From Glutamicibacter halophytocola (lineage in GTDB: Bacteria > Actinomycetota > Actinomycetes > Actinomycetales > Micrococcaceae), in NCBI RefSeq assembly GCF_001302565.1, contig NZ_CP012750.1, positions 3,596,001 to 3,660,000 on the forward strand: DNA of 64,000 nucleotides, given 5' to 3'. The notes beneath the pieces were generated by a model. That model did no database searches. It saw nothing but the letters and a program-made list of their open reading frames with translations, and was not told the origin of the DNA. Position 1 is the first letter of the stretch; every line of letters starts with the position of its first letter. This document shows, one piece after another, positions 1 to 64,000 of this stretch. The translations under genes and the position numbers were made by a program.

Positions 1-182
1 CCGCCCTGCTGGGCTACCTCGCGGCGATCTCGATCTTCCTTCCGGCCTTCTTGCTGATCGTGGCTCGCGCCAAGCTCAAGACCACCATCATCTACACCGC
101 AGTGTTCTTCGCATTGATGCTGGCCCTCCCGTCCCTGCTACCCATCGATCTTCCCCAGGGCCTGCTGGCCTCGTGGCTCTGA
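1..182 (+). CDS. C-terminal end of a small membrane protein, probably TctB-like (partial)
   Basis: Only the last 59 codons are in the window, in the frame beginning at base 3 and ending in TGA at 180-182. The peptide is very hydrophobic, with two membrane-spanning stretches split by a short basic loop (ARAKLKTT), and it ends with PIDLPQGLLASWL. A late P-L-P-x-G-L after the last helix resembles the small TctB subunit of tripartite tricarboxylate transporters. A universal stress gene follows at 208, a neighbour often seen with such transporters. The assignment is tentative because most of the protein is missing; another small membrane protein is possible. Confidence 0.5.
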   Translation, partial: ALLGYLAAISIFLPAFLLIVARAKLKTTIIYTAVFFALMLALPSLLPIDLPQGLLASWL

Positions 183-207
183 TCCGACTACCACCTAGGA
201 GAATTCC

Positions 208-585
208 ATGGCAATCCTCGCTTGTTTCAGCGATACCCCCGCGGGCAAGGCGGCCATCCGGCGGGCGCTGGCCGAAGCCCACAAGGCCCAGGACTCGTTG
301 TTGATCGCGAATCTCGACCGGGAACCGATTTCCGAGAAGAGTCTTGGCATCGATATGAATGCCCTGCTGGATTTCGGGGTTCCACTGCAGATCCTGCCGC
401 AGGCGGGCACCGTGCATGATCCGGCCGACTTCGTGCTCCAGGCCGAGCAGGATCACCAGGTTTCCCTGATCGTGCTGGGGCTGCGCAAGCGCTCCCGGGT
501 GGGAAAGCTATTGATGGGAAGCATCGCCCAGCGCATCCTGATCGAGGCTGACTGCCCGGTGCTGGCGGTGAAGGCCCAGAACTGA
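208..585 (+). CDS. Universal stress protein (UspA family)
   Basis: A 125-residue single-domain Usp protein with ATG at 208, preceded by a TAGGAGAATTCC ribosome site. The N-terminal strand (MAILACFSDTPAGKAA) fits the nucleotide-binding start of the fold. The C-terminal block GLRKRSRVGKLLMGSIAQRI resembles the G-x(2)-G-x(9)-G-S phosphate-binding motif of ATP-binding Usp proteins, although the first glycines are partly replaced, so ATP binding is uncertain. The stop-to-start gap from the membrane protein upstream is only 25 bp, so the two are probably co-transcribed. It may act as a cytoplasmic sensor or modulator of that transporter; this role is inferred. Confidence 0.9.
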   Translation: MAILACFSDTPAGKAAIRRALAEAHKAQDSLLIANLDREPISEKSLGIDMNALLDFGVPLQILPQAGTVHDPADFVLQAEQDHQVSLIVLGLRKRSRVGKLLMGSIAQRILIEADCPVLAVKAQN

Positions 586-622
586 GGCCGGCCCGCCAAG
601 CATAAAAATCCAGGTCCCATTC

Positions 623-668
623 AAGGTTCCGCGCCTTTCCGGTTTCGCCCGGGAAGGCGCGGAACCTT
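623..668 (+). terminator. Hairpin terminator after the uspA-like gene
   Basis: Arms 623-640 and 651-668 pair at 17 of 18 positions (AAGGTTCCGCGCCTT and its complement) around a 10-nt loop. No long T-tract follows. It lies 37 bp past the stop codon and before the next promoter. Confidence 0.75.
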
Positions 669-719
669 TGCCGTGGCCCGCTGGTTCCTGGTGATCGAAG
701 AGACAGGACTTCATCAACA

Positions 720-744
720 AACTTGTACAAGTTAATTGTATTCT
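720..744 (+). promoter_or_regulatory. Promoter and palindromic operator of the marR-MFS operon
   Basis: Bases 720-733 form a perfect 14-bp palindrome (AACTTGTACAAGTT). A -10-like hexamer TATTCT follows at 739-744 and the ATG is at 751, about 7 nt further on. This spacing fits a leaderless transcript starting at the A of ATG, and there is no Shine-Dalgarno sequence. The palindrome covers the spacer between -35 and -10, the usual place for an autorepressing MarR operator. Confidence 0.6.
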
Positions 745-750
745 GTAGCT

Positions 751-1182
751 ATGCAATTTTCCCCGGAGCACCCAGACCTGCCGCAGCTCCTCTTTGACGC
801 GCTCTCTCCCCTGCTTGGAATCGTGCACTCGGCGCGCACCCTCTCTCCGGGAAAAATCGGCATCCTCCGGGCCCTCGCGGCAGAAGAACATGTCAGCGCA
901 ACGCAGCTGAGCCAATCCATTGGGGTCAGCCAGCAGGCCATCTCGCTGTCCACCAAGGAACTGGAATCGCTCGGGTTCATCGAGCGGCGCAAGGATGAAT
1001 CCGATCGCCGCAAGCTGTGGTTCCACCTGACCGAGGCCGGCCATCGGAAATTGGAATCCGAAGTCAAAATGGGCCGCCGGGCTCTGAAGAATGCCATCGG
1101 AAATGAGCTAAGCGAAGCGGAGCTGAAGCTCATCCACGATGCCCTTCCGGCCCTGGCAAAAATCAGGAAGGCCGCTCGCTGA
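751..1182 (+). CDS. MarR family transcriptional regulator
   Basis: A 143-residue winged-helix regulator. The HTH core is at about residues 45-85 (SATQLSQSIGVSQQAISLSTKELESLGFIERRKD) and is followed by the wing DESDRRKLWFHLTEAG. ATG 751 is chosen over the upstream TTG at 736 because a -10-like box lies just before it, which implies leaderless translation. Its stop overlaps the ATG of the MFS gene by one base (TGATG), so the two genes are translationally coupled. MarR proteins next to a drug exporter normally repress that exporter and themselves and release DNA on binding a small, often phenolic, ligand. The ligand here is unknown. Confidence 0.92.
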   Translation: MQFSPEHPDLPQLLFDALSPLLGIVHSARTLSPGKIGILRALAAEEHVSATQLSQSIGVSQQAISLSTKELESLGFIERRKDESDRRKLWFHLTEAGHRKLESEVKMGRRALKNAIGNELSEAELKLIHDALPALAKIRKAAR

Positions 1183-2597
1183 TGAACACCGCAACCACGC
1201 GCAACGCGCTGCTTCCCGCACTGGTCTTTGCCGCGTTGGCCACCGCCATCGTTTCCTCCTTGGGCATGCTGCTGGTCCCCTCGATTGCTGCCCAATTCAA
1301 TGTCGACGTGGCTACCGCCCAGTGGATGCTCACGGTGAATTTGCTCGCCGGTGCGGTCGCTACGCCAATCCTGGGACGGCTGAGCGACGGTCCGCACAAA
1401 AAGCGGCTGCTGCTGCTTTCCCTGGGCATCATGTTCATCGGATCGGTGCTGGCCGCCGCGGCGCAGAACTTTGAATTATTCTTGATCGGCCGGGCCCTGC
1501 AGGGCCTGTCCTACGGCATCGTTCCCATAACGATCTCCATCGCTCGCCGCTATGTAGAACAGGGCAAGATCCAGCCAGCCATATCTACGCTCTCGGTCAC
1601 GGTCGCCTCGGGAATCGGCATTGGCTACCCGCTGACCGGAATCATTGCCGGGCTTTTCGACTACAGTTTTGCCTTCTGGTTTGGCGCAGCCTTTGTGCTG
1701 GCAACCATCATCGTGGTCTGGAAAGTCGTCCCGGCCGGTCCCGATTCGCAAGCCGAATCCCGCCCCTTTGATTACCTGGGCACCCTGCTGCTGACCCTCG
1801 GGCTGGGCTCCTTGCTGCTCGCCATCTCGGAAGGCCCCAAGTGGGGCTGGGGCTCGATGCCGATCCTGGCATTGCTCATCTTTGCCTCCATCATCTTGGC
1901 GGTGTGGGTCCTGGTCGAAAACAAGTTGGAACATCCGCTGATCAACCTCCGCACGCTCAAGCAGGGCGAAGTGCTCCTGGCCAATATCTCAGCCATTGCG
2001 CTCGGGGCAGCCCTGTACATCGGCATGTCCGTTTCATCCCTCGTTGCCCAGGCCGATGAATCCACCGGATACGGGCTGGCATTGCCCGTTTTCTGGGCCG
2101 GTTTTGTGATTTTCCCGCTCTCGGTAGGAAGCTTCGCGGCTAACAGGATCGTGCGCACCTTGGCCAAGAAGGTCGGCATTCAAATCATGTTGCCCATTGG
2201 CGCCATCATCATGTCCTTGGCTGGAACGCTGTTGTGGCTGCTGCATTCCGAGTTATGGGAGATCCTGATCAGCATGCTGGTCTTCGGCCTTGGCATGGGT
2301 GCCAGCTATGCAGCCATGCCGGCACTGATTGCGCGCAGCGTGGCCGTGAAGGAATTGGGCAGCTCGGTGAGCTTCAACCAGGTGCTGCGCACCGTCGGCT
2401 CCTCATTTGGCACCGCAATTTCCTCGGCCATCCTTGCCACCCATGCGGGTCTTAATGGCGAAGCCACCCCGAGCGGCATCAACATGACCTTCATGCTCGG
2501 AGCGGTACTGTGCATCGCGCTGGGGGCAGCGCTGCTGGTCAATTCCGCCATCCGCACATCGCGCACCACCTATTCGGCTCCGCTGCGCGTCGATTAG
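1182..2597 (+). CDS. MFS drug-type exporter (DHA2-like)
   Basis: A 471-residue polytopic membrane protein of a length fitting the 14-helix DHA2 class. Loop 2-3 carries the MFS motif A variant GRLSDGPHKKR, and the N-terminal half has the long run of helices and the QGLSYGIVPITISIARRYV segment seen in EmrB-like exporters. It is coupled to the MarR gene upstream. It probably exports a toxic hydrophobic compound using proton motive force; the substrate cannot be told from sequence. A strong hairpin follows the stop codon. Confidence 0.9.
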   Translation: MNTATTRNALLPALVFAALATAIVSSLGMLLVPSIAAQFNVDVATAQWMLTVNLLAGAVATPILGRLSDGPHKKRLLLLSLGIMFIGSVLAAAAQNFELFLIGRALQGLSYGIVPITISIARRYVEQGKIQPAISTLSVTVASGIGIGYPLTGIIAGLFDYSFAFWFGAAFVLATIIVVWKVVPAGPDSQAESRPFDYLGTLLLTLGLGSLLLAISEGPKWGWGSMPILALLIFASIILAVWVLVENKLEHPLINLRTLKQGEVLLANISAIALGAALYIGMSVSSLVAQADESTGYGLALPVFWAGFVIFPLSVGSFAANRIVRTLAKKVGIQIMLPIGAIIMSLAGTLLWLLHSELWEILISMLVFGLGMGASYAAMPALIARSVAVKELGSSVSFNQVLRTVGSSFGTAISSAILATHAGLNGEATPSGINMTFMLGAVLCIALGAALLVNSAIRTSRTTYSAPLRVD

Positions 2598-2616
2598 TGG
2601 AAACTGGCCCGAGCAT

Positions 2617-2659
2617 GCGAAAGGGAGGGAAGAACCGGTGGATCTTCCCTCCCTTTCGC
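2617..2659. terminator. Bidirectional terminator between convergent genes
   Basis: A perfect 16-bp stem (2617-2632 with 2644-2659, GCGAAAGGGAGGGAAG and complement) has an 11-nt loop. It sits between the MFS stop on plus and the monooxygenase stop on minus, and can serve both. Confidence 0.85.
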
Positions 2660-2675
2660 GTGGTCCCAGCCCGGC

Positions 2676-2972
2676 TTAGAGTTCTACGATCTCGAACTCC
2701 ATCAAATCCGCGCCCTGCGCTACAGGCTTCTTGCCCTCGCTGCCGGCGTGGGCGGCGCCCGAACGCTGGTCTCGCCAGTTCTCGAAGTCCTCGCGTGTGG
2801 CCCACTGCGTATATACGAAATAGCGGTCCTCGCCGCTGACCGGGCGAAGCAGCTTGAACCCTTCAAAACCTGGCGAGGAGTCTACCGACTGCTTGCGTGC
2901 AGCGAAGCGCTTTTCCAGCTCTTCTCCGGCCTGCGCAGGAACCGACAGTGCATTGATGACGACAATCGACAT
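2676..2972 (-). CDS. Heme-degrading monooxygenase, MhuD-like (ABM fold)
   Basis: A 98-residue protein with a single antibiotic-biosynthesis-monooxygenase domain. From memory it aligns along its whole length with mycobacterial MhuD, including the blocks VVINALSVPAQAGEELEKRF and SPGFEGFKLLRPVSGEDRYF. The three residues that matter in MhuD fall at the same positions: Asn7, Trp66 and the heme-ligand His75 (SGAAHAG). MhuD cleaves heme in the cytoplasm to release iron and biliverdin-like mycobilins. The ATG at 2972 is preceded by AAAGG. No heme importer lies beside it; the iron-related genes at 18087-21938 and 36462-39671 are distant. Product chemistry is inferred. Confidence 0.85.
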   Translation of the reverse strand: MSIVVINALSVPAQAGEELEKRFAARKQSVDSSPGFEGFKLLRPVSGEDRYFVYTQWATREDFENWRDQRSGAAHAGSEGKKPVAQGADLMEFEIVEL

Positions 2973-3091
2973 GGACAACCTTTCGTGATTGCGCTTCACC
3001 GTGGTGGAAGCTTCTACGCCCAGCCTACGCCCGAATTTTCTGCTCCCGCACTTCATGGCGAAGTGCAACAAATGCCGTGCTCCGCTGACTG

Positions 3092-3622
3092 CTAGCCGGC
3101 GTACTCTTCGGGCCAGCAGATCTCGAATCTTTCCAGGATCAGTTCGCCGCCAGGTGCTTGGGTATCTTCCGGGGACCACTCGCGGCCAATGGATTTTTGC
3201 GTGCGGCGCCAGAATTTCTCGTGCTCACGCCTCCAGTAGGCCAGGCTCAAATCCCCTTCGCCCTCAGCAGCAGCGAACTGCTCATCAACTTCGAAGAAGC
3301 TGGCACGCTCCACGCTGATAATCCGCAAGATTGCCCGGGGCTCCCCCGCCCCGTTGCAGATGATGCAGTGGTCTTCCGGCTGCGGAACGCGCTCGCCATA
3401 ATAGGCATAGTCGCTGGCCAGCGATGACGTGGCCCTCTTGGTTCCATGCAGAATCTCGTTCAACAGCTCATCGGCCAGCGCCGGGTGATCGCCGAAGGAC
3501 TCGGCGACATGATGCGGGGCCTGGTCCTCGCTGATATCTCGGCTAACCAGGTAATCAGCCCACATGGTTGCAGCCGCTTGGCCATTAACCGGTGGAAGTT
3601 CTTGAACGGTATTTTCGGTCAT
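3092..3622 (-). CDS. ASCH domain-containing protein
   Basis: A 176-residue protein matching the ASCH (PUA-like) family. It has the conserved core LLNEILHGTKRATSSLA, where G-x-K marks the ASCH signature, and the later strand LRIISVERASFFEVDEQFAA followed by SLAYWRREHEKFW. Family members bind RNA or nucleic-acid ligands, and some have ribonuclease activity or hydrolyse modified cytidines; which applies here is not visible. The ATG at 3622 has AGGATCAAGGC upstream. It is 119 bp upstream of the monooxygenase on the same strand, so an operon is possible. Confidence 0.85.
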   Translation of the reverse strand: MTENTVQELPPVNGQAAATMWADYLVSRDISEDQAPHHVAESFGDHPALADELLNEILHGTKRATSSLASDYAYYGERVPQPEDHCIICNGAGEPRAILRIISVERASFFEVDEQFAAAEGEGDLSLAYWRREHEKFWRRTQKSIGREWSPEDTQAPGGELILERFEICWPEEYAG

Positions 3623-3704
3623 GCCTTGATCCTAGGGCGTTGACGCCGGGAACACGTATCCGGCAAATGCAGGTCGCTAAAACCGTGGTGAAGGAAAAAT
3701 TCCG

Positions 3705-4025
3705 TCAACTGCCCGGGTCGAACTTGCCCATAGCCGGCTCGGACTTGCGAATCCCGCCAAGCATCGAGTGCACTTCACGGGTTGGGGCACCGTGATCCGG
3801 ATCAGGTTCAGCGGCCGTGGTGCTGGGTTGAGCGGCCGCTTCAACAACTGCCTTCTCGACCTTGGCCCCTCTAGTTTTGTGCAGGTGCAGATAGGTTTTG
3901 ATGCCAAAACTGATCAGGACAGCCAGGAGAATGACTACACAGATCAAGGAAGTGGACAAGACTTCGCCCAAGGACAGATCACTGATTTCTTTGGTGACCA
4001 GCGAGGGGGCAGAGTTCGCGTCCAT
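3705..4025 (-). CDS. Small single-pass membrane protein of unknown function
   Basis: About 106 residues from the ATG at 4025, which has AGGAACAGG just upstream; ATG at 4040 or 4067 are alternatives. After a short N-terminal segment there is one strong membrane helix (STSLICVVILLAVLISFGI), then a basic stretch (KTYLHLHKTRGAK), then an Ala/Pro/Asp-rich tail ending MLGGIRKSEPAMGKFDPGS. The topology suggests a membrane-anchored protein with a cytoplasmic tail. I do not recognise a family. Codon use and GC-rich third positions support a real gene. Confidence 0.55.
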   Translation of the reverse strand: MDANSAPSLVTKEISDLSLGEVLSTSLICVVILLAVLISFGIKTYLHLHKTRGAKVEKAVVEAAAQPSTTAAEPDPDHGAPTREVHSMLGGIRKSEPAMGKFDPGS

Positions 4026-4229
4026 ACCTGTTCCTGTCATCGAAAGTAACTGCAGCGCTATCCCCATAGGCTTCCACCCTAAGCCGTGATTGGCGGGCGA
4101 TTCATGGTTCTCAGCTAATTGATATGGGTTCGTTACGCAAAGCCCATGTGCCAAGTGCTGGATATGGCAAAGCTCCTCCCGATTCACGGCGTTATTCGTG
4201 AATCGGAAAGAGCATTGAACAGCAGAAGG

Positions 4230-4400
4230 CTAGTTCGCCTTGCGGATCGGCGGACCGCGCAGGGTCTGGAATTCAGTGGCATATCCGCCATCGACGGCCA
4301 TCAATTGCGTGCCGGGCGGCACGAGATCAATAAGTGCTGTCGCAGTTGCTGCCTCTGCTTGAAAGTACTAGGCATCAGGCAGCTTGATGCGAGATGACAT
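4230..4400 (-). pseudogene. Short coding-like remnant with an internal TAG
   Basis: Read on minus, an ATG at 4400 opens MSSRIKLPDA, then TAG at 4368-4370, then 45 further sense codons (YFQAEAATATALIDL... ...AVDGGYATEFQTLRG...) to TAG at 4230-4232. The second part has strong coding character. I do not recognise a family; the A-V-D-G-G-Y string recalls the C-terminus of SDR enzymes only loosely. It lies downstream of gcl and its terminator. It is either a decayed gene end or a small gene broken by one nonsense base. Confidence 0.35.
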
Positions 4401-4405
4401 GGTTA

Positions 4406-4451
4406 TGGCGCGGGGCACACCCGAAATATGGTGAACCGGTGCCCCGCGCCA
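4406..4451 (-). terminator. Terminator downstream of gcl
   Basis: A perfect 13-bp stem (4406-4418 with 4439-4451, TGGCGCGGGGCAC and complement) surrounds a 20-nt loop. It starts 38 bp past the gcl stop codon on minus. Confidence 0.75.
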
Positions 4452-4488
4452 AAACAGTTGTGCGTGTCCAGGTAGTGACGACTAACCT

Positions 4489-6282
<1,794 letters not shown>

Positions 6283-6375
6283 GGCAAACACGTCCTTTAG
6301 GAAGAACAATCAAGCTGTTCGTGGATAGCTGGGAAGAAAAGATAGAAACCTACGGCAGGCAGCGCGGCCCATGAG

Positions 6376-6498
6376 TCACCACAACGCCTGCTCCTTGAGC
6401 ACCAGATCTCGGTAACGGACCGGAACGAAGTCCTCGCGCCCCACCGGCGGTGCCTGCTGCAGCGAACCGTGTACTGAAGCCGCAACGGGTATCCGCGC
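6376..6498 (-). pseudogene. Coding-like fragment between glxR and gcl
   Basis: Between in-frame stops (TAA at 6499-6501, TGA at 6376-6378) the minus strand encodes 40 sense codons with GC-rich third positions, ending with VGREDFVPVRYRDLVLKEQ-A-L-W. It has no convincing start codon. The string looks like the tail of a real protein, but I cannot name it. It sits in the 289-bp gap that otherwise would be the gcl leader, and is most likely a relic of a lost gene. Confidence 0.3.
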
Positions 6499-6571
6499 TT
6501 ATGGTGGAACGTGCCGTGATCTGAGGTGCAGGCGCTACCAGCGCCGCCCGCCGTAGGAAGATGTGTGGGCC

Positions 6572-7471
6572 CTAGGCAGGAACCGGGGCTTCGACCTTGC
6601 CGGAAAGGCGCTGCACGCCGCGGAAGAGGCCCGAGTGGTCAAGCGCTCCGTCGCCGGAGGCCACGGTGGAGGTGACCAGCTGGGCTACGAGTGCGCCCAG
6701 CGGCAGGACCACTCCGGCTTCGCGGGCGGCCGAGGTCACGATGCCCATGTCCTTGTTGTGCAAGGCCAGGCGGAAGCCCGGGGCGAATTCGCGGTCCAGG
6801 ATCTTCTGGGCCTTCTGGTCAAGGACCTTGGAGCCGGCCAGGCCGCCGCCGAGGACCTTGATGGCTGCATCGGTATCAACGCCATAGGCTTCGAGGAAGA
6901 TGACGGCTTCGCTCAGCGCCTGGATGTTGGCGGCAACGATCAGCTGGTTGGCGGCCTTTACGGTCTGGCCCGAGCCCGAGGGGCCCACCAGCACGATGGT
7001 CTTGCCCACGGCGTTGAGCACGCCCTGGGCGGCCTCGAAGTCTGCCGGCTCGCCGCCGACCATGATGGACAGCACGCCGTCGATGGCTCCAGCTTCGCCG
7101 CCGGAAACCGGGGCATCGAGCGGGCGCAGCCCGGCGGCGCGGGCCGCCTCGGCTAGATGCACCGAAACATCCGGGCGGATCGAGGAGTTGTCGACCCACA
7201 GGGCGCCGGCCTTGGCGTTGGCGAAGACGCCTTCCTCGCCGGTGACCACGGCTTCGACATCCGGGGAGTCCGGAACCATGGTGATCACCACGTCGGCGTC
7301 CTTGACGGCTTCGGCGACCGAGCTGGCGCCCTGCCCGCCGGCGGCGACCAGGTCGTCGATGGCCTTCTGGCTGCGGTTGAAACCGGTGACGGTGAAGCCG
7401 GCGTTGACCAGGTTCTTCGCCATCGGCAGGCCCATGATGCCAAGGCCGATGAATGCAACGTTCTGCGACAT
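6572..7471 (-). CDS. glxR: 2-hydroxy-3-oxopropionate (tartronate semialdehyde) reductase
   Basis: A 299-residue beta-hydroxyacid dehydrogenase reducing tartronate semialdehyde to D-glycerate. The dinucleotide-binding site is FIGLGIMGLPMAKNL at the N-terminus. The substrate-site block DAPVSGGEAGA and the catalytic-lysine block SGQTVKAANQLIVAANI are intact. ATG 7471 has GGAGAAAG upstream. It follows hyi by 33 bp, so the two are one transcript, and gcl lies downstream. The gene is also called garR in other species. Confidence 0.93.
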   Translation of the reverse strand: MSQNVAFIGLGIMGLPMAKNLVNAGFTVTGFNRSQKAIDDLVAAGGQGASSVAEAVKDADVVITMVPDSPDVEAVVTGEEGVFANAKAGALWVDNSSIRPDVSVHLAEAARAAGLRPLDAPVSGGEAGAIDGVLSIMVGGEPADFEAAQGVLNAVGKTIVLVGPSGSGQTVKAANQLIVAANIQALSEAVIFLEAYGVDTDAAIKVLGGGLAGSKVLDQKAQKILDREFAPGFRLALHNKDMGIVTSAAREAGVVLPLGALVAQLVTSTVASGDGALDHSGLFRGVQRLSGKVEAPVPA

Positions 7472-7504
7472 GTCTTTCTCCAAAATCTTAGGTATGCGGG
7501 TGCT

Positions 7505-8302
7505 TTAGGCGTTGGCGGAGGCGGTCTTGAGCCACTCGAAGGCGGTGGCCTGATCCTGCTTGTATTCCAGGGCGACCTTGCCGGTGTAGCCCAGCTCGCG
7601 CGAGCGGTTGATCCAGTCGAATAGCGGCAGGTCCCCGGTGCCCGGGGCTCCGCGGCCCGGTGCGTCGGCGATCTGGATGTGGCCGAAGTCCTTGGCGTGG
7701 GCCTCGATCACGGCGGCGACATCGTCGCCGTTGACGGCCATGTGGTAGAAATCGGCAAGCAGGGCGATATTGCTCTTGCCTTCTGCCTTGACGGCGTCGA
7801 CGATCTCCAGCGCATCGGCGGCGGTCTTCAGCGGGTAGGCCTCGGTGCCGGAGACCGGCTCGATCAGCACGGTGCCGCCGATCTTGGCGACGCCTTCGGT
7901 GGCCACGAGCAGGTTCTTCAGGCCCAGCTCATCCTGTTCCTCGGGGGTGTAGTCCGCAAGGCGGTTGCCGTACAGGGCGTTGAAGGAGGTGCAACCGGTG
8001 GCTTCGCCGATGGCGGCCACGACGGCGACATTGTCCTTGAACTCGCCGCAGCGTCCCTTCCAGGACACCAGGCCGCGGTCGCCGGCGGGCATATTGCCTG
8101 CGAAGAAGTTCAGTCCGTCGAGCTGGACGCCTGCGTTCTTGATCGAGGCGATAAATTTGTCGACTTCCTGATCCGCTGGCACCGCTTCGGCAAATGGCCA
8201 CCAGAATTCGACACTGTCGAACCCTGCCTGGCGTGCCGCTTCAGCGCGCTCCAGCAGAGGCAATTCAGTAAGAAGAATCGAGCAATTCAGAGTGTAGGAC
8301 AC
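7505..8302 (-). CDS. hyi: Hydroxypyruvate isomerase family protein
   Basis: A 265-residue TIM-barrel protein of the xylose-isomerase-like superfamily, close in size to E. coli Hyi (258). The N-terminus (SYTLNCSILLTELPLLERA) and metal-site strands (VLIEPVSGTEAYPL, NIALLADFYHMAVNGDD, FGHIQIADAPGRGAPGTG) fit Hyi, which interconverts hydroxypyruvate and tartronate semialdehyde. The start is GTG at 8302, preceded by GGAGGGAAATCCG; an upstream ATG reading lacks a ribosome site. It is the first gene of the hyi-glxR(-gcl) operon, with two operator-like repeats just upstream. Confidence 0.9.
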   Translation of the reverse strand: MSYTLNCSILLTELPLLERAEAARQAGFDSVEFWWPFAEAVPADQEVDKFIASIKNAGVQLDGLNFFAGNMPAGDRGLVSWKGRCGEFKDNVAVVAAIGEATGCTSFNALYGNRLADYTPEEQDELGLKNLLVATEGVAKIGGTVLIEPVSGTEAYPLKTAADALEIVDAVKAEGKSNIALLADFYHMAVNGDDVAAVIEAHAKDFGHIQIADAPGRGAPGTGDLPLFDWINRSRELGYTGKVALEYKQDQATAFEWLKTASANA

Positions 8303-8331
8303 CGGATTTCCCTCCAAGACCACGTTCTAAG

Positions 8332-8369
8332 TTTCCGCTTTATGGAAATTAGGTTTTGCTTTATGAAAA
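8332..8369 (-). promoter_or_regulatory. Two tandem operator-like sites upstream of hyi
   Basis: Two related 17-mers lie 21 bp apart, two helical turns: 8332-8348 (TTTCCGCTTTATGGAAA) and 8353-8369 (GTTTTGCTTTATGAAAA). The first has inverted TTTCC/GGAAA arms. A third copy occurs at 8565-8581. Placement suggests a common regulator, perhaps IclR/AllR type, for glyoxylate and allantoin genes. No such regulator gene is in the window. Confidence 0.5.
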
Positions 8370-8564
8370 CACTAAGGCTCCGAGCAGAGGGCTGTCAACC
8401 CTTGGGCGACATCCGGGCCAAGGCCTGCTGCCAACCCGCCTTCTGGGCGACCCTCCGGCATTGGGGGCAAGTAATCATTGCTTAATATGCGAAACGCAAT
8501 TGTCGAAAATGCCACCGAATCCCAGTGGCCTGCCGCGTGGCATGGCCAACGAGTTTCTACCACA

Positions 8565-8581
8565 TTTCCACTTCATGAAAT
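8565..8581 (+). promoter_or_regulatory. Third copy of the 17-bp operator-like site
   Basis: TTTCCACTTCATGAAAT matches the 8332 site at most positions. It lies 390 bp upstream of the NCS1 permease start and about 260 bp from hyi, within the divergent intergenic region. Confidence 0.45.
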
Positions 8582-8681
8582 CCGAATTCTCTATTGCGGT
8601 AGCCACCTCTTCGGCTTACAGTTGTATGTCAGGTGATGTGGCACACATCTCGGAGTGAATTTTTCTAGCTCAGGAGCAGCC

Positions 8682-8861
8682 ATGAGTACACGACTCACAG
8701 GGGGTCCCGCGGGGCACCCCGACTGGCAACAGCCGTTTGCGGCCCAGCCGGTCGTTGGCACCCCGTCGGAGTTCTATCAGAACTTCGGCCAACCGATCTA
8801 TCCGTAGCGCGCGGCGCGCTTCTTCCACAGCGGCCCCACGCGGCCCATCCACTACGAATAG
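8682..8861 (+). pseudogene. Small ORF with a good ribosome site, broken or ended by TAG at codon 42
   Basis: ATG at 8682 follows CAGGAGCAGCC, a strong site. The reading frame gives 41 residues (MSTRLTGGPAGHPDWQQ... ending NFGQPIYP) and stops at TAG 8805-8807. The same frame continues for 17 codons with 16 of 17 third positions G or C (RAARFFHSGPTRPIHYE) to a second TAG at 8859-8861. This looks like one 59-codon gene with a nonsense base, or a genuine 41-residue peptide gene. No family is recognised. It precedes the permease gene and could be co-transcribed with it. Confidence 0.45.
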
Positions 8862-8970
8862 ACCAGCATGCATTGCGCATGCACGCTGCAAGCGCACGGA
8901 TATCCCCCAAGCAGTCATGCTTGGCGGCTTCATCTGGCCTGCAGCAAGCTTCTGAGAAGAGGACCTCACC

Positions 8971-10500
8971 ATGAGGCAAGATATTTCGGAGCCCAGCTCC
9001 GCAGAACCACATACGGCGCAGAGAACCAGCCAGGGAATCGATCATTCCAACCCCCACGAGCTCAGCCCCAGCCTGTACAACCAGGATCTGGCGCCAACCA
9101 CCCGCAAGGGACGCTCGTGGAATGCCTACAGCATCTTCACCCTGTGGGCCAACGACGTGCACTCGCTGGGAAATTACGCTTTCGCTATCGGGCTTTTCGC
9201 CCTGGGCATGAGCGCCGGGCAAATCCTGGGCGCACTGGCCATCGGCGCGCTCCTGCTCTTTGCCCTGCTGACCCTTTCGGGCTTCATGGGCGAAAAGACA
9301 GGCGTCCCGTTCCCGGTAATGAGCCGCATCGCCTTCGGAATCACCGGAGCCCAAATCCCGGCCCTGGTCCGTGGCGCGGTAGCCATCGCCTGGTTCGGCA
9401 TCCAGACCTATCTGGCATCCCAGGTCCTTTCGGTCATGGTGATCGCCGTGGCTCCCGCGGCAGCAGGCCTGGAGGATTCCAGCTTCCTGGGCCTGAACAC
9501 CCTGGGATGGATCTGCTTCGTGGCCCTTTGGGCCATCCAGCTGGTCATCGTCAGCTACGGCATGGAGATGATCCGCAAATACGAAGCCTTCGCCGGCCCG
9601 GTGATCCTGGTGACCTTCTTGGCCCTGGCCATCTGGATGCTCATCGAATCGGGCTTCAACGTCTCATGGAGCACCGGTGAAACCAAGACCGGTGGCGCAA
9701 TGTGGGCGGCAATGTTCGGCGCCGCCGCCCTTTGGGTCTCCATCTATGGCACCTTCGTCCTGAACTTCTGCGACTTCACCCGCGGGGCACAGACCAAGAA
9801 ATCCATCGTCAAGGGCAACTTCTTCGGCATCCCATTGAACATGCTCTTCTTCGGAGCCATCGTCGTGGTCCTCACCGGAACGCAGTTCTCCATCAACGGC
9901 AAGGTCATCACCTCGCCGTCGGATGTTGTCGGAGCGATTCCCAACACCTTGCTGCTGCTTCTCGCCTCCGCCGCACTCTTGGTCCTGACCATCGCGGTGA
10001 ACCTGATGGCGAACTTCGTAGCTCCCACCTACGCGCTGACCAACCTCTTCCCGAAGAAACTGAACTTCCGCAGCGCCGCGATGATTTCAGGCGTTATCGG
10101 ACTGTTGATTTTGCCGTGGAATCTCTACAACTCCCCGGAAATCATCAACTACTTCCTCGGCGGCCTAGGCGCCTTGCTCGGCCCGCTCTTCGGCATCATC
10201 ATGGCCGACTACTGGCTGATCCGCAAAGCGCGGATCAACGTCATGGACCTGTACCGCGCCCACCCCGAAGGCACCTACTACTTCACCCGTGGCGTGAACT
10301 ATCGCGCTGTTGGCGCTTTGGTGATCAGCTCAGCCATCGCACTGGTGCTGGCCTTCGTTCCGGCGCTGCACGTTGTCGGATCCTTCGCCTGGTTCCTCGG
10401 TTCCGGCGCCGGCGCGCTCGCCTACCTTGCCCTGGCCAAGCGCCAGCATGACCTGACCGACATCGACGGCGAGCCAATCGCCGTGGCTCCAACCCACTAG
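8971..10500 (+). CDS. NCS1-family permease, probably allantoin/hydantoin transporter
   Basis: A 509-residue, roughly 12-helix NCS1 (nucleobase-cation-symport-1) protein. It shares family blocks with Mhp1/PucI: GVPFPVMSRIAFGITGAQIPALVRGAVAIAWFGIQTYLAS in helices 3-4, NLMANFVAPTYALTNLFP, and LLGPLFGIIMADYWLIRKARI with MDLYRAHPEGTYYFTRGVNYRAV near the end. The ATG at 8971 is preceded by AGAGGA. The racemase gene starts 6 bp after its stop, and the glyoxylate and allantoinase genes flank it, which favours allantoin or a hydantoin as substrate. Specificity is inferred from neighbours. Confidence 0.88.
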   Translation: MRQDISEPSSAEPHTAQRTSQGIDHSNPHELSPSLYNQDLAPTTRKGRSWNAYSIFTLWANDVHSLGNYAFAIGLFALGMSAGQILGALAIGALLLFALLTLSGFMGEKTGVPFPVMSRIAFGITGAQIPALVRGAVAIAWFGIQTYLASQVLSVMVIAVAPAAAGLEDSSFLGLNTLGWICFVALWAIQLVIVSYGMEMIRKYEAFAGPVILVTFLALAIWMLIESGFNVSWSTGETKTGGAMWAAMFGAAALWVSIYGTFVLNFCDFTRGAQTKKSIVKGNFFGIPLNMLFFGAIVVVLTGTQFSINGKVITSPSDVVGAIPNTLLLLLASAALLVLTIAVNLMANFVAPTYALTNLFPKKLNFRSAAMISGVIGLLILPWNLYNSPEIINYFLGGLGALLGPLFGIIMADYWLIRKARINVMDLYRAHPEGTYYFTRGVNYRAVGALVISSAIALVLAFVPALHVVGSFAWFLGSGAGALAYLALAKRQHDLTDIDGEPIAVAPTH

Positions 10501-10506
10501 GACCCC

Positions 10507-11244
10507 ATGCGAATTCTCATCCTGAACGTCAACACCACCGCGTCAATGACCCAGGCCATCGGCGATTCGGCCCGGCAGGCCGCATCCCCAGGCACCGAAA
10601 TCATCGAGCTCACCCCGGACTTCGGCGCAGACTCCTGCGAAGGCAACTTCGAGAGCTACCTCGCCGCCATCGCCGTCATGGACAAGGTGGTCCGCTACAC
10701 GGAGCCATACGACGCCGTCATCCAGGCCGGCTACGGCGAGCACGGACGCGAAGGGCTCCAGGAGCTGCTGGAGGTTCCGGTCGTGGACATCACCGAAGCC
10801 GCCGCTTCCACCGCACAGTTCCTGGGCCACAAGTACTCAGTGGTCACCACGCTGGACCGCACCGTGCCGCTGATCGAAGACCGGCTGAAGCTGGCCGGGC
10901 TGACCGATCGGCTGGCTTCAGTCCGGGCCAGCGGCCTGGGCGTCCTAGAGCTGGAATCAGATCCCCAGCGCGCCGTGGCAGCCATCGTCGAACAGTCGCG
11001 AATCGCCGTGGAGCAGGACAAGGCCGAGGTCATCTGCCTGGGCTGCGGCGGCATGGCCGAACTGGAAGAACAGGTCCGGGAAGCCACCGGAGTGCCCATT
11101 GTCGACGGCGTCCGCGCCGCGGTGACCATCGCCGAATCACTGGTGCGCATGGGGCTGACTACCTCCAAGGTGCGCACCTACGCTCCGCCGCGTCCCAAGA
11201 CCGTGACCGGCTGGCCACTGACCCAGGCGGCCAACGCGCTATAG
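10507..11244 (+). CDS. Hydantoin/allantoin racemase-like protein (Asp/Glu racemase superfamily)
   Basis: A 245-residue protein with the superfamily N-terminus MRILILNVNTTASMTQAIG and the second catalytic block VICLGCGGMAEL (Cys180). The first catalytic cysteine, expected in a string like D-A-x-x-x-A-C-F-G, is Gly75 here (DAVIQAGYGEHGREGLQEL). With one of the two cysteines absent, a classical two-base racemase mechanism is doubtful. It might have one-sided proton transfer, another isomerase/lyase activity, or a binding role. It overlaps functionally with the permease (6-bp gap) and probably converts the imported hydantoin or allantoin stereoisomer. Confidence 0.82.
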   Translation: MRILILNVNTTASMTQAIGDSARQAASPGTEIIELTPDFGADSCEGNFESYLAAIAVMDKVVRYTEPYDAVIQAGYGEHGREGLQELLEVPVVDITEAAASTAQFLGHKYSVVTTLDRTVPLIEDRLKLAGLTDRLASVRASGLGVLELESDPQRAVAAIVEQSRIAVEQDKAEVICLGCGGMAELEEQVREATGVPIVDGVRAAVTIAESLVRMGLTTSKVRTYAPPRPKTVTGWPLTQAANAL

Positions 11245-11263
11245 CACTACCCCGCCAACAATG

Positions 11264-11306
11264 AAGGTCCGCTTCATCCACGCAGAATCAGGATGAAGCG
11301 GACCTT
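11264..11306 (+). terminator. Terminator of the permease-racemase operon
   Basis: A perfect 16-bp stem (11264-11279 with 11291-11306, AAGGTCCGCTTCATCC and complement), an 11-nt loop, then CCTTTGT. It is 20 bp after the racemase stop. Confidence 0.85.
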
Positions 11307-11613
11307 CCTTTGTCTCGATATCCAGGCTCGGGCAATAGCCGGCGATGCAAACGGAGCGCAGGTTGTTAGAGCGGGCAGCCGCTGTTTCGGCCCTGTCGAA
11401 GCTGCCAGCGCCATGGCCGTTCTGCACATGTTGGGCACCGGCTGGCCCGACGCAGTGAGGCCAGCGGCCCCTGGAGAGTGCGCAGGGCCCGGCCAACCGT
11501 CGGCAGCGCACGATGAAGTGCTCGAAAGCGCATCGGTGTCGCCCCAGAGGGCATGTTCCATGCCATCTTTTCGCACGTGCGCCCCTCGGGCAGGATGCAA
11601 GGGCCGGATACAC
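11307..11613. other. Spacer between convergent genes; no gene seen
   Basis: About 300 bp between the racemase terminator and the puuE terminator. Short overlapping open frames exist on both strands, but none has a ribosome site or recognisable protein. I see no conserved element. Confidence 0.5.
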
Positions 11614-11663
11614 CTGCGGGCACCGCGCCCTCCGGATTCCTCCAGAGCGCACGGTGCCCGCAG
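11614..11663 (-). terminator. Terminator of the allantoinase gene
   Basis: A perfect 12-bp stem (11614-11625 with 11652-11663, CTGCGGGCACCG and complement) with a 26-nt loop lies 48 bp downstream of the puuE stop on minus. Confidence 0.65.
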
Positions 11664-11711
11664 ACACCCGCTTCACATGCTTCTAAATCATTTGCGGAAT
11701 CGCACCCCGGT

Positions 11712-12650
11712 TTAGCCGGCGGTGTTCTCCGGGTGGTGCTTTTCATGCCAGTGGCGGGCGATGTCCACGCGGCGGGTAACCCAAATGTCCTCGTGCGACT
11801 TCACGTATTCGAGGAAGCGACGCAGTGCCGCGGCACGGCCCGGACGGCCGACCAACCGGCAGTGCAGACCGATTGACATCATCTTCGGCGCACCTTCCTG
11901 GCCTTCCCGGTAAAGGGTATCGAAGGTGTCCTTGAGGTAGGAGAAGAACTGGTCTCCGGAGTTGAAGCCCTGGGCGCTGGCGAAGCGCATGTCATTGGCT
12001 TCAAGGGTGTACGGGATCATCAGGAAGGGCTTGCCCTCGTCGGTGGCAACCCAGTACGGGAGGTCATCTGCATAGCTGTCGGCCGAGTAGAGGAACCCGC
12101 CTTCTTCCTGGACCAGGCGCAGGGTGTTGTCCGAGGGCTTGCCCTGGTACATGCCGTAAGGGCGTTCTCCGGCGACTTCGGTGTGCAGGCGCACAGCCTC
12201 GCGGATGTGGGCGCGCTCGACCTCTTCGGGGACATCCTTGTATTCCAGCCAGCGGTAGCCGTGGCTGGCAATTTCCCAGCCGGCCTCGTTCATCGCAGCG
12301 ACGGCTTCGGGGTTGCGGCCCATGGCGGTGGTGACGCCGTAGACGGTGACCGGCAGGTCCATCTCCGTGAACATGCGGTGCAGGCGCCAGAAGCCAGCGC
12401 GTGATCCATACTCGTAGATGGACTCGATATTCAGGTTGCGCTGGCCCTGCCACGGTGCAGCGCCAACGATTTCCGAGAGCAGGCATTCCGAGGCCTCGTC
12501 GCCATCAAGGATGTTGCTTTCGCCGCCCTCTTCGTAATTCACCACAAACTGCACGGCGAGCTTCGCGCCTCCGGGCCACTGCGGATCCGGAGTATGGCGG
12601 CCGTAGCCGATCAAGTCACGCGGGCTGTCCAGGTCAATAAGATCCTTCAT
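11712..12650 (-). CDS. puuE: Allantoinase, PuuE type (polysaccharide-deacetylase fold)
   Basis: A 312-residue protein matching PuuE, the cofactor-independent allantoinase that opens the hydantoin ring of (S)-allantoin to allantoate. The N-terminal DLIGYGRHTPDPQWPGGAKLAVQFVVNYEEGGE block and YEYGSRAGFWRLHRMF are characteristic. The NodB-fold strings WEIASHGYRWLEY, YGMYQGKPSDNT and SADSYADDLPYW follow in order, and SIGLHCRLVGRPGRAAAL is near the end. The fold is that of chitin deacetylases, but these strings point to PuuE. It is transcribed alone, facing the permease-racemase pair. Together these genes can take allantoin to allantoate; allantoicase and ureidoglycolate enzymes are not in the window. 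Confidence 0.9.
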   Translation of the reverse strand: MKDLIDLDSPRDLIGYGRHTPDPQWPGGAKLAVQFVVNYEEGGESNILDGDEASECLLSEIVGAAPWQGQRNLNIESIYEYGSRAGFWRLHRMFTEMDLPVTVYGVTTAMGRNPEAVAAMNEAGWEIASHGYRWLEYKDVPEEVERAHIREAVRLHTEVAGERPYGMYQGKPSDNTLRLVQEEGGFLYSADSYADDLPYWVATDEGKPFLMIPYTLEANDMRFASAQGFNSGDQFFSYLKDTFDTLYREGQEGAPKMMSIGLHCRLVGRPGRAAALRRFLEYVKSHEDIWVTRRVDIARHWHEKHHPENTAG

Positions 12651-12684
12651 GAGGATTAGATTCCTTTCAAACGATGAAACTTTA

Positions 12685-12701
12685 ATTCCGTCAGTCGGAA
12701 T
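12685..12701 (-). promoter_or_regulatory. Inverted repeat upstream of puuE
   Basis: ATTCCG-N5-CGGAAT is a 17-bp perfect inverted repeat 35 bp upstream of the puuE ATG. A second, weaker dyad (TTTCAAACGATGAAA, 12665-12679) lies closer and overlaps the AAAGGAA ribosome-site region. Either could bind the regulator of purine catabolism. Confidence 0.4.
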
Positions 12702-12807
12702 AGTGCTCTACATCATAGGATATGCCTTCGTCGCTCGGGAGTCTACATTTCGCCCGTCGCAGTGAGCTCTTTCTGCTTCTCTTGCGGCCTGGCTTTCGAG
12801 CCGTGAA

Positions 12808-12987
12808 TTGAAGACCGCGATCCACGGCACTGGGGTACAGGGCGATTGCGACACCGCAGCCATCGCCACATTGAAAAAGGGCTTTGACGCTGAGCAGGCA
12901 ATAGAAGTTCTGAAAAGCCTCCCCGCGATACCATCACAACTAGTACCGCCATCGGCAACTACGCGTGAGACGAGTAGTAGCTATTGA
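12808..12987 (+). pseudogene. Coding-like 59-codon fragment upstream of the hydroxyacid dehydrogenase
   Basis: From a possible TTG at 12808 to TGA at 12985-12987 the plus strand encodes a fragment with a protein-like core (DTAAIATLKKGFDAEQAIEV). The frame is open further back to TGA without an ATG or GTG, and no ribosome site is visible. I do not recognise the family. It is either a relic or a very small gene. The rest of this 373-bp gap (12651-13023) must also hold the puuE and hydroxyacid-dehydrogenase promoters. Confidence 0.3.
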
Positions 12988-13023
12988 GCCCGAGCCTGCA
13001 CACTGCAAGATCAAGGAAATACT

Positions 13024-14010
13024 GTGAACAGCGAAAATCGGATTGTCATCACCACCGACTACCTCAGGCCGGGCGACGATGTGGACCAGCTCCTGAAGAG
13101 TCATGGCTACTGCCCTCACTACATGCCGCACAGTGGCCCGCGCAGTGAGGCCGAGCGCTCCGACCTGCTGGCGGGGGCTGTTGGAGCAATCATTGCCAGT
13201 GAACCCATCACCGAAAATATGATCGCTACCGCCGGGAATCTAAAGGTCATCGCTCGCAGTGGTGTCGGCTACGATTCGGTTGATCTTCAAGCAGCAACAA
13301 AGCACCAAGTGGCCGTATGCTCTACTCCCGGGGTGAACCACCATGCCGTGGCCGAATTGGCTTTGGGACTAATGCTCAGCATGGCTCGACAAATCCATCG
13401 AGTGATTCCGGAAGTAGCCGCGGGAAATTGGCCACGGGCCGCCGGAACGGAACTGCGCGGCAAGACTCTTGGAATCATTGGCTATGGCCCCAGCGGCCAA
13501 GCACTGGCAGCCCTGGGACTTGCTCTGGGCATGCAGGTTGTTGTGCATACTTCCCATCCGCAGCCGCCGGTGTCCGCAGTCAGCTTCCAGGACCTCCAGG
13601 CAACCGCCCAAGCCGCCGACTACTTGTCGCTCCACTCGCGTCCCACCGGTGCAGGACCACTTGTTGATGCACTGCTGCTAAGCCAGATGAAACCCTCAGC
13701 CGTTTTGATTAACACGGCGCGCGGTTCCCTGGTAGATGAATCAGCACTGCTTGAGGCGGTGAACAACGGAGTCATCGCAGGAGCGGCCTTGGATGTAATC
13801 AACGAGGAACCGCTTCCGGCTAGCCACCCGTTGCGCGGCCAAGAACGTATTCTGGTCTTCTCGCATCTGGCTGGGCAAACTCTCGAGGCCCGGCAACGTG
13901 CAGGGATGATGGCCGCTGAATCAGTCATCGCTGTGCTTGAGGGGCGCAAGCCCGTGCATCAGGTCAACCAGCCATCGCCGAAACCAACAACACAATGGAG
14001 CCAATTGTGA
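13024..14010 (+). CDS. D-2-hydroxyacid dehydrogenase (NAD-dependent)
   Basis: A 328-residue protein of the D-isomer-specific 2-hydroxyacid dehydrogenase family (phosphoglycerate/glycerate dehydrogenase type). The NAD site is LGIIGYGPSGQALAALGLALG, lacking the usual third-position substitution but keeping G-x-G-x-x-G. The catalytic Arg is in INTARGSLVDE, the Glu in NEEPLP, and the His in FSHLAGQT. The start is GTG at 13024 with AAGGAA upstream. Its stop overlaps the next gene by four bases (GTGA), so the pair is coupled. It may interconvert a hydroxyacid with the keto or oxalo acid handled by the downstream dehydrogenase. Confidence 0.88.
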   Translation: MNSENRIVITTDYLRPGDDVDQLLKSHGYCPHYMPHSGPRSEAERSDLLAGAVGAIIASEPITENMIATAGNLKVIARSGVGYDSVDLQAATKHQVAVCSTPGVNHHAVAELALGLMLSMARQIHRVIPEVAAGNWPRAAGTELRGKTLGIIGYGPSGQALAALGLALGMQVVVHTSHPQPPVSAVSFQDLQATAQAADYLSLHSRPTGAGPLVDALLLSQMKPSAVLINTARGSLVDESALLEAVNNGVIAGAALDVINEEPLPASHPLRGQERILVFSHLAGQTLEARQRAGMMAAESVIAVLEGRKPVHQVNQPSPKPTTQWSQL

Positions 14011-15086
14011 AAACTACTCATCGTATCGCCGTCATTCCCGGAGATGGCATCGGCAAGGAAGTGGTCCCCGAAGGATTGCGCAGCCTGGAAGCGGCTGCCC
14101 GCATTTTCAACCTGGACCTCGAGTTCACCCATTTCGATTTCGCCTCAGCCGATTACTACCTCAAGCACGGGACCATGATGCCCGGCGATTGGGAAGAGCA
14201 GCTAACCGGATTTGATGCCATCTACTTCGGCGCCGTCGGATGGCCGGACGTGGTTCCTGACCACATCTCCTTGTGGGACAGCCTGTTGCAGTTCCGCCGA
14301 CGCTTTGACCAGTACGTGAATTTGCGCCCGGTCAAGTTGTTGCCCGGGGTGCCAAGTCCGCTAGCCAATCGAAAGCCGGGCGACGTTGATTTCTATGTTG
14401 TCCGCGAAAACACCGAAGGCGAATATTCGTCCGTGGGCGGCGTGATGTTCGAAGGGACCGACCGCGAAGTGGTGATGCAGGAAACTGTCATGACTCGCGT
14501 TGGCGTGGACCGCATTTTGAAGTACGCCTTCGACCTGGCTTCACGCCGCGAAGCCAAGAGCCTTACCTCAGCTACCAAGTCCAACGGCATTTCCATCTCC
14601 ATGCCATACTGGGACACCCGCGTGGCCACGATGGCCGAAAATTACCCCGGTGTATCGGTGGATAAATTCCATATCGATATCCTGACCGCGAACTTTGTCC
14701 TGCATCCGGACTGGTTTGATGTGGTGGTCGCTTCGAACCTCTTTGGCGATATCCTCTCGGATCTCGGTCCTGCGGTGACCGGAACCATTGGCGTTGCCCC
14801 CAGCGCCAACATCAATCCCGAAGGCCTCTTCCCGTCCCTCTTCGAGCCAGTCCACGGTTCGGCGCCAGATATTGCTGGCCGGGGTATTGCCAACCCGATT
14901 GGCCAGATCTGGTGTGGCGCAATGATGCTCGAGCATCTGGGCTACTCGCAGGCCGCAACCGCCATCCAGGATGCGTTCGAATCGGTACTAGCCGAGGCCG
15001 ACGCCCAGGTCCTCACCCCCGATTTGGGCGGACATGGAACAACCGGGATCCTTGGTACAGCCATCGCCGAGCGCATTACCAAGTGA
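14007..15086 (+). CDS. Tartrate / D-malate dehydrogenase (decarboxylating)
   Basis: A 359-residue isocitrate/isopropylmalate-dehydrogenase-family enzyme of the TtuC/DmlA branch. GTG 14007 (VKTTHRIAVIPGDGIGKEV) is preferred over ATG 13995 because GGAG lies 8 bp upstream, it gives the common GTGA overlap, and it matches the DmlA start. Further blocks are VVRENTEGEYSSVGG (substrate Arg/Glu), NLFGDILSDLGPAVTGTIGVAPSANINPEG (metal Asp) and FEPVHGSAPDIAGRGIANP. It oxidatively decarboxylates D-malate or tartrate using NAD and a divalent metal; which one is used is not resolvable here. A strong terminator follows. Confidence 0.9.
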   Translation: MKTTHRIAVIPGDGIGKEVVPEGLRSLEAAARIFNLDLEFTHFDFASADYYLKHGTMMPGDWEEQLTGFDAIYFGAVGWPDVVPDHISLWDSLLQFRRRFDQYVNLRPVKLLPGVPSPLANRKPGDVDFYVVRENTEGEYSSVGGVMFEGTDREVVMQETVMTRVGVDRILKYAFDLASRREAKSLTSATKSNGISISMPYWDTRVATMAENYPGVSVDKFHIDILTANFVLHPDWFDVVVASNLFGDILSDLGPAVTGTIGVAPSANINPEGLFPSLFEPVHGSAPDIAGRGIANPIGQIWCGAMMLEHLGYSQAATAIQDAFESVLAEADAQVLTPDLGGHGTTGILGTAIAERITK

Positions 15087-15133
15087 ATGCGCAGGCGTGT
15101 CCCAGTTAGCGCACAGACAGCGCGTTTAGAGTG

Positions 15134-15163
15134 GTAAGTACCTCATGAAGGTGCGAGTGATGA
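15134..15163 (+). repeat. Conserved 30-nt element before a terminator, copy 1
   Basis: This 30-nt stretch matches 59830-59860 at about 28 of 31 aligned columns. It includes the unbroken 17-mer GAAGGTGCGAGTGATGA and the block TACCTCAT. In both places it lies in non-coding DNA and is followed within 2-5 nt by a long terminator hairpin. A shared small RNA or 3'-end element is likely. Confidence 0.6.
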
Positions 15164-15165
15164 CA

Positions 15166-15205
15166 AAAGTTTGGTCCCGATGCTTCGGCATCGGGACCAA
15201 ACTTT
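15166..15205. terminator. Strong terminator with UUCG loop
   Basis: A perfect 18-bp stem (15166-15183 with 15188-15205) closed by TTCG and followed by further T residues; the left arm begins in an A-run, so it works in both directions. It serves the tartrate dehydrogenase operon on plus and the DUF1275 gene on minus. Confidence 0.93.
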
Positions 15206-15217
15206 TTTACGCTGTTC

Positions 15218-15937
15218 CTAGCTTGCTTCTACCAGCGACTCGGCTTCGGCATGTGCTGCCTGCTGGCGCGAGCGTTCACCCACCAGCGCCACGCCCATCG
15301 CGAGCACCCCGGTGAACAGGACGCCCAGCCCGATGTGCACCTGCAAGAAGGCGGCGCCAGCGGCCGCACCCAGCAAGATCAGCGCCACGGCCAGCAACCG
15401 GCGCTCCCAGTACTTGCCGCTGCCTCCGCCTAGTGGCGAATCCGCGGCAAGACCGGTCAGCGTGGAGGTGACCACGACCGTGGTCACGTCCTTGACTGCC
15501 AGATGGCGTGCGGTGCCCGCTTGGAGCCCCATGGCCGCTGCGATGAACCCGGTAATGGACAGGGCAGCTCCCTGGGCGGCGTGGTGCACACCTGCGAACA
15601 GGCCGATAGCGGTCAACGCCAGGCAGGCGCCGACTACCGCGATCAGAACCGTTGTTCTCCTGCTCCAGCCTGCGGATTCGCTTTTCAGAACTCGTCCGGC
15701 GATGGCCGCGCCCGCCACGAAGCCGACGAGCGCAATAGATGGCCCCAGAACGGGCAGGCCATCGGCGCCCATGAGCGCCATTCCGAGAATTACGACGTTG
15801 CCGGTCATGTTTCCGGTGAAGACCCTGTCCAGCCCCAGATAGCCGACGGCGTCAATGATTCCTGTCGAAAAGGTCAGAACGAGCATCAGGATCAGATGCA
15901 TTTTCGCAGGGTCGCGGGGTTTGAGGGCGTTAGGCAT
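15218..15937 (-). CDS. DUF1275 / YoaK-family membrane protein
   Basis: A 239-residue polytopic membrane protein with the DUF1275 hallmarks FSTGIIDAVGYLGLDRVFTGNMTGNVVILGMAL near the N-terminus and a mid-protein block FIAAAMGLQAGTARHLAVKDVTTVVVTSTLTGLA. It has six predicted helices. Function in this family is not established; transport has been suggested. It is a single gene bounded by terminators on both sides. Confidence 0.9.
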   Translation of the reverse strand: MPNALKPRDPAKMHLILMLVLTFSTGIIDAVGYLGLDRVFTGNMTGNVVILGMALMGADGLPVLGPSIALVGFVAGAAIAGRVLKSESAGWSRRTTVLIAVVGACLALTAIGLFAGVHHAAQGAALSITGFIAAAMGLQAGTARHLAVKDVTTVVVTSTLTGLAADSPLGGGSGKYWERRLLAVALILLGAAAGAAFLQVHIGLGVLFTGVLAMGVALVGERSRQQAAHAEAESLVEAS

Positions 15938-16071
15938 GGTTGGTTTTTCTTTCGCTACGGTGGGATCAGTGCCTAGCGTAGGCCACCGCCCGCCAATCCC
16001 CCGCGCATGTTGCGAGAGCGCTTCACATCATCGCTTTCGTTACGACTGTCGCTCGCGTCCTGGATACAAAA

Positions 16072-16101
16072 AATCCCTGAATCCACGCGGATCCAGGGAT
16101 T
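16072..16101 (-). terminator. Terminator of the NAD(P)-binding protein gene
   Basis: Arms AATCCCTG (16072-16079) and CAGGGATT (16094-16101) with an inner ATCC/GGAT stem form the hairpin; on minus it is followed by TTTT. It lies 18 bp beyond the gene's stop. Confidence 0.85.
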
Positions 16102-16118
16102 AATTGCACGCGGATTGT

Positions 16119-16805
16119 TTAGCTGATCGCTTCAGCAATCGGGGTCGAACCATCATAGAAGTTCACAGTCGATCGGACTGCAGCTTCAGTTTCCACCACG
16201 TGCGCGATCACTTCAGCGACGTTTTCACGAGACACCTTGCCGGCCTCCGGAGCGGGAGCTTGGCCCTCGATGTTGCCAGTTTCATCGGCAATCACGATCG
16301 TCTTGCTGGCTGGTTCCAAGGTCAGTGCTCCAGGCCCAAGAATGGTGTAGTTCAGCTCGGTCTCGCGCAGGACAGCGTCGGCATCATGCTTGGCCTTGGC
16401 ATAGGTGTAGAAGGAGTTTTCCGGGTCAAGACGATCGACATCCACCAAGGCCCGCGAATAGGAGACCATGACATAGCGCTCCACCCCTGCCTGCTTGGCT
16501 GCTTCCATGGAACGCACGGCAGCTTCGAAATCCACGGCGCGAGTGCGCTCTTCGTTTCCGCCGCCGGCACCTGCGGAAAAGACGATGGCGTGCGCTCCCT
16601 TGAAGGCTTCGGCCAACTGGCCTGCGTCGGCGTTCTCGATATCAAGAACTACCGGGTGGGCGCCGGTGGCAGAAATTTCAGGGGAATGTTCTGGATTGCG
16701 AATCAGCGAATCAACGGCGAAACCGCGTTCGACCAGTTTTGGTGCCGCAAGCAAAGCAATCTTGCCATGGCCACCAATGAGGACTACTCGACGTTCTTCA
16801 GACAT
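16119..16805 (-). CDS. NAD(P)-binding, NmrA/SDR-like protein
   Basis: A 228-residue atypical short-chain dehydrogenase. The cofactor loop is VVLIGGHGKIALLAAPKLVERG (G-x-x-G-x-x-A), the strand VFSAGAGGG follows, and YVMVSYSRAL replaces a full Y-x-x-x-K site. FYTYAKAKHDADAVLRETELNYTILGPGAL is typical of NAD(P)H-binding proteins of the NmrA/YwnB group. ATG 16805 has GAAGGAGC upstream. Such proteins act as redox sensors or reductases of small substrates; the substrate is unknown. Confidence 0.87.
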   Translation of the reverse strand: MSEERRVVLIGGHGKIALLAAPKLVERGFAVDSLIRNPEHSPEISATGAHPVVLDIENADAGQLAEAFKGAHAIVFSAGAGGGNEERTRAVDFEAAVRSMEAAKQAGVERYVMVSYSRALVDVDRLDPENSFYTYAKAKHDADAVLRETELNYTILGPGALTLEPASKTIVIADETGNIEGQAPAPEAGKVSRENVAEVIAHVVETEAAVRSTVNFYDGSTPIAEAIS

Positions 16806-16990
16806 GTACTGCTCCTTCTGATCATTGTTCACATCGCTACTCCCGGCATAACCGTTGCAGCTGGCGGGATATTCCGTGGACAGCAGCAGATGGGCTTAAG
16901 CTGGCAATCCGCTCCATGCCGGTTTCCTTCCGATTTCTGCGGGCGTAACCTCGGTTCATAGACCGACTCCCCGACGCAGGACATACGCTC

Positions 16991-17200
16991 ATGAATCAGA
17001 AAACCCTGAACCTAGAACTGAGCAACGATCAATTTGCCGACCTTGCCAATGCCCTGGAAGACCACCGGGACTACTTCAAGAAACGGGCCGACGAAGCCAT
17101 GCTCGGCTTCGGGCTGGACACCGGCTATTGGACTTCGCGTTCCCAAGAGGTGCAAGAACTACTGGATTTGGTTCTGCTCAATGCCCGCCAAGACCATTAA
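16991..17200 (+). CDS. Small conserved-looking protein, unknown function
   Basis: A 69-residue soluble, acidic, helical protein (LELSNDQFADLANALEDHRDYFKKRADEA...) with no Cys and no membrane segment. The ATG at 16991 is preceded by AGGA at 9 nt. The helix pattern suggests a coiled or helical-hairpin protein. It overlaps the 3' end of the convergent acetyltransferase gene by four bases. No family is recognised. Confidence 0.6.
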   Translation: MNQKTLNLELSNDQFADLANALEDHRDYFKKRADEAMLGFGLDTGYWTSRSQEVQELLDLVLLNARQDH

Positions 17201-17787
17201 GGCCGGTCCGAGAACTCATCCTTGAGCAAGGCATAGGAATAACTATCCATCCACTGGCCGCTGCGATGCAGGCTATTGGCTTTTTCAAAGGCTTCCCTGC
17301 GCAGTCCCACGCGCTCCATGAGCCTGACCGATGGTTCGTTGGCGGCGAAACATCCAGCAACAACCCTGCGTAGCCCCAATTCCTCGAAACACAGCTCGAT
17401 CACCTTGCTGACAGCCTCGGTGGCGTACCCGCGGCCGGCGAACTGCGGGTCAAAGCTCCACCCGAGCTCCGCTTCCACGGCCACGGTTTGCTCCGCAACT
17501 TCTCGCTGGCCCCACGCGTCCTTGATGTAGATCATGACCGTTCCGATTATTTGAGCCTGCCCATCCGGGGCGCTGATCTGAACTGCAATATCGCGATTAA
17601 TTTTTCCCGACTCAAGGAACTGCGTGCGGTACGTTTCAAAATCCTGGGGACCAGAGGTGATCCATTCAGTTACTTCTGGCAATTTGCGATAGCTCCACGT
17701 CGTTTCCAGATCATTTTCGGTCAATCGGCGCAGGGAAAGCCTGCTAGTAGTAACCGGCCAGGTGATTTGATCCAAGGAAGCAGTCAT
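17197..17787 (-). CDS. GNAT N-acetyltransferase (RimJ/RimL type)
   Basis: A 196-residue GNAT of the Acetyltransf_3 group. It has the N-terminal VTTSRLSLRRLTENDLETTW, the acetyl-CoA pyrophosphate loop QFAGRGYATEAVSKVIELCFEELGLRRV, and NEPSVRLMERVGLRREAF at the C-terminal edge. These enzymes acetylate protein N-termini, amino groups of metabolites or antibiotics; the acceptor is unknown. The ribosome site upstream of ATG 17787 is weak. Confidence 0.9.
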   Translation of the reverse strand: MTASLDQITWPVTTSRLSLRRLTENDLETTWSYRKLPEVTEWITSGPQDFETYRTQFLESGKINRDIAVQISAPDGQAQIIGTVMIYIKDAWGQREVAEQTVAVEAELGWSFDPQFAGRGYATEAVSKVIELCFEELGLRRVVAGCFAANEPSVRLMERVGLRREAFEKANSLHRSGQWMDSYSYALLKDEFSDRP

Positions 17788-18012
17788 AAACGCATCCTAT
17801 CGAACCTTCGAAAAGTCCATGGCCGACTGAATGCCACCACCCAAGCATTACTTGATAGTTAAATAAAGAAGTGTTTTGAGGGTTAATTTTCTCCACTATC
17901 GCCCAATTCGCGGGCGAACTGGCGCGGGCATTGGATTCTTGGCGAATATTTTGACATGAAAGTACTATTCACGGTGACACAGTTAACACTTATGGAATTT
18001 CGCTTAATTCGA

Positions 18013-18031
18013 TTAGATAAGGCTAAGCTAA
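18013..18031 (+). promoter_or_regulatory. IdeR/DtxR-like iron box
   Basis: Read on minus, this 19-mer agrees with the DtxR consensus TTAGGTTAGCCTAACCTAA at 16 of 19 positions; on plus the agreement is 15. It lies 56 bp upstream of the siderophore-binding protein start, in an AT-rich promoter region, and predicts repression by Fe(II)-loaded IdeR/DtxR. The rest of 17788-18086 shows nothing else clear. Confidence 0.75.
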
Positions 18032-18086
18032 TAATTAGCCCATTCACTCACGCAACCAATGAAGGTTGCCATAAGAAAAGGACGTC

Positions 18087-19073
18087 ATGGCCTCCATGAA
18101 GCTACGTGCCGCTGCTCTTCTGAGCGTTGCCGCCCTGTCCCTCTCCGCGTGCGGCGCCACCGCCGACACCGCCTCCGAGGCAAACGCCGCCGACACCAAA
18201 ACAGTGACCTTTACTGACAACGAAGGCGAAAAGAGCGCGGCCATGCCGGCCAAGTCTGTTGTTGCCACCGACAACCGCACTTTCGAGACCTTGGATTCCT
18301 GGGGCATCAAGCTCACCGCCGGCGCGGTCTCGCTGATGCCAGACACCATTTCCTACACCAAGGACAAGGAAATCCTCGACCTGGGCAACCACAAGGAACC
18401 AAACCTTGAATCCGTTGTAACCGTTGAGCCGGACCTGATCATCAACGGCCAGCGCTATGCCCAGTACGCCGAGAAGTTCAAGGAGCTGGCTCCCGAAGCC
18501 ACCATCGTTTCGCTGGATCCACGCGAAGGCGAACCTTTTGACACCGAGCTGGAACGCCAGACCACCACCCTGGGCGAGATCTTCTCGAAGCAGGATGAAG
18601 CCAAGAAGCTGGTGGACGATTTCGAAGCAGCGCAGAAGCGCGTCACGGATTCCTACAACCGCGAGGACACCGTCATGGGGCTGATCGCTTCGGGTGGCGA
18701 GCTCGGCTACTCAGCACCCAGCACCGGGCGCACTGTCGGTCCCATGTTTGATTTCCTGAACCTGACCCCGGCATTGGAACTTGAAGAGTCCTCCACCGAT
18801 CATGAAGGCGACGATGTCTCGGTTGAAGCCATCGCCAAGTCCAACCCGGACTGGATCATTGTCATGGACCGCGATGCCGCAGTAGGCAGCGACGGCGAGG
18901 AATACAAGCCAGCCAAGGAACTGCTGGAAAATTCCGAAGCACTTCAGAATGTCACCGCAGCCAAGGAAGGCCACGTGGTGGTCATGCCTGCTGACACCTA
19001 CACCAACGAGAGCATCCAGACCTACACCGAATTCCTCAACGAATTCGCTGACGCCCTGGAAGCTGCCAAGTAG
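18087..19073 (+). CDS. Siderophore ABC importer, substrate-binding lipoprotein
   Basis: A 328-residue lipoprotein with signal peptide and lipobox LSLSAC (Cys about 20). The mature part is a class III periplasmic-binding protein of the YclQ/CeuE/FatB kind (KTVTFTDNEGEKSAAMPAK, IINGQRYAQYAEKFKELAPEATIVSLD). Such proteins bind Fe(III)-catecholate or mixed siderophores such as petrobactin or bacillibactin fragments; the actual ligand is inferred only at family level. It is the first gene of the four-gene importer, has AAAAGGACGTC upstream, and is preceded by an iron box. Confidence 0.92.
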   Translation: MASMKLRAAALLSVAALSLSACGATADTASEANAADTKTVTFTDNEGEKSAAMPAKSVVATDNRTFETLDSWGIKLTAGAVSLMPDTISYTKDKEILDLGNHKEPNLESVVTVEPDLIINGQRYAQYAEKFKELAPEATIVSLDPREGEPFDTELERQTTTLGEIFSKQDEAKKLVDDFEAAQKRVTDSYNREDTVMGLIASGGELGYSAPSTGRTVGPMFDFLNLTPALELEESSTDHEGDDVSVEAIAKSNPDWIIVMDRDAAVGSDGEEYKPAKELLENSEALQNVTAAKEGHVVVMPADTYTNESIQTYTEFLNEFADALEAAK

Positions 19074-19091
19074 CACCCGTGCATCTCCCAC

Positions 19092-19134
19092 AGCTCTAGC
19101 GGCGGAGCCGGATTCCGGCTTCGCCGCCAGAGCT
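19092..19134 (+). promoter_or_regulatory. Stable hairpin between binding protein and permease genes
   Basis: Two 20-nt arms (19092-19111 and 19115-19134) pair with one mismatch and one G-U around a 3-nt loop. There is no T-tract. Such hairpins often protect the upstream mRNA 3' end or attenuate read-through, giving more binding protein than permease. Confidence 0.6.
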
Positions 19135-19166
19135 GCTTTCCCACCACACTTCCCCACGGCGGCAAC

Positions 19167-20147
19167 ATGACAACCACCACTGCGCTCGTGCGGACCAATT
19201 CCAAGGTCTTCACCGGCAAACTCGCATTAGGAATCCTCGGCGTCCTCCTGCTTCTGGCCCTCTCCCTGCTCACCGGCGTCTACGACATTTTTGGCAAGGA
19301 CGATGGTGCGCAGATGTTCGCCATCACCCGCATCCCCCGCACCATCGCGCTGGTGCTCGCCGGAGCAGCCATGGCCATGAGCGGACTGGTCATGCAGTTG
19401 CTGACGCAGAACCGCTTCGTGGAACCCACCACCACTGGAACCACTGAATGGGCGGGCCTGGGCCTGCTGGCCATGCTGGTGCTTTTCCCCAGTGCGAGCC
19501 TGCTGGCAAAAATGGGCGTGGCCATCGCCTTCGCCTTTATCGGCACCATGGTCTTCTTCCTGTTCCTGCAGCGCGTTTCGCTCAAGGCCTCGCTCACCGT
19601 CCCGATTGTGGGCATCATGCTCGGATCCGTAGTCGGGGCATTCTCCACCTTCTTCGCGCTGTCCACCGACAAGCTGCAATCGCTGGGCATCTGGATGGCA
19701 GGCTCCTTCACCTCGGTGATCCGCGGCCAATACGAAGTGCTGTGGATTGTTGCCCTGGTCGCCGTGGCTATTTACATCGTGGCTGACCGTTTCACCGTGG
19801 CCGGGCTGGGCGAAGAGATCGCCACCAATGTCGGCTTGAACTACCGCCGAGTGATGCTGCTTGGCACGGCGCTGATCGCCATTGCCACCGGCGTGGTCAC
19901 CGTGGTGATTGGCAACCTGCCGTTTTTGGGACTGATTGTGCCGAATATCGTCTCGCTGATCCGCGGTGATGATCTGCGCAGCAACCTGCCGTGGGTGTGC
20001 CTGATGGGCATCGCGATCACCACCGTGTGCGACTTGATCGGGCGCACCATCATCATGCCTTTCGAAATCCCGGTCTCCCTGATCCTGGGGGTACTCGGTG
20101 CGATGGTCTTCATCTTCCTTCTGCTCAGGCAGCGCAAAGTTGGCTAA
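19167..20147 (+). CDS. Siderophore ABC importer, FecCD-type permease 1
   Basis: A 326-residue FecCD-family permease, YclN-like. It has the typical block RIPRTIALVLAGAAMAMSGLVMQLLTQNRFVEPTTTGTTEWAGLG and, near the end, the ATPase-contact loop GNLPFLGLIVPNIVSLIRGDDLRSNLP. There are about nine membrane helices. It lies 93 bp downstream of the binding-protein gene, separated by a hairpin, and its stop is 4 bp before the next permease ATG. Confidence 0.93.
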   Translation: MTTTTALVRTNSKVFTGKLALGILGVLLLLALSLLTGVYDIFGKDDGAQMFAITRIPRTIALVLAGAAMAMSGLVMQLLTQNRFVEPTTTGTTEWAGLGLLAMLVLFPSASLLAKMGVAIAFAFIGTMVFFLFLQRVSLKASLTVPIVGIMLGSVVGAFSTFFALSTDKLQSLGIWMAGSFTSVIRGQYEVLWIVALVAVAIYIVADRFTVAGLGEEIATNVGLNYRRVMLLGTALIAIATGVVTVVIGNLPFLGLIVPNIVSLIRGDDLRSNLPWVCLMGIAITTVCDLIGRTIIMPFEIPVSLILGVLGAMVFIFLLLRQRKVG

Positions 20148-20151
20148 TCTC

Positions 20152-21186
20152 ATGACTTCCCCTGCCCTCGGAACACATCATCCCAGCCGGTGTTCAGGAC
20201 CGCTGTCCAGCGCCAAGGTCCGCAAGCGCTACTGGATTACCTTAAGTGTCCTGATCGCGCTGGCCGTGCTGTTCGCTGCCGGGTTGCTGGCCTGGGACAA
20301 CCCCATGCCGGTAGGCTCCACCGGCTTCTGGGTGATCGCGAAACTGCGTGCCAGCAACGTCTTGACCATGGTGATCGTGGCCCTCTGCCAGTCCATCGCC
20401 ACCGTCGCCTTCCAAACCGTGACCAACAACCGCATCATCACCCCATCCATCATGGGCTTCGAGGCCCTGTACCGGGTGGTGCAAACCGGAGCGGTCTTCG
20501 TCCTGGGCGCCGCTGGCATCACCTTCTTCACCGGGCTCAGCCAGTTCATCTTGCAGGTGGCCATCATGGTGGGCCTCTCGGTGGCGTTGTATGGCTGGCT
20601 GCTGTCGGGAAAGCTCGGCAATATCCAGATCATGCTGCTGGTGGGCATCATCATAGGCACCGGATTGGGTTCGATTTCCACCTTCATGCAAAGGCTGCTG
20701 ACCCCGAGCGAGTTCGATGTGCTCACCGCCCGGCTCTTCGGCTCCATGGCCAATGCGGATATGGGCTACATGCCGGTGGCCATTCCGCTGGTGGTGATTG
20801 CCGGCGGCTATCTGGTGCTGGCTTCCAAGAAGATGAACGTCCTGGCCCTGGGCAAGGAAACCACGATCAACTTGGGGCTTAACCACCGCCGCGAGGTCAT
20901 GAAGGTCCTGTTCTTCGTATCCGTCCTGATGGCTGTGACCACGGCTTTGGTCGGCCCGCTGACCTTCTTGGGCTTCCTCGTGGCAACCTTGGCCTACCAA
21001 TTGGCCGACACCTACGACCACCGCTACATCTACCCGATGTCATTCCTCATCGGCTTTGTGGTTCTGGCCGGCGCGTACTTCATCATGAAAAACCTGTTCT
21101 ATGCCCAGGGCGTGGTGGGCATCATCATCGAAGCCGTCGGCGGCATCACCTTCTTGATCTTCATCCTGCGAAAGGGACGGCTGTGA
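20152..21186 (+). CDS. Siderophore ABC importer, FecCD-type permease 2
   Basis: A 344-residue FecCD permease, YclO-like, with an N-terminal extension before the first helix. Family blocks are VIVALCQSIATVAFQTVTNNRIITPSIMGFEALYRVVQTG and VGPLTFLGFLVATLAYQLADTYDHRYIYP. The start is taken as ATG 20152; TTG 20140, overlapping the previous stop, is possible. Its stop overlaps the ATPase GTG start (GTGA). It pairs with permease 1 as a heterodimer. Confidence 0.92.
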   Translation: MTSPALGTHHPSRCSGPLSSAKVRKRYWITLSVLIALAVLFAAGLLAWDNPMPVGSTGFWVIAKLRASNVLTMVIVALCQSIATVAFQTVTNNRIITPSIMGFEALYRVVQTGAVFVLGAAGITFFTGLSQFILQVAIMVGLSVALYGWLLSGKLGNIQIMLLVGIIIGTGLGSISTFMQRLLTPSEFDVLTARLFGSMANADMGYMPVAIPLVVIAGGYLVLASKKMNVLALGKETTINLGLNHRREVMKVLFFVSVLMAVTTALVGPLTFLGFLVATLAYQLADTYDHRYIYPMSFLIGFVVLAGAYFIMKNLFYAQGVVGIIIEAVGGITFLIFILRKGRL

Positions 21187-21938
21187 TAACGCTCAAAGAC
21201 GTCAGCAAAAAGTACAGTTCCAGCGTGGCCATCGGCCCGGTCACCCTGGAAATCCCCACCGGCGGGCTGACCGCGCTGGTCGGCCCGAACGGCGCCGGCA
21301 AGTCCACCATGCTCACCATGGTGGGACGGCTGATGGGCATCGATGAAGGGAGCATCGAGGTCTCGGGCTACGACGTCGCCACAACCAATTCGAAAGATCT
21401 GGCCAAGATCGTTTCGATCCTGCGCCAGGAAAACCACTTTGTCACCCGCCTGACCGTGCGCCAGCTGGTGGGCTTTGGACGATACCCCCACTCCAAGGGC
21501 CGGTTGAACCAGGCCGATGAGGAGATCATTTCGCGGTCCATCGATTTCCTGGATCTGGGCGAGCTGGAAGGCCGCTACCTTGACGAGCTCTCCGGCGGCC
21601 AGCGCCAGCGCGCGTATGTGGCCATGGTGCTGGCCCAGGACACCGATACCGTATTGCTCGATGAACCGCTGAATAATCTGGATATGAAGCATTCGGTGGT
21701 CATGATGCAGCATCTGCAGCGTGCTGCGGCGGAACTGAACCGCACCATCGTGATCGTGCTGCACGACATCAATTTCGCCGGCCATTATGCTGACTACATT
21801 TGCGCCATGAAGCACGGCAAGGTGGTGCAATTCGGCACCCCGGAGCAGATCATGCAAGACGAGATCCTCACCGAGGTCTTCGAGACCCCGGTGAGCGTGA
21901 TCCCCGGTCCCAACGGCCCGCTAGCGGTGTATTACTGA
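21183..21938 (+). CDS. Siderophore ABC importer, ATPase
   Basis: A 251-residue FepC/YclP-type ATPase. It has Walker A GPNGAGKST, Q-loop LRQENHFVTRLTVRQLVGFGRYP, signature LSGGQRQRAYVAMVLAQD, Walker B VLLDEPLNNLD and H-loop VLHDINFA. The start is GTG at 21183 within the previous stop. It completes the iron-siderophore importer. The 247 bp after it contain only a weak short hairpin near 21949. Confidence 0.95.
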   Translation: MITLKDVSKKYSSSVAIGPVTLEIPTGGLTALVGPNGAGKSTMLTMVGRLMGIDEGSIEVSGYDVATTNSKDLAKIVSILRQENHFVTRLTVRQLVGFGRYPHSKGRLNQADEEIISRSIDFLDLGELEGRYLDELSGGQRQRAYVAMVLAQDTDTVLLDEPLNNLDMKHSVVMMQHLQRAAAELNRTIVIVLHDINFAGHYADYICAMKHGKVVQFGTPEQIMQDEILTEVFETPVSVIPGPNGPLAVYY

Positions 21939-22185
21939 TCCCGGCAACTGCGGGACATCCCGCATGGCAGCAACCCCGATCTCCCGGCGTGAGGCAATCC
22001 TGCATCGATGGCCCGGCGATTTCCTGAATGCCCGTACGAGTGCTGCTGCTGGCATTCCATCACTGATCTCTATTGGCCGCTGAAAACCAGGTTCTCCATG
22101 GATTCCGCTTCGCCGGGCCAGAGCGGACCGCCACAGCATCTGCGAGCTGTCTTGTAACTATGCAGAGTTCTTGGCGATCTTTGGC

Positions 22186-22656
22186 TCAGCCGTCCGCCTG
22201 CGGCGCCTCAGAGGCGAAGCCGCGATAAGCGTCGATCACCCTGTCCAGATAGGTCGAAATTGCCAGTCGCTCGGAGCTGGAAAACCCCGCAGATGCCTCG
22301 TTGAGCGCCCCGACCAGAGGAGAGATTTCGGCGCGGACCCGGTTTTTGGCTTGGGCCGTTGGAATCAGCCTGAATCGGCGGCGGTCGCGCTCATCTCGTA
22401 TCCGCTCGACATGCCCGGCAGCAACCAACCGGTCTATCACCTCTGTTGTCGAGGAACGGGTAATAGCCAATCGTTCCCCGAGCTCCCCGGGGCTCAGCGC
22501 GGTTGCCGAGAGCGCAATGTACTCGATAGCCAGGGCATCCGTGGAGTTCATCGCCATCCGTCGAGCCAGCTCCGCGCTGGCAGCACCGAATGCGTCCTGA
22601 AGTTCTCTCAAGGCAGCCGCGGACAAATTCCTGCCGGGCTTTGGTTCAGTGCTCAC
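22186..22656 (-). CDS. MarR family transcriptional regulator
   Basis: A 156-residue winged-helix protein. Its HTH spans roughly residues 50-95 (LSPGELGERLAITRSSTTEVIDRLVAAGHVERIRDERDRRR). The start is GTG at 22656; on minus a -10-like TAGAAT ends 6 nt upstream, so the mRNA is probably leaderless. It is divergent from the alpha/beta hydrolase gene with a palindrome between them, suggesting that it represses itself and the hydrolase gene. Confidence 0.9.
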   Translation of the reverse strand: MSTEPKPGRNLSAAALRELQDAFGAASAELARRMAMNSTDALAIEYIALSATALSPGELGERLAITRSSTTEVIDRLVAAGHVERIRDERDRRRFRLIPTAQAKNRVRAEISPLVGALNEASAGFSSSERLAISTYLDRVIDAYRGFASEAPQADG

Positions 22657-22681
22657 GTATGGATTCTATCCCATCATATGC

Positions 22682-22694
22682 TACGGTAACCGTA
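22682..22694. promoter_or_regulatory. Palindromic operator between marR and hydrolase genes
   Basis: TACGGT-A-ACCGTA, 6-bp perfect arms. It overlaps the -35 region of the leaderless marR gene on minus and touches a TACTAT -10-like box (22693-22698) for the hydrolase gene on plus. It is a likely MarR binding site. Confidence 0.55.
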
Positions 22695-22718
22695 CTATTT
22701 ATTTTCAGGAAAGATGCC

Positions 22719-23522
22719 ATGCCTTCACCAGCTCCCGACGCCCCCGATCAAGATCCCGCACCGGATGGAACAACCAAAAAGTCCCTTTGGCGCCGCAAGT
22801 GGATGATAGCGCTCCTCTCCGTATCGGCGCTGCTCGTCGCAGCCCTGGCCACTGCGTTAATTTGGGCGTCGTCAAGCTATCCTGCCAACGCCGAGCGCCT
22901 GGAGAAGGTGCAATCCGACGCGCACCTCGCTTATGAAGACCTTGGCGACGCAATCAGAATCAAGCCCTCCGATGATCCCACCGGGCAAGGCCTGATCTTC
23001 TTTCCCGGAGCCAAGGTCGAACCCCAGGCCTACGCATCACTGCTCGCGGAAGCAGCTGATCACGGAGTCACCGTCATCATCGTCAAACCGCCTCTGAACA
23101 TTGCTCTGCTCCAGCTTGGAAATCTCGACAGCTTCATGGCCCTCGCACCAGAAGTCGATACCTGGGCTGTTGGCGGCCACAGCATGGGCGGAGTCAAAGC
23201 GTGCCAATTCGCGGACGATCCGCAGGTGTCTAGCCTGCTGCTCTTCGCCTCGTACTGCGCTTCCACTGAGGTATCGGATCATCCGGGCCTCGATGTGCTT
23301 GCCTTGTATGGCGACCGGGACGAAGTCATCAACCGGCAAGAAGTCGAGAACTTCGAACTCCAATTTTCCGAGAATGCCAGCAGCGCCACGCTGAACGGCG
23401 TGACCCACGCACAGTTTGGCGACTACGGCCTCCAGCCAGGTGATGGCACGGCATTGGTTTCAATATCCGAAGCCCACCAGTTGATCTCCGGGCGTTTCCT
23501 CCCCTTCCTGCTAGACCGTTAG
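22719..23522 (+). CDS. Membrane-anchored alpha/beta hydrolase
   Basis: 267 residues. A basic N-terminus (KKSLWRRKW) precedes one membrane helix (MIALLSVSALLVAALATALIW), so the catalytic domain is outside. The domain fits the Abhydrolase_5 group, with GLIFFPGAKVEPQAYASLLAEAADHG as a typical oxyanion-side strand, nucleophile elbow GGHSMGG, Asp in YGDRDEV and His in THAQFG. ATG 22719 has AGGAAAG six bases upstream. The substrate is unknown. The ctaA gene begins 8 bp after its stop, so the two may share a transcript. Confidence 0.88.
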   Translation: MPSPAPDAPDQDPAPDGTTKKSLWRRKWMIALLSVSALLVAALATALIWASSSYPANAERLEKVQSDAHLAYEDLGDAIRIKPSDDPTGQGLIFFPGAKVEPQAYASLLAEAADHGVTVIIVKPPLNIALLQLGNLDSFMALAPEVDTWAVGGHSMGGVKACQFADDPQVSSLLLFASYCASTEVSDHPGLDVLALYGDRDEVINRQEVENFELQFSENASSATLNGVTHAQFGDYGLQPGDGTALVSISEAHQLISGRFLPFLLDR

Positions 23523-23529
23523 AAGATCC

Positions 23530-24489
23530 ATGTCGAATCGGCCTCCCCTCGCCACCACCGTGAAGAATCCCGCATCCCTGGCGCGCAGGTTGCGCCTGCC
23601 CACGCGCCTCGATCGCAAGGTCACCGTGCTTGCCTGGTGCTCGTTCGTGGCCCAAGTACTGGTTATCGCAACCGGTGGCGCCGTGCGCCTGACCTCCTCC
23701 GGCCTCGGCTGCCCTACTTGGCCCTTGTGCACTCTGGAATCACTGGTGAATACTCCTGAAATGGGCATCCACGGGTTGATCGAATTCGGGAACAGGACCC
23801 TGACCGAACTGGTTGGAGGGCTAGCCCTAGCCCTCCTCTTATGCGTTTTCCAGCTCAGAGCGCAGCGCAAGGACCTGTACATCCTGGCCAGCTCGGTACT
23901 CGTGGGCGTCATGGCGCAAGCACTGGTCGGAGGAATCACGGTCCTCACCGGACTGAACCCGTTCATCGTCGGATTCCACTACCTCGCATCCCTCACCTTG
24001 GTCTGCCTCAGTGCGCTCTTCGTAGACCTGCTGGGCGCCGGAGCAAGAACCCCCGCGAGCCTTGCATCTCCGCGATGGCTGAAAAATAGCCTGTGGGCCA
24101 CCGCCAGCCTCACCGCCGTGACGGTCGTCCTCGGTGTGCTCACTACCGGAGCCGGGCCTCACTCAGGGGATGCGGCGGCAGGAAGGAATGGATTCGATGC
24201 GGTGATTCTCCAGCACGTCCATGCCTGGCCGAGCTACCTGCTCATCGTGATGACGCTGCTCCTGGCCCTGGTCTTGCACTCGAAGAAGCATGAATCATGG
24301 AAGTGGGCGGCTCTCCTGGTGGCCATCCAGGCCATGCAAGCAGCCTTGGGCATCTTCCAGGCCAGAAATGGCTTGCCTGAACTGGCCGTGGGATTCCACA
24401 TGGTTCTGGCATCTCTTCTGGCGGCCACAACAGCCGTCATCTTCGTCCGCACCCAGGGGTACCTGATGTCCCAAAGCCAGCAGGCCTAG
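23530..24489 (+). CDS. ctaA: Heme A synthase (CtaA/COX15)
   Basis: A 319-residue, eight-helix membrane protein converting heme O to heme A for aa3-type cytochrome oxidase. It shows the external cysteine pair of the Bacillus type (SSGLGCPTWPLCTLE), the E-x-x-x-R motif region LIEFGNRTLTELVGG, and heme-ligand histidines in VGFHYLASL, LQHVHAWPSYL and VGFHMVLASL. The C-terminal half repeats the four-helix plan of the N-terminal half. It converges with the lipoprotein gene with only 6 bp between stops. Confidence 0.95.
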   Translation: MSNRPPLATTVKNPASLARRLRLPTRLDRKVTVLAWCSFVAQVLVIATGGAVRLTSSGLGCPTWPLCTLESLVNTPEMGIHGLIEFGNRTLTELVGGLALALLLCVFQLRAQRKDLYILASSVLVGVMAQALVGGITVLTGLNPFIVGFHYLASLTLVCLSALFVDLLGAGARTPASLASPRWLKNSLWATASLTAVTVVLGVLTTGAGPHSGDAAAGRNGFDAVILQHVHAWPSYLLIVMTLLLALVLHSKKHESWKWAALLVAIQAMQAALGIFQARNGLPELAVGFHMVLASLLAATTAVIFVRTQGYLMSQSQQA

Positions 24490-24495
24490 GGAGCA

Positions 24496-25893
24496 TCAAG
24501 AGGCGTCCTGCTCCTCGGGCGGCATCTGCCCGTCCCAGTCCTGCGGCTTGCCGTTGAGATCCTGCCGGCTTTCGGGCACGTCCAGGCGTTGGGCCGTCAG
24601 GTCCCGCGGAATCAGGTTGAAGCCCTGCCAGTGCACTTCCATGGGCGACTGCTCCTCGTCCCGGGGCACATGGTGGTAGCCCACGGCGACCCAGGAAACC
24701 ATGTCATCGAGCTTCTCATCTTTCTGTTTCTGGACATAGTCCAGCACTCCGCGCCCGCAGGTGCCGCGGTTATAGGTGGCGTATATCTGGCATTCATCCG
24801 CATTGGTAAAGGCAACATCGTAGCCGATGCTGTCATCGCCATCATCCGAGTGCTCGTGGTTGCGCTGGTCGTCGATGAAGGTGAAGCTGTCGGTTTTGCC
24901 CATGCTGATTTCATAGGACATCTCATGCCCATCTTCGTTGAGCAGCTTTGGCGCCGAGACCTTCCACCAGCGCTTGTCGGTCCACTTGGCCGTGGCAGGG
25001 GTCGAAATCGTCGAGTACTCGCCTTCAACGATCGGTGAATGCTCCCCTTCCTTGCCGGTTGGCTTGGAGTCGTACTGCTCGATCTTCTGACCGGTATCCC
25101 CGCCCAGGGCCCAGTCGATTTTCCAGACTGCATTGTGCGAGTGGCTGGAAGCGTGGTCGTGCTCGCCGCTGCCAACAGCGCTGCCGTGCTCGGCATCGCT
25201 GTAGTCCGCCGGGGAAAGGTCGCCGGTAGCGCCCAGCGAGGGGCGGATGGTGCCATCGGCACCGAAGGTGATCTGGTTGATGTATTCGTACCAGCCGACC
25301 TTTGAAATAGTTGACAGCTGCCAGTCGTCCTTGCGCTTGGCCAGCAATTCGCCGACCTCCGCCGAGCGATAGGACAGTCCCGCATCGACCATGTCGCTGC
25401 AGAGCACCGGGCGCTCCTCGATGGTGCCGAACTTCGTGCCATCGCCGATGGTGGGAATCGGATGCTTCTTCAGCTCACCTGCGCATTCGATCTCCGTCAG
25501 CGAATGCATATTCGGCCCGCCGAATCCGGCGGTGGTGATATCCGAAGTGGAACGGCCTCCGTCGTCATAGGGCACTTCCAGCTGGGCCAGCGACATCGAG
25601 CTGATCAGCTTGATCGGCTCGCTGGCCGGTGGGGCGAAGGCAATGTCGCTCAAGACCATGCCGAGCTTGGGATCAACGGAGAAGCACATCGACCAGGTGG
25701 CGCCACTGGTCATGTCCTTGGATAGCGCTTGGCTTCCTTCCCGGCAGCTCCCCTGTTCCTGGGGCGAAGCGGAATTCGAGGACTGGGTCGTGGCAGGCGG
25801 GGCGGCATTCTGGCAGCCGGCCAGAAGCGTCACGGCCACGGCAAGGCCCAGGCCGGTCAATGATTTCGAAAGTAAATTGCTGAGCACAGTCAT
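24496..25893 (-). CDS. Copper-amine-oxidase-like lipoprotein with altered cofactor motif
   Basis: 465 residues with a signal peptide and lipobox LLAGC (Cys27). The rest follows the catalytic domain of copper amine oxidases. A stretch near residues 70-135 (DPKLGMVLSDIAF ... GGPNMHSL) contains a candidate base, Asp118. The TPQ region ISKVGWYEYINQITFGADGT carries Tyr202. The Cu ligands are HSH (His251, His253), and the third is in VAVGYHHVPRDEEQSP (His407 or His408). In true amine oxidases the cofactor tyrosine sits in N-Y-D/E-Y; here it is W-Y-E-Y (Trp201). Cofactor formation and activity are therefore uncertain. The family assignment is my own alignment from memory. Confidence 0.7.
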   Translation of the reverse strand: MTVLSNLLSKSLTGLGLAVAVTLLAGCQNAAPPATTQSSNSASPQEQGSCREGSQALSKDMTSGATWSMCFSVDPKLGMVLSDIAFAPPASEPIKLISSMSLAQLEVPYDDGGRSTSDITTAGFGGPNMHSLTEIECAGELKKHPIPTIGDGTKFGTIEERPVLCSDMVDAGLSYRSAEVGELLAKRKDDWQLSTISKVGWYEYINQITFGADGTIRPSLGATGDLSPADYSDAEHGSAVGSGEHDHASSHSHNAVWKIDWALGGDTGQKIEQYDSKPTGKEGEHSPIVEGEYSTISTPATAKWTDKRWWKVSAPKLLNEDGHEMSYEISMGKTDSFTFIDDQRNHEHSDDGDDSIGYDVAFTNADECQIYATYNRGTCGRGVLDYVQKQKDEKLDDMVSWVAVGYHHVPRDEEQSPMEVHWQGFNLIPRDLTAQRLDVPESRQDLNGKPQDWDGQMPPEEQDAS

Positions 25894-25949
25894 GAGTCTA
25901 GTAAAGAGCTGGCTTTCTATTGCGTTCTTGGATTCACGTGCTTAACGCG

Positions 25950-25987
25950 CCAAGATGGGGAACCCACAAGCAGGCTCCCCATCTTGG
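25950..25987 (-). terminator. Terminator of the giant adhesin gene
   Basis: A perfect 12-bp stem (25950-25961 with 25976-25987, CCAAGATGGGGA and complement), 14-nt loop. It is 41 bp past the adhesin stop on minus. Confidence 0.75.
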
Positions 25988-26028
25988 TGTTATTTACAAC
26001 AGATCACAAGCATCTGTCGTTGTCTTGA

Positions 26029-29000
26029 TTAGCTGCGCTGCGAGCGGCGGCGAGCCATTACTGTCAGGGCGACACCGCCGGCTGCTACCAGCAGGCCGAG
26101 CACCGAGTATCCGATAACTTCAGCACCGGTGTTAGCCAGGCCGTCATTGTCGTTGTCGCTGTCGTTGTCACCGTTGTTGTCGGTGCCATTGTTGTCACCG
26201 TCGTTGTCGGTGCCGTTGTTGTCGTTCGAACCGACTACCTCGAACTGGCCGGAGTCAATGGTCTTGCCGTCTTCGTCGTTGACGTCTACGGTGTATGGCC
26301 CCTCCTTGATGTCCTCAGGCAGCTGGATCTTGAACTCGAAGCCACAGCTTTCATCGATGGTGATCAGCTGGCCGGCAGCTGCATCGCCGATGGATACCTC
26401 GACCTGCTTGCCGTCCTCACCGGTGACGGTGATTTCAACAACCTGGCCTTCGGTGAATCCTTGGCCCTTCACGGTTACGGTTTCTCCGGCCTTGACCTTC
26501 GAAGGAGTTACCGTGATGGATTCCTCAGCGGCGCAAGTGTTGGCGTCCTTGTCGGTGACTCGCAGGTCGCGGGTCTGCTCGACACCCTTTGGATCAACGG
26601 TGGCGACCTTGTAATCGCCTTCTTCCGCATCCTCAGGGACGGTCATGTTGGTCGTGAACTTGCCTTCGTCGTCGGTCATGACTTCGATGGTCTCGATCAC
26701 GTTGCCGTCCTTGTCGCGCAGCTCGATGGTGATGTTGGTGTTCGGCTCGTAGCCTTCGCCATCGATGGTGATTTCCTCGCCCGGTGCTACCTCGTCAGGA
26801 GTGACGGTGAAGGTTGGGGTTTCGGCGTTCTCATCGATGATCAGACCGGCATCAACACTCTGGTTGCTGGCCGAGGCGGTCGAGAGCTGAACTGCAGCGC
26901 TGCGTCCGTCCTGGTTTGCATCCGAGTCCTTGGAGCGGTCATCCCCGGCGCCTGCGGTGGTGAAGGTGGCGTTGGTTGGGGCGTTGAACTGTACGGTGTA
27001 TTCGCCGTAGTTCAGGTCGCCGAAGCCGTACTTGCCATCTTCGCCGGTGGTCGTGACCACTGCGTTGCCGTCGACATCGAGCACTGCGTCGCCTTCGGAA
27101 TCGAGCAGGCTGACACCGACACCTGGTACTCCGGCCTCGCCCTCGGACTGGATTCCATCCTTGTTGGAGTCGTTCCAGACGAAGTCACCGATCGAAGCGC
27201 CATCGTTGCCGTTGCCATCCGAATCGACGACCTTCAGGACGGTGGTGTCCTTGTTGCCTTCGGCATCCTCGGCAGCGACCGTGTAGTCGCCGTCCTCGGC
27301 ATCTTCAGGAACGGTTACCTCGGTGCTGAAGTGCCCGTTCTCGTCGGTGGTGACCATGACAGGCTCGCCCAGCGGGTTGCCGTCCTTGTCGGTCAGCGTG
27401 ACGGTCACTTCGCTGTTCGGTGCGTAGCCCTCACCGGTGACCGTGGTGCTTTCACCTGGTGCAACGGTTTCCGGATTCACCGTAACGGTAGCTTCCTCCA
27501 CTGCCGGTGCATCGGTGATGCCGGCATCCACGCCCTGGTTCACAGGAGCCTGGCTGGTCAAGGTGACAACCTCGGTGCGGCCGTTTTCCCCGGCGTCGGA
27601 GTCGATGCCGCGGTCCTCGCCCACGCCTGCCGGTGCGAAGGATGCTCCCTCTGGTGCTTCGAATTCAACGATGTACTGCTGAATCTTCAGGCCAGCGAAG
27701 GTGTAGGTGCCGTTCTCGTTGGTGGTGGTGGTGACCGGGTCGCCCGATTCGCCTGCTACTGGGTTGCCTTCGGCATCCAGCAGGTTCACCGTGACACCGC
27801 CCAGGCCCGACTCGCCATCGTCCTGCAGGCCGTTGCCGTTGTCATCGCGCCATACGCGGTCACCCAGCTCGCCGTTGTCATCGCCGGAGTTGCCATCCGG
27901 GTCGGTGACGGTCAGCGGAGCGTCGTCCGAGTTGCCCTCCTCATCGGTGGCTTCTACGGTGTGATCGCCAGGAACTGCATCTTCTGGAACCGTGATGACC
28001 TTGCTGAAGCTGCCGTTCTCGTCGGTAGTAGCCTCGGCCGACTGGCCAACAGGCATTCCCTCCGAGTCCTTGAGCTGGACATCGACCTTCGAGTTCGGGG
28101 CATAGCCTTCGCCGTTGACCGTGGTGTCCTCGCCCGGAGCCACTTCATCAGGGTTGACAGTGACCGTTGCTTCCTCGACTGCAGGAGCATCGACGATACC
28201 AGCGTCAATGGTCCGGTCAGCTGGAGCGGCGGCGGTCAAGGTCACGGTGCTGGTGCGGCCGTTCTCGCCGGCGTTGGAGTCCACTGCCGTATCGTCGCCA
28301 GCTTCTGCTGGCGAGAAGGAAGCGCCCTCAGGTGCCGCGAATTCAACGATGTACTCGCCCAGTGCCAAGCCGGTGAAGGCGTAGCTGCCGTTGTCATCGG
28401 TGGTAGTGGTGATCGGGTTGCCCTCGGCGTCGGTGTAGGCGTTGCCTTCAGCGTCCAGCAGGTTCACCACGGCACCGGCCAGGCCGGATTCGTTGGAGTC
28501 CTGGATGCCGTCGCTGTTGGCATCGCGCCATACGCGGTCGCCGAGCTCGCCGTCGCCACCTGGGTTCGGGTTAGGGTTCTCGCCGTCTGGTTCCGCGACC
28601 GTCAAGTCCACGGTGTCCTTGTTGCCTTCGGCGTCCTCTGCGCTCACGCTGTAATCGCCTGGTTCCACGTCCTCGCCGATTGGCAGCGGGGTGGTGAAGT
28701 GGCCATTCTCATCCGTGGTGACAGTGATCGGGTCGCCGATCGGGTTGCCCTCTGGGTCAACCAGCTGAACGGTCACGTCCGAGTTCGGAGCGTAGCCATC
28801 GCCGGTCACCTGGGTTTCCTCGCCTGGCTTCACCTCGGTCGGGTTCACCGTCACGGTGGCCTCGTCCACGGCTGGAGCGTCGACAATACCGGCATCAACC
28901 GTCATGTTCGCAGGAGCGGTGGAGGTCAGCGCCACCACTTCGGTGCGTCCATTCTCGGCTGCGTCGGAGTCAAGAGCATCGTCATCGCCGGCATTGGCCT

Positions 29001-32000
29001 GGGTGAAGGATGCGCCTTCCGGAGCAACGAATTCCACGGTGTATTCGCCCAGTGCAAGCCCGGCGAAGGTGTAGTTTCCGTTGTCATCGGTGGTTGCGGT
29101 AACAGGGTTGCCATCAGCGTCGTTGACCGGGTTGCCTTCGGCATCCAGCAGGTTGACGGTGACTCCTGAAACGCCAGCTTCACCATCGTCCTGGACGCCG
29201 TCGGAGTCCAGGTCGTTCCAGACCCGGTCGCCGAGCTCGCCGTTGCCACCTGGAAGGCTTCCATCGGTGACGGTCAGCGGGCTTTCTACCGGAGTATCGG
29301 TGGCGACGTCGGTAGCCACTACCTTGTAGTCGCCTGGTGCGGCGTCCTCAGGAACTGGAATTTCAGTAGCTGGAACGTTGCCCTCGGCGTCGGCTGGGAC
29401 GGTGATCGGGTCACCGACCGGGTTGCCCTCTGGGTCGGTCAGCTGCACGGTGACATCACCCTCAGGGGTGAAGCCGCTACCGGTCAGGCTGGTGGACTCG
29501 CCTGGAGCAACCGAGGTTGGGTCCAGGGTGACCGAAGGATCAACAACAGCGTCATCGTCAACCAGGCCGGCATCCACCTGATCGGTGGTCGGTGCTTCCT
29601 CGGTCAGCGTGTAGACGTTGGTGACACCCTCAGGATTCGGATCCGAGTCAACAGCACCGTCGTCGTTGGTTCCCTGAGGCGAGAAGGCCTTGCCCTCAGG
29701 AGCAACGAACTGCACGGTGTAGCCGCCCAGCGCCAGCTCGCCGAACGAGTAGTTGCCGTTCTCGTCGGTGGTGGTGGTGACAGGGTTGCCATCAGCATCG
29801 TTGACCGGGTTGCCATCGGCATCCAGCAGGTTCACGACAACACCTGGAACGCCGGCTTCGCCCTCATCCTGCAGGCCATCGCTGTTGGTGTCCTCGAAGA
29901 CGAAGTCACCGAGCGAACCTGGGCCTGGCTGCGCGCCGCCGTCCGTGACGGTCAGGTTGCTGACAACCGGGGTATCGGTGGTGACGTCGGTAGCCACGAC
30001 GGTGTAGTCGCCTGGCTGGGCGTCAGCTGGAACCGGTACTTCGGTGGCTGGAACATTGCCCTCAGGGTCGGCCGGAACGGTGATCGGGTCACCGACCGGG
30101 TTGCCCTCTGGGTCGGTCAGCTGCAGGGTGACGTCGCCCTCAGGGGTGAAGCCGTCACCGGTGGCGTTGGTGGATTCGCCAGGAGCGACCGAGGTCGGAT
30201 CCAGCGACAGTACCGGGTTGATCTCGCCATCAGCGTCGACCAGACCGGCGTCAACCGTGTCATTGGCCGGTGCTGCCGAGGTCAGGGCCACCGCTGGGGT
30301 GCGTCCATCGCTGCCGGCGTCCGAGTCGATCGAGTCGTCATCGCCCTGGTTTGCAGGCGAGAAGGCCTTGCCCTCGGGAGCAACGAACTGGACACTGTAC
30401 TGGCCCTCCGGCAGTTCGCCGAAGGAGTAGTTGCCGTTCTCGTCGGTGGTGGTGGTGCGAGGGTTGCCGTCGGCGTCGTTGACTGGGTTGCCATCGGCAT
30501 CCAGCAGGTTTACGACGGTGCCTGGTACGCCGGCTTCGCCTTCGTCCTGCAGTCCGTCGCCGTTGTCATCCGAGAACACGGTGTCGCCGATGGTGCCGTT
30601 GCCTGGCTGCACGCCGCCGTCGGTGACGGTCAGCGGGCTCTCTACCGGGGTATCGGTGGTGACATCGGTTGCCACGACGGTGTAGTCGCCTGGTGTGGAA
30701 CCTTCAGGCACTGGAATTTCGGTGGCTGGAACGTTGCCCTCAGGGTCAGCTGGCACGGTGATCGGGTCACCGACCGGGTTGCCATCTGGGTCGGTCAGCT
30801 GCAGGGTGACATCGCCTTCAGGGGTGAATCCGGTACCGGTGAGGTTGGTGGATTCGCCTGGAGCAACCGAGGTTGGGTCCAAGGTGATGGCCGGGTCGAT
30901 GGCCGCGTCGTCGTCAACCAGACCGGCATCCACTGCGTCGGTGGTTGGAGTCTCGGCGGTGACCGAAATAACCGGGGTAACACCCTCGGCGTTTGGATCC
31001 GAGTCGAGAGCGTCGTCGCCGCCCTGGTCTGCAGGCGAGAATGCCTTGCCTTCAGGAGCAACGAACTGCACGGTGTAGTCGCCCTCCGGCAGTTCGCCGA
31101 AGGAGTAGATGCCGTTCTCGTCGGTGGTGGTGGTGCGCGGGTTGCCGTCGGCGTCGTTGACCGGGTTGCCATCGGCATCCAGCAGGTTCACGACGGTGCC
31201 TGGAACGCCGGCTTCGCCCTCGTCCTGCACGCCGTCCATGTCGGCATCGTCGAAGACCAGGTCTCCGATGGAGCCGTTGCCTGGCTGCACGCCGCCGTCG
31301 GTGACGGTCAGCGGGCTCTCTACCGGGGTATCGGTGGTGACGTCGGTAGCCACAACCTTGTAGTCGCCCGGTGCGGAACCTTCAGGCACTGGAATGGCGG
31401 TCGAAGGAACGTTGCCCTCTGGGTCAGCTGGCACGGTGATCGGGTCGCCCACTGGGTTGCCCGAAGGATCGGTCAGCTGCAGGGTGACATCGCCATCCGG
31501 GGTGAATCCGGTACCGGTGAGGTTGGTGGATTCGCCTGGAGCAACCGAGGTTGGGTCCAAGGTGATCGCCGGGTTGATGACTGCAGCGTCGTCACATGCG
31601 CCGATGCGAACACCGGCGGTGCCGAGGTTCAGGCGTCCTGCGTCAGCAGCCTGCAGGAGGCCGATGCTCAGTGCGGAGACCTCAAGGCTGTCGGTGAGGG
31701 TGCCGTCTGGTCCTTCGCAGGTCGTGGTGACCTGGCGGTTCAGTTGCACCGAAACGATCTGTGCCATCAGGGTGAAGACTGGCTCCAGTACCTGGCGCAC
31801 TGGCAAAGTCATGGCATTGGTCTTGATGTCGGTGATCAGCAGGTCGTAGATGGCGTGTCCGCCGTCGCCGACCAGGAAGTCGCGGATCGGAACCACTGCG
31901 GTGTTGATCAATGGGATCAGCGTAGTGTTGATCAGCGGCTCGATTACGGCACAGCCTGCACCGGTGCAGTCTACCGGTGCCACGTTCTCGGCGCCGAGGT

Positions 32001-33180
32001 TGACGCTCCAGTTTGCAACGGTCTCGCCAACAATCGGCGCAGTCTGGGTCAATTCGAAGTTCAGCGTAATGCTGGAAATCGCGCCTTCGATGGCGTTGGT
32101 GGCAACCTTGATGACCTCTTCGATGAGATCGTGGATCGTCTCAGCGATGATCGGGTAGATCTCGTTGCTGATCAGCTCGGTATTCGGGTTCTGGTTGTTG
32201 ATGCCGTCAGGCAGGTCGACGCCCTCTGGACGCTCACCCGAGTAGGCCTTGTCCAGGTCGACGTAGAGCTTGCCCGTCGAAAGATCGATGCTGAGCACTT
32301 CGTTCTTGGAGGTGATCGGCTGCGCCAAAAGCTCCTGGAAGACTTCTTCCTGGATGTTCGACTCGGCAGAGACGTCAATTGTGGCACCGACAGGCAGTGC
32401 CGACGTGATGGTGTTGAGCAAGTCAGTGAGCTGGCTCATCCCATTGACGGTGTCTTCCAGAGTCTGGTCGACCGTTGCCAGCTGGTCGTAGATTCCGCTG
32501 GCAATCTGGCTGACGATTGGCGATTCAAGTTCAAGATTTGCTTCGGCTACGCGATACTGGCCGTCGCCACCCACGCCATCAGGATCCTGGAATGCGCCAT
32601 CTACGGCTTCGACGTGTGCGCCGCCAACGCCAGCGGTCAATTCCGCCTTGCTGACGATGTCGTCGGTCAGTCCGTCAGTTCCGGTTGCACGGAACAAAGA
32701 AAGTAGGTCTAGTTTTGCGGTGCCAAATCCACCAGCCTCGCCATCGAGGCTGACGGAACCATCGGCACCGGCGATACCAGAAATCGCCTCGCCATTCTTG
32801 GCGTCGGTAGCAGTCGACTGCGACAGCAGAGCGCCAAGCTCTCCGTAGTCGATGATCTGGTCGATCGGCAGGTTCAAGCCGCCCAGATCGAGCATCTGTC
32901 CGCCGAGGAGGGATGCGTTCAGTGCACCATCATCGGTTGCTGGTCCCCCAGGGAACAGAGCCCGGCTCTGTCCGCCACCGGCAAGTTCCTGACCAATCAG
33001 GCTCAAGTCGATATTGCTGGCTGCTGCCTCAGTGGTTTCATCTGGCTGGGTGTCTACGTCGGCCATCGCAGGGAGGCCGAAAGTCGTGACAGCAACCGAG
33101 GAGACCATTCCCAGTGCTACTGGCCGTCTCCACCATCCGGCAGTTACTGCAGGTGCTGTCTTGCGTTCTGAGCGTCGCAT
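26029..33180 (-). CDS. Giant LAxTG-anchored surface adhesin with SdrD-B and Ig-like repeats
   Basis: 2,383 residues from ATG 33180, chosen for AAGGAGGG eight bases upstream; an upstream in-frame ATG adds no signal sequence. Order of parts: a signal peptide (basic MRRSERK..., hydrophobic VALGMVSSVAVTTFGLPAMA); a non-repetitive N-terminal region of about 520 residues resembling choice-of-anchor G domains; seven SdrD-B-like beta domains, each with a Ca-binding-like D-x-D-x-D-G-x-x-D loop; nine Ig/IPT-like domains with the P-x-x-V-x-P-G-E motif interleaved; an Asp/Asn-rich spacer; then the sortase signal LANTG, a membrane helix and the tail ARRRSQRS. LANTG suits the sortase E-type enzymes of actinobacteria. 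The protein is very acidic and probably extends from the wall for adhesion or biofilm. Confidence 0.9.
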   Translation of the reverse strand: MRRSERKTAPAVTAGWWRRPVALGMVSSVAVTTFGLPAMADVDTQPDETTEAAASNIDLSLIGQELAGGGQSRALFPGGPATDDGALNASLLGGQMLDLGGLNLPIDQIIDYGELGALLSQSTATDAKNGEAISGIAGADGSVSLDGEAGGFGTAKLDLLSLFRATGTDGLTDDIVSKAELTAGVGGAHVEAVDGAFQDPDGVGGDGQYRVAEANLELESPIVSQIASGIYDQLATVDQTLEDTVNGMSQLTDLLNTITSALPVGATIDVSAESNIQEEVFQELLAQPITSKNEVLSIDLSTGKLYVDLDKAYSGERPEGVDLPDGINNQNPNTELISNEIYPIIAETIHDLIEEVIKVATNAIEGAISSITLNFELTQTAPIVGETVANWSVNLGAENVAPVDCTGAGCAVIEPLINTTLIPLINTAVVPIRDFLVGDGGHAIYDLLITDIKTNAMTLPVRQVLEPVFTLMAQIVSVQLNRQVTTTCEGPDGTLTDSLEVSALSIGLLQAADAGRLNLGTAGVRIGACDDAAVINPAITLDPTSVAPGESTNLTGTGFTPDGDVTLQLTDPSGNPVGDPITVPADPEGNVPSTAIPVPEGSAPGDYKVVATDVTTDTPVESPLTVTDGGVQPGNGSIGDLVFDDADMDGVQDEGEAGVPGTVVNLLDADGNPVNDADGNPRTTTTDENGIYSFGELPEGDYTVQFVAPEGKAFSPADQGGDDALDSDPNAEGVTPVISVTAETPTTDAVDAGLVDDDAAIDPAITLDPTSVAPGESTNLTGTGFTPEGDVTLQLTDPDGNPVGDPITVPADPEGNVPATEIPVPEGSTPGDYTVVATDVTTDTPVESPLTVTDGGVQPGNGTIGDTVFSDDNGDGLQDEGEAGVPGTVVNLLDADGNPVNDADGNPRTTTTDENGNYSFGELPEGQYSVQFVAPEGKAFSPANQGDDDSIDSDAGSDGRTPAVALTSAAPANDTVDAGLVDADGEINPVLSLDPTSVAPGESTNATGDGFTPEGDVTLQLTDPEGNPVGDPITVPADPEGNVPATEVPVPADAQPGDYTVVATDVTTDTPVVSNLTVTDGGAQPGPGSLGDFVFEDTNSDGLQDEGEAGVPGVVVNLLDADGNPVNDADGNPVTTTTDENGNYSFGELALGGYTVQFVAPEGKAFSPQGTNDDGAVDSDPNPEGVTNVYTLTEEAPTTDQVDAGLVDDDAVVDPSVTLDPTSVAPGESTSLTGSGFTPEGDVTVQLTDPEGNPVGDPITVPADAEGNVPATEIPVPEDAAPGDYKVVATDVATDTPVESPLTVTDGSLPGGNGELGDRVWNDLDSDGVQDDGEAGVSGVTVNLLDAEGNPVNDADGNPVTATTDDNGNYTFAGLALGEYTVEFVAPEGASFTQANAGDDDALDSDAAENGRTEVVALTSTAPANMTVDAGIVDAPAVDEATVTVNPTEVKPGEETQVTGDGYAPNSDVTVQLVDPEGNPIGDPITVTTDENGHFTTPLPIGEDVEPGDYSVSAEDAEGNKDTVDLTVAEPDGENPNPNPGGDGELGDRVWRDANSDGIQDSNESGLAGAVVNLLDAEGNAYTDAEGNPITTTTDDNGSYAFTGLALGEYIVEFAAPEGASFSPAEAGDDTAVDSNAGENGRTSTVTLTAAAPADRTIDAGIVDAPAVEEATVTVNPDEVAPGEDTTVNGEGYAPNSKVDVQLKDSEGMPVGQSAEATTDENGSFSKVITVPEDAVPGDHTVEATDEEGNSDDAPLTVTDPDGNSGDDNGELGDRVWRDDNGNGLQDDGESGLGGVTVNLLDAEGNPVAGESGDPVTTTTNENGTYTFAGLKIQQYIVEFEAPEGASFAPAGVGEDRGIDSDAGENGRTEVVTLTSQAPVNQGVDAGITDAPAVEEATVTVNPETVAPGESTTVTGEGYAPNSEVTVTLTDKDGNPLGEPVMVTTDENGHFSTEVTVPEDAEDGDYTVAAEDAEGNKDTTVLKVVDSDGNGNDGASIGDFVWNDSNKDGIQSEGEAGVPGVGVSLLDSEGDAVLDVDGNAVVTTTGEDGKYGFGDLNYGEYTVQFNAPTNATFTTAGAGDDRSKDSDANQDGRSAAVQLSTASASNQSVDAGLIIDENAETPTFTVTPDEVAPGEEITIDGEGYEPNTNITIELRDKDGNVIETIEVMTDDEGKFTTNMTVPEDAEEGDYKVATVDPKGVEQTRDLRVTDKDANTCAAEESITVTPSKVKAGETVTVKGQGFTEGQVVEITVTGEDGKQVEVSIGDAAAGQLITIDESCGFEFKIQLPEDIKEGPYTVDVNDEDGKTIDSGQFEVVGSNDNNGTDNDGDNNGTDNNGDNDSDNDNDGLANTGAEVIGYSVLGLLVAAGGVALTVMARRRSQRS
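26800..31600 (-). repeat. Tandem 678-bp coding repeats inside the adhesin gene
   Basis: Each unit encodes one SdrD-B plus one Ig-like domain. Equivalent points occur at 29075, 29753, 30431 and 31109, exactly 678 bp apart. The three units nearest the N-terminus (29075-31109) are most alike at DNA level, and units toward the C-terminus (to about 26800) are more diverged. This gradient suggests recent duplication at the N-terminal side. Confidence 0.85.
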
Positions 33181-34667
33181 ACGGACACCCTCCTTGCTTT
33201 GAAGTGCTTGTGATTTTTGTCCCAAGGTTTCCCCAAGGTTTATCCAAGCCTGTTTGCAGGGGAATGCACAAGAGATTGACGTAAGTTTCTTAAAATTAAT
33301 CTGATCGATGGTTCGCGTTTGACTACTGAAAAAAGGCATGCGAAATCGATTAATGCTTCTGACTAAGGATTTGTCCGTCAGATGGTGAAAGGATGGATGG
33401 TCGAATCATCCAGCTACAAAGTGTGTGGCGACTTGTCTTGGCAGCGTTTTTGCCCGTAGCCAAATGCCCCCATCCGAGGGTTCTCGGTGATGGGAGTACT
33501 GGGTTTTTCGATGGAATGCTTATCCCGTACGCGGTTTCGGCTGAACTTACGACCGAATCCTCGGTGCAAGAGAAGATAGCGCGGATTGATCCATAATTGA
33601 GGCTGGTCTAATCGGCAAGGAAAGCGCCGAATCCTCTTTTAGTAGCAACGCCAAGCAGCTGGTTTCACCTGGATTGGCGCTGTGGGGTCTGCAGTTAGCT
33701 CTACAGACCGTTCATATGCTCCTTGCGGAAATCAAAGAGAGCAGTGATTGTATTCATTTCTCGTCCTCCGTTGCTTGCAATGACTAACATCTGGGCAGTT
33801 TCGGTTGATGCATGTGTACCGTAAAACTAGCAAGCAATATCCTGAGAGTTACCTATGTGCGTGAATATTACGTGCTAATTCATCAAAAGTTCATTAAATC
33901 GACAGGTCACCACAAGAATCTAGCAGCGTCAATACTACTTTTGGAGGATGGCACAGTTCGTCCATTCATCGCACATTCAGCTTTCTATCAGCTCTTTGGC
34001 AGTGATTTATCAAGGTGCAAAACCGGTGATTTTGCACAATCCGCCTCGGCAAGGCTACTCGTGGATCACCGGCTGGTCGCCCGCTTGCAGAACACTCAAG
34101 CAAGACCTGCATGCGGTCATAGACACATGCACAGCACGTCGGGCCATGGTTACAAATAATCAATCGAAACCAAAGCTGCTCCGATGTCCATTCGTTGAAC
34201 CGGACCAATTATTCAAGGCATTCGACGAGATCGGGCGAATTAACCCCATGCTGCGAGCCGCGCGGCAACTTTGGCGAACATCAGAAATCAGCATAGTTCG
34301 AACGGAACCATCTATGTAGCGAGTGATTTGGCTCGATCCATACCCTGAAATCCATAATGGATAGCATTCATCACCGAGTAAACGACACTCTGCCACTTCA
34401 CTGCAACCACGACCGCACGGAAGCCACGGGGTTTTTCGTTGCATCCCTCGTCAATGCGCCGACTATACGACCATCATCCCTAGCTCGGCAAAGAGCGGAA
34501 GTTCGCATGGACAAACAGAATTGTTGCTGTTCCGTCATCCAGATACAAAGCAAGCAAATGCATCAAACGCCGTATACAAAATCAATGAGCTCTCGCTAGA
34601 GTCAACTGCTAAGAAGAAAGCATCACCCCGCGTGTGGCGATCTTCTCTGCACAATTCAAGTCAGTGC
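33181..34667. other. 1.5-kb AT-richer gap with no convincing gene
   Basis: Between the adhesin start and the LysR stop. The base composition is visibly more AT-rich than the flanks. Open frames of 115 and 123 codons (33812-34159, 33948-34319, plus) and 94 codons (34160-34444, minus) lack usable ribosome sites or recognisable domains. A small hairpin GTGCAAAA-N7-TTTTGCAC occurs at 34015-34037. The adhesin promoter must lie near 33200-33320 (TTAAAATTAAT stretch). It may be a relic of acquired DNA. Confidence 0.5.
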
Positions 34668-35564
34668 TCAGGGTACTGACGATTCCTTGTTTATGGACTC
34701 GTCCTTGATTGCCTGTCGGAAGGTTTTCACGGCACTCTGCCCGATTGCGCCTCGTCGAACAGCAGTATAAATACTGCGGGCAGGATTCCCGGGCAAAGGG
34801 CAGAGAACAACTCTTTCATGGCCCTCGTACCAAAGAAGATCAGGCAGCAGAGCCGCCGCCAGTCCTGTTTCTACAAGTCGCGCATGCAGCAAAACATCTG
34901 TTGCAGTGAACCGGACATCCGGTTCGAAACCGGCGCTTCTGCATACTGCTACAGCCCAGGCACGTTGTGCTGTGCCTTCCGGTTCCATCACCCACGGCCG
35001 TAGTGCAAGGTCGTCAAGGGCTTGATGTCCCCACACGCTGGGCGTGGCAAGACGCATGCGGTCCATTAGCAAATCATCACGATCCAGCCCAGCGGGCCGC
35101 ACTTGAGGATGTCCCGGGAATTCCTCGGCCAGCACGAGGTCGAACTCCTGGGCAAGCAGTGCTGGGAGCGAACGCTCTGGTTCCAGTTCAGTAACCTCTA
35201 TACGCAACCGCGGATGATCGCGTTCCATTCGTTTCAGGACAGAAGGAAGCAAGCTCAACGCGGCCGTTTGAAATGAAGCAATGCGCAGCGTTCCTACGAT
35301 CTCTTCAAACGACGCGGCAATTTCACCCTTGGCCATTTCCACATGTTCAAAAATGACCTCGGCGTGGGACAACAGAATTTCTGCCTGATTAGTCAATTTC
35401 ACACGACGACCCGCTGGTTCCAGCAGTTGGACGCCAGTCTCCCTTTCGAGCTGGGAGAGTTGTGCTGAGATCGTGGATTTACTGTAGGACATCGCCTGGG
35501 CCACGGCAGCTATCGTGCCGTGGCGCTTTAGCTCGCGCAAGAGCCGTAACCGGTGCAAATCCAT
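34668..35564 (-). CDS. LysR family transcriptional regulator
   Basis: 298 residues from ATG 35564, with GAAAGGGGC upstream; a TTG one codon earlier is not needed. The N-terminal HTH is MDLHRLRLLRELKRHGTIAAVAQAMSYSKSTISAQLSQLERETG, followed by the LysR substrate-binding domain (GTLRIASFQTAALSLLPSVLKRMERDHPRLRIEV). It is divergent from the LysE-type exporter, a pairing in which LysR usually senses the exported amino acid and activates the exporter. An inverted repeat lies between the two starts. Confidence 0.93.
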   Translation of the reverse strand: MDLHRLRLLRELKRHGTIAAVAQAMSYSKSTISAQLSQLERETGVQLLEPAGRRVKLTNQAEILLSHAEVIFEHVEMAKGEIAASFEEIVGTLRIASFQTAALSLLPSVLKRMERDHPRLRIEVTELEPERSLPALLAQEFDLVLAEEFPGHPQVRPAGLDRDDLLMDRMRLATPSVWGHQALDDLALRPWVMEPEGTAQRAWAVAVCRSAGFEPDVRFTATDVLLHARLVETGLAAALLPDLLWYEGHERVVLCPLPGNPARSIYTAVRRGAIGQSAVKTFRQAIKDESINKESSVP

Positions 35565-35577
35565 CAAGCCCCTTTCT

Positions 35578-35596
35578 TTCGTTCGAAAATAACGAA
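35578..35596. promoter_or_regulatory. LysR-type inverted repeat
   Basis: TTCGTT-N7-AACGAA with an inner GTTCG/CGAAC dyad, in the 106-bp divergent gap. A TATAAG-like -10 for the exporter lies at about 35605. Spacing fits the T-N11-A class of LysR sites. Confidence 0.55.
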
Positions 35597-35670
35597 CAAT
35601 ATTGTATAAGAATGATCGCTCGACATGGATAGATGCATCCCCTGATCATGGAAGCATGCTTTCGTCATCA

Positions 35671-36303
35671 ATGGTGTCTTCCTACTTGTCTCCTTATTTG
35701 TCTTTCTTGGTTCTCGCGTCCCCTCTAGTCGTCATTCCGGGACCCGATTTCGCTGTGGTGAGCCGCAATACCTTAAACGGCGGACGCCGGAGGGGAACTT
35801 GGAGCGCAGTCGGGGTGGCTAGTTCGACGACGCTCTATGGAATCCTCGCTGCTGTTGGCTTAGGGTCAGTGATCATGAGCATGCGGCCGGTCTTCGAAGG
35901 TATCCGTTGGGCGGGGATCGCATATTTGGCCTTGTTAGGTTTCCAAGCATTTCGTTCGGCTTGGAAGCGGGACTATGCAACTTTGGAATTGGGAATTGAC
36001 CCTGCCGGGCCCACAGGAAGCCAGGGGTGGTTGCAAGGATTCCTCTCCAATGTGGGTAATCCTAAAATTTTGGTGTTTTATTTAGCGGTACTGCCGCAAT
36101 TTCTCGATCAAGAAGCTCCGATGCCAGTGGTACTCGCCTTTGCCTTCACCCATGCTCTGCTCTCACTTGCCTACCTGGTGCTGCTAGTTTGCGGCATCCA
36201 TCAAGCCCGCTCGGTCTTGTCGCGGCCAGGGGTTCGCCGATTACTAGATCTGGCCACTGGCACAGCACTGGTCGGATTCGGCATCAAGCTTGCCCTCGAA
36301 TAA
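35671..36303 (+). CDS. LysE/RhtB family amino-acid exporter
   Basis: 210 residues from ATG 35671 (ATG 35656 is an alternative), the normal size for the family. The family signature VIPGPDFAVVSRNTLNGGRRRGTWSAVGVASS sits in the first loop. Six helices are predicted, with SQGWLQGFLSNVGNPKILVFYLAVLPQFLD in the middle, typical of RhtB/threonine-homoserine exporters. Regulation by the divergent LysR gene is likely. Substrate unknown. Confidence 0.92.
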   Translation: MVSSYLSPYLSFLVLASPLVVIPGPDFAVVSRNTLNGGRRRGTWSAVGVASSTTLYGILAAVGLGSVIMSMRPVFEGIRWAGIAYLALLGFQAFRSAWKRDYATLELGIDPAGPTGSQGWLQGFLSNVGNPKILVFYLAVLPQFLDQEAPMPVVLAFAFTHALLSLAYLVLLVCGIHQARSVLSRPGVRRLLDLATGTALVGFGIKLALE

Positions 36304-36381
36304 CCACAGGTGATGTCCAGGCTGGAGCATACCGGTTCTAAATGGCTGAATATGGCGTCGACGACCACTGGAGCAAGATGA

Positions 36382-36432
36382 AAGGCGGAACCGTTCGCCT
36401 CGTCGCTTTGACGCGATGAACGGTTCTGCCTT
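36382..36432. terminator. Terminator between convergent LysE and PepSY genes
   Basis: 15-nt arms (36382-36396 with 36418-36432) pair at 14 positions, loop 21 nt. Lies in the 158-bp gap between stops. Confidence 0.7.
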
Positions 36433-36461
36433 GGGCACACTGTGCTTGCTTACTCAGCGGC

Positions 36462-37907
36462 TCATCTACAACCCGAGGCGCGTCGGACACGCCTGGCTTG
36501 AAATTTCCCAACCATCAGATCCACGGCCAGAAAGGCAGCCAGGCTGATGCCAAGCAACGGCAAGAGAATTCCTACTGCTGCGGCTGCCAGCAGTAACAGC
36601 GCTGATCCCCACCACGGTGCACGGGACATCGCACCGCGCCTCGGTGGCTTGCCCATCAACTGTGCAGAATTTCGCGTGGGGCGGCGTTTCCACCACATCG
36701 CATATCCAAGGACCACCATGGCGGCGATCGCCGAGGCGAGTAGGAACAGCAGCACTTGATTCGGCAGTCCGAACATGGTGCCCATATGGATATCGATGCC
36801 CCAGCGTGAAAGTTTCGCAACCAGGCCGAACTCGTTGAAATCAACGCGGTCGACAACTTCCAAGCTCTGGCCATTAATCGATACCGCGTCGACTTCGGTC
36901 GGGAAGGAACGCTGGATTTCCTGCACTACCCAGGCTTTGCCTTCCGCTGCGGGAGGCTTGATTTCCACCAGTTGAGTATTAATGTTGATTTCCCTGCCGA
37001 TCGACAGCATTGTGTCGAAGGCTGCCGGGTTCACCATCTTCCCGGATTGTGCTGAGTCCACCCCGTGATGATGGGCATGCTCGTCGCCGGAGGAATCGGC
37101 GGAATCGGACAAGTCGGTGTTCACCGACGGGGTTCCCCAGTTCAATGCCGAGCGGATTTCGCCCACATTCGCCCCGCCAAAGGTTGACCAGGTGATGCCC
37201 GTGGCAGAGAGGAAGAATGCACCGATGAGAATCCACAATCCCAGCGAACCGTGCCAGCTAGCCAGCTTTCGATAGCCCTTGGCGCTGATGCTAGGGCGCA
37301 ACAGATCCTTCTTGCGTTTCGTTTTCCTGATCCGCTGGACCCACAAGCCGATTCCGGCCAGGGCGATAATCCCCAGCCAGGATGCCGCCATCTCGCTGTA
37401 AAGCCGTCCTGGTTCGCCGAGGTGCAGATTCCGGTGCAGCTGGTCGACCCAGGTCCGCAGCGGGAGGGAGCCGCTGGTTCCGTAGGTTGTCAGGTCTCCG
37501 CGGATTTCTGCGGTGGCAGGATCCACGAAAACAGCTCTCATTTCGCTGGCGCCCAACCCGGGTTCGGAGTACATCACCCGGGTGGTGTCGCCCGGGTTCG
37601 GGGCCGGGCGAACAGCAGCAGGCGTATCCTGGTCCCCGAGGTAGGCATTGGCTGCCTCGATCTGTTGTGCCAGTGGCAAATAGGCATCTGCAACGGGGGC
37701 GTGCAGTTCCCGGGCGTAGACCGCTTGCTCGACTTGGGGCATCACGGAGTACAGCGCACCGCTGAGCGCCGCAACCAGGATGAAGGGGCCAACGAAAATT
37801 CCTGCGTAGAAATGCAGGCGCAGCAACAGCTGCCCAAACCAGCCCTTGCCCGCTGGGCGGGACCGCTGGGGTGAAGATGATTCTGGTGAAGTTTCCAGAA
37901 GAGTCAT
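36462..37907 (-). CDS. PepSY-domain membrane protein (PiuB-like)
   Basis: A 481-residue member of the PepSY-associated membrane family, with four main helices. The N-terminal helix region GWFGQLLLRLHFYAGIFVGPFILVAALSGALYSVMPQVEQ is diagnostic. External PepSY domains lie around residues 70-150 and 290-350, with TWVDQLHRNLHLGEPGRLYSEMAASWLGIIALAGIGLW and RWGIDIHMGTMFGLPNQVLLFLLASAIAAMVVLGYAMWWKRRP between. A His-rich insert (DEHAHHHGVD) may bind metal. Relatives such as PiuB are iron- or copper-linked and may reduce ferric complexes. It is last in the PCu(A)C-DyP-PepSY operon. Confidence 0.9.
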   Translation of the reverse strand: MTLLETSPESSSPQRSRPAGKGWFGQLLLRLHFYAGIFVGPFILVAALSGALYSVMPQVEQAVYARELHAPVADAYLPLAQQIEAANAYLGDQDTPAAVRPAPNPGDTTRVMYSEPGLGASEMRAVFVDPATAEIRGDLTTYGTSGSLPLRTWVDQLHRNLHLGEPGRLYSEMAASWLGIIALAGIGLWVQRIRKTKRKKDLLRPSISAKGYRKLASWHGSLGLWILIGAFFLSATGITWSTFGGANVGEIRSALNWGTPSVNTDLSDSADSSGDEHAHHHGVDSAQSGKMVNPAAFDTMLSIGREININTQLVEIKPPAAEGKAWVVQEIQRSFPTEVDAVSINGQSLEVVDRVDFNEFGLVAKLSRWGIDIHMGTMFGLPNQVLLFLLASAIAAMVVLGYAMWWKRRPTRNSAQLMGKPPRRGAMSRAPWWGSALLLLAAAAVGILLPLLGISLAAFLAVDLMVGKFQARRVRRASGCR

Positions 37908-37941
37908 GATGGTTCCTTGAAAAAGTGAAAAGTCGGGGATC

Positions 37942-39144
37942 TCAGGCGGTGAAGAACGTATCGCCGATAAAGCCGTGCTCCTGGCAGCCCGGAGGGATCA
38001 GGAAAACGGCAGACCCGATGGGAGTTGTCCATTGGTTCAGCGCATCTAGCTGATCCAGCCGCTGCTGCAATGGCACGTACTGCTTGGCAACACTCTTCTG
38101 ATAGGACACGAAGATGAGCCCGGAATCAGAGATGTTCTCGCCGGTGGGCGGTTCGTCGTAGTTGTAGGCCCTGCGATAAATCCGTTCTTCCGGATTCTCC
38201 GAGCGGGCGCGCCGAATATGGGCCTGGTCGCCAATCACGGCGAAGCCATTAACCGTGAGCCGGCGGAAATCCGGTTCATCATGTTCAAGGGCACCGGTCA
38301 AGGGCGCGCCGTTGTCCAGGGTGCGGCCTACGCTGAATTCCCGCGCGGGCCGATCCAGCTCATCCCAGGTTTCCAGATTCATGCGGATCCTGCGCAGCAC
38401 CATGGTGGTGCTTGAATCCTTGTTCCAGACAAGCTGGTTGAACTCCTGGGTGCCAGGTGCCAAGTTGGAAGTCCCATCGACCTGGCCGAAGAGATTGCGC
38501 ATTGTCGTTGAGCTGGCCTCTGACCCGCGGGCTCTGCGGAAACCTGCCTGCGTCCACTTCACCGTGGCGAAGCTGCGCACATCCTTGAGCAGCATGCGTT
38601 GTGCGTGGGACACAGTGAGCCGGTCATCCGCAGCGATGTGCAGCAATAGATCGCCGTCGCACCAGCGCTGTTCCAGCCGGTCGATGCCAAATTCCGGCAA
38701 CGGCTTGACTTCCGAGGTGGCCGCACCTGCCAGCTTGGCCATTTTGCTCCCGAATCCGAAGGTCACGGTGAGCCGTGCCGGCAGGTGCGCCAGCTCAGGT
38801 TCGGTATCGGCCAGCGCTTCACGGCCCTGCGTCAGCCTGGCAGCGTCATCGGTGAGTATGCGAAGCAGCCGCTGAACGCTGTCCCGGTCCACCTCGTCGC
38901 GCAGCGTCAAGGCAATATACGCTGCGTAGGCTTGGGGCGCTGTGGCGATCCCCGCCTGATGCGATCCATAAAAGGGAATGGTCTCCTGCCCGTGCAAAGG
39001 CTCGGACGCACCGGCAGGAGAAGCCGAATCTGCCAGTGATTCAATACCCAGCGCGGCGACTGCTCCAAGGCCTGACGCGGCACCTGCAATCAGCAGTCCC
39101 CGGCGGCTTGGCCGCATGGCGGTCCCGGAGCGTTCCGATCCCAT
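37942..39144 (-). CDS. Exported Dyp-type heme peroxidase (EfeB/class I-like)
   Basis: 400 residues with a Tat signal (RPSRRGLLIAGAASGLGAVAALG), so it is probably exported folded with heme. Catalytic motif GQVDGTSN is the G-x-x-D-G signature. The proximal histidine is likely in AHIRRARSENPEERIYRRAYNYD, and the late block SGLIFVSYQKSVAKQYVPLQQRL is typical of the family. It may be a peroxidase or take part in heme/iron handling as EfeB does, but no EfeU or EfeO gene is nearby. Its ATG overlaps the PCu(A)C stop by one base. Confidence 0.93.
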   Translation of the reverse strand: MGSERSGTAMRPSRRGLLIAGAASGLGAVAALGIESLADSASPAGASEPLHGQETIPFYGSHQAGIATAPQAYAAYIALTLRDEVDRDSVQRLLRILTDDAARLTQGREALADTEPELAHLPARLTVTFGFGSKMAKLAGAATSEVKPLPEFGIDRLEQRWCDGDLLLHIAADDRLTVSHAQRMLLKDVRSFATVKWTQAGFRRARGSEASSTTMRNLFGQVDGTSNLAPGTQEFNQLVWNKDSSTTMVLRRIRMNLETWDELDRPAREFSVGRTLDNGAPLTGALEHDEPDFRRLTVNGFAVIGDQAHIRRARSENPEERIYRRAYNYDEPPTGENISDSGLIFVSYQKSVAKQYVPLQQRLDQLDALNQWTTPIGSAVFLIPPGCQEHGFIGDTFFTA

Positions 39145-39671
39145 CAGTGCCCATGTCCGCTCTGCGACGAGGATTCATCGTAGCTTTCCTTGGCCACGGC
39201 GAAATCCTTGACCGGCGCTGTGAAATCGAAGCTGCTCTCATCGGAGAATTCCAAGGTGAGAGCCACTTCATCACCGGCCTTGAGCGGTTTCTTCGGATCC
39301 ATGATCATCAGGTGGTTCGCGCCGGGTGCAAGCTCCAGCTTCCCGTGGGCTTCAATGGTGAAACCGCCCGTTTTCTCGCGCATGACCATGGCCCCGGACT
39401 CATTGGCCACGGTCTCATGCAATCCGGTATCACCCGATACCGCGCTGGAGACCTGCGTAATGGTCACCGCGTGATCCCCGGTGTTTTCGATGGTGCCGAA
39501 GGCCGAGGACATATCGTCTTGTGTTGCCTTGAGCCAGAGGTCTTTTACCTCAATGGTGGTTCCTGCCGGGGAAGGCGATGCAGCGCCTGGTTCAGGAGCG
39601 GCGCAGCCGGCAAGGAGGATCAGGGAACTCGCGCTAAGCGCGGTGGCACGAAGGCCAAATGATTTTTTCAA
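39144..39671 (-). CDS. PCu(A)C-type copper chaperone lipoprotein
   Basis: 175 residues with signal peptide and lipobox LLAGC. The domain matches periplasmic/extracytoplasmic PCu(A)C: VKDLWLKATQDDMSSAFGTIENTGDHAVTI, then the Cu(I) motif with LHETVANESGAMVMRE and ANHLMIMDPKKPLKAGDEV (H-x(n)-M-x(n)-H-x-M). The C-terminus ends in GHGH. It delivers copper, in other bacteria to the CuA centre of cytochrome oxidase. It is the first gene of the operon with DyP and PepSY genes. Confidence 0.92.
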   Translation of the reverse strand: MKKSFGLRATALSASSLILLAGCAAPEPGAASPSPAGTTIEVKDLWLKATQDDMSSAFGTIENTGDHAVTITQVSSAVSGDTGLHETVANESGAMVMREKTGGFTIEAHGKLELAPGANHLMIMDPKKPLKAGDEVALTLEFSDESSFDFTAPVKDFAVAKESYDESSSQSGHGH

Positions 39672-40038
39672 GGGTCATCCTGTGAAGTTTGCGCGAAGCG
39701 CTGAGAAGGCTTCGCGAGAGCGCAAGGCGGGCCGTGTGCCCGTCTGGCATGGCTGGAATCCGGCAGCGTGAAATGGCGCCACCAGCGTGCTGGAACCCCG
39801 TGATGCGGGGATGGGAATGCGCAGAAAATTGCGGCGAGAACATGCGGCAGTGTGCCCGATGCGCAGGCATGAAGTGAAAGGCTGGCCTCATGGGATCCGC
39901 TGCCCAGCGCTCATTGGCGCTCGCCAATCAGCAATGGGCATCACAAAGCCCGGCAGGGAAAGTTCCGGGCGCACCGGATAAGACCGCCATCAGGTCCTGT
40001 GCAGGGGTCAAAACTGCGGTAGCGAAGCCAAGCTTCGA
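39672..40038. other. Gap upstream of the copper-chaperone operon
   Basis: About 370 bp. It must hold the promoter of the PCu(A)C operon, but I cannot point to a clear box. A 97-codon minus frame (39634-39927) rich in His and Arg overlaps the chaperone start and has no ribosome site; I do not accept it. Confidence 0.45.
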
Positions 40039-40707
40039 TTAATGGGCGGTGTTCTGCGCTGTTGCCACCAGCGGAGGTCCGCGCCGGATAACGCTTGTCG
40101 AGTACACCGCCAAGGTGCAGGCCCGGGGCTCTTCCCATCCCGGAGGAGCAGTTAGGGGTGCGGGCGGCTGGTGCGAATAGGCCAGGAGAACCCAGAACCG
40201 GGTCCAGCGGCAAAGGGCCATGAGGCCGGCGAGGCTGGTCATGAGCTCGTCCCCGCGATGCACGAAGAGCACCGTGGCAATCCCGGCAATGACGTGGGCG
40301 ATAATCATGGAAGCATCACCGTGTCCAGGCATCGGCAATGCCGAGTCCCGTGGCAGCTCCAGGATCATGTTCATGCCATGCGCGCCGAAATCCCCGGGTC
40401 GCGGCTGCGCCATCGACGCATGGTCCGACCCCATGGAGAACATCAGGTGGAACAGCATCTGGCTGATGGCCACCATGATGGCTAGCCGAAGCAGCGTGAA
40501 ATGGCGTCCGCTGAGCCCTGTGCAGACCAGCAATGACAACGACAGCGGCAGGGCGATATTCAGAACGCCCGGCACTGCCCCTCCGGCCAGCACGTGGGAT
40601 AGCAGCGATACGAAAGTCGCGCAGAACGCGACCGCCATGCCTCTGAGCACACGTGTTGAACGGGAGGTTTTTTCCACAGGCAACAGTATGTCAGATACGG
40701 GATTCAC
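40039..40707 (-). CDS. Polytopic membrane protein of unknown function, linked to the copper/heme operon
   Basis: 222 residues from a GTG at 40707; the ribosome site is poor, and ATG 40638 is possible. It has about five helices, a Met/His-rich external loop (MLFHLMFSMGSDHASMAQ ... GAHGMNM ... MPGHGDASMIIAHVIAG) and a basic tail with SVIRRGPPLVA. Met/His clusters suggest copper handling. It is upstream of, and on the same strand as, the PCu(A)C-DyP-PepSY genes. No characterised family is recognised; function is inferred from residues and neighbours. Confidence 0.7.
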   Translation of the reverse strand: MNPVSDILLPVEKTSRSTRVLRGMAVAFCATFVSLLSHVLAGGAVPGVLNIALPLSLSLLVCTGLSGRHFTLLRLAIMVAISQMLFHLMFSMGSDHASMAQPRPGDFGAHGMNMILELPRDSALPMPGHGDASMIIAHVIAGIATVLFVHRGDELMTSLAGLMALCRWTRFWVLLAYSHQPPAPLTAPPGWEEPRACTLAVYSTSVIRRGPPLVATAQNTAH

Positions 40708-40735
40708 TCTCCGGCAGGCCCGGCCGGACGCGGGC

Positions 40736-41416
40736 TCAGCCTTTCAGCGACGCGCCGCCGCAGATGGTCATCACCTGGCCGGTGATGGACTTGCCATGCT
40801 CCCCGCCCAGGAACAGCACCAGGGCGGCCACATCGGCGGGATCCACGAGCGCGCCCAGTGGCGGCGTGACCGGCGGGACGCCCGCCCTGCGCGGATCAAC
40901 CATCATCGGGGTATCAGTGGGCCCCGGCGCCACAACATTGCAGGTGATGCCACGCGGCGCCAGCTCCATGGCCCAGCTGCGCGACAGCCCGGCGAGCGCT
41001 GACTTGGTAGCGGCATATTGGCTCTTGCCAGCGACACCGCTCATGGTCCGGCTGCCAATCAAGATGATCCGGGAGCCATCCTCCATCTTCGGTGCCAGGG
41101 TGTTGAGCAGCGCCATTGGCGCCTGCACATGAACCGCGTGCATCCCCGCCAGATCCTCCGCCTTGAGCTCGCCCAATGCCCCGGTCGCCATATAGCCTGC
41201 GGCATGGACAAAAAGATCGGGCGCCGACAGCTGCTGTGCGGCTTCCTGGACCTGGCCCAGGTCTCCCAGGTCGGTGCTCCGCCAGGAGAAGCGCTCATCG
41301 GCGATGGCCGGTGCCCTGCGGCTCAGGCCCGTGACTTCATAGCCGGCTTCCAGCAGGGCGCGGGCGATCGCTTCGCCAATGCCGGAGCTGACCCCGGTGA
41401 CCAGAGCGCTAGGCAT
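40736..41416 (-). CDS. Short-chain dehydrogenase/reductase
   Basis: 226 residues from ATG 41416. The NAD(P) motif is ALVTGVSSGIGEAIARALLEAGYEV, the catalytic Ser is in ILIGSRTMSG, and Y-x-x-x-K is in SQYAATKSALAGLS. NVVAPGPTDTPM and the C-terminal GQVMTICGGASLKG are classical. Its start lies 8 bp inside the end of the sialidase-like gene, so it is translationally coupled as the last gene of the nine-gene island operon. It probably oxidises a sugar or acid-sugar hydroxyl; substrate inferred from neighbours only. Confidence 0.9.
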   Translation of the reverse strand: MPSALVTGVSSGIGEAIARALLEAGYEVTGLSRRAPAIADERFSWRSTDLGDLGQVQEAAQQLSAPDLFVHAAGYMATGALGELKAEDLAGMHAVHVQAPMALLNTLAPKMEDGSRIILIGSRTMSGVAGKSQYAATKSALAGLSRSWAMELAPRGITCNVVAPGPTDTPMMVDPRRAGVPPVTPPLGALVDPADVAALVLFLGGEHGKSITGQVMTICGGASLKG

Positions 41417-42644
41417 GATCGCTTGCCTCCGGCGCGCTGACCCACGAAGGGTCGATGCGCACGTACTTGATGGCCTGGCGGAAATAGGTGTAGGCCAGGT
41501 GCAGGGCCCCATCCTGGCCTTCGTGGATGGAAGGATAGGAGAATTCCCGGTTCAGCCCCTCGCGGGAATTATTGGAAAGGCAGTACCCGTCCCCCACTTC
41601 GAGGTTCCTTCGTGCTGGCCAGCTTCTGCCCTGATCCGATGAGATCGCCACGGTCAGCGGCGCGCGGGGCGTGCCCCAGAAGGCCTTTTGCACCCCGGGT
41701 TCCCCGGTGGCCACCGGTTCGAACACCACCGGGCCATCGACGCTGGAATCCAATCCCTCATCGTCGATCTCGTCGTAGAGCGACAGCCGGCGTTCGGTCT
41801 GCTCAGTGGCCTGGGAGTGGTTGTAGATCAAGGCCAAGCGGCCATCATTCATGGAGACGAACTGGATGGATGAATTGTTATTCGGCAATTCGGTGGCTTC
41901 CGGCACGCTCCACGTCAGCCCGCCGTCCTCGGAACGCGAGGCATAGATCCAGTCGGCCCAGCGGCTGCGATACAGCGCGAGCAGGCTGCCGTCGGCCAGC
42001 GCCGCGACATTCATGTGCACGCAGCCGGTGGAACCCTCGATAATCTGCTCGGTCCATGTGGCTCCGCCATCGGTGGAGACCATCAGTGCGGAGTCGTCGA
42101 AGTCCCCCACCCATTTTTGCCCTGGCACGGTAGCGCAGCGGAAGACCGGAACATATAGCCGTTCGCCGACCTGCACCGGTGGCTGGCGCACGAAGACCCC
42201 GCCGTGGTCGGTGGCGGCAAAGAGGGTTTCGGGGTCGGACCAGGTGCTTCCGTGGTCGCTGGAGATGCGGCGGCGCACCTCGGAGGTGTCCTGGTTTCCC
42301 GCGTGCTGGGCCGTGTACAGCAGCCAGAGTTCCTCACCGTGGCGGTACAGGATCGGGTTCTGCTCGGAACGGGTCGAGTCGCTGGACAGCTGCTGTGCCG
42401 GCGACCATTTTTCCGCCCAACGCCCCTCGGGCAGACGCTGCAGGGTGGAGAAGTAGATGCTGATATCCGCCACCCCTTCCTGTGTTCCGCCGAACCAGAC
42501 GCAGCCCAGATCCCCGTTGCCCAGGGTCATCAGGTTGGCTGCGTGGGATTGCACCGTGGGTGCCGGCAGGTAGGCGTAGGCCAGCGGCCCATCCTCGTGG
42601 ATCTGCCCGTCGGGGTTGATGGTGGAAAAATCGGTCAACGACAT
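41409..42644 (-). CDS. BNR/sialidase-fold protein without signal peptide
   Basis: 411 residues with at least four Asp-box repeats: SSDHGSTWSD, STDGGATWTE, SEDGGLTWSV and SSDQGRSWPA. This gives a six-bladed sialidase-like propeller. N-terminal HAANLMTLGNGDLGCVWFGGTQEG and C-terminal EFSYPSIHEGQDGALHLAYTYFRQAIKYVRI match the exo-alpha-sialidase-like (BNR_2) group, many of which are not sialidases. There is no signal peptide, so it acts inside the cell on an imported compound. It may be a glycosidase, lyase or isomerase-like enzyme; the reaction is unknown. The ATG has AAGGAATC upstream. It is coupled to the SDR gene. Confidence 0.85.
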   Translation of the reverse strand: MSLTDFSTINPDGQIHEDGPLAYAYLPAPTVQSHAANLMTLGNGDLGCVWFGGTQEGVADISIYFSTLQRLPEGRWAEKWSPAQQLSSDSTRSEQNPILYRHGEELWLLYTAQHAGNQDTSEVRRRISSDHGSTWSDPETLFAATDHGGVFVRQPPVQVGERLYVPVFRCATVPGQKWVGDFDDSALMVSTDGGATWTEQIIEGSTGCVHMNVAALADGSLLALYRSRWADWIYASRSEDGGLTWSVPEATELPNNNSSIQFVSMNDGRLALIYNHSQATEQTERRLSLYDEIDDEGLDSSVDGPVVFEPVATGEPGVQKAFWGTPRAPLTVAISSDQGRSWPARRNLEVGDGYCLSNNSREGLNREFSYPSIHEGQDGALHLAYTYFRQAIKYVRIDPSWVSAPEASDHA

Positions 42645-42672
42645 TGTCTGATTCCTTGCTGTCTATTCGGTG

Positions 42673-43443
42673 CTAGGAGCGGGCCTGCTGCAGGTGGGCC
42701 GCGGCCGTTGCTTCCAGGTGGGTCAGGTCCGAGGCCACCGTGGCGAAGGTATATCCTTCGCCGAGGCGCTGCTGGGCCAGCTCTCCGTTGGCGTTGTGGA
42801 TGCCGGCGGCAATGCCAGCCTGCTGTGCTGCCGCGCTCACCCGCTTGAGCGCGGCCTCGAATTCCTCCTTGATCGCCGGATCCCCGGGGAATGCGGCGCC
42901 GATGGCCAGGGCCAGGTCGCTGGGCCCGACGTACAGCCCGTCCAGGCCCTGGACGGCGGCGATTTCTTCGACGTTCTCCAACCCGCCCGGAGTCTCGATC
43001 ATGGCGAAGACCATGGTGGTGGCATCCGATTCCGCTGGTACCGGGCCAACGCGCAGGGCCGAGCGCATGGGTCCGTAGGAGCGGATGCCATGCGGCGGGT
43101 ACTTGGCGTATTTGACCGCGTCGGCGGCGTCTTGCGCGTTGTCGACCAGCGGCACGATGACTGCCACGGCGCCAGCGTCCAGGGCCTTGCCAATGGCGGT
43201 GGCGTTATTGGCTTCCACGCGGACAACACCGGCGGCCTGGCCGGAGGCGTCGATGGCCATCAGCCCGGTGAGCATTCCGTTGTAGCCGATCAGGCCGTGC
43301 TGCGCGTCGAGGGCAACGTAGTCGTAGCCCAGGCGTGCGATGCGTTCGGTGGATACCGGCGAATCGAGCACCACCCAGTACCCGACGGCTGGTTCGCGGT
43401 CACGGATCTTGCGGGCGAATTCGGTGGCAACTGCTGAGGTCAT
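42673..43443 (-). CDS. HpcH/HpaI-family class II aldolase
   Basis: 256 residues, the usual size for HpaI/GarL/RhmA-type pyruvate aldolases. The N-terminal strand ends in YDYVALDAQHGLIGYNGM, with catalytic His in D-A-Q-H-G (usually D-x-E-H-G). Metal ligands are Glu in AMIETPGGLENVEEIAAV and Asp in YVGPSDLALAIG. These enzymes split 2-keto-3-deoxy acids to pyruvate and an aldehyde, so it may deliver pyruvate plus a short aldehyde from the island's substrate. The aldehyde could be reduced by the adjacent aldo/keto reductase; this is inference. Confidence 0.9.
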   Translation of the reverse strand: MTSAVATEFARKIRDREPAVGYWVVLDSPVSTERIARLGYDYVALDAQHGLIGYNGMLTGLMAIDASGQAAGVVRVEANNATAIGKALDAGAVAVIVPLVDNAQDAADAVKYAKYPPHGIRSYGPMRSALRVGPVPAESDATTMVFAMIETPGGLENVEEIAAVQGLDGLYVGPSDLALAIGAAFPGDPAIKEEFEAALKRVSAAAQQAGIAAGIHNANGELAQQRLGEGYTFATVASDLTHLEATAAAHLQQARS

Positions 43444-43464
43444 GGCGTTGGTGTCTCTTTCTTG

Positions 43465-44421
43465 TTAACGGTTGTAGGCAGGCATCGGGCCGTGCAGCGA
43501 GGCGGTGGCCGCTGCGGCTGCCTCCGCCAGGTTCTGCTCCAATGGCCCCTTGGCGATGGCGGCAATGTTGGATTCGAGCTGGCTTGCCTTGGATCCGCCA
43601 AGCAGCAGCGAGTCGACGCCCTGGTGGTAGGCCAGCCAGCGCAGGGACAGCTCGATCAGGCTGATGCCGGCGTCCTCGGCCAGTGCGGTGAGCGCTTCAA
43701 TGCCCTTGAAGAGGTCTTCGTCCCAGTAGCGCTCGGTGTACATGCTGGCCAGGCGGGAGCTGCCGAAGCGCCCTTCCTGCGGCTGTTGCGCGAAGCTATG
43801 GCGCCCGGTGAGCAGTCCGCCGCCGAGCGGGTTGTACACCATGGTCTGCACCCCGCTGGCTTGGGCGAAGGGCAGGTATTCGGTTTCGATGCGCCGCGCT
43901 ACCAGGTTGTACAGCTGCTGGGCCACCACAGGTGGCGGCGCGCCGACCGACTCGGCCACATGCCTTGCCTGCGCAATCTGCCAGGCGGCGAAGTTGGAAA
44001 CGCCCAGGGACAGGATCTTGCCTTCCTGGTGCAGCTTCGCGACTTCGCCCAAGGTCGCTTCCAGCGAGGTGGCGTAGTCGGGCTGGTGCAGGTAGAACAG
44101 GTCCAGCCGGTCGGTGTTCAGCCGCCGCAGCGAGGCCTCCACGCTTCGGCGCAATGCCGCTGGGGACAAGGGCGAATCCTCGCCGGCATCCGCATGGGGC
44201 ATTCCGGCCTTGGACGCCAGGAATACCGAGTCGCGCTTGCCTTCCAGCAAGGTGGCCAGCAGCTCTTCGGTGGCCCCGCCGACATAGGCGTTGGCGGTAT
44301 CGATATGGGTGATTCCCGCGTCCAGTGCCGTATTGAGCATCTGCTCGCTGGCTTGGGCATCGGCGGTGTCGCCGAAGGTCATGGTTCCCAGGACCAATGC
44401 TGCCGGGGTGTTCTTGGGCAT
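43465..44421 (-). CDS. Aldo/keto reductase
   Basis: 318 residues, a TIM-barrel AKR with the catalytic tetrad Asp and Tyr in THIDTANAYVGG, Lys in FLASKAG and His in LFYLHQPD. The NADPH end LLLGGSKASQLESNIAAIAKGPL is present. The ATG at 44421 has AAGGAAGC upstream. It lies between the ATPase gene and the aldolase gene in one operon and probably reduces an aldehyde or ketose intermediate. Confidence 0.92.
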   Translation of the reverse strand: MPKNTPAALVLGTMTFGDTADAQASEQMLNTALDAGITHIDTANAYVGGATEELLATLLEGKRDSVFLASKAGMPHADAGEDSPLSPAALRRSVEASLRRLNTDRLDLFYLHQPDYATSLEATLGEVAKLHQEGKILSLGVSNFAAWQIAQARHVAESVGAPPPVVAQQLYNLVARRIETEYLPFAQASGVQTMVYNPLGGGLLTGRHSFAQQPQEGRFGSSRLASMYTERYWDEDLFKGIEALTALAEDAGISLIELSLRWLAYHQGVDSLLLGGSKASQLESNIAAIAKGPLEQNLAEAAAAATASLHGPMPAYNR

Positions 44422-44453
44422 TGTCTTTGCTTCCTTGTTCGTCTCTTGCGGTT

Positions 44454-45278
44454 CTAGCTGGCCAGTCCGGCCAGGATGTGGCGCGGCTTCACGCCTTCCA
44501 TCTGGCTCGGGTCCAGGGCCGCGCGGCGCAGCTTGCGGGTGTACGGCTGGGCCGGCGAGGTGAGCACCTGCTCGGTGCTGCCCAGTTCGACCAGCTTTCC
44601 CTTCTGCATCACCATGACCTGATCGCTGATTTCCTGCACCACGCCCAGGTTGTGTGAAATGAACACATAGGAGATCCCGGTGTCTTCCTGGATCTCGGCG
44701 AGCAGCTTGAGCACCTGTGCCTGCACCGAGACATCCAGCGCGCTGGTCGCCTCGTCACAGACCAGGAGCTCCGGCTTGGAAGCCAGTGCCCGGGCGATGC
44801 CGATGCGCTGGCGCTGGCCGCCGGAGAATTCATTGGCCCGCTTATCCAGTGCTCCCTCGGGCAGGCCCACGCGATCGAGCAGCCTCAAGGCCTCCTTGCG
44901 GCGTTCGGCAGGCGTCCCGATTTTCTGGATTTTCAGCGGCTCGGTGATGATCTGCTCGGCGCTGTGGCTGGGGTCCAGTGAGCCGTAGGGGTCTTGGAAG
45001 ACCATCTGGAATTTGCGGCGCAAGGGGCGCAGCTGCTTTTCATTCAGGGCCACCAGGTCGGTTCCATCCAGCAGGATTTGCCCCTTGGCCGGCTTGAGCA
45101 GGCGCATGATGGATTTGGCGATGGTTGACTTTCCGCATCCTGATTCACCGACCACGGCCAAGGTCGTGCCGCGTTCCAGGTCAAAGGAAACGTCGTCCAC
45201 CGCGCGGAAGATTCCGTTGTGCGTGTGGTACTCGACGCTCAGGTTCTTCACCGAGAGGAACGGTGCTTGCTGGTTCAT
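44454..45278 (-). CDS. Peptide-type ABC importer ATPase, OppF/DppF
   Basis: 274 residues. It has Walker A GESGCGKST, Q-loop MVFQDPYGSLDP, signature FSGGQRQRIGIARALASKPE, Walker B LLVCDEATSALDVSVQAQ and H-loop FISHNLG. The string PYGSLDP and the C-terminal oligopeptide-transporter extension (TSPAQPYTRKLRRAALDP) mark the OppF type. Its start overlaps the OppD stop (ATGA). Confidence 0.95.
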   Translation of the reverse strand: MNQQAPFLSVKNLSVEYHTHNGIFRAVDDVSFDLERGTTLAVVGESGCGKSTIAKSIMRLLKPAKGQILLDGTDLVALNEKQLRPLRRKFQMVFQDPYGSLDPSHSAEQIITEPLKIQKIGTPAERRKEALRLLDRVGLPEGALDKRANEFSGGQRQRIGIARALASKPELLVCDEATSALDVSVQAQVLKLLAEIQEDTGISYVFISHNLGVVQEISDQVMVMQKGKLVELGSTEQVLTSPAQPYTRKLRRAALDPSQMEGVKPRHILAGLAS

Positions 45279-46114
45279 GATGCTCCCTTTGGTGCCATTG
45301 GCGTTTCGTCCCAGGTTCCCAAGCGCGGAACCGCGGCGAGCAGCTTGCGGGTGTAGTCCTGTTCTGGTGCGTCGACAATCTGGGCGGCGGGGCCGGACTC
45401 GACGAACTTCCCCGAGCTCATCACATGGATTGTGTCGGAAACCAGGCGCGCAACGCCAATATCGTGCGTAATCATCAGTATCGAGATCCCGCTGCGCTGC
45501 TGCAGTTCCAGCAGCAGGTCGAGGATCCCGGCCTGCACCGTGACGTCCAGGGCGCTGGTGGGCTCATCGGCGACCAGCAGTTCTGGTTCGCTGGCCAGCG
45601 CAATGGCAATGAGGACGCGCTGCAGCATGCCGCCGGAGAGCTGATGCGGGAATTTCTTGAGTTGTTCCTCAACCAGTGGGATGCGCACCTGCTCGAGCAG
45701 CTGCACGGCCTTGCTGTGCAGCTCCTGCTTGCCGGTAATGCGTCCGGCCACCTTGATCGCCTCGCGCAGTTGCGAGCCGATCGTGGCTACGGGATTCAGC
45801 GCGGTCATCGGGTCCTGCGGGATCAATGCCAGGCCCCGTCCGCGGAACTTGGCGATGGCCTTGGGGTTGGCCAGCACGTCCTCGCCCTTGATCCTCACCT
45901 GGCCGGACAAGGCAGCAAGCCCGCGGGGCAACAGCTGGAGCAGCCCCATGGCGGTCGTGGATTTGCCGGAACCCGATTCGCCAATGATGGTGACGGTTTC
46001 CCCGTGGCCGATGCGGAAGTTGACGTTTTTGACCGCCTTGAACACGCCGTTGTCGGTCATCAGTTCCACGCTGAAGTCGCTGACTTCCAGGACTGCGGTG
46101 TTTTGCTCGCTCAT
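45275..46114 (-). CDS. Peptide-type ABC importer ATPase, OppD/DppD
   Basis: 279 residues from ATG 46114. It has Walker A GESGSGKSTTAMGLLQLL, Q-loop LIPQDPMTALNPV, signature LSGGMLQRVLIAIALASEPE, Walker B LLVADEPTSALDVTVQAG and H-loop MITHDIGVARLVSD. The C-terminal DAPEQDYTRKLLAAVPRLG is the OppD-type tail. It is translationally coupled to the permease upstream (TGATG) and to OppF downstream. Confidence 0.95.
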   Translation of the reverse strand: MSEQNTAVLEVSDFSVELMTDNGVFKAVKNVNFRIGHGETVTIIGESGSGKSTTAMGLLQLLPRGLAALSGQVRIKGEDVLANPKAIAKFRGRGLALIPQDPMTALNPVATIGSQLREAIKVAGRITGKQELHSKAVQLLEQVRIPLVEEQLKKFPHQLSGGMLQRVLIAIALASEPELLVADEPTSALDVTVQAGILDLLLELQQRSGISILMITHDIGVARLVSDTIHVMSSGKFVESGPAAQIVDAPEQDYTRKLLAAVPRLGTWDETPMAPKGAS

Positions 46115-47040
46115 CACTTGCCTTCCTTCTTAGAGGTGCGGCGCAGGTTTCCATCGCGCAGGGCATCGCCGAGCAGATTGACCCCGACCACCAGAACGAC
46201 GATGAACAGGCCTGGCAGCGTCACCATCCACCACGAGGTGGTGATGTAGTCCTGGCCGTCGGAGATCAGCCGGCCCCAGGTGGAGAAGGGGCGCTGCGGT
46301 CCGGCGCCGAGGAAGGACAATGCGCTTTCCAGGAGCACCGCTTGGGCCAGCAACAGCAAGATCACCAGGCTGGCCTGCTTGAAGACATTGGGGATCACGT
46401 GCTTGGCGAGAATCTGCACTTTGGGAAGGCCCAGGGTCTTGGCCGCATCCACATAGGGCCTTTCGCGTTCCACGAGCACCAGGGATCGGGTCAGGCGCGC
46501 AACCTCGGGCCACTGGGCGATGGCGATGACACCGGTGATCACCGGGATGGATGGCCCGAAGAGGGCAACGACCAGCAGCAGCATCATCAGCAGCGGCAGG
46601 GACAGCTGGGCTTCGAGCACGCGGGAGATGATCACGTCGGCCCATTTGCCGTAGAACCCGGCAATGGATCCGAGGATCACTCCGACAGCCCCTGAAACGA
46701 CGACCGCCAGCACGCCGATCATCAGCGAGGTCTGGCCTCCGAAGAGCACCCGGGAGAGCAGGTCGCGGCCCAGCTGGTCGGTGCCGAAGAGGTGCCCGTC
46801 GATCAACGGGGCCAAACGCCGGGCGCCGAGGTCCTGCATATTCGGGTCTGCGATCGGCAGCAGGTTGGCCAATGCGATCGGCAGGACCACCAGCAAGGTC
46901 AGGATGGTGCCCAGCCACAGCTTGATGCGGGTTGACCGGGCACGCCGGGCGGCCGCCGATTTCTTCAGCAGCTGCTTGGTCACTGCCGAGCCGCGGACCG
47001 GATCCGGAGCTTGCGCGAGGTTGCGGGTTGTGGTGCTCAT
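46114..47040 (-). CDS. Peptide-type ABC importer permease, OppC/DppC
   Basis: 308 residues with a cytoplasmic N-terminus then helices. The OppC N-terminal domain contains DLGARRLAPLIDGHLFGTDQLGRDLLSRVLFGGQTSLMIGV. The EAA loop EARLTRSL...DAAKTLGLPKVQILAKHVIPN and the C-terminal DALRDGNLRR are typical. It overlaps OppB by four bases. Confidence 0.94.
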   Translation of the reverse strand: MSTTTRNLAQAPDPVRGSAVTKQLLKKSAAARRARSTRIKLWLGTILTLLVVLPIALANLLPIADPNMQDLGARRLAPLIDGHLFGTDQLGRDLLSRVLFGGQTSLMIGVLAVVVSGAVGVILGSIAGFYGKWADVIISRVLEAQLSLPLLMMLLLVVALFGPSIPVITGVIAIAQWPEVARLTRSLVLVERERPYVDAAKTLGLPKVQILAKHVIPNVFKQASLVILLLLAQAVLLESALSFLGAGPQRPFSTWGRLISDGQDYITTSWWMVTLPGLFIVVLVVGVNLLGDALRDGNLRRTSKKEGK

Positions 47041-47972
47041 GCCGAAGCTGCCTTTCCGAGGCGGACCCGTGGGTCCAGCAGTGGGTAGGCCAGATCGATC
47101 AGCAGCTGGACCGCGACGGCCAGCAGGGCGGTGATCAGCACGGTGGCCTGGATCAAGGGGTAATCGCGGGTTTCCAAGGCCCGGACGATCAGCGAGCCCA
47201 CGCCGGGCCAGCCGAAGACAACTTCCACGACCACCACGCCGTTGAGCATCGCCGCGAAGCGGGTGCCCAGGGCGGTGAAGACGGGAATTCCCGCATTGCC
47301 CAGCGCATAGCGCCAGGTCAGCACCCGTTCGCTGACGCCGCGGGAACGGGCGATGCTCAGATAGGGGGCGTTGAAATTGGTGACCATTTCACGCTTGACC
47401 ATGCGCGAGACCAGGGCGATCTGCAGGATCGCGACGGTGATGGTCGGCAGGACCAGCCCGCCCCAGGTCGTGAAGCCGGAAGCCGGGAACAGCGGGATGA
47501 TCACCGAGAACCCGGTGAGCAGCATGATGCCGGTCCAGAAGTCGGGCATGGATTGCCCGGCGATGGTCAGCACGTTCACGCCGAGTTCCGCATCGGTATC
47601 GGTGCGGCGGGCCATCCACATTCCCAGCGGAATGGCGACCAGCGCGGCCAGCAGGATGGAGCTGGTGGCCAGGGTCAGCGTGTAGGGCAGCCGGTCCATC
47701 ACCACCTGCACGGCGGGGGCCTGGAAGGAATAGGACTGCCCCAGATGGCCGGTGAACAGCTGTCCGATGAAAATCACGTATTGCTGGAGCAGCGGCTTGT
47801 CCAAGCCGAACTGCTCGCGCACGGCGGCCAGCTGCTCATTGGTGGCCAGCGGCCCGGCGAACGAGGCAGCCGGGTCGCCCGGTGCCATGCGGATGAGCAG
47901 GAAGACTACTGAAACGGTAAGGAATACCGTGAGCAGCCCCTGCCCGATGCGCTTGGGAAGATAGGTCAGCAC
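47037..47972 (-). CDS. Peptide-type ABC importer permease, OppB/DppB
   Basis: 311 residues, six helices. The N-terminal YLPKRIGQGLLTVFLTVSVVFLLIRMAPGDPAASFAG is the OppB signature, followed by the EAA region YLSIARSRGVSERVLTWRYALGNAGIPV. It begins 3 bp after the binding-protein stop. Confidence 0.94.
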   Translation of the reverse strand: MLTYLPKRIGQGLLTVFLTVSVVFLLIRMAPGDPAASFAGPLATNEQLAAVREQFGLDKPLLQQYVIFIGQLFTGHLGQSYSFQAPAVQVVMDRLPYTLTLATSSILLAALVAIPLGMWMARRTDTDAELGVNVLTIAGQSMPDFWTGIMLLTGFSVIIPLFPASGFTTWGGLVLPTITVAILQIALVSRMVKREMVTNFNAPYLSIARSRGVSERVLTWRYALGNAGIPVFTALGTRFAAMLNGVVVVEVVFGWPGVGSLIVRALETRDYPLIQATVLITALLAVAVQLLIDLAYPLLDPRVRLGKAASA

Positions 47973-47975
47973 GGC

Positions 47976-49550
47976 TCAGCTCTCCAATCCCACACGGGCC
48001 AGCGGGTAGGCGTTGGCGGCGGATAGTTCCAGGTTTTGCACGCGGTTGCGGCGGGCAAGAATTGACTTGGGGGTAAAGGCCCACGCGCAGGGCCAGGTGT
48101 CCCAGGCTGCCTGCTGGGCGACCTTGAGGTACTCGGTGCGCTTGGCCTCGTCGACTTCCGAGGCCGCGCGGGCAATTTTGCGCTCAACGCTGTTGTTGAC
48201 GTAGCCCTGGTAGGTGTCGCGGGTCTTTTCCTTTTCCGCGGTGCCTGCGTACATGCCCTGCAGCATCGTGATGGCCAGCCCGGTAGGACTGGAGAAGCCA
48301 TTGCCCAGCAGGTCCCAGTCCCCTTCCTTGCCTTGGCGCCACTGCAGGATATTTCCTCCGGGTTCAAACTGCTGGAGCTCGGTTTTCACTCCGATGTCCC
48401 CGAACATCTGCACCAGGGCCTCCATGATGGCGGTATCCGAGGGGAATTCTCCGGTCTCCCAGATGATCTTGAGCTTCAGGTTCTCCACGCCGAAATCCGA
48501 CAGCAGGGATTTCGCCTTGCCCGGGTCGTAAACGTAGTCCCCGGTCTTGGCAAAGCCGAACAGGCTGGTCGGAGTCACGCCCTGCGCCTGTTCCACGGTG
48601 TCGATCAGGACATCGTGCACCAGGGCCTTGCCGTCGATGGCGAAGGACAGCGCTTCGCGGACTTTGGGATCGGCGAGCGGATGGGACTTCGGCTTGCGGA
48701 AGTTGTAGAAGATCTGGTTCAAGCGCAGCGAGGAGGCCGTGTCGATGGTGACGCCGGGCAGGCCCTGGAGCTGTTCCATGGAATTGGGCGAGATGGAATC
48801 GATGACATCAACTTCGCCGCTGCGCAAGGCGATCACGCGGGAGGATTCTTCGGGCAGGAAGCGGACGTTGACCTGGCGGATTGGCGCAGGTTCGCCCCAG
48901 TACTTCTCATTGCGCACCAGCGTGTAGGTCCCGGCGCCGCGGTCATAGGACTGGACAACATAGGGCCCGGTGCCCACACCGGTCTGCAGCTCTTCTGCCT
49001 TGTTATCCTCGGCAGGGGAAATCAGGATCAGCGCCATCAGCGCATCCAGGATCGGGATGGGCCCCTTGGAGTCCAAATGGAATGTCCGCTCATCGACTTC
49101 GGTGACCGAGGGGAATTCGGGGAAGAAGCTGGCGACGAAGGAGCCTTGCACCTTGGCGTACATTTCCAGCGCGGTGGCCACATCCTTCGGCTTGACCGGG
49201 CGCCCGTCCGAATAGGTGATTCCCTGGCGCAGCTTGACGGTCCAGCGTGTTGGCGATGCCATCACCATTGACTCGGCGAGCACCGGAATCGGTGCGATGT
49301 CCGGGCCGATCGCGGTCAGGCCCTCGCGGACCGCTCGCTGCACGGTGACGGCTGCATCGAACTGGTTCAGCTTGTTATCCAGCGATACCAAGGAACGGTT
49401 CAGGGCCAGGGTCAGCGTGTCCTTGCCCGGCAGCCCGGTGGGTCCTGCGCACGCGGTAGCGCTCATCCCCACTGCCGCAAAGAGCCCGGCGGCTCCGGCC
49501 AGCTGCAGCAGCTGGCGCCGCGACATCCCGGGCGAGAATCGTGCGGTCAT
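47976..49550 (-). CDS. Peptide-type ABC importer binding lipoprotein (SBP_bac_5, Tat)
   Basis: 524 residues from ATG 49550 with GGGAGGTC upstream. The signal holds a Tat motif MSRRQLLQLAGAAGLFAAVG and then a lipobox ending S-A-T-A-C, so it is probably exported folded and lipid-anchored. The mature protein is a family 5 binding protein: GLTAIGPDIAPIPVLAESMVMASPTRWTVKLRQGITYSDGRPVKPKDV near the start and GTGPYVVQSYDRGAGTYTLVRNEKYWG in the middle. Members bind peptides, nickel, opines or oligosaccharides; given the sugar-acid enzymes downstream, a non-peptide ligand is likely. First gene of the nine-gene operon. Confidence 0.93.
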   Translation of the reverse strand: MTARFSPGMSRRQLLQLAGAAGLFAAVGMSATACAGPTGLPGKDTLTLALNRSLVSLDNKLNQFDAAVTVQRAVREGLTAIGPDIAPIPVLAESMVMASPTRWTVKLRQGITYSDGRPVKPKDVATALEMYAKVQGSFVASFFPEFPSVTEVDERTFHLDSKGPIPILDALMALILISPAEDNKAEELQTGVGTGPYVVQSYDRGAGTYTLVRNEKYWGEPAPIRQVNVRFLPEESSRVIALRSGEVDVIDSISPNSMEQLQGLPGVTIDTASSLRLNQIFYNFRKPKSHPLADPKVREALSFAIDGKALVHDVLIDTVEQAQGVTPTSLFGFAKTGDYVYDPGKAKSLLSDFGVENLKLKIIWETGEFPSDTAIMEALVQMFGDIGVKTELQQFEPGGNILQWRQGKEGDWDLLGNGFSSPTGLAITMLQGMYAGTAEKEKTRDTYQGYVNNSVERKIARAASEVDEAKRTEYLKVAQQAAWDTWPCAWAFTPKSILARRNRVQNLELSAANAYPLARVGLES

Positions 49551-49647
49551 CTTCGACCTCCCAATCGACTTTCTGGAGCGCTTTGCCCCATTGCTTGCAG
49601 GGCCATCCACTCGCTGTGATGTGTATCTCAAGGACACTTTGTCACGA

Positions 49648-49687
49648 TTGCGCGAAATGCGCAATAGGCATAGCGCATTTCGCGCAA
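49648..49687. promoter_or_regulatory. Large nested palindrome between island operons
   Basis: 15-bp perfect arms (49648-49662 and 49673-49687, TTGCGCGAAATGCGC and complement) flank a 10-nt spacer. Allowing two mismatches, the symmetry extends to about 21 bp per arm. Each arm continues into a smaller dyad such as TTGCGC-N5-GCGCAA (49648-49664). It lies 98 bp from the binding-protein start and 80 bp from the kinase start, and is the likely operator of the DeoR regulator at 52066 or of another regulator. Confidence 0.7.
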
Positions 49688-49766
49688 CTGTGTCATGATG
49701 GCTCCAGAAGCACACGCTCGACCGGAGCCATCCGGAACCCGATTCAAGGAGGTGACAAGCATCCAC

Positions 49767-51998
49767 ATGGCCACGAACCCAATGGAAGTCCTGATTCTCG
49801 CCGATGATTTTTCCGGCGCCTGCGAAGTATCCTTGCCTTGGAGCGACCAGGGATTTGCGACCCGGATTTCCCTTGACCTCGCTGCGGGATCTTCAAACAA
49901 GTCCCGCCCCGTCACCGTCCTGGACACCAATAGCCGCTACCTGGACCCCGCCAAGGCCTATCGGCGCATCCAGGATCTTTGCCGCCGGCCCTCGCAAGAC
50001 GCGCTGGTCTTCAAGAAGATCGATTCGCTGTGGCGCGGCAACCTCAACGCAGAGCTCTCGGCCCTGGCCGATAGCGGCTACCGGCTCATCATTGCCGGAG
50101 CACTGCCCCACCTGGAGCGGACCGTTGACAACGGGCGCCCGCTGGTTGCCGGCCAGCCGCTGGCTTCCACGGATGCCTGGCAGGTTGAAGCAGGACAAGC
50201 CCCCGAATCCATCACCGACCTGCTCGGTGGCCTCGAATCCGCAACGCTGGCCCGGCCCAGCACCGATGGATCGTTCCAAGAACACCTGGCCGCCGCGCTC
50301 GGTTCGGCACCCATCGCCATCGTCGACTGCTCAACCGAGGCGGACCTGCACTCCATCGCCGAATCCTGGCTCGGACTGCGCGCCGCGCACCCGGAGCTGT
50401 TCGCCCGCAGCATCCTGGTTGGCACCGGAGCCCTGAACGCGGCCCTGGCCAGCGCCCTGGCGGCGCGTCACGGCACAGCCGGCCAGGCCGCGCACCAGGA
50501 TCCTGCCGCGTCCGATGCTCCGGCTCGCCACCTTCTGGGTGTCGTCGGCTCGGCCTCGGGCCCCTCCGGGCAGCAGCTTGAACTCGCCCAGAACCACGGC
50601 ATCCCCTGTGCCGAAACAACCGGCGAGCTGCCGGCGCCCAAGCCAGGGGAACCAGTGATTCTGCGCGCAGCGCGCAACGGGGCGGAACCTTCAGCAGTGC
50701 TCCACCAGCTGCGCAACCAGGCAGCCGCCTTTCTTGCAGCGCACCCGGACTCGGATCTTTTCCTGACCGGCGGTGAAACAGCACGCGCCGTCCTCGACGA
50801 CCTCGGTGTCACCTCGCTGGCCCCGCGCCAGCAGCTGGAACCCGGAGTGGTCATCTGCCAAGCCCCCGACGGGCGCCTGGTTGGCACCAAGCCCGGTTCA
50901 TTCGGCAGCCCCGGCATCCTTTCCAAAGCCTTTTCCACCCTGCGCGATCTGCGCGCCATTCTTCCCCAGGAGCCAGAATCCATGAGCACCATTTCCCCAG
51001 ATTCCCGTCCATTCATCGCCGTCACCATGGGTGACGGATCAGGAGTCGGTCCCGAGGTCACCGTCGGCGCCCTGCTGGATGCCAACGCCTACAGCATCAG
51101 CCGGCCCATCGTCATTGGCGACTGCCACCGGCTGTCCCTGGGCGCGAAGGCCCTGGGCCTCAAGGCCGACATCGTGGAAATCTCCGACGTCGCAGAAGCC
51201 CAGTTTGTTCCCGGCCGCATCAACGTCATCGACCCCCACCTGCTGTCTGCGGACCTTGAATGGGGCAAGATTTCCGGCGAAGCTGGCAACGCGGCCTACC
51301 ATTACATCCGCATCGCCTGCGAACTGGCGATGCGCGGCGAGGTCCAGGGCATCTGCACCGCACCTCTGAACAAGGCCGCACTGCACGAAGCCGGCCACAT
51401 CTACCCCGGGCACACCGAATTGCTCGCCCACTTCATGGGTGTCGATGAAGTATCGATGATGCTTTCAACGCCCAAGGTCAAGGTCATCCACGTGACCACC
51501 CATATCGGATTGATCGATGCCATCAAGAAAATCGAACCCGGGCTGGTTGAGCGCACGGTCCGCCGCGGCCATGAGGCACTGGTCCGCGCAGGCAATCCCA
51601 CCCCGAAGATCGGGGTCTGCGCCATCAACCCGCACGCCGGCGAGAACGGCCTGTTCGGTTATGGCGAAGAGGAAGAAAAGATCATCCCTGCGCTCGAAAA
51701 GCTGCAGGCCGATGGGATCAACGCCATCGGCCCGCTGCCCGCCGATACCGCGTTCTTCCTGGCGGGCCGGGGCGACTACGACCTGATCGTCGCCATGTAC
51801 CACGACCAGGGCCATGGCCCGGTGAAGGTTCTGGGCATCGAAGCTGGCGTGAACATCACCGTCGGCCTGCCGGTTATCCGCACCTCGGTGGACCACGGCA
51901 CCGCGTTTGATATTGCCGGCACCGGCGTTGTCGAGGTGGGCAGCATGATCGAGGCCCTGCAGCAGTCGGTGAATTTGGCGACGGCCCCGGCCGAGTAA
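49767..51998 (+). CDS. Fusion of four-carbon acid sugar kinase (DtnK) and PdxA2-type dehydrogenase
   Basis: 743 residues from ATG 49767, preceded by a near-perfect AAGGAGGTGA. Residues 1-405 form a DUF1537/four-carbon-acid-sugar kinase: LILADDFSGACEVSLP, VFKKIDSLWRGNLNAEL, FLTGGETARAVLDDLGV, and the nucleotide-site end GTKPGSFGSPGILSKAF. Residues 406-743 form a complete PdxA-family enzyme: VTMGDGSGVGPEV, metal histidines in YPGHTELLAHF, INPHAGENG and MYHDQGHGPVK, and FDIAGTGVVEVGSM. Separate DtnK and PdxA2 phosphorylate D-threonate or D-erythronate and then oxidatively decarboxylate the 4-phosphate to dihydroxyacetone phosphate. Here both steps are on one chain. Residue 406 is a Met with AGGAG 9 nt upstream, so a free PdxA2 may also be made. 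Confidence 0.9.
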   Translation: MATNPMEVLILADDFSGACEVSLPWSDQGFATRISLDLAAGSSNKSRPVTVLDTNSRYLDPAKAYRRIQDLCRRPSQDALVFKKIDSLWRGNLNAELSALADSGYRLIIAGALPHLERTVDNGRPLVAGQPLASTDAWQVEAGQAPESITDLLGGLESATLARPSTDGSFQEHLAAALGSAPIAIVDCSTEADLHSIAESWLGLRAAHPELFARSILVGTGALNAALASALAARHGTAGQAAHQDPAASDAPARHLLGVVGSASGPSGQQLELAQNHGIPCAETTGELPAPKPGEPVILRAARNGAEPSAVLHQLRNQAAAFLAAHPDSDLFLTGGETARAVLDDLGVTSLAPRQQLEPGVVICQAPDGRLVGTKPGSFGSPGILSKAFSTLRDLRAILPQEPESMSTISPDSRPFIAVTMGDGSGVGPEVTVGALLDANAYSISRPIVIGDCHRLSLGAKALGLKADIVEISDVAEAQFVPGRINVIDPHLLSADLEWGKISGEAGNAAYHYIRIACELAMRGEVQGICTAPLNKAALHEAGHIYPGHTELLAHFMGVDEVSMMLSTPKVKVIHVTTHIGLIDAIKKIEPGLVERTVRRGHEALVRAGNPTPKIGVCAINPHAGENGLFGYGEEEEKIIPALEKLQADGINAIGPLPADTAFFLAGRGDYDLIVAMYHDQGHGPVKVLGIEAGVNITVGLPVIRTSVDHGTAFDIAGTGVVEVGSMIEALQQSVNLATAPAE
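50968..50984 (+). promoter_or_regulatory. Internal ribosome site at the kinase-PdxA2 junction
   Basis: AGGAG (50968-50972) lies 9 nt before an in-frame ATG (50982) exactly where PdxA homology begins. It looks like the former start of a separate pdxA2 gene, retained after the upstream stop was lost, and may still allow internal initiation of a 338-residue protein. Confidence 0.55.
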
Positions 51999-52065
51999 GC
52001 GAACCGGGCCAATGCCGATACACTCGGCGTAGTAGACCCACCGAATCAACTGGGGAAGGAGTCCC

Positions 52066-52833
52066 ATGTCGACCAGTGCCAAGGTGCGCCAAGGGCAGAT
52101 CCTGGAACTGGCCAATACCAGCGGGTTGGCCAGCGTAGAGGAACTCTCCGAACGATTCGGCGTCACCGCTTCAACGATCCGCCGCGATCTTTCCCGGCTC
52201 ACCGGAGAAGGAAAGATTGCGCGCACCTACGGCGGGGCGATGCCCTTGACCGCACCGGTGATCGAGTCCACGTTCCGGCAGCGGAACATGGAGAACGCGG
52301 TGGCGAAGAGCGCCATCGGGCGCAAGGCGCGCTCGCTGGTGTCCGAGGGGCAAACCATCCTGCTGGATTCCGGTTCCACAGTTGCCTCCTTGGCCCATGA
52401 GCTGCGTGACGCCAATGAACTCACCGTGGCGACAACCTCGCTGGTGGTGGTCGAGGAACTGGCCGAGGCAGAGTCGGTACATGTTGAGTGCCTCGGTGGC
52501 ACCTTGCGCCACCGCAGCGCCGCCTTTGTGGGCCCGCTGGCAGAATACTGCCTGGAGCGGATGAGTTTTGATTCCGTTTTCCTCGGCGCTGATGCCGTCA
52601 CGCCCGATGCCATCTGCGAGGCCGACCTCGTGCAGACCCGGCTCAAGGAAAAGATGGCCTCGCGGGCGCAGCGCGTGTTTGTGCTGGCCGACAGCTCCAA
52701 GCTCAACCAGCATCCTTTCCATGCCTGGGCCAGATTGCCCGAAGGCTGGACGCTGATCACCGACGCACAGGCCAGCGAGAACCAGCTTGCGCCATTCAAG
52801 GACGCGAACGTGGAGATTATTCTCGCGGGCTGA
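52066..52833 (+). CDS. DeoR family transcriptional regulator
   Basis: 255 residues with GGGGAAGGAG upstream of ATG 52066. The N-terminal HTH is ILELANTSGLASVEELSERFGVTASTIRRDLSRLTGEGKIARTYGGAM, the DeoR signature. The C-terminal sensor has ILLDSGSTVASLAHEL and VFLGADAVTPDAICEADLVQTRLKEKMASRAQRVFVLADSSKL, where D-S-G-S-T and ADSSK are effector-binding loops for sugar phosphates. It sits 67 bp after the fusion gene and probably represses both island arms, released by a phosphorylated intermediate. Confidence 0.93.
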   Translation: MSTSAKVRQGQILELANTSGLASVEELSERFGVTASTIRRDLSRLTGEGKIARTYGGAMPLTAPVIESTFRQRNMENAVAKSAIGRKARSLVSEGQTILLDSGSTVASLAHELRDANELTVATTSLVVVEELAEAESVHVECLGGTLRHRSAAFVGPLAEYCLERMSFDSVFLGADAVTPDAICEADLVQTRLKEKMASRAQRVFVLADSSKLNQHPFHAWARLPEGWTLITDAQASENQLAPFKDANVEIILAG

Positions 52834-52881
52834 CCATCTGGCAGGCCACGAAGCCTTTCCCGAAAACAATCAATTTTTGCT

Positions 52882-52918
52882 ATGCCGTTGCATCTCGCCG
52901 AGCGCGATGCAACGGCAT
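52882..52918 (+). terminator. Terminator after the DeoR gene
   Basis: A perfect 12-bp stem (52882-52893 with 52907-52918, ATGCCGTTGCAT and complement), 13-nt loop, followed by TTTT. 48 bp past the stop. Confidence 0.88.
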
Positions 52919-53092
52919 TTTTAGTTCATTCACGTCGAGGCAACGAGCAGCGCGTCACCGCAAAAAAACTTCTTTCGCGAGCAACAGCCGATAACCATAA
53001 GCAGTACTTCAATGAACTGAATACTCTGTTCATTCTCTGAAATCTCTAGCCTGAATGGCTGATTTTTCGTTTTATCTACATCGCTCATCATC

Positions 53093-53121
53093 AGATTGCA
53101 GTCTGCATAAGCTTGCAATCT
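53093..53121 (+). promoter_or_regulatory. Inverted repeat in the prpF promoter region
   Basis: AGATTGCA-N13-TGCAATCT with perfect 8-bp arms, 173 bp upstream of the prpF start, in an AT-rich stretch. Likely an operator; no regulator gene is adjacent except DeoR. Confidence 0.45.
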
Positions 53122-53223
53122 AGGCAAATTAAGCGTTACTACAAGCCCTTGCATTTTATGTACGTAGACTTCAAATGTGATGCAGATTATGGTTTTTCCA
53201 TAGCCGGATAACGATGAATCCGG

Positions 53224-53261
53224 ACCGAGTGACCGGGAGCGAACCGAGTGACCGGGAGCGA
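53224..53261 (+). repeat. Perfect 19-bp tandem duplication in the prpF leader
   Basis: ACCGAGTGACCGGGAGCGA occurs twice head-to-tail without spacer, ending 32 bp before the prpF ATG. Apart from this and the inverted repeat, the 460-bp gap 52834-53293 shows no gene. Confidence 0.85.
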
Positions 53262-53293
53262 AACGCGCGGCACCACGAGATGTAGGAATGACG

Positions 53294-54406
53294 ATGAACA
53301 TACAAGCCGAATGGATGCGCGGAGGAACCAGCAAGTGCTGGGTCTTCGAATCCGAGCACCTGGACGAAACGGCCACCAGCCTCGATGAGCTGCTCCCGAA
53401 AGTATTCGGCAGCCCCGATTCACGACAAATCGACGGCGTTGGCGGAGCCACCTCAACCACCAGCAAGGCAGTCATTCTGCACCGTTCCAGCGACGCCGAA
53501 ATCGATGTGGAGTTCACCTTCGCCCAGGTAGGCATCGAAGAAGCCACCGTGGATTGGGGAAGCAACTGCGGCAACTGCTCCGCAGTTGTCGGGCTCTACG
53601 CCATCGAGCAAGGATGGATCACCCCGTCCGGGGATACCACCCGAGTCACCACCCGCAACACCAATACCGGGCAGATCATCATCCAGCGCGTCGATACGCC
53701 AGACGGGGCACTGCCCATCGTTCCCCAGGCACAGATGCCCGGTGTAGCAACGGCCGGCTACAAGGTCGGGCTCGGATTCCGCGACCCTGCCGGCAAGACC
53801 ACCGGCAGCCTCTTGCCCACCTCGAACCCAACAGACATCCTGCTTGCCGCGGGCCGCGCGTGGACCGCATCCCTGGTGGATGCCGGAGCACCCGTAGTCA
53901 TACTTCGCGCAGAGGAACTCGGTCTCGACACCGCAAACTATGATTCATGGATGGCCGCCGTCGACTCGCAACTGATCGCCTTGGACCAGGTGCGCCGCGA
54001 AGCAGCGGTGCGCATGGGCCTGGCCGCGTCTCCTGAGCAGGCTGCCCGCGCCATCCCGAAACTTGCCATCGCCGCGGCACCGCAGGATGAAGACAGCGAT
54101 GCCAGCGTCATGATGCTCTCCATGGGCAAGCCCCACCCGGCATTGGCCATCACCGGCAGCATCGCGCTGACCCTCGGCGCACAGACCCCGGGCACCATAT
54201 TGGGCGAGATCACCGGCGGCGCGCCGCGCGCCACGCTGCGCCTGCGCACCCCCGCCGGCGTCATCGAAACCTGGAGCGAAAAACGCGAGGGGTCCATGTA
54301 CGTCGGAGTGGACCGCACCGCCCGCTCCATCGCCAGCTCCACCATCCACCTCCCCGAGTCCCTCGGCAGCGTTGCCGAAACCGACCTAGCAAGCGCAAGC
54401 CGCTGA
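53294..54406 (+). CDS. PrpF-family isomerase
   Basis: 370 residues from ATG 53294, which has AGGA six bases upstream; ATG 53288 is too close to it. The diaminopimelate-epimerase-like PrpF family is marked by AEWMRGGTSKCWVFESEHL and IDGVGGATSTTSKAVIL, and by the catalytic cysteine block WGSNCGNCSAVVGLYAIEQGW. Members isomerise methylaconitate, oxalomesaconate or related unsaturated tricarboxylates by a proton shift. The MatC-type carrier 11 bp downstream suggests the substrate is an imported di- or tricarboxylate; no AcnD or PrpC gene is present. Confidence 0.9.
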   Translation: MNIQAEWMRGGTSKCWVFESEHLDETATSLDELLPKVFGSPDSRQIDGVGGATSTTSKAVILHRSSDAEIDVEFTFAQVGIEEATVDWGSNCGNCSAVVGLYAIEQGWITPSGDTTRVTTRNTNTGQIIIQRVDTPDGALPIVPQAQMPGVATAGYKVGLGFRDPAGKTTGSLLPTSNPTDILLAAGRAWTASLVDAGAPVVILRAEELGLDTANYDSWMAAVDSQLIALDQVRREAAVRMGLAASPEQAARAIPKLAIAAAPQDEDSDASVMMLSMGKPHPALAITGSIALTLGAQTPGTILGEITGGAPRATLRLRTPAGVIETWSEKREGSMYVGVDRTARSIASSTIHLPESLGSVAETDLASASR

Positions 54407-54417
54407 GGAGCCAGACC

Positions 54418-55875
54418 ATGACTAATACAGGGTTCAAGGCTGCACCCCCAGCCGAACAAGAAGCCATCGCTGTCGGCACCGTCGATCCTCGGCGCCAAAA
54501 CCGGCGCACCAAGCGCAACCTGCTGATCGTTGCCGCGGTGGCCTTCATCGCGGTGCTCATCGCCATGGTGGCTTCTCCAGCGCTCTCCAGCGCGGAGCCT
54601 TCCGGCACCAGCGCCTCGCTGACCACCGAACAGGTCATCCCGCTCGTTGTCCTGGTGCTGATGTTCATCATCGCCACCAAATGGCCGGTCAACATCGGCG
54701 TGATGGGCCTGGTGGCATCCTTCGGCATCGGCTACTTCATGCTGGGCATGGATGACAAGGAAATCCTCGCGGACTTCCCGGCCAGCATCGTGCTGACCAT
54801 CATCGGCGTCACCTACTTCTTCTCCATGGCACAGCACAACGGCACCATCGATATCATCGTGCGCAACTGCGTCCGCGCAGTTCGCGGCAAAACCATGCTG
54901 CTTCCCTGGGTTTTCTTCCTGGTCGCCGCGGCATTGACCTCGCTGGGCACCTTCTCCCCTGCCGCCGTCGCCTTGCTGGCACCGGCCGCCATCGGATTTG
55001 CCTACGAATCGCGCATTCATCCATTGCTGATGGGCGCCTTCATCATCAACGGTTCCCATGCTGGAGGATTCTCCCCGCTGTCCGTCTCGGGCGTCCTGGT
55101 TCATGACATCGCCATGGAAAATGGCTTCCCGGTTTCGGCCAACGCCTTGTTTGCCGCCAGTTTCGCCATCAACCTGATCCTGTCGATCCTGACCGTGATC
55201 GTCTTCGCCGTGATGGGCAAGCTGCGCACCAGCGCCGGCGAGGGCTACACGGAAGTCGAGGAGATCCGCTCCACCCGTCCGCAAGGACAGCAGATCTACA
55301 CGCTGGTGCTGATTGGCGTCATGCTCTTCTGCGCCCTGGTGTTGCGCCTGCCCATCGGCTTTGTCGCCTTGAGCGCCGGCTTGCTGCTGGCCCTGTTGAA
55401 CATCAAGGACCAGCAGAAGTTTGTTGCCGGCATTTCCTGGTCCACCGTCTTGCTGGTGGCCGGAATGATCACCTATGTCTCGCTGCTGACCCACATCGGC
55501 GTGATCGACACCCTGGCCCACATGGCCCTGGCCCTGGGCGCTCCGATCTTGATCGCCTTGGTGCTGTGCTACGTGATCGGCATCGGATCCGCTTTCGCCT
55601 CATCCACCGCCCTGCTCGCCGCATTCATCCCGCTGGCCGGGCCGCTGCTGGCCGTCAGCTCGCTGAGCGTCTCCGGCACCGTGGCAGCAATTGCCATCTC
55701 CGCAACCGTGGTTGATGTTTCCCCCTTCTCCACCGCTGGCGCACTGGTGGTGGCTAACGTGAGGGAAAGCGATCGGACCCGAACCTACAAGCAGCTGATG
55801 ATGTACGCAGGTGCCGTGGTTCTGATTGCACCGGCACTGTCCTGGTTGCTGCTGGTGCCAACCGGCATCATGTAA
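54418..55875 (+). CDS. MatC-type dicarboxylate carrier (ion transporter superfamily)
   Basis: A 485-residue membrane protein with about 12 helices. It resembles the dicarboxylate carrier MatC/SLC13-like group: LTTEQVIPLVVLVLMFIIATKWPVNIGVMGLVASFGIG, then SLGTFSPAAVALLAPAAIGFAYESRIHPLLMGAFIINGSHAGGFSPLSVSGVL, and SAFASSTALLAAFIPLAGPLL with VVDVSPFSTAGALVVAN near the end. The ATG has GAGGAGCC upstream. It probably imports the dicarboxylate or tricarboxylate acted on by PrpF. Confidence 0.85.
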   Translation: MTNTGFKAAPPAEQEAIAVGTVDPRRQNRRTKRNLLIVAAVAFIAVLIAMVASPALSSAEPSGTSASLTTEQVIPLVVLVLMFIIATKWPVNIGVMGLVASFGIGYFMLGMDDKEILADFPASIVLTIIGVTYFFSMAQHNGTIDIIVRNCVRAVRGKTMLLPWVFFLVAAALTSLGTFSPAAVALLAPAAIGFAYESRIHPLLMGAFIINGSHAGGFSPLSVSGVLVHDIAMENGFPVSANALFAASFAINLILSILTVIVFAVMGKLRTSAGEGYTEVEEIRSTRPQGQQIYTLVLIGVMLFCALVLRLPIGFVALSAGLLLALLNIKDQQKFVAGISWSTVLLVAGMITYVSLLTHIGVIDTLAHMALALGAPILIALVLCYVIGIGSAFASSTALLAAFIPLAGPLLAVSSLSVSGTVAAIAISATVVDVSPFSTAGALVVANVRESDRTRTYKQLMMYAGAVVLIAPALSWLLLVPTGIM

Positions 55876-55888
55876 TTGCCCCGGCTAC

Positions 55889-55927
55889 GCCAATGGGAGG
55901 GAACCGTGATGGTTCCCTCCCATTGGC
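55889..55927. terminator. Bidirectional terminator
   Basis: A perfect 17-bp stem (55889-55905 with 55911-55927) and 5-nt loop GTGAT, between the carrier stop on plus and the GlsB-type stop on minus. Confidence 0.9.
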
Positions 55928-55935
55928 TTGCGCAC

Positions 55936-56196
55936 TCAGCGGCGCTTGCCGGTAACCAGCCCCCACACGATCAACACGATCAGGGAACCTCCGATGGCCA
56001 GCAGCCACGTCGACAATGACCAGAACTGGCTAATGCCGACACCGAAAATAGCCGAACCGATCCAGCCGCCAAGCAGCGCACCGGCGACGCCCAGCAAGAG
56101 CGTTGCCAGCCAGCCCCCGCCCTGCGTTCCTGGCTTGATCGCCTTGGCGATCGCACCGGCAATGAGGCCAAGGATGACCCAACCAATAATTCCCAT
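55936..56196 (-). CDS. GlsB/YeaQ/YmgE family membrane protein
   Basis: 86 residues, three helices. It has the family string GWVILGLIAGAIAKAIKPGTQGGGWLATLLLGVAGALLGGWIG with its repeated glycines. These are small stress-induced membrane proteins of unknown biochemical role. It is 74 bp downstream of the AmaP-like gene and closes the Asp23 cluster. Confidence 0.92.
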   Translation of the reverse strand: MGIIGWVILGLIAGAIAKAIKPGTQGGGWLATLLLGVAGALLGGWIGSAIFGVGISQFWSLSTWLLAIGGSLIVLIVWGLVTGKRR

Positions 56197-56270
56197 ATAT
56201 TTCTACTCCCCCAAGTGTTGTGGCACGATCAGCGTGCCGCTGGTGATGATTTCTTGATGCCCGTGCCGAC

Positions 56271-56855
56271 TCAGATGAGCACGGCCTTCTGGGAATCCTG
56301 CTTTTCCGGCTTCTGGAAGCTGAATGAAACGTGCTTGCTGGCGAAGGGCGCTCCCAGCACCATTTCGAGATCCGGTATCACCCGGTCATTGACCAGCTCG
56401 ATACCGCGATTCGCCGGAGCATCGGCGCGCAAGGTGAACCGCGCATAGAGCACAGGTTCGGTTGCGCTGCCACCGATCTGGACATTCGCATCCACGATTT
56501 CTGGTTGCGTCTGCGCGGCGGTCTCCGCGGCCTTGGCTATGACCGAAGTTTCGATCTCGCTCACCCCCTCGGTGCGTGATTCATATCTGAATTTGTGTGC
56601 CGCTGGGCGGCGCGGAATGGCGGTGATCAACACCGCTAGCGACAGCACCATGCCCGCAATCCCTATCGCCAATCCCAATGGCACCAGGTACTGCTGATCG
56701 ATCGGCAGGCTGTTGCCAATCTCGGCTTGGCCGAAATCATTTCCTGCAGGCAGCCCCCACCAGACGGAGGCCAGGCCCCATCCTCCGCCAGCCAGCAGCG
56801 CCAGGCCGAGGATCACGAGAATGATTCGCTGCCGCACCACATGCGTTGTGAACAT
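56271..56855 (-). CDS. AmaP-like membrane protein of the Asp23 locus
   Basis: 194 residues: two N-terminal helices (IILVILGLALLAGGGWGLASVWWGLP and YLVPLGLAIGIAGMVLSLAVLITAIP), then a soluble domain with an Asp23-like strand pattern (VIAKAAETAAQTQPEIVDANVQIGGS). In staphylococci AmaP anchors Asp23 to the membrane, and a similar anchoring role is inferred here. GGAGGGAACTGAA precedes the ATG. It starts 1 bp after the DUF6286 stop. Confidence 0.75.
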   Translation of the reverse strand: MFTTHVVRQRIILVILGLALLAGGGWGLASVWWGLPAGNDFGQAEIGNSLPIDQQYLVPLGLAIGIAGMVLSLAVLITAIPRRPAAHKFRYESRTEGVSEIETSVIAKAAETAAQTQPEIVDANVQIGGSATEPVLYARFTLRADAPANRGIELVNDRVIPDLEMVLGAPFASKHVSFSFQKPEKQDSQKAVLI

Positions 56856-56856
56856 T

Positions 56857-57408
56857 TCAGTTCCCTCCTCGCCGTTGCACCGAGACCTTGACTTTGGGAG
56901 CGCGTTGCAATGGCAAGCCGTCGATCACTGCCTGCACCCGCGCCTGCGCGTTGTCCTGCACGCGCTGGACCGAGTGGGCCGGAGTCTGCACTCTCACGTG
57001 CACCAGGGCCGGGCTGGTTTTCACCCTCGCCCTGGTGACCGAATCGGTTCGTTCAACCTCATGCCCCACCAAGGTCGATATTCCCCGGCATGAGATTGCC
57101 TGTTCCGATCGAGCTGAAGGATCGTCGCTGGTGAGCAGGATGCTCTGCCGGCGCCCCGGAATCAGCGCACTGAGCATCAGCACCAGGCCGAGCACCACAA
57201 GGACCGCCATGGCGATCACTGCCAGGTTGTCGTTGAAGCGCAGGCCGCGCAGCGCATCAATGCCCTGCTCGGCAGTGCCGGGCCAACGCCCGTCGGCCAA
57301 ACGCAGTATGCAGCACAGCGCCAGGATCATGCTTGCGGCCAGCAGGATGGCAAAGCTGATCGCCAGCGTCAAGGTGCGGGCACTGCGAACGTGCCAGAAC
57401 CTGTTCAT
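56857..57408 (-). CDS. DUF6286-type membrane protein
   Basis: 183 residues with two N-terminal helices (LTLAISFAILLAASMILALCCILRL; NLAVIAMAVLVVLGLVLMLSALIPG) and a C-terminal soluble domain with basic end VKVSVQRRGGN. The layout matches actinobacterial proteins encoded beside Asp23/Gls24 genes. The start overlaps the Asp23 stop (ATGA). Probable partner of Asp23 at the membrane; function inferred. Confidence 0.75.
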   Translation of the reverse strand: MNRFWHVRSARTLTLAISFAILLAASMILALCCILRLADGRWPGTAEQGIDALRGLRFNDNLAVIAMAVLVVLGLVLMLSALIPGRRQSILLTSDDPSARSEQAISCRGISTLVGHEVERTDSVTRARVKTSPALVHVRVQTPAHSVQRVQDNAQARVQAVIDGLPLQRAPKVKVSVQRRGGN

Positions 57409-57785
57409 CGCAGCCTCCTGTTTCTGGTTCCTTCATCCGGTGCCGACATCCAGCTCACCCGGATATCGGTTTGCACCTGTTCAACGCCAAGGTATGCGCG
57501 CAGATCCGCAGCGACCATGTTTCGCACGTCTTCGCAGGCTTGCTGGACATCGCTCGGATAGCTCAGGCCGAGATCCAGGTCGATGACAACCATGTTCCCG
57601 AGCACCTCGGCTTTGGCCCTGGGCCGGCTGTCAAAATCCCGGTACTTGCCCAGCCCCAGGATCCCTCCCGCGGCCGAGCCGACCACCGGCACCTTATAGG
57701 CCGCCTGGGCAGCAATTTTTGAATAGACGCCCGTGTTCACCGTGGTGCTTCCACGGTGCGAGGACAGCTCTACCATCTGCTTCAC
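57405..57785 (-). CDS. Asp23/Gls24 family protein (small)
   Basis: 126 residues from GTG 57785, whose GTGA overlaps the stop of the 58-residue gene; ATG 57776 is an alternative. Typical Asp23 features: VNTGVYSKIAAQAAYKVPVV at the N-terminus, then strands KAEVLGNMVVIDLDLGLSYPSDVQQACEDVRNMVAADLRAYLGVEQVQTDIRVSWM. Envelope-stress protein, cytoplasmic face of the membrane. Confidence 0.88.
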   Translation of the reverse strand: MKQMVELSSHRGSTTVNTGVYSKIAAQAAYKVPVVGSAAGGILGLGKYRDFDSRPRAKAEVLGNMVVIDLDLGLSYPSDVQQACEDVRNMVAADLRAYLGVEQVQTDIRVSWMSAPDEGTRNRRLR

Positions 57786-57958
57786 CGCCGACGTTTGCTG
57801 AACACTTGGCCGAGATCAACCCTGTCCTGCAATAGCCAGCCCACTCCCGCGCCGATGATGGTGAAGAATGCCACCACCACAAACTGGGTGAATGAACCGA
57901 AGGCGATCAGCAGCCCGGCCAGGCAGCCGATGGCCAGCCCCCACTTGACGTGTAACAT
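57782..57958 (-). CDS. 58-residue membrane protein of the Asp23 locus
   Basis: A short gene with ATG at 57958 and AAGGAGCAGAAC upstream, a good ribosome site. It encodes a protein of two helices (WGLAIGCLAGLLIAFGSF; FVVVAFFTIIGAGVGWLLQ) and the tail DRVDLGQVFSKRRR. Size and motif fit the DUF2273-like small membrane proteins found beside Asp23/Gls24. It overlaps the next gene by four bases and follows the large Asp23 gene by 24 bp. Confidence 0.82.
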   Translation of the reverse strand: MLHVKWGLAIGCLAGLLIAFGSFTQFVVVAFFTIIGAGVGWLLQDRVDLGQVFSKRRR

Positions 57959-57982
57959 GTTCTGCTCCTTAGCTGCGGACAG

Positions 57983-58495
57983 TTATTTCAGGCCGTCACG
58001 GGTTTCAGTGTCATCGTCATCGTCCTCTGGCAGGTGCACGTCGGTGACTTCCACGTTCACCTCGATGACTTCCAGTCCGGTGGCGCGCTCGACCTGGGCG
58101 ATGATGTTCGAGCGGATCTCGCTGGAGACCTCGACGATGGAGAATCCGTAGGAAACGACAATCGAGACGTCGATGGCGGTCTGCTGCTCGCCCTTTTCAA
58201 CGCTCACGCCGCCAGCGGCGTTGGCCTGGGCACCGGGGATGCGCTCGGCCAGCGAGTTGAAGGTCCGGCGGGCGGCGTTGCCCATTGCGTAGACGCCGGA
58301 TACCTCGCGGGTGGCGATGCTGGCGATCTTCTGGACCACGCGGTCTTCGATGGTTGTCTTGCCCAGATCGGTGTGCAGCGGGCCGCGCAGCTTCTCGCTG
58401 GCTTGCGCTTCATTGGCTGACGCCGCCTTGGCCTGGCGCTCCAGCTCTTCGCCGGTTGGCTTGATGATCGGCCCTTGGGAATCTCGTTGCACCAT
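57983..58495 (-). CDS. Asp23/Gls24 family envelope stress protein
   Basis: 170 residues from ATG 58495, chosen because GAGGAG lies six bases upstream; an ATG 18 bp earlier has no ribosome site. The Asp23 core is TTIEDRVVQKIASIATREVSGVYAMGN, ISIVVSYGF-like strand DVSIVVSYGFSIVEVSSEIRSNIIAQVERATGLEVIEVNVEVTDVHLP. The acidic tail DDDDDT follows. First gene of a six-gene minus-strand operon (57983 down to 55936), divergent from the ECF sigma gene. Confidence 0.92.
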   Translation of the reverse strand: MVQRDSQGPIIKPTGEELERQAKAASANEAQASEKLRGPLHTDLGKTTIEDRVVQKIASIATREVSGVYAMGNAARRTFNSLAERIPGAQANAAGGVSVEKGEQQTAIDVSIVVSYGFSIVEVSSEIRSNIIAQVERATGLEVIEVNVEVTDVHLPEDDDDDTETRDGLK

Positions 58496-58540
58496 GATGG
58501 TCTCCTCAGTCATTGAAGGGATAATTTTTGCCTTACACTC

Positions 58541-58559
58541 GTACAGACGAGAGCTGTAC
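58541..58559. promoter_or_regulatory. Inverted repeat in the asp23-sigma divergent promoter
   Basis: GTACAG-N7-CTGTAC with perfect arms, overlapped by a second dyad CTCGT-N4-ACGAG (58538-58551). It lies 46 bp upstream of the Asp23 start and 51 bp upstream of the sigma start. Confidence 0.45.
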
Positions 58560-58581
58560 AGAAATCCTCACACATTTTGAA

Positions 58582-58597
58582 TGTGATCTAGGTCACT
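58582..58597 (+). promoter_or_regulatory. CRP/GlxR-like site at the sigma gene leader
   Basis: TGTGATCTAGGTCACT matches the CRP/GlxR consensus TGTGANNTNNNTCACA at every fixed position but the last. It ends 1-2 nt before the AAGGAGG ribosome site of the sigma gene, so bound protein would block transcription or transcript start on plus while lying upstream of the Asp23 promoter on minus. Confidence 0.55.
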
Positions 58598-58609
58598 CAA
58601 GGAGGGTGC

Positions 58610-59152
58610 TTGGAACCGACCCGGCTGGCTGTGCTTGTTGGCCGCTCAATGGAAGGCGACCCCGAAGCATTTGGCGAGCTCGTCACCGTGATGACCCCTG
58701 GCCTGCGTCAATACTGCAAGACTTTTTTCAGTAGCTGGCACGATGCCGAAGACGCCACCCAGGACGCCTGGATCCGCGCGTGGCAGTCACTGGGCTCGCT
58801 GCGCGAACGTGCCGCATTCAAGACATGGCTCTACCGGATGACGCGAAATATTTGCCTCGATCGCATCCGCCAACGTGCCAATGACCAGCAAACCGTGGAT
58901 GATGAAGTGCTAGAGCAAACCCCGGTGCCCGACCGGGAACTGCCCGAGAACGTGGCCGTGCAACGTGGTGAAGTGGCCGATGCCTGGCAGATCATCAATG
59001 GGTTGCCCTCGGCGCTTCGCCAGACGTTCGTGCTGGTCGCGCTCCAAGGCATGAGCTACAAGGAAGCGGCCCTGGTCACGAACGTTTCAGAATCAACAGT
59101 GCGAGGGCGACTCGCACGAGCACGCAATGCAATCAGCGAGGCGGTGTCATGA
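58610..59152 (+). CDS. ECF-type RNA polymerase sigma factor
   Basis: 180 residues from TTG 58610, with AAGGAGG five bases upstream. Region 2 is AFGELVTVMTPGLRQYCKTFFSSWHDAEDATQDAWIRAWQSLGSLRERAAFKTWLYRMTRNICLDRIRQR; region 4 is WQIINGLPSALRQTFVLVALQGMSYKEAALVTNVSESTVRGRLARARNAISEAV. Its stop overlaps the next gene by four bases (ATGA), the usual arrangement with an anti-sigma factor. It probably drives the adjacent Asp23 operon and itself under envelope stress; this is inferred. Confidence 0.94.
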   Translation: MEPTRLAVLVGRSMEGDPEAFGELVTVMTPGLRQYCKTFFSSWHDAEDATQDAWIRAWQSLGSLRERAAFKTWLYRMTRNICLDRIRQRANDQQTVDDEVLEQTPVPDRELPENVAVQRGEVADAWQIINGLPSALRQTFVLVALQGMSYKEAALVTNVSESTVRGRLARARNAISEAVS

Positions 59153-59724
59153 CAACCCTCCCCTGCGGACGTACCTCCGAAGACGTCCTGCTGAATCTGG
59201 ACGAACCCGCCGACCTGCACGAATTGCAGTGCCGCTGGTGCCATGCCGAACGCCAGCGGCTCAAGGACCAGAACGGGTTCATCACCCGCTTGCTGCAGAC
59301 CTCGACCCCCGAGCACGAGCCGGAAGCCTTCTCGAAGGGGATCCTCGGGAAAATTGCCAGCCTTGGGCCTCGCCAGCGCATCTGGGATGTGCAGGATCCC
59401 GCCACTGGCCTGCCCCGGCGCCTGTCATCCCTCGAGCTGATCAAGGCCATCCGCAAGGCGTTCGCCGACTCGACAACCACGCAGTTGAACTACACCGAAA
59501 TCAAAGCCACCGACGCGAGGATCCCGCATCTTCGCTGGAAAATCCAGTGCCATGTGAGCATGGCCGATGACAGCACCGTGAACGCCATCGAGCAGCAGGT
59601 CCTTGGCTTCGTTTGCGATGCCATCAGGCCGCTGATCAGCTGGGAGGAAGTAGTCGTCGACCTGGTCATCGAGGACCTTCACGGCCAGGCCGTCGAATCT
59701 GTCACGCTGCGAGAGAAGAACTAG
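59149..59724 (+). CDS. Putative ZAS zinc-finger anti-sigma factor with Asp23-like domain
   Basis: 191 residues, no membrane helix. The N-terminal part has CGRTSEDVLLNLDEPADLHELQCRWCHAERQ, where H-E-L-Q-C-R-W-C is the H-x3-C-x2-C motif of ZAS anti-sigma factors. The rest (from about residue 100: LELIKAIRKAFADSTTTQLNYTEI, LRWKIQCHVSMADDSTVNAIEQQVLGFVCDAIRPLISWEEVVVDLVIEDL) has the strand-helix-strand pattern of Asp23/Gls24. It is coupled to the sigma gene. A soluble anti-sigma with an Asp23-like sensor would tie sigma activity to Asp23 assembly; this is a hypothesis. Confidence 0.72.
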   Translation: MTTLPCGRTSEDVLLNLDEPADLHELQCRWCHAERQRLKDQNGFITRLLQTSTPEHEPEAFSKGILGKIASLGPRQRIWDVQDPATGLPRRLSSLELIKAIRKAFADSTTTQLNYTEIKATDARIPHLRWKIQCHVSMADDSTVNAIEQQVLGFVCDAIRPLISWEEVVVDLVIEDLHGQAVESVTLREKN

Positions 59725-59829
59725 CAGCGCATCTTTTCACGCAGCATGACGCTGGCCGGGCCGCTTCCTGAATGCATTGCCAGCGCGAAGCCCCTGCTCA
59801 GCTGGGGCATAGGATGCTTGCGTAACGTA

Positions 59830-59860
59830 GTAGCTACCTCATTGAAGGTGCGAGTGATGA
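59830..59860 (+). repeat. Conserved element before a terminator, copy 2
   Basis: Near-identical to 15134-15163 (about 28 of 31 columns). It starts with the palindrome GTAGCTAC and contains GAAGGTGCGAGTGATGA. It lies in the 201-bp non-coding gap after the zinc-finger gene, 4 nt before the terminator stem. Confidence 0.6.
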
Positions 59861-59864
59861 TCGT

Positions 59865-59899
59865 AGAAATCCCCGCCGGCATAGCCGGCGGGGATTTCT
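59865..59899. terminator. Strong terminator between convergent genes
   Basis: A perfect 16-bp stem (59865-59880 with 59884-59899, AGAAATCCCCGCCGGC and complement), 3-nt loop, then CTTTG. Works for the sigma operon and for the carbonic anhydrase gene on minus. Confidence 0.9.
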
Positions 59900-59925
59900 C
59901 TTTGGCAGCGGCTTTCCGGTTGAAC

Positions 59926-60690
59926 CTAGCTCTCCAGCCAGCTCACTTCACCGGTTTCCAGGTCGTAAACGGCCGGCACCACACGGGTGCGCTGCTCTTC
60001 GACCGCTTTGCGAATGATTGCCGAGCGCTCCACCAGCTGCTTGGCGACGGCGAGCGCATTGGCCTCCACCACCTGGGTCACCGCCTCGCTGCCGGATCCT
60101 GAAACTTTCCGGCTCCGGGCCACGGGCGCGATTTGGTCCGCAAAATCCTCCATTTCTCCGGGCAGCTGCGGGTCCCGGGGGTTGGCTTCCATGGCCTTGA
60201 GCGTGCCGGTCACCGCACCGCACGCACTGTGGCCGAGGATGACCAGCAGCGGGACCGAGTAGGGGGAGGAAACAGCAAATTCCATGCTGCCCACCAAGGT
60301 GTCATCCAAGACCGCTCCCGCGGTCCTGGTGACAAAGAGGTCTCCGATGCCCTGGTCAAAGAGCATCTCCGGTGCCACTCTCGAATCCACGCAGCCATGG
60401 ACTAGCGCAAAGGGACTTTGGTGCCCGGCTTGCTCGCCACGTCGTTGCGAATCCTGGTTCGGATGCTGCACCTGGCCGGAGGTGAAGCGCTGGTTTCCTT
60501 CGGCCAGCGCCTTGAGCACGCCATCGGGCGTCTTCGGTGTTGCCGCATGGCCGACGGTGGTGGCTTGCGGGGACTTTTCGCTTGCGCAGGCGCTCAGTCC
60601 AGCGAGAGCCAGCAGTCCGGTCGCACCCGCAAGGAGTTTTCGACGGCTGGTTATGGTCGCGTTGACGACACTGTCAATGGGTTGTGGCAT
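59926..60690 (-). CDS. Exported beta-carbonic anhydrase, Tat lipoprotein
   Basis: 254 residues. The N-terminus has a Tat motif (TSRRKLLAGATGLLALAG) followed by lipobox LSAC (Cys35), so the enzyme is likely on the outer face of the membrane. Zinc ligands of beta-carbonic anhydrases are in place: Cys100 and Asp102 in HGCVDSRVAPE, His154 and Cys157 in ILGHSACGAV. The ribosome site is GGAAAGCACT. It would convert CO2 and bicarbonate outside the cell. Transcribed alone. Confidence 0.93.
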   Translation of the reverse strand: MPQPIDSVVNATITSRRKLLAGATGLLALAGLSACASEKSPQATTVGHAATPKTPDGVLKALAEGNQRFTSGQVQHPNQDSQRRGEQAGHQSPFALVHGCVDSRVAPEMLFDQGIGDLFVTRTAGAVLDDTLVGSMEFAVSSPYSVPLLVILGHSACGAVTGTLKAMEANPRDPQLPGEMEDFADQIAPVARSRKVSGSGSEAVTQVVEANALAVAKQLVERSAIIRKAVEEQRTRVVPAVYDLETGEVSWLES

Positions 60691-60883
60691 AGTGCTTTCC
60701 GCTCGTAATTCGTGGGCACCTGAATGTCATTAACTCAGATTTCGCAGTAAATATCATCATGAAGTGTAATCTTCTGCATTTGATTCATAAACAAATTTCC
60801 GAATATTTCGCCCCGCGCCCCGAGCCGCCGGCTTTATGACGAAACACGGAAAGTGATTGACATCACCCTGCTTGTCGGATTGG

Positions 60884-61564
60884 ATGGACACTGTCAATCG
60901 ATTGATTGGGAGCACGAGGCGGTGTCCTTTGGAACTCGGTACAGTCCAGCAAGCAGCGGTGTCCTGCTTTGCCCAACGCGGGTTTGCCGCCACCGGCATC
61001 CGTGAATTGGGTACCGCAGTCGGATTGAATTCGGCCACGCTCTACCACTATGTCGGAGGCAAGGAAGAGCTGCTCGTTGGCATCATCAAGAATTGCCTCA
61101 ATTCGATGATCGACGGCGCCACCCACGCCTCGGCCGCCGGCGCCGACCCCGCCCGGAAGCTGGCCTTGCTGGTGGCCTTCCATGTCGGATTCACCGCCAC
61201 CAATCCCAAGACCTCTCGCGTGGCGGAACACGAGATGCGAGCGCTGTCCACCGAAAACGCGGCCCAAATGCAGGCACTGCGCGATAGCTATGAACAGCTC
61301 TTCGCCCGGGTTCTCCAGGACGGCACCGCCCAGGGGGCTTTCAGCACCGGGGATCTGGGCATCGCCAGGCTGGCCATGATGGAAATGGGCACCGGGGTTT
61401 CCCACTGGTTCCGCCGCGACGGCCGGCTGTCCTTGCCCGAGGTGCAACTGAACTTCGTGGCGCTGGCCATGCGGATGCTCGCCGTCTCCAACGAGTCCCC
61501 GCTTTCCCGCACCGAGCTCCCCATCCCCCTGGTGATCGCCAGCGAACCCGAACCGAAGGACTGA
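60884..61564 (+). CDS. TetR family transcriptional regulator
   Basis: About 226 residues from ATG 60884; TTG 60929 with GAGG nine bases upstream is a good alternative giving 211 residues. The HTH is VQQAAVSCFAQRGFAATGIRELGTAVGLNSATLYHYVGGKEELLVGII. The C-terminal domain fits regulators of acyl-CoA and fatty-acid catabolism. It stands 3 bp before the carboxylase genes and probably represses them, with an acyl-CoA as likely effector. GACACTGTC near 60888-60896 may be an operator if the later start is right. Confidence 0.88.
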   Translation: MDTVNRLIGSTRRCPLELGTVQQAAVSCFAQRGFAATGIRELGTAVGLNSATLYHYVGGKEELLVGIIKNCLNSMIDGATHASAAGADPARKLALLVAFHVGFTATNPKTSRVAEHEMRALSTENAAQMQALRDSYEQLFARVLQDGTAQGAFSTGDLGIARLAMMEMGTGVSHWFRRDGRLSLPEVQLNFVALAMRMLAVSNESPLSRTELPIPLVIASEPEPKD

Positions 61565-61567
61565 AAA

Positions 61568-63172
61568 GTGAAGACGCTTTCTTCCCGCACGGATCCCGCA
61601 GAATTCGAGAGCAATGCCCGGGCCAACGCGCCCCTGCTGGCCGAACTGCACCGGCGCCTGGAGCGCGCAGCCCTTGGCGGATTGGAAAAATCCCGGCGCA
61701 GGCATGTCGAACGCGGCAAGCTGCTGCCCCGCGAACGCGTGGACCAGCTGCTTGATCAGGGATCCCCGTTCCTGGAGATTGCCCCGCTGGCTGCCGAGGA
61801 CATGTACGGCGGGGCCAGCCCCGGCGCCGGAATGATCGCCGGCATCGGGCTGGTGCACGGCCGGCACGTGCTGGTCATTGCCAACGACGCCACCGTCAAG
61901 GGCGGCACCTACTTCCCGATGACGGTCAAGAAGCACCTGCGCGCCCAGGAAATCGCGCTGGAGAACCACCTGCCCTGCATCTACCTGGTCGATTCGGGCG
62001 GGGCCTTCTTGCCGATGCAGGATGAGGTCTTCCCCGACCGCGAGCACTTCGGGCGCATTTTCTACAACCAGGCGCAGCTCTCCGCGAAGAAAATCCCGCA
62101 GCTGGCTGCGGTGCTCGGCTCCTGCACCGCCGGCGGCGCCTATGTCCCGGCGATGAGCGACGAGAGCGTGATCGTGCGCAACCAGGGCACCATATTCCTC
62201 GGCGGCCCGCCGCTGGTGAAGGCAGCCATCGGCGAGATCGTCACCGCCGAGGAGCTGGGCGGCGGGGACCTGCACGCCAAGACCTCAGGGGTGGTGGACC
62301 ACCTGGCCGAAAATGACGGTCACGCGCTGATGATCATCCGCGATATCGTCTCCACCTTGCCGGCCAACCCGGCCCCGGCGTGGAACATCGAGAGCCAGGT
62401 GGCCGAGCCGCTCTACCCGGGCAGCGAGCTGGCCGGTGTGGTCCCGGTGGATGTCAACGCCCCCTACGACGTGCATGAGGTCATCGCCCGGCTGGTGGAC
62501 GGCAGCAAATTCCACGAATTCAAGGCCGAATACGGCACCACCCTGGTCACCGGCTTTGCGCAGATCCACGGCCACCAGGTGGGGATCATCGCCAACAACG
62601 GGGTGCTCTTCTCCGAGTCCGCCATGAAGGGCGCGCACTTCATCGAGCTGTGCGACCAGCGCGGCATCCCGCTGGTCTTCCTGCAGAACCTGGCCGGCTT
62701 CATGGTGGGCCGCGACTACGAGGCCGGCGGCATCGCCAAGCACGGCGCCAAGATGGTCACCGCGGTGGCCACCGCCCGGGTCCCCAAGCTGACCGTGATC
62801 ATCGGCGGCTCCTTCGGCGCCGGCAACTACTCCATGTGCGGGCGCGCCTATTCCCCGCGCTTCTTGTGGATGTGGCCCAACGCGCGCATCTCGGTGATGG
62901 GCGGCAACCAGGCGTCCTCGGTGCTGGCCACCGTGAAGCGCGACGGGCTGGAAGCTTCCGGCGGCAGCTTCAGCGCCGAAGAAGAGGAAGCGTTCAAGGC
63001 CCCGATCCGCGAGCAGTACGAAACCCAGGGCAACCCGTACTATTCCACCGCGCGCTTGTGGGATGACGGGGTCATCGATCCGGCGGACACCCGAAGGGTG
63101 CTGGGCCTTGCCCTGGATGTCTGCGCCCGCACCGCAGTGCCGGAAACCAGCTTCGGCCTGTTCCGGATGTAG
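61568..63172 (+). CDS. Acyl-CoA carboxylase beta subunit, methylcrotonyl-CoA type
   Basis: 534 residues, GTG start at 61568. Carboxyltransferase of biotin-dependent acyl-CoA carboxylases, closest in pattern to the methylcrotonyl-CoA beta subunit: [91 protein letters not shown] and [17 protein letters not shown]. It joins CO2 from carboxybiotin to 3-methylcrotonyl-CoA in leucine breakdown, together with the alpha subunit downstream (15 bp gap). Substrate type is inferred from motif pattern. Confidence 0.9.
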
Positions 63173-63186
63173 CCGAGGAGATCATG

Positions 63187-64000
63187 ATGAACACAAACCT
63201 TTTTGATACGGTCCTGGTCGCCAATCGCGGTGAAATCGCGGTGCGCATTATCCGCACCCTGCGCGCCCTGGGCATTCGCTCGGTGGCCGTCTATTCCGAC
63301 GCCGATGCCGGTGCGCTGCATGTTGCCCACGCCGATACCGCCATCCGCCTTGGCGGAGCACCAGCCAATGAGAGCTACCTGGATATCAACGCGGTCATCA
63401 ATGCGTGCAAGGCCAGCGGCGCCCAGGCGGTCCACCCGGGCTACGGCTTCCTGTCCGAAAACGTGGACTTCGCCCGCGCCCTGGAGGCTTCGGGGATTGC
63501 CTTCATCGGCCCTCCGGTGAACTCCATCAACCTCATGGGCGACAAGATCCGCTCCAAGAACCATGTGCTCTCCCACCAGGTTCCGGTGGTTCCCGGCATC
63601 GCGGAACCCGCGTTGAGCGATGAGCAGCTCATCCAGGCCGCCTCCGGGGTCGGCTTCCCGCTGCTGATCAAGCCATCGGCCGGTGGCGGCGGCAAGGGCA
63701 TGTTCGCCGTCGAATCCGCAGCCCAGCTTCCCGAGGCGCTGGCCAGTGCCCGGCGCACCGCACGCAATGCCTTTGGCGACGACACCTTGTTCCTTGAACG
63801 GCTGGTGCGCAATCCACGGCACATCGAAGTGCAGATCCTGGCTGACGCCCACGGCAATACGGTGCACCTCGGCGAGCGCGAGTGCTCGCTGCAGCGCCGC
63901 CACCAAAAGGTCATCGAGGAAGCCCCCGCCCCGCTGTTCGAGAACCTGGAGCATGGGGCGCAGATCCGCGAACGCATCGGAGCTGCCGCGATCGCGGCGG
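63187..64000 (+). CDS. Acyl-CoA carboxylase alpha subunit, biotin carboxylase part (partial)
   Basis: The first 271 codons; it runs off the window. ATG 63187 is favoured over 63184 by GAGGAG six bases upstream. The biotin-carboxylase domain has the start [40 protein letters not shown], the ATP-grasp loop [17 protein letters not shown] and [23 protein letters not shown]. The missing C-terminus should hold the biotin-carrier domain. It carboxylates biotin with bicarbonate and ATP and pairs with the beta subunit upstream. Confidence 0.93.

Follow-up and report, generated by a model that had tools for sequence, protein, structure and literature searches.

Genes and operator of the divergent locus

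The window, a 64,000-nucleotide stretch of Glutamicibacter halophytocola DNA, carries eleven genes in two divergent arms, all with the content and strands given in the first-pass annotation. Nine lie on the minus strand. Closest to the shared promoter is an importer, made up of a family 5 solute-binding lipoprotein (SBP_bac_5, positions 47976-49550, with its start at ATG 49526 or 49550 and its lipoprotein nature read by eye), ABC permeases 1 (47037-47972) and 2 (46114-47040), both BPD_transp_1, and Opp/Dpp-type ABC ATPases 1 (45275-46117, starting at GTG 46117 or ATG 46114) and 2 (44454-45278). An enzyme block follows on the same strand: an aldo-keto reductase (AKR, 43465-44421), a GarL/HpaI-like pyruvate aldolase of the HpcH/HpaI family (42673-43443), a BNR_2 protein with a predicted, divergent GH33 sialidase fold (41409-42644), which is the signature gene of the set, and an SDR family oxidoreductase (40736-41416). 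The binding-protein start is a correction, as is that of the SDR, now ATG 41416, the codon at which homology begins, giving 226 amino acids. The plus strand encodes a four-carbon acid-sugar kinase (SBD_N/NBD_C, DUF1537) fused to a PdxA-family dehydrogenase (49767-51998, its start also corrected, to ATG 49767 with AGGAGG upstream) and a DeoR-family regulator (52066-52833). Adjacent reading frames overlap by at most 8 bp or are separated by gaps of a few bases.

The divergent promoter contains a strandless operator of two inverted 15-bp arms, TTGCGCGAAATGCGC, around a 10-bp spacer (49648-49687). These two arms are the only exact copies in the genome, and there are no copies with one mismatch. 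When up to two mismatches are allowed, 54 of the 59 distinct intergenic regions contain the half-site, compared with 32 of 1180 control windows. By itself, at that tolerance, a half-site is not rare: the window holds 5 copies, a number reached by 5 of 100 shuffles, and the genome holds 30, against 9 for the reversed control. The DeoR-family protein is presumably the operator's binder, and would repress both divergent arms through this single site. The island is almost certainly one divergently transcribed regulon.

Conservation and exchange of parts

The AKR-HpaI-BNR-SDR genes, kinase-PdxA and DeoR are kept in all 23 intact loci from the same family. Across 80 named loci, the SDR is present in 73, kinase/PdxA in 66 and an importer in 72. 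An aldolase is found in 61 of these loci, being HpaI in 40 and a DapA-type enzyme in 21, and a reductase in 66, being an AKR in 45 and an iron alcohol dehydrogenase (Fe-ADH) in 21; no locus has both kinds of either enzyme. The recurrence of the set in every family locus and in most of the named loci exceeds chance, and this neighbourhood comparison, which the first-pass annotation had proposed, supports one functional unit.

The division between HpaI/AKR and DapA/Fe-ADH types largely tracks phylogeny, with one mixed locus (L130), and thus represents few exchanges rather than 80 independent events. Nineteen of the 80 named loci have no local aldolase, and 11 of their genomes were examined for a distant copy. 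Pantoea has a DapA elsewhere in the genome (73-77% identity, 4 of 4) and Streptomyces an HpaI (57-63% identity, 5 of 5); the remaining two genomes have weak relatives only (DapA, 39-40%). The SDR is dispensable, since it is missing from the Rhizobiales clusters read.

What the first-pass annotation presented as a set without a known pathway is not confined to the window's organism, but spans Actinobacteria, Proteobacteria and Firmicutes. It also occurs on rhizobial plasmids. In a wider sample of the phylum, it was found in 3 of 396 genomes, including the window's own and one from outside the family; the set is therefore patchy. A second cluster type carries the aldolase-reductase-kinase-PdxA module without BNR, so this module can serve another substrate.

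In 5 of the 23 intact family loci the ABC importer is replaced by an MFS symporter, as might be expected if the importer and enzyme blocks were unrelated neighbours. However, those five loci have an MHS symporter gene adjoining kinase-PdxA, and the divergent promoter that the two arms share carries a conserved operator, which makes such an arrangement very improbable. By sequence, the two blocks do not appear unrelated or separately regulated, and conserved linkage and operator agree with the single catabolic unit that had been proposed. PrpF and MatC (53288-55875), which lie beyond DeoR, accompany the block in just 2 of the 23 family loci and were therefore rejected as island members.

A sialidase fold without two catalytic positions

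The BNR protein, the only BNR_2 protein in the window's genome, has a six-bladed, GH33-type sialidase fold in its predicted structure (Foldseek fold comparison and VIA matches, among the best 50 listed). In an alignment of 52 of 81 BNR sequences, the invariant residues include His34, His210, Tyr370 and many Arg and Asn. Y370, R226 and R327 are all invariant, and match the sialidase Tyr nucleophile and the second and third triad Arg by sequence profile rather than by coordinates; we take their roles to be those of the corresponding sialidase motifs. The position of the sialidase catalytic Glu is occupied by the invariant H210 (HMMER alignment with NanB). The first triad Arg (YRIP motif) is missing, its place falling in the H34-N37 region by structural ranges or at Q95 by profile, where the alignment with true sialidases has a one-blade slip at the N-terminus. 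On sequence grounds, BNR is a sialidase-fold protein that lacks the GH33 catalytic Glu and first Arg. The earlier description of a signal-less sialidase-fold protein stands for the fold and, by eye, for the missing signal peptide. BNR shares with GH33 sialidases and KDNases the fold, the Tyr and two Arg positions, yet differs from them in its Glu-to-His change, its lost first Arg, the signal peptide that by eye it does not have, and its membership of an aldolase pathway. The sialidase label in databases is probably a misnomer.

We consider utilisation of sialic acid (Neu5Ac) to be scarcely credible. The fold, the relatives with YhcH and a DapA-type aldolase, and the similar kinds of importer would all be in keeping with it; passages of PMC10017367 describe sialic acid importers of ABC, SSS and MFS kinds. 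However, a four-carbon acid kinase and PdxA form the end of the set, N-acetylmannosamine and N-acetylglucosamine enzymes have no match among its 11 genes in the window, and BNR is without two sialidase catalytic positions. Neu5Ac catabolism was rejected on this gene content and these residues. The gene set resembles nan operons with a YhcH anomerase in its importer kinds and, in relatives only, in a DapA-type aldolase and, in Enterobacteria, a YhcH, but has no amino-sugar branch and ends in the four-carbon acid module. Among these relatives, a YhcH (L123) scores 99.2 against the anomerase model (cut-off 160), and a DapA-type enzyme (L125) falls below the NanA cut-offs. The window's binding protein scores 81 bits against the sialic acid protein SatA, no closer than to nickel/glutathione-type proteins.

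It is also quite unlikely that BNR is a true cytoplasmic glycosidase of Dha (or Kdo) ketosides, served by an importer of small oligosaccharides. The catalytic Glu is replaced by His210, the first Arg is not conserved, and SSS and MFS symporters substitute for the ABC importer. This substitution makes a glycoside a less likely cargo than a free sugar acid; of the "glycoside or acid sugar" first suggested, uptake of an acid sugar is thus the part that is supported. In the BNR cluster of Sinorhizobium, SMb20144 is the putative binding protein, as we infer from pSymB position and gene order. In a passage of PMC2848018, which cites Mauchline et al. 2006, it is placed under 'organic acids/alcohols' transport; locus tags of the SMb20144 type had no match in PMC3454389 or PMC12239276.

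A proposed route for a 3-deoxy-2-keto sugar acid

We infer the following reactions and their substrate. The ABC importer would take up an acidic 3-deoxy-2-keto sugar acid or its precursor, and BNR would form or release the open 2-keto-3-deoxy acid, assisted by the SDR in those loci that have one. From this acid, HpaI would yield pyruvate together with a four-carbon aldehyde acid, 2,3-dihydroxy-4-oxobutanoate, which the AKR, or its stand-in, would reduce to D-threonate. The kinase domain would convert D-threonate to D-threonate 4-phosphate, and the PdxA domain would oxidise and decarboxylate this to dihydroxyacetone phosphate and CO2. Read backwards, pyruvate and D-threonate would give a seven-carbon diacid. 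The backbone from aldolase through reductase and threonate to dihydroxyacetone phosphate is probable; the best explanation of the whole, one regulon for catabolism of a 3-deoxy-2-keto sugar acid, we put at an even chance.

Aldolase residues are consistent with the proposed cleavage. HpaI H49, R75, E150 and D176 are present in at least 97% of 42 aligned rows; we take the first two to be the catalytic His and Arg, and the others to be the metal-binding Glu and Asp. The window's HpaI falls below the curated GarL/HpaI cut-offs (148.5 vs 393, 147.1 vs 368.8 and 139.9 vs 406.75). DapA Arg140, at the DHDPS site for the carboxylate of the aldehyde partner, is conserved in 20 of 20 aligned rows. Cleavage to pyruvate and an aldehyde, as first proposed, is supported for what is predicted to be a pyruvate aldolase. 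The galactarate/glucarate pathway consists of GarL aldolase, tartronate semialdehyde reductase and glycerate kinase. Both routes would use an HpaI-family aldolase to give pyruvate and a semialdehyde acid, followed by reduction and phosphorylation. The island's would be one carbon longer and end in a PdxA-type oxidative decarboxylation, and it has BNR where the galactarate/glucarate pathway has an enolase-type dehydratase.

The kinase-PdxA fusion is more distant from curated enzymes than some of its relatives. The window's kinase scores 102 bits against the D-threonate kinase model (cut-off 450), and so is not classed by that model as a member of the D-threonate pathway, while one Enterobacterial kinase of the same set, from Kosakonia, passes it (550.7 bits). 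The window's PdxA scores 325 against the D-threonate 4-phosphate dehydrogenase model (cut-off 583), which one Serratia PdxA of the set passes (675.5), and itself passes the general pdxA model (340.6 vs 290). Its best solved relative is 4jqp (458.8 bits), labelled plain PdxA; it scores 287-294 bits against solved D-threonate 4-phosphate dehydrogenase/PdxA '2' entries and about 190 against PdxA1 entries. A role in vitamin B6 biosynthesis was rejected because PdxS is present in the genome but PdxJ is not. The D-threonate pathway reportedly described by Zhang et al. in 2016 (PNAS 113:E4161) comprises the kinase DtnK and PdxA2. The island resembles it in its DUF1537 kinase, PdxA-type enzyme and predicted end product, dihydroxyacetone phosphate, but adds BNR, an SDR, a pyruvate aldolase and an aldehyde reductase, and has the kinase and PdxA fused in the window. 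With these additions, D-threonate would be an intermediate. The sequences support the four-carbon acid branch to dihydroxyacetone phosphate that had been proposed, but as what is probably a direct continuation from the aldolase product rather than a side branch.

BNR's own step admits an alternative on the same backbone, in which it dehydrates an aldaric or other sugar acid to the 2-keto-3-deoxy acid by lyase-type beta-elimination, making Dha an intermediate and not the nutrient. The invariant His34, His210, Tyr370 and many Arg/Asn could perform acid/base chemistry, the set has no other dehydratase, BNR is retained where the SDR is missing, and the second cluster type (L154) uses an MFS transporter of the galactonate-transporter group. 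Nevertheless, we know of no dehydratase with a sialidase fold, and the YhcH gene that adjoins BNR in Enterobacteria better fits an imported cyclic 2-ulosonic acid; we regard dehydration as unlikely. A pectin-lyase type reading, with BNR yielding an unsaturated uronate that the SDR reduces, was not adopted, given that the SDR is dispensable and that such a reading would leave the four-carbon module without an explanation.

Returning to the imported 3-deoxy-2-keto sugar acid, Dha may be the substrate, at somewhat less than an even chance. The weakest link is that import of free Dha would not account for the presence of BNR and the SDR. Shared widely among soil and plant bacteria, the self-contained set most likely takes up an uncommon sugar acid of plant type and splits it into two ordinary food molecules. 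A limited search of CC-licensed PubMed Central full text found, in the passages returned, no described Dha breakdown route, and no pathway with this exact gene set, in agreement with the first-pass annotation. Passages of PMC6353982, PMC12540250, PMC7939467 and PMC12282258 name Dha as a rhamnogalacturonan II sugar or treat L-threonate.

Tentatively, and with some doubt, we suggest that Dha, one of the sugars of plant rhamnogalacturonan II, might here have its first catabolic pathway, and that BNR might be a new catalytic family on the sialidase fold, carried under the 'exo-alpha-sialidase' label in many genomes of plant and soil bacteria. Proteins often annotated as sialidases, with relatives in 300 plasmid records, are without sialidase catalytic residues in 52 aligned members. 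The proposal offers a reason for the joint travel of kinase-PdxA, aldolase and aldehyde reductase, and provides a specific route, open to testing, for a sugar acid of the plant cell wall; the limited literature searched gave no account of the fate of this acid in bacteria.

Conservation and regulation of the island

All eleven genes that the first-pass annotation had placed in the island (40736–52833) were found as claimed. The nearest named relatives of the window BNR protein, a divergent sialidase-fold protein, are Glutamicibacter proteins. The BNR gene overlaps the minus-strand SDR gene (start 41416) by 8 bp, adjacent importer genes share up to 4 bp or are separated by 3 bp, and the kinase-PdxA fusion starts at 49767 on the plus strand. 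Outside the island, a PrpF isomerase and a MatC/CitMHS dicarboxylate carrier (53288–55875) are island-linked in only 2 of 23 relatives, and a minus-strand row (36462–39671) encodes a PepSY-TM protein, a DyP-type peroxidase and the copper chaperone PCuAC.

The enzyme genes are consistently linked within the family. With the BNR protein as query against 295 same-family genomes, we detected matches in 25, the window's own included, from 8 of 32 genera. Neighborhoods were compared for the other 24 loci, 23 of them intact. The locus set aside (L052, same genus, genome G023) is decaying: its BNR matches piecemeal and contains stops, and importer and kinase were not found on the stretch. AKR, HpaI, BNR, SDR, kinase-PdxA and DeoR are present in 23/23 intact loci, which strengthens the earlier idea of a single pathway. 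Identity of the kinase-PdxA protein is 49–50% in L041, L042 and L045, and that of its kinase part only 36–38% in L047–L049. The ABC importer occurs in 18 of the 23; the 5 loci without it carry a metabolite:H+ symporter adjoining kinase-PdxA, the L048 copy being assigned by a family scan.

The divergent promoter contains a conserved inverted pair. Between the binding protein and kinase genes, two 15-bp arms flank a 10-bp spacer (49648–49687). Of 59 distinct divergent intergenic regions (63 before removal of duplicates), 54, among them those with the MHS symporter, contain the half-site at up to two mismatches; of 1180 random windows drawn from these loci, which could include the operator itself, 32 do. 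Genome-wide, no sequence other than the two arms matches exactly, none matches with one mismatch and 28 match with two; a reversed control pattern gave 9 matches in all. Within the window there are 5 matches at two mismatches, a number reached by 5 of 100 shuffles; the signal thus draws its strength from the exactness and pairing of the arms and from how well they are conserved. We infer that DeoR binds this putative operator and that its regulon is confined to the island.

Exchangeable components across Bacteria

Related clusters extend well beyond the family. A one-genome-per-species scan yielded 147 relatives; the top 80 were retained as named loci, some from the same genomes as the same-family set. 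These 80 include Streptomyces, Rhodococcoides, Terrabacter, Azospirillum, Acetobacteraceae, Pantoea, Serratia, Kosakonia, Comamonas, Bacillus and Lysinibacillus. With presence called by preset identity thresholds, SDR is found in 73 loci, kinase or PdxA in 66 and YhcH in 7. Importers are of the ABC permease (44), SSS (26) or MHS (4) kind, with two kinds together in two loci and none of the three found in 8.

Aldolase and reductase kinds are both exchanged. The aldolase is HpaI in 40 loci and DapA-type in 21, never both; the reductase is AKR in 45 and iron alcohol dehydrogenase (ADH) in 21, never both. HpaI pairs with AKR in 39 loci and DapA with iron ADH in 20, the single mixed locus being L130 (DapA with AKR). 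The swap mostly tracks phylogeny and so counts as few events. In 19 loci no aldolase was found on the stretch, a contig end accounting for some. For 11 of these it was sought elsewhere in the genome: DapA was present in 4/4 Pantoea (73–77% identity) and HpaI in 5/5 Streptomyces (57–63%), and the genomes of L117 (Bacillus swezeyi) and L102 (Acetobacteraceae) have only weaker DapA relatives (39–40%).

Some loci carry further genes. In Azospirillum (L101, L104, L106, L107, L108 and L113), a fumarylacetoacetate-hydrolase family gene between BNR and SDR is perhaps an additional pathway step. Near SSS-BNR-SDR in five Pantoea loci (L116, L120, L122, L129 and L133) lie a tartrate/malate dehydrogenase-like gene and a signal-less GH28 gene that resembles polygalacturonases by eye. 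One 2307-bp Caballeronia gene (L196, 6091–8397) matches the entire window fusion (49767–51998), so the fusion may have several origins or may have spread by transfer.

A BNR relative is also encoded in 300 plasmid records (128 Rhizobium and 78 Sinorhizobium among them), always below 60% identity to the window protein. Seven Rhizobiales clusters were examined by tblastn: six annotated ones picked from the plasmid list (L198, L200–L203 and L205) and the unannotated Sinorhizobium meliloti 1021 cluster (L204). All seven contain an Opp-like ABC importer, a DapA relative (24–43% identical to Enterobacterial DapA), BNR, iron ADH, PdxA and a kinase relative; SDR was found in 0/7 (no match of at least 45 bits on the stretch). 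In Rhizobium johnstonii 3841, our own tag mapping, which counts gene order from pRL90059 (rmrA) and pRL90085 (a CUT2 gene), would put pRL90101, a PepT transporter gene, within the BNR cluster.

A second cluster type lacks BNR and SDR. In the four Pantoea genomes above, the second aldolase lies beside kinase, PdxA, iron ADH and DeoR, followed in the two loci examined (L154 and L156) by D-2-hydroxyacid dehydrogenase and MFS genes; families were assigned by a family scan for L154. Second loci in Streptomyces join HpaI to PdxA and AKR (L158 and L159) or to DeoR (L160–L163); in Streptomyces sparsogenes (L160), HpaI and DeoR adjoin rhamnosidase-like genes (by eye). Given the clusters without BNR, aldolase-reductase-kinase-PdxA seems to be a module that takes either of two front ends, BNR or a hydroxyacid dehydrogenase.

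A proposed linear pathway through D-threonate

HpaI (metal-dependent) and DapA (Schiff-base) are unrelated families with a common pyruvate chemistry. Because they exchange, the aldolase probably cleaves its substrate to yield pyruvate. The catalytic positions established for each family are kept in both alignments. Arginine R140 is kept across 20 aligned DapA rows, a single cluster excluding the more diverged relatives of Rhizobiales, L078 and L082. This is the position where DHDPS binds the carboxylate of its aldehyde partner, and it agrees with a carboxylate-bearing aldehyde.

At the four-carbon end, the one kinase scanned (Kosakonia, L126) passes the curated D-threonate kinase cut-off and the one PdxA scanned (Serratia, L105) that of D-threonate 4-phosphate dehydrogenase, a name also found in the public record for Pantoea ananatis. 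The window fusion falls below both cut-offs. Among solved enzymes, those of the PdxA2 type are closer to its PdxA domain than PdxA1 is, with the best relative labeled general PdxA; the genome has PdxS, and PdxJ was not found in it.

The aldehyde acid that would be reduced to D-threonate is OHC-CHOH-CHOH-COOH. Joined to pyruvate, it would give HOOC-CO-CH2-CHOH-CHOH-CHOH-COOH, a 3-deoxy-2-heptulosarate. Derived on paper, the Fischer projection of Dha (D-lyxo) has C5 on the left and C6 on the right; with the carboxylate up, these become C2 left and C3 right, matching D-threonate. Passages in three papers place Dha in rhamnogalacturonan II side chains (PMC12282258, PMC6353982, PMC7939467), and a passage on sialic acid operons has YhcH providing open sugar to the aldolase (PMC8141875). 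A free 2-ulosonic acid is likewise suggested by YhcH and by the SSS/MFS carriers that replace the ABC importer. The binding protein scores 81 bits against SatA entries, below or equal to nickel- and glutathione-type proteins; judged by sequence, it is uninformative about the substrate.

The single pathway of the first-pass annotation stands in a modified form: its four-carbon branch is probably a direct continuation instead, and the putative reactions are redrawn as one line through D-threonate, for which Dha is the best candidate substrate.
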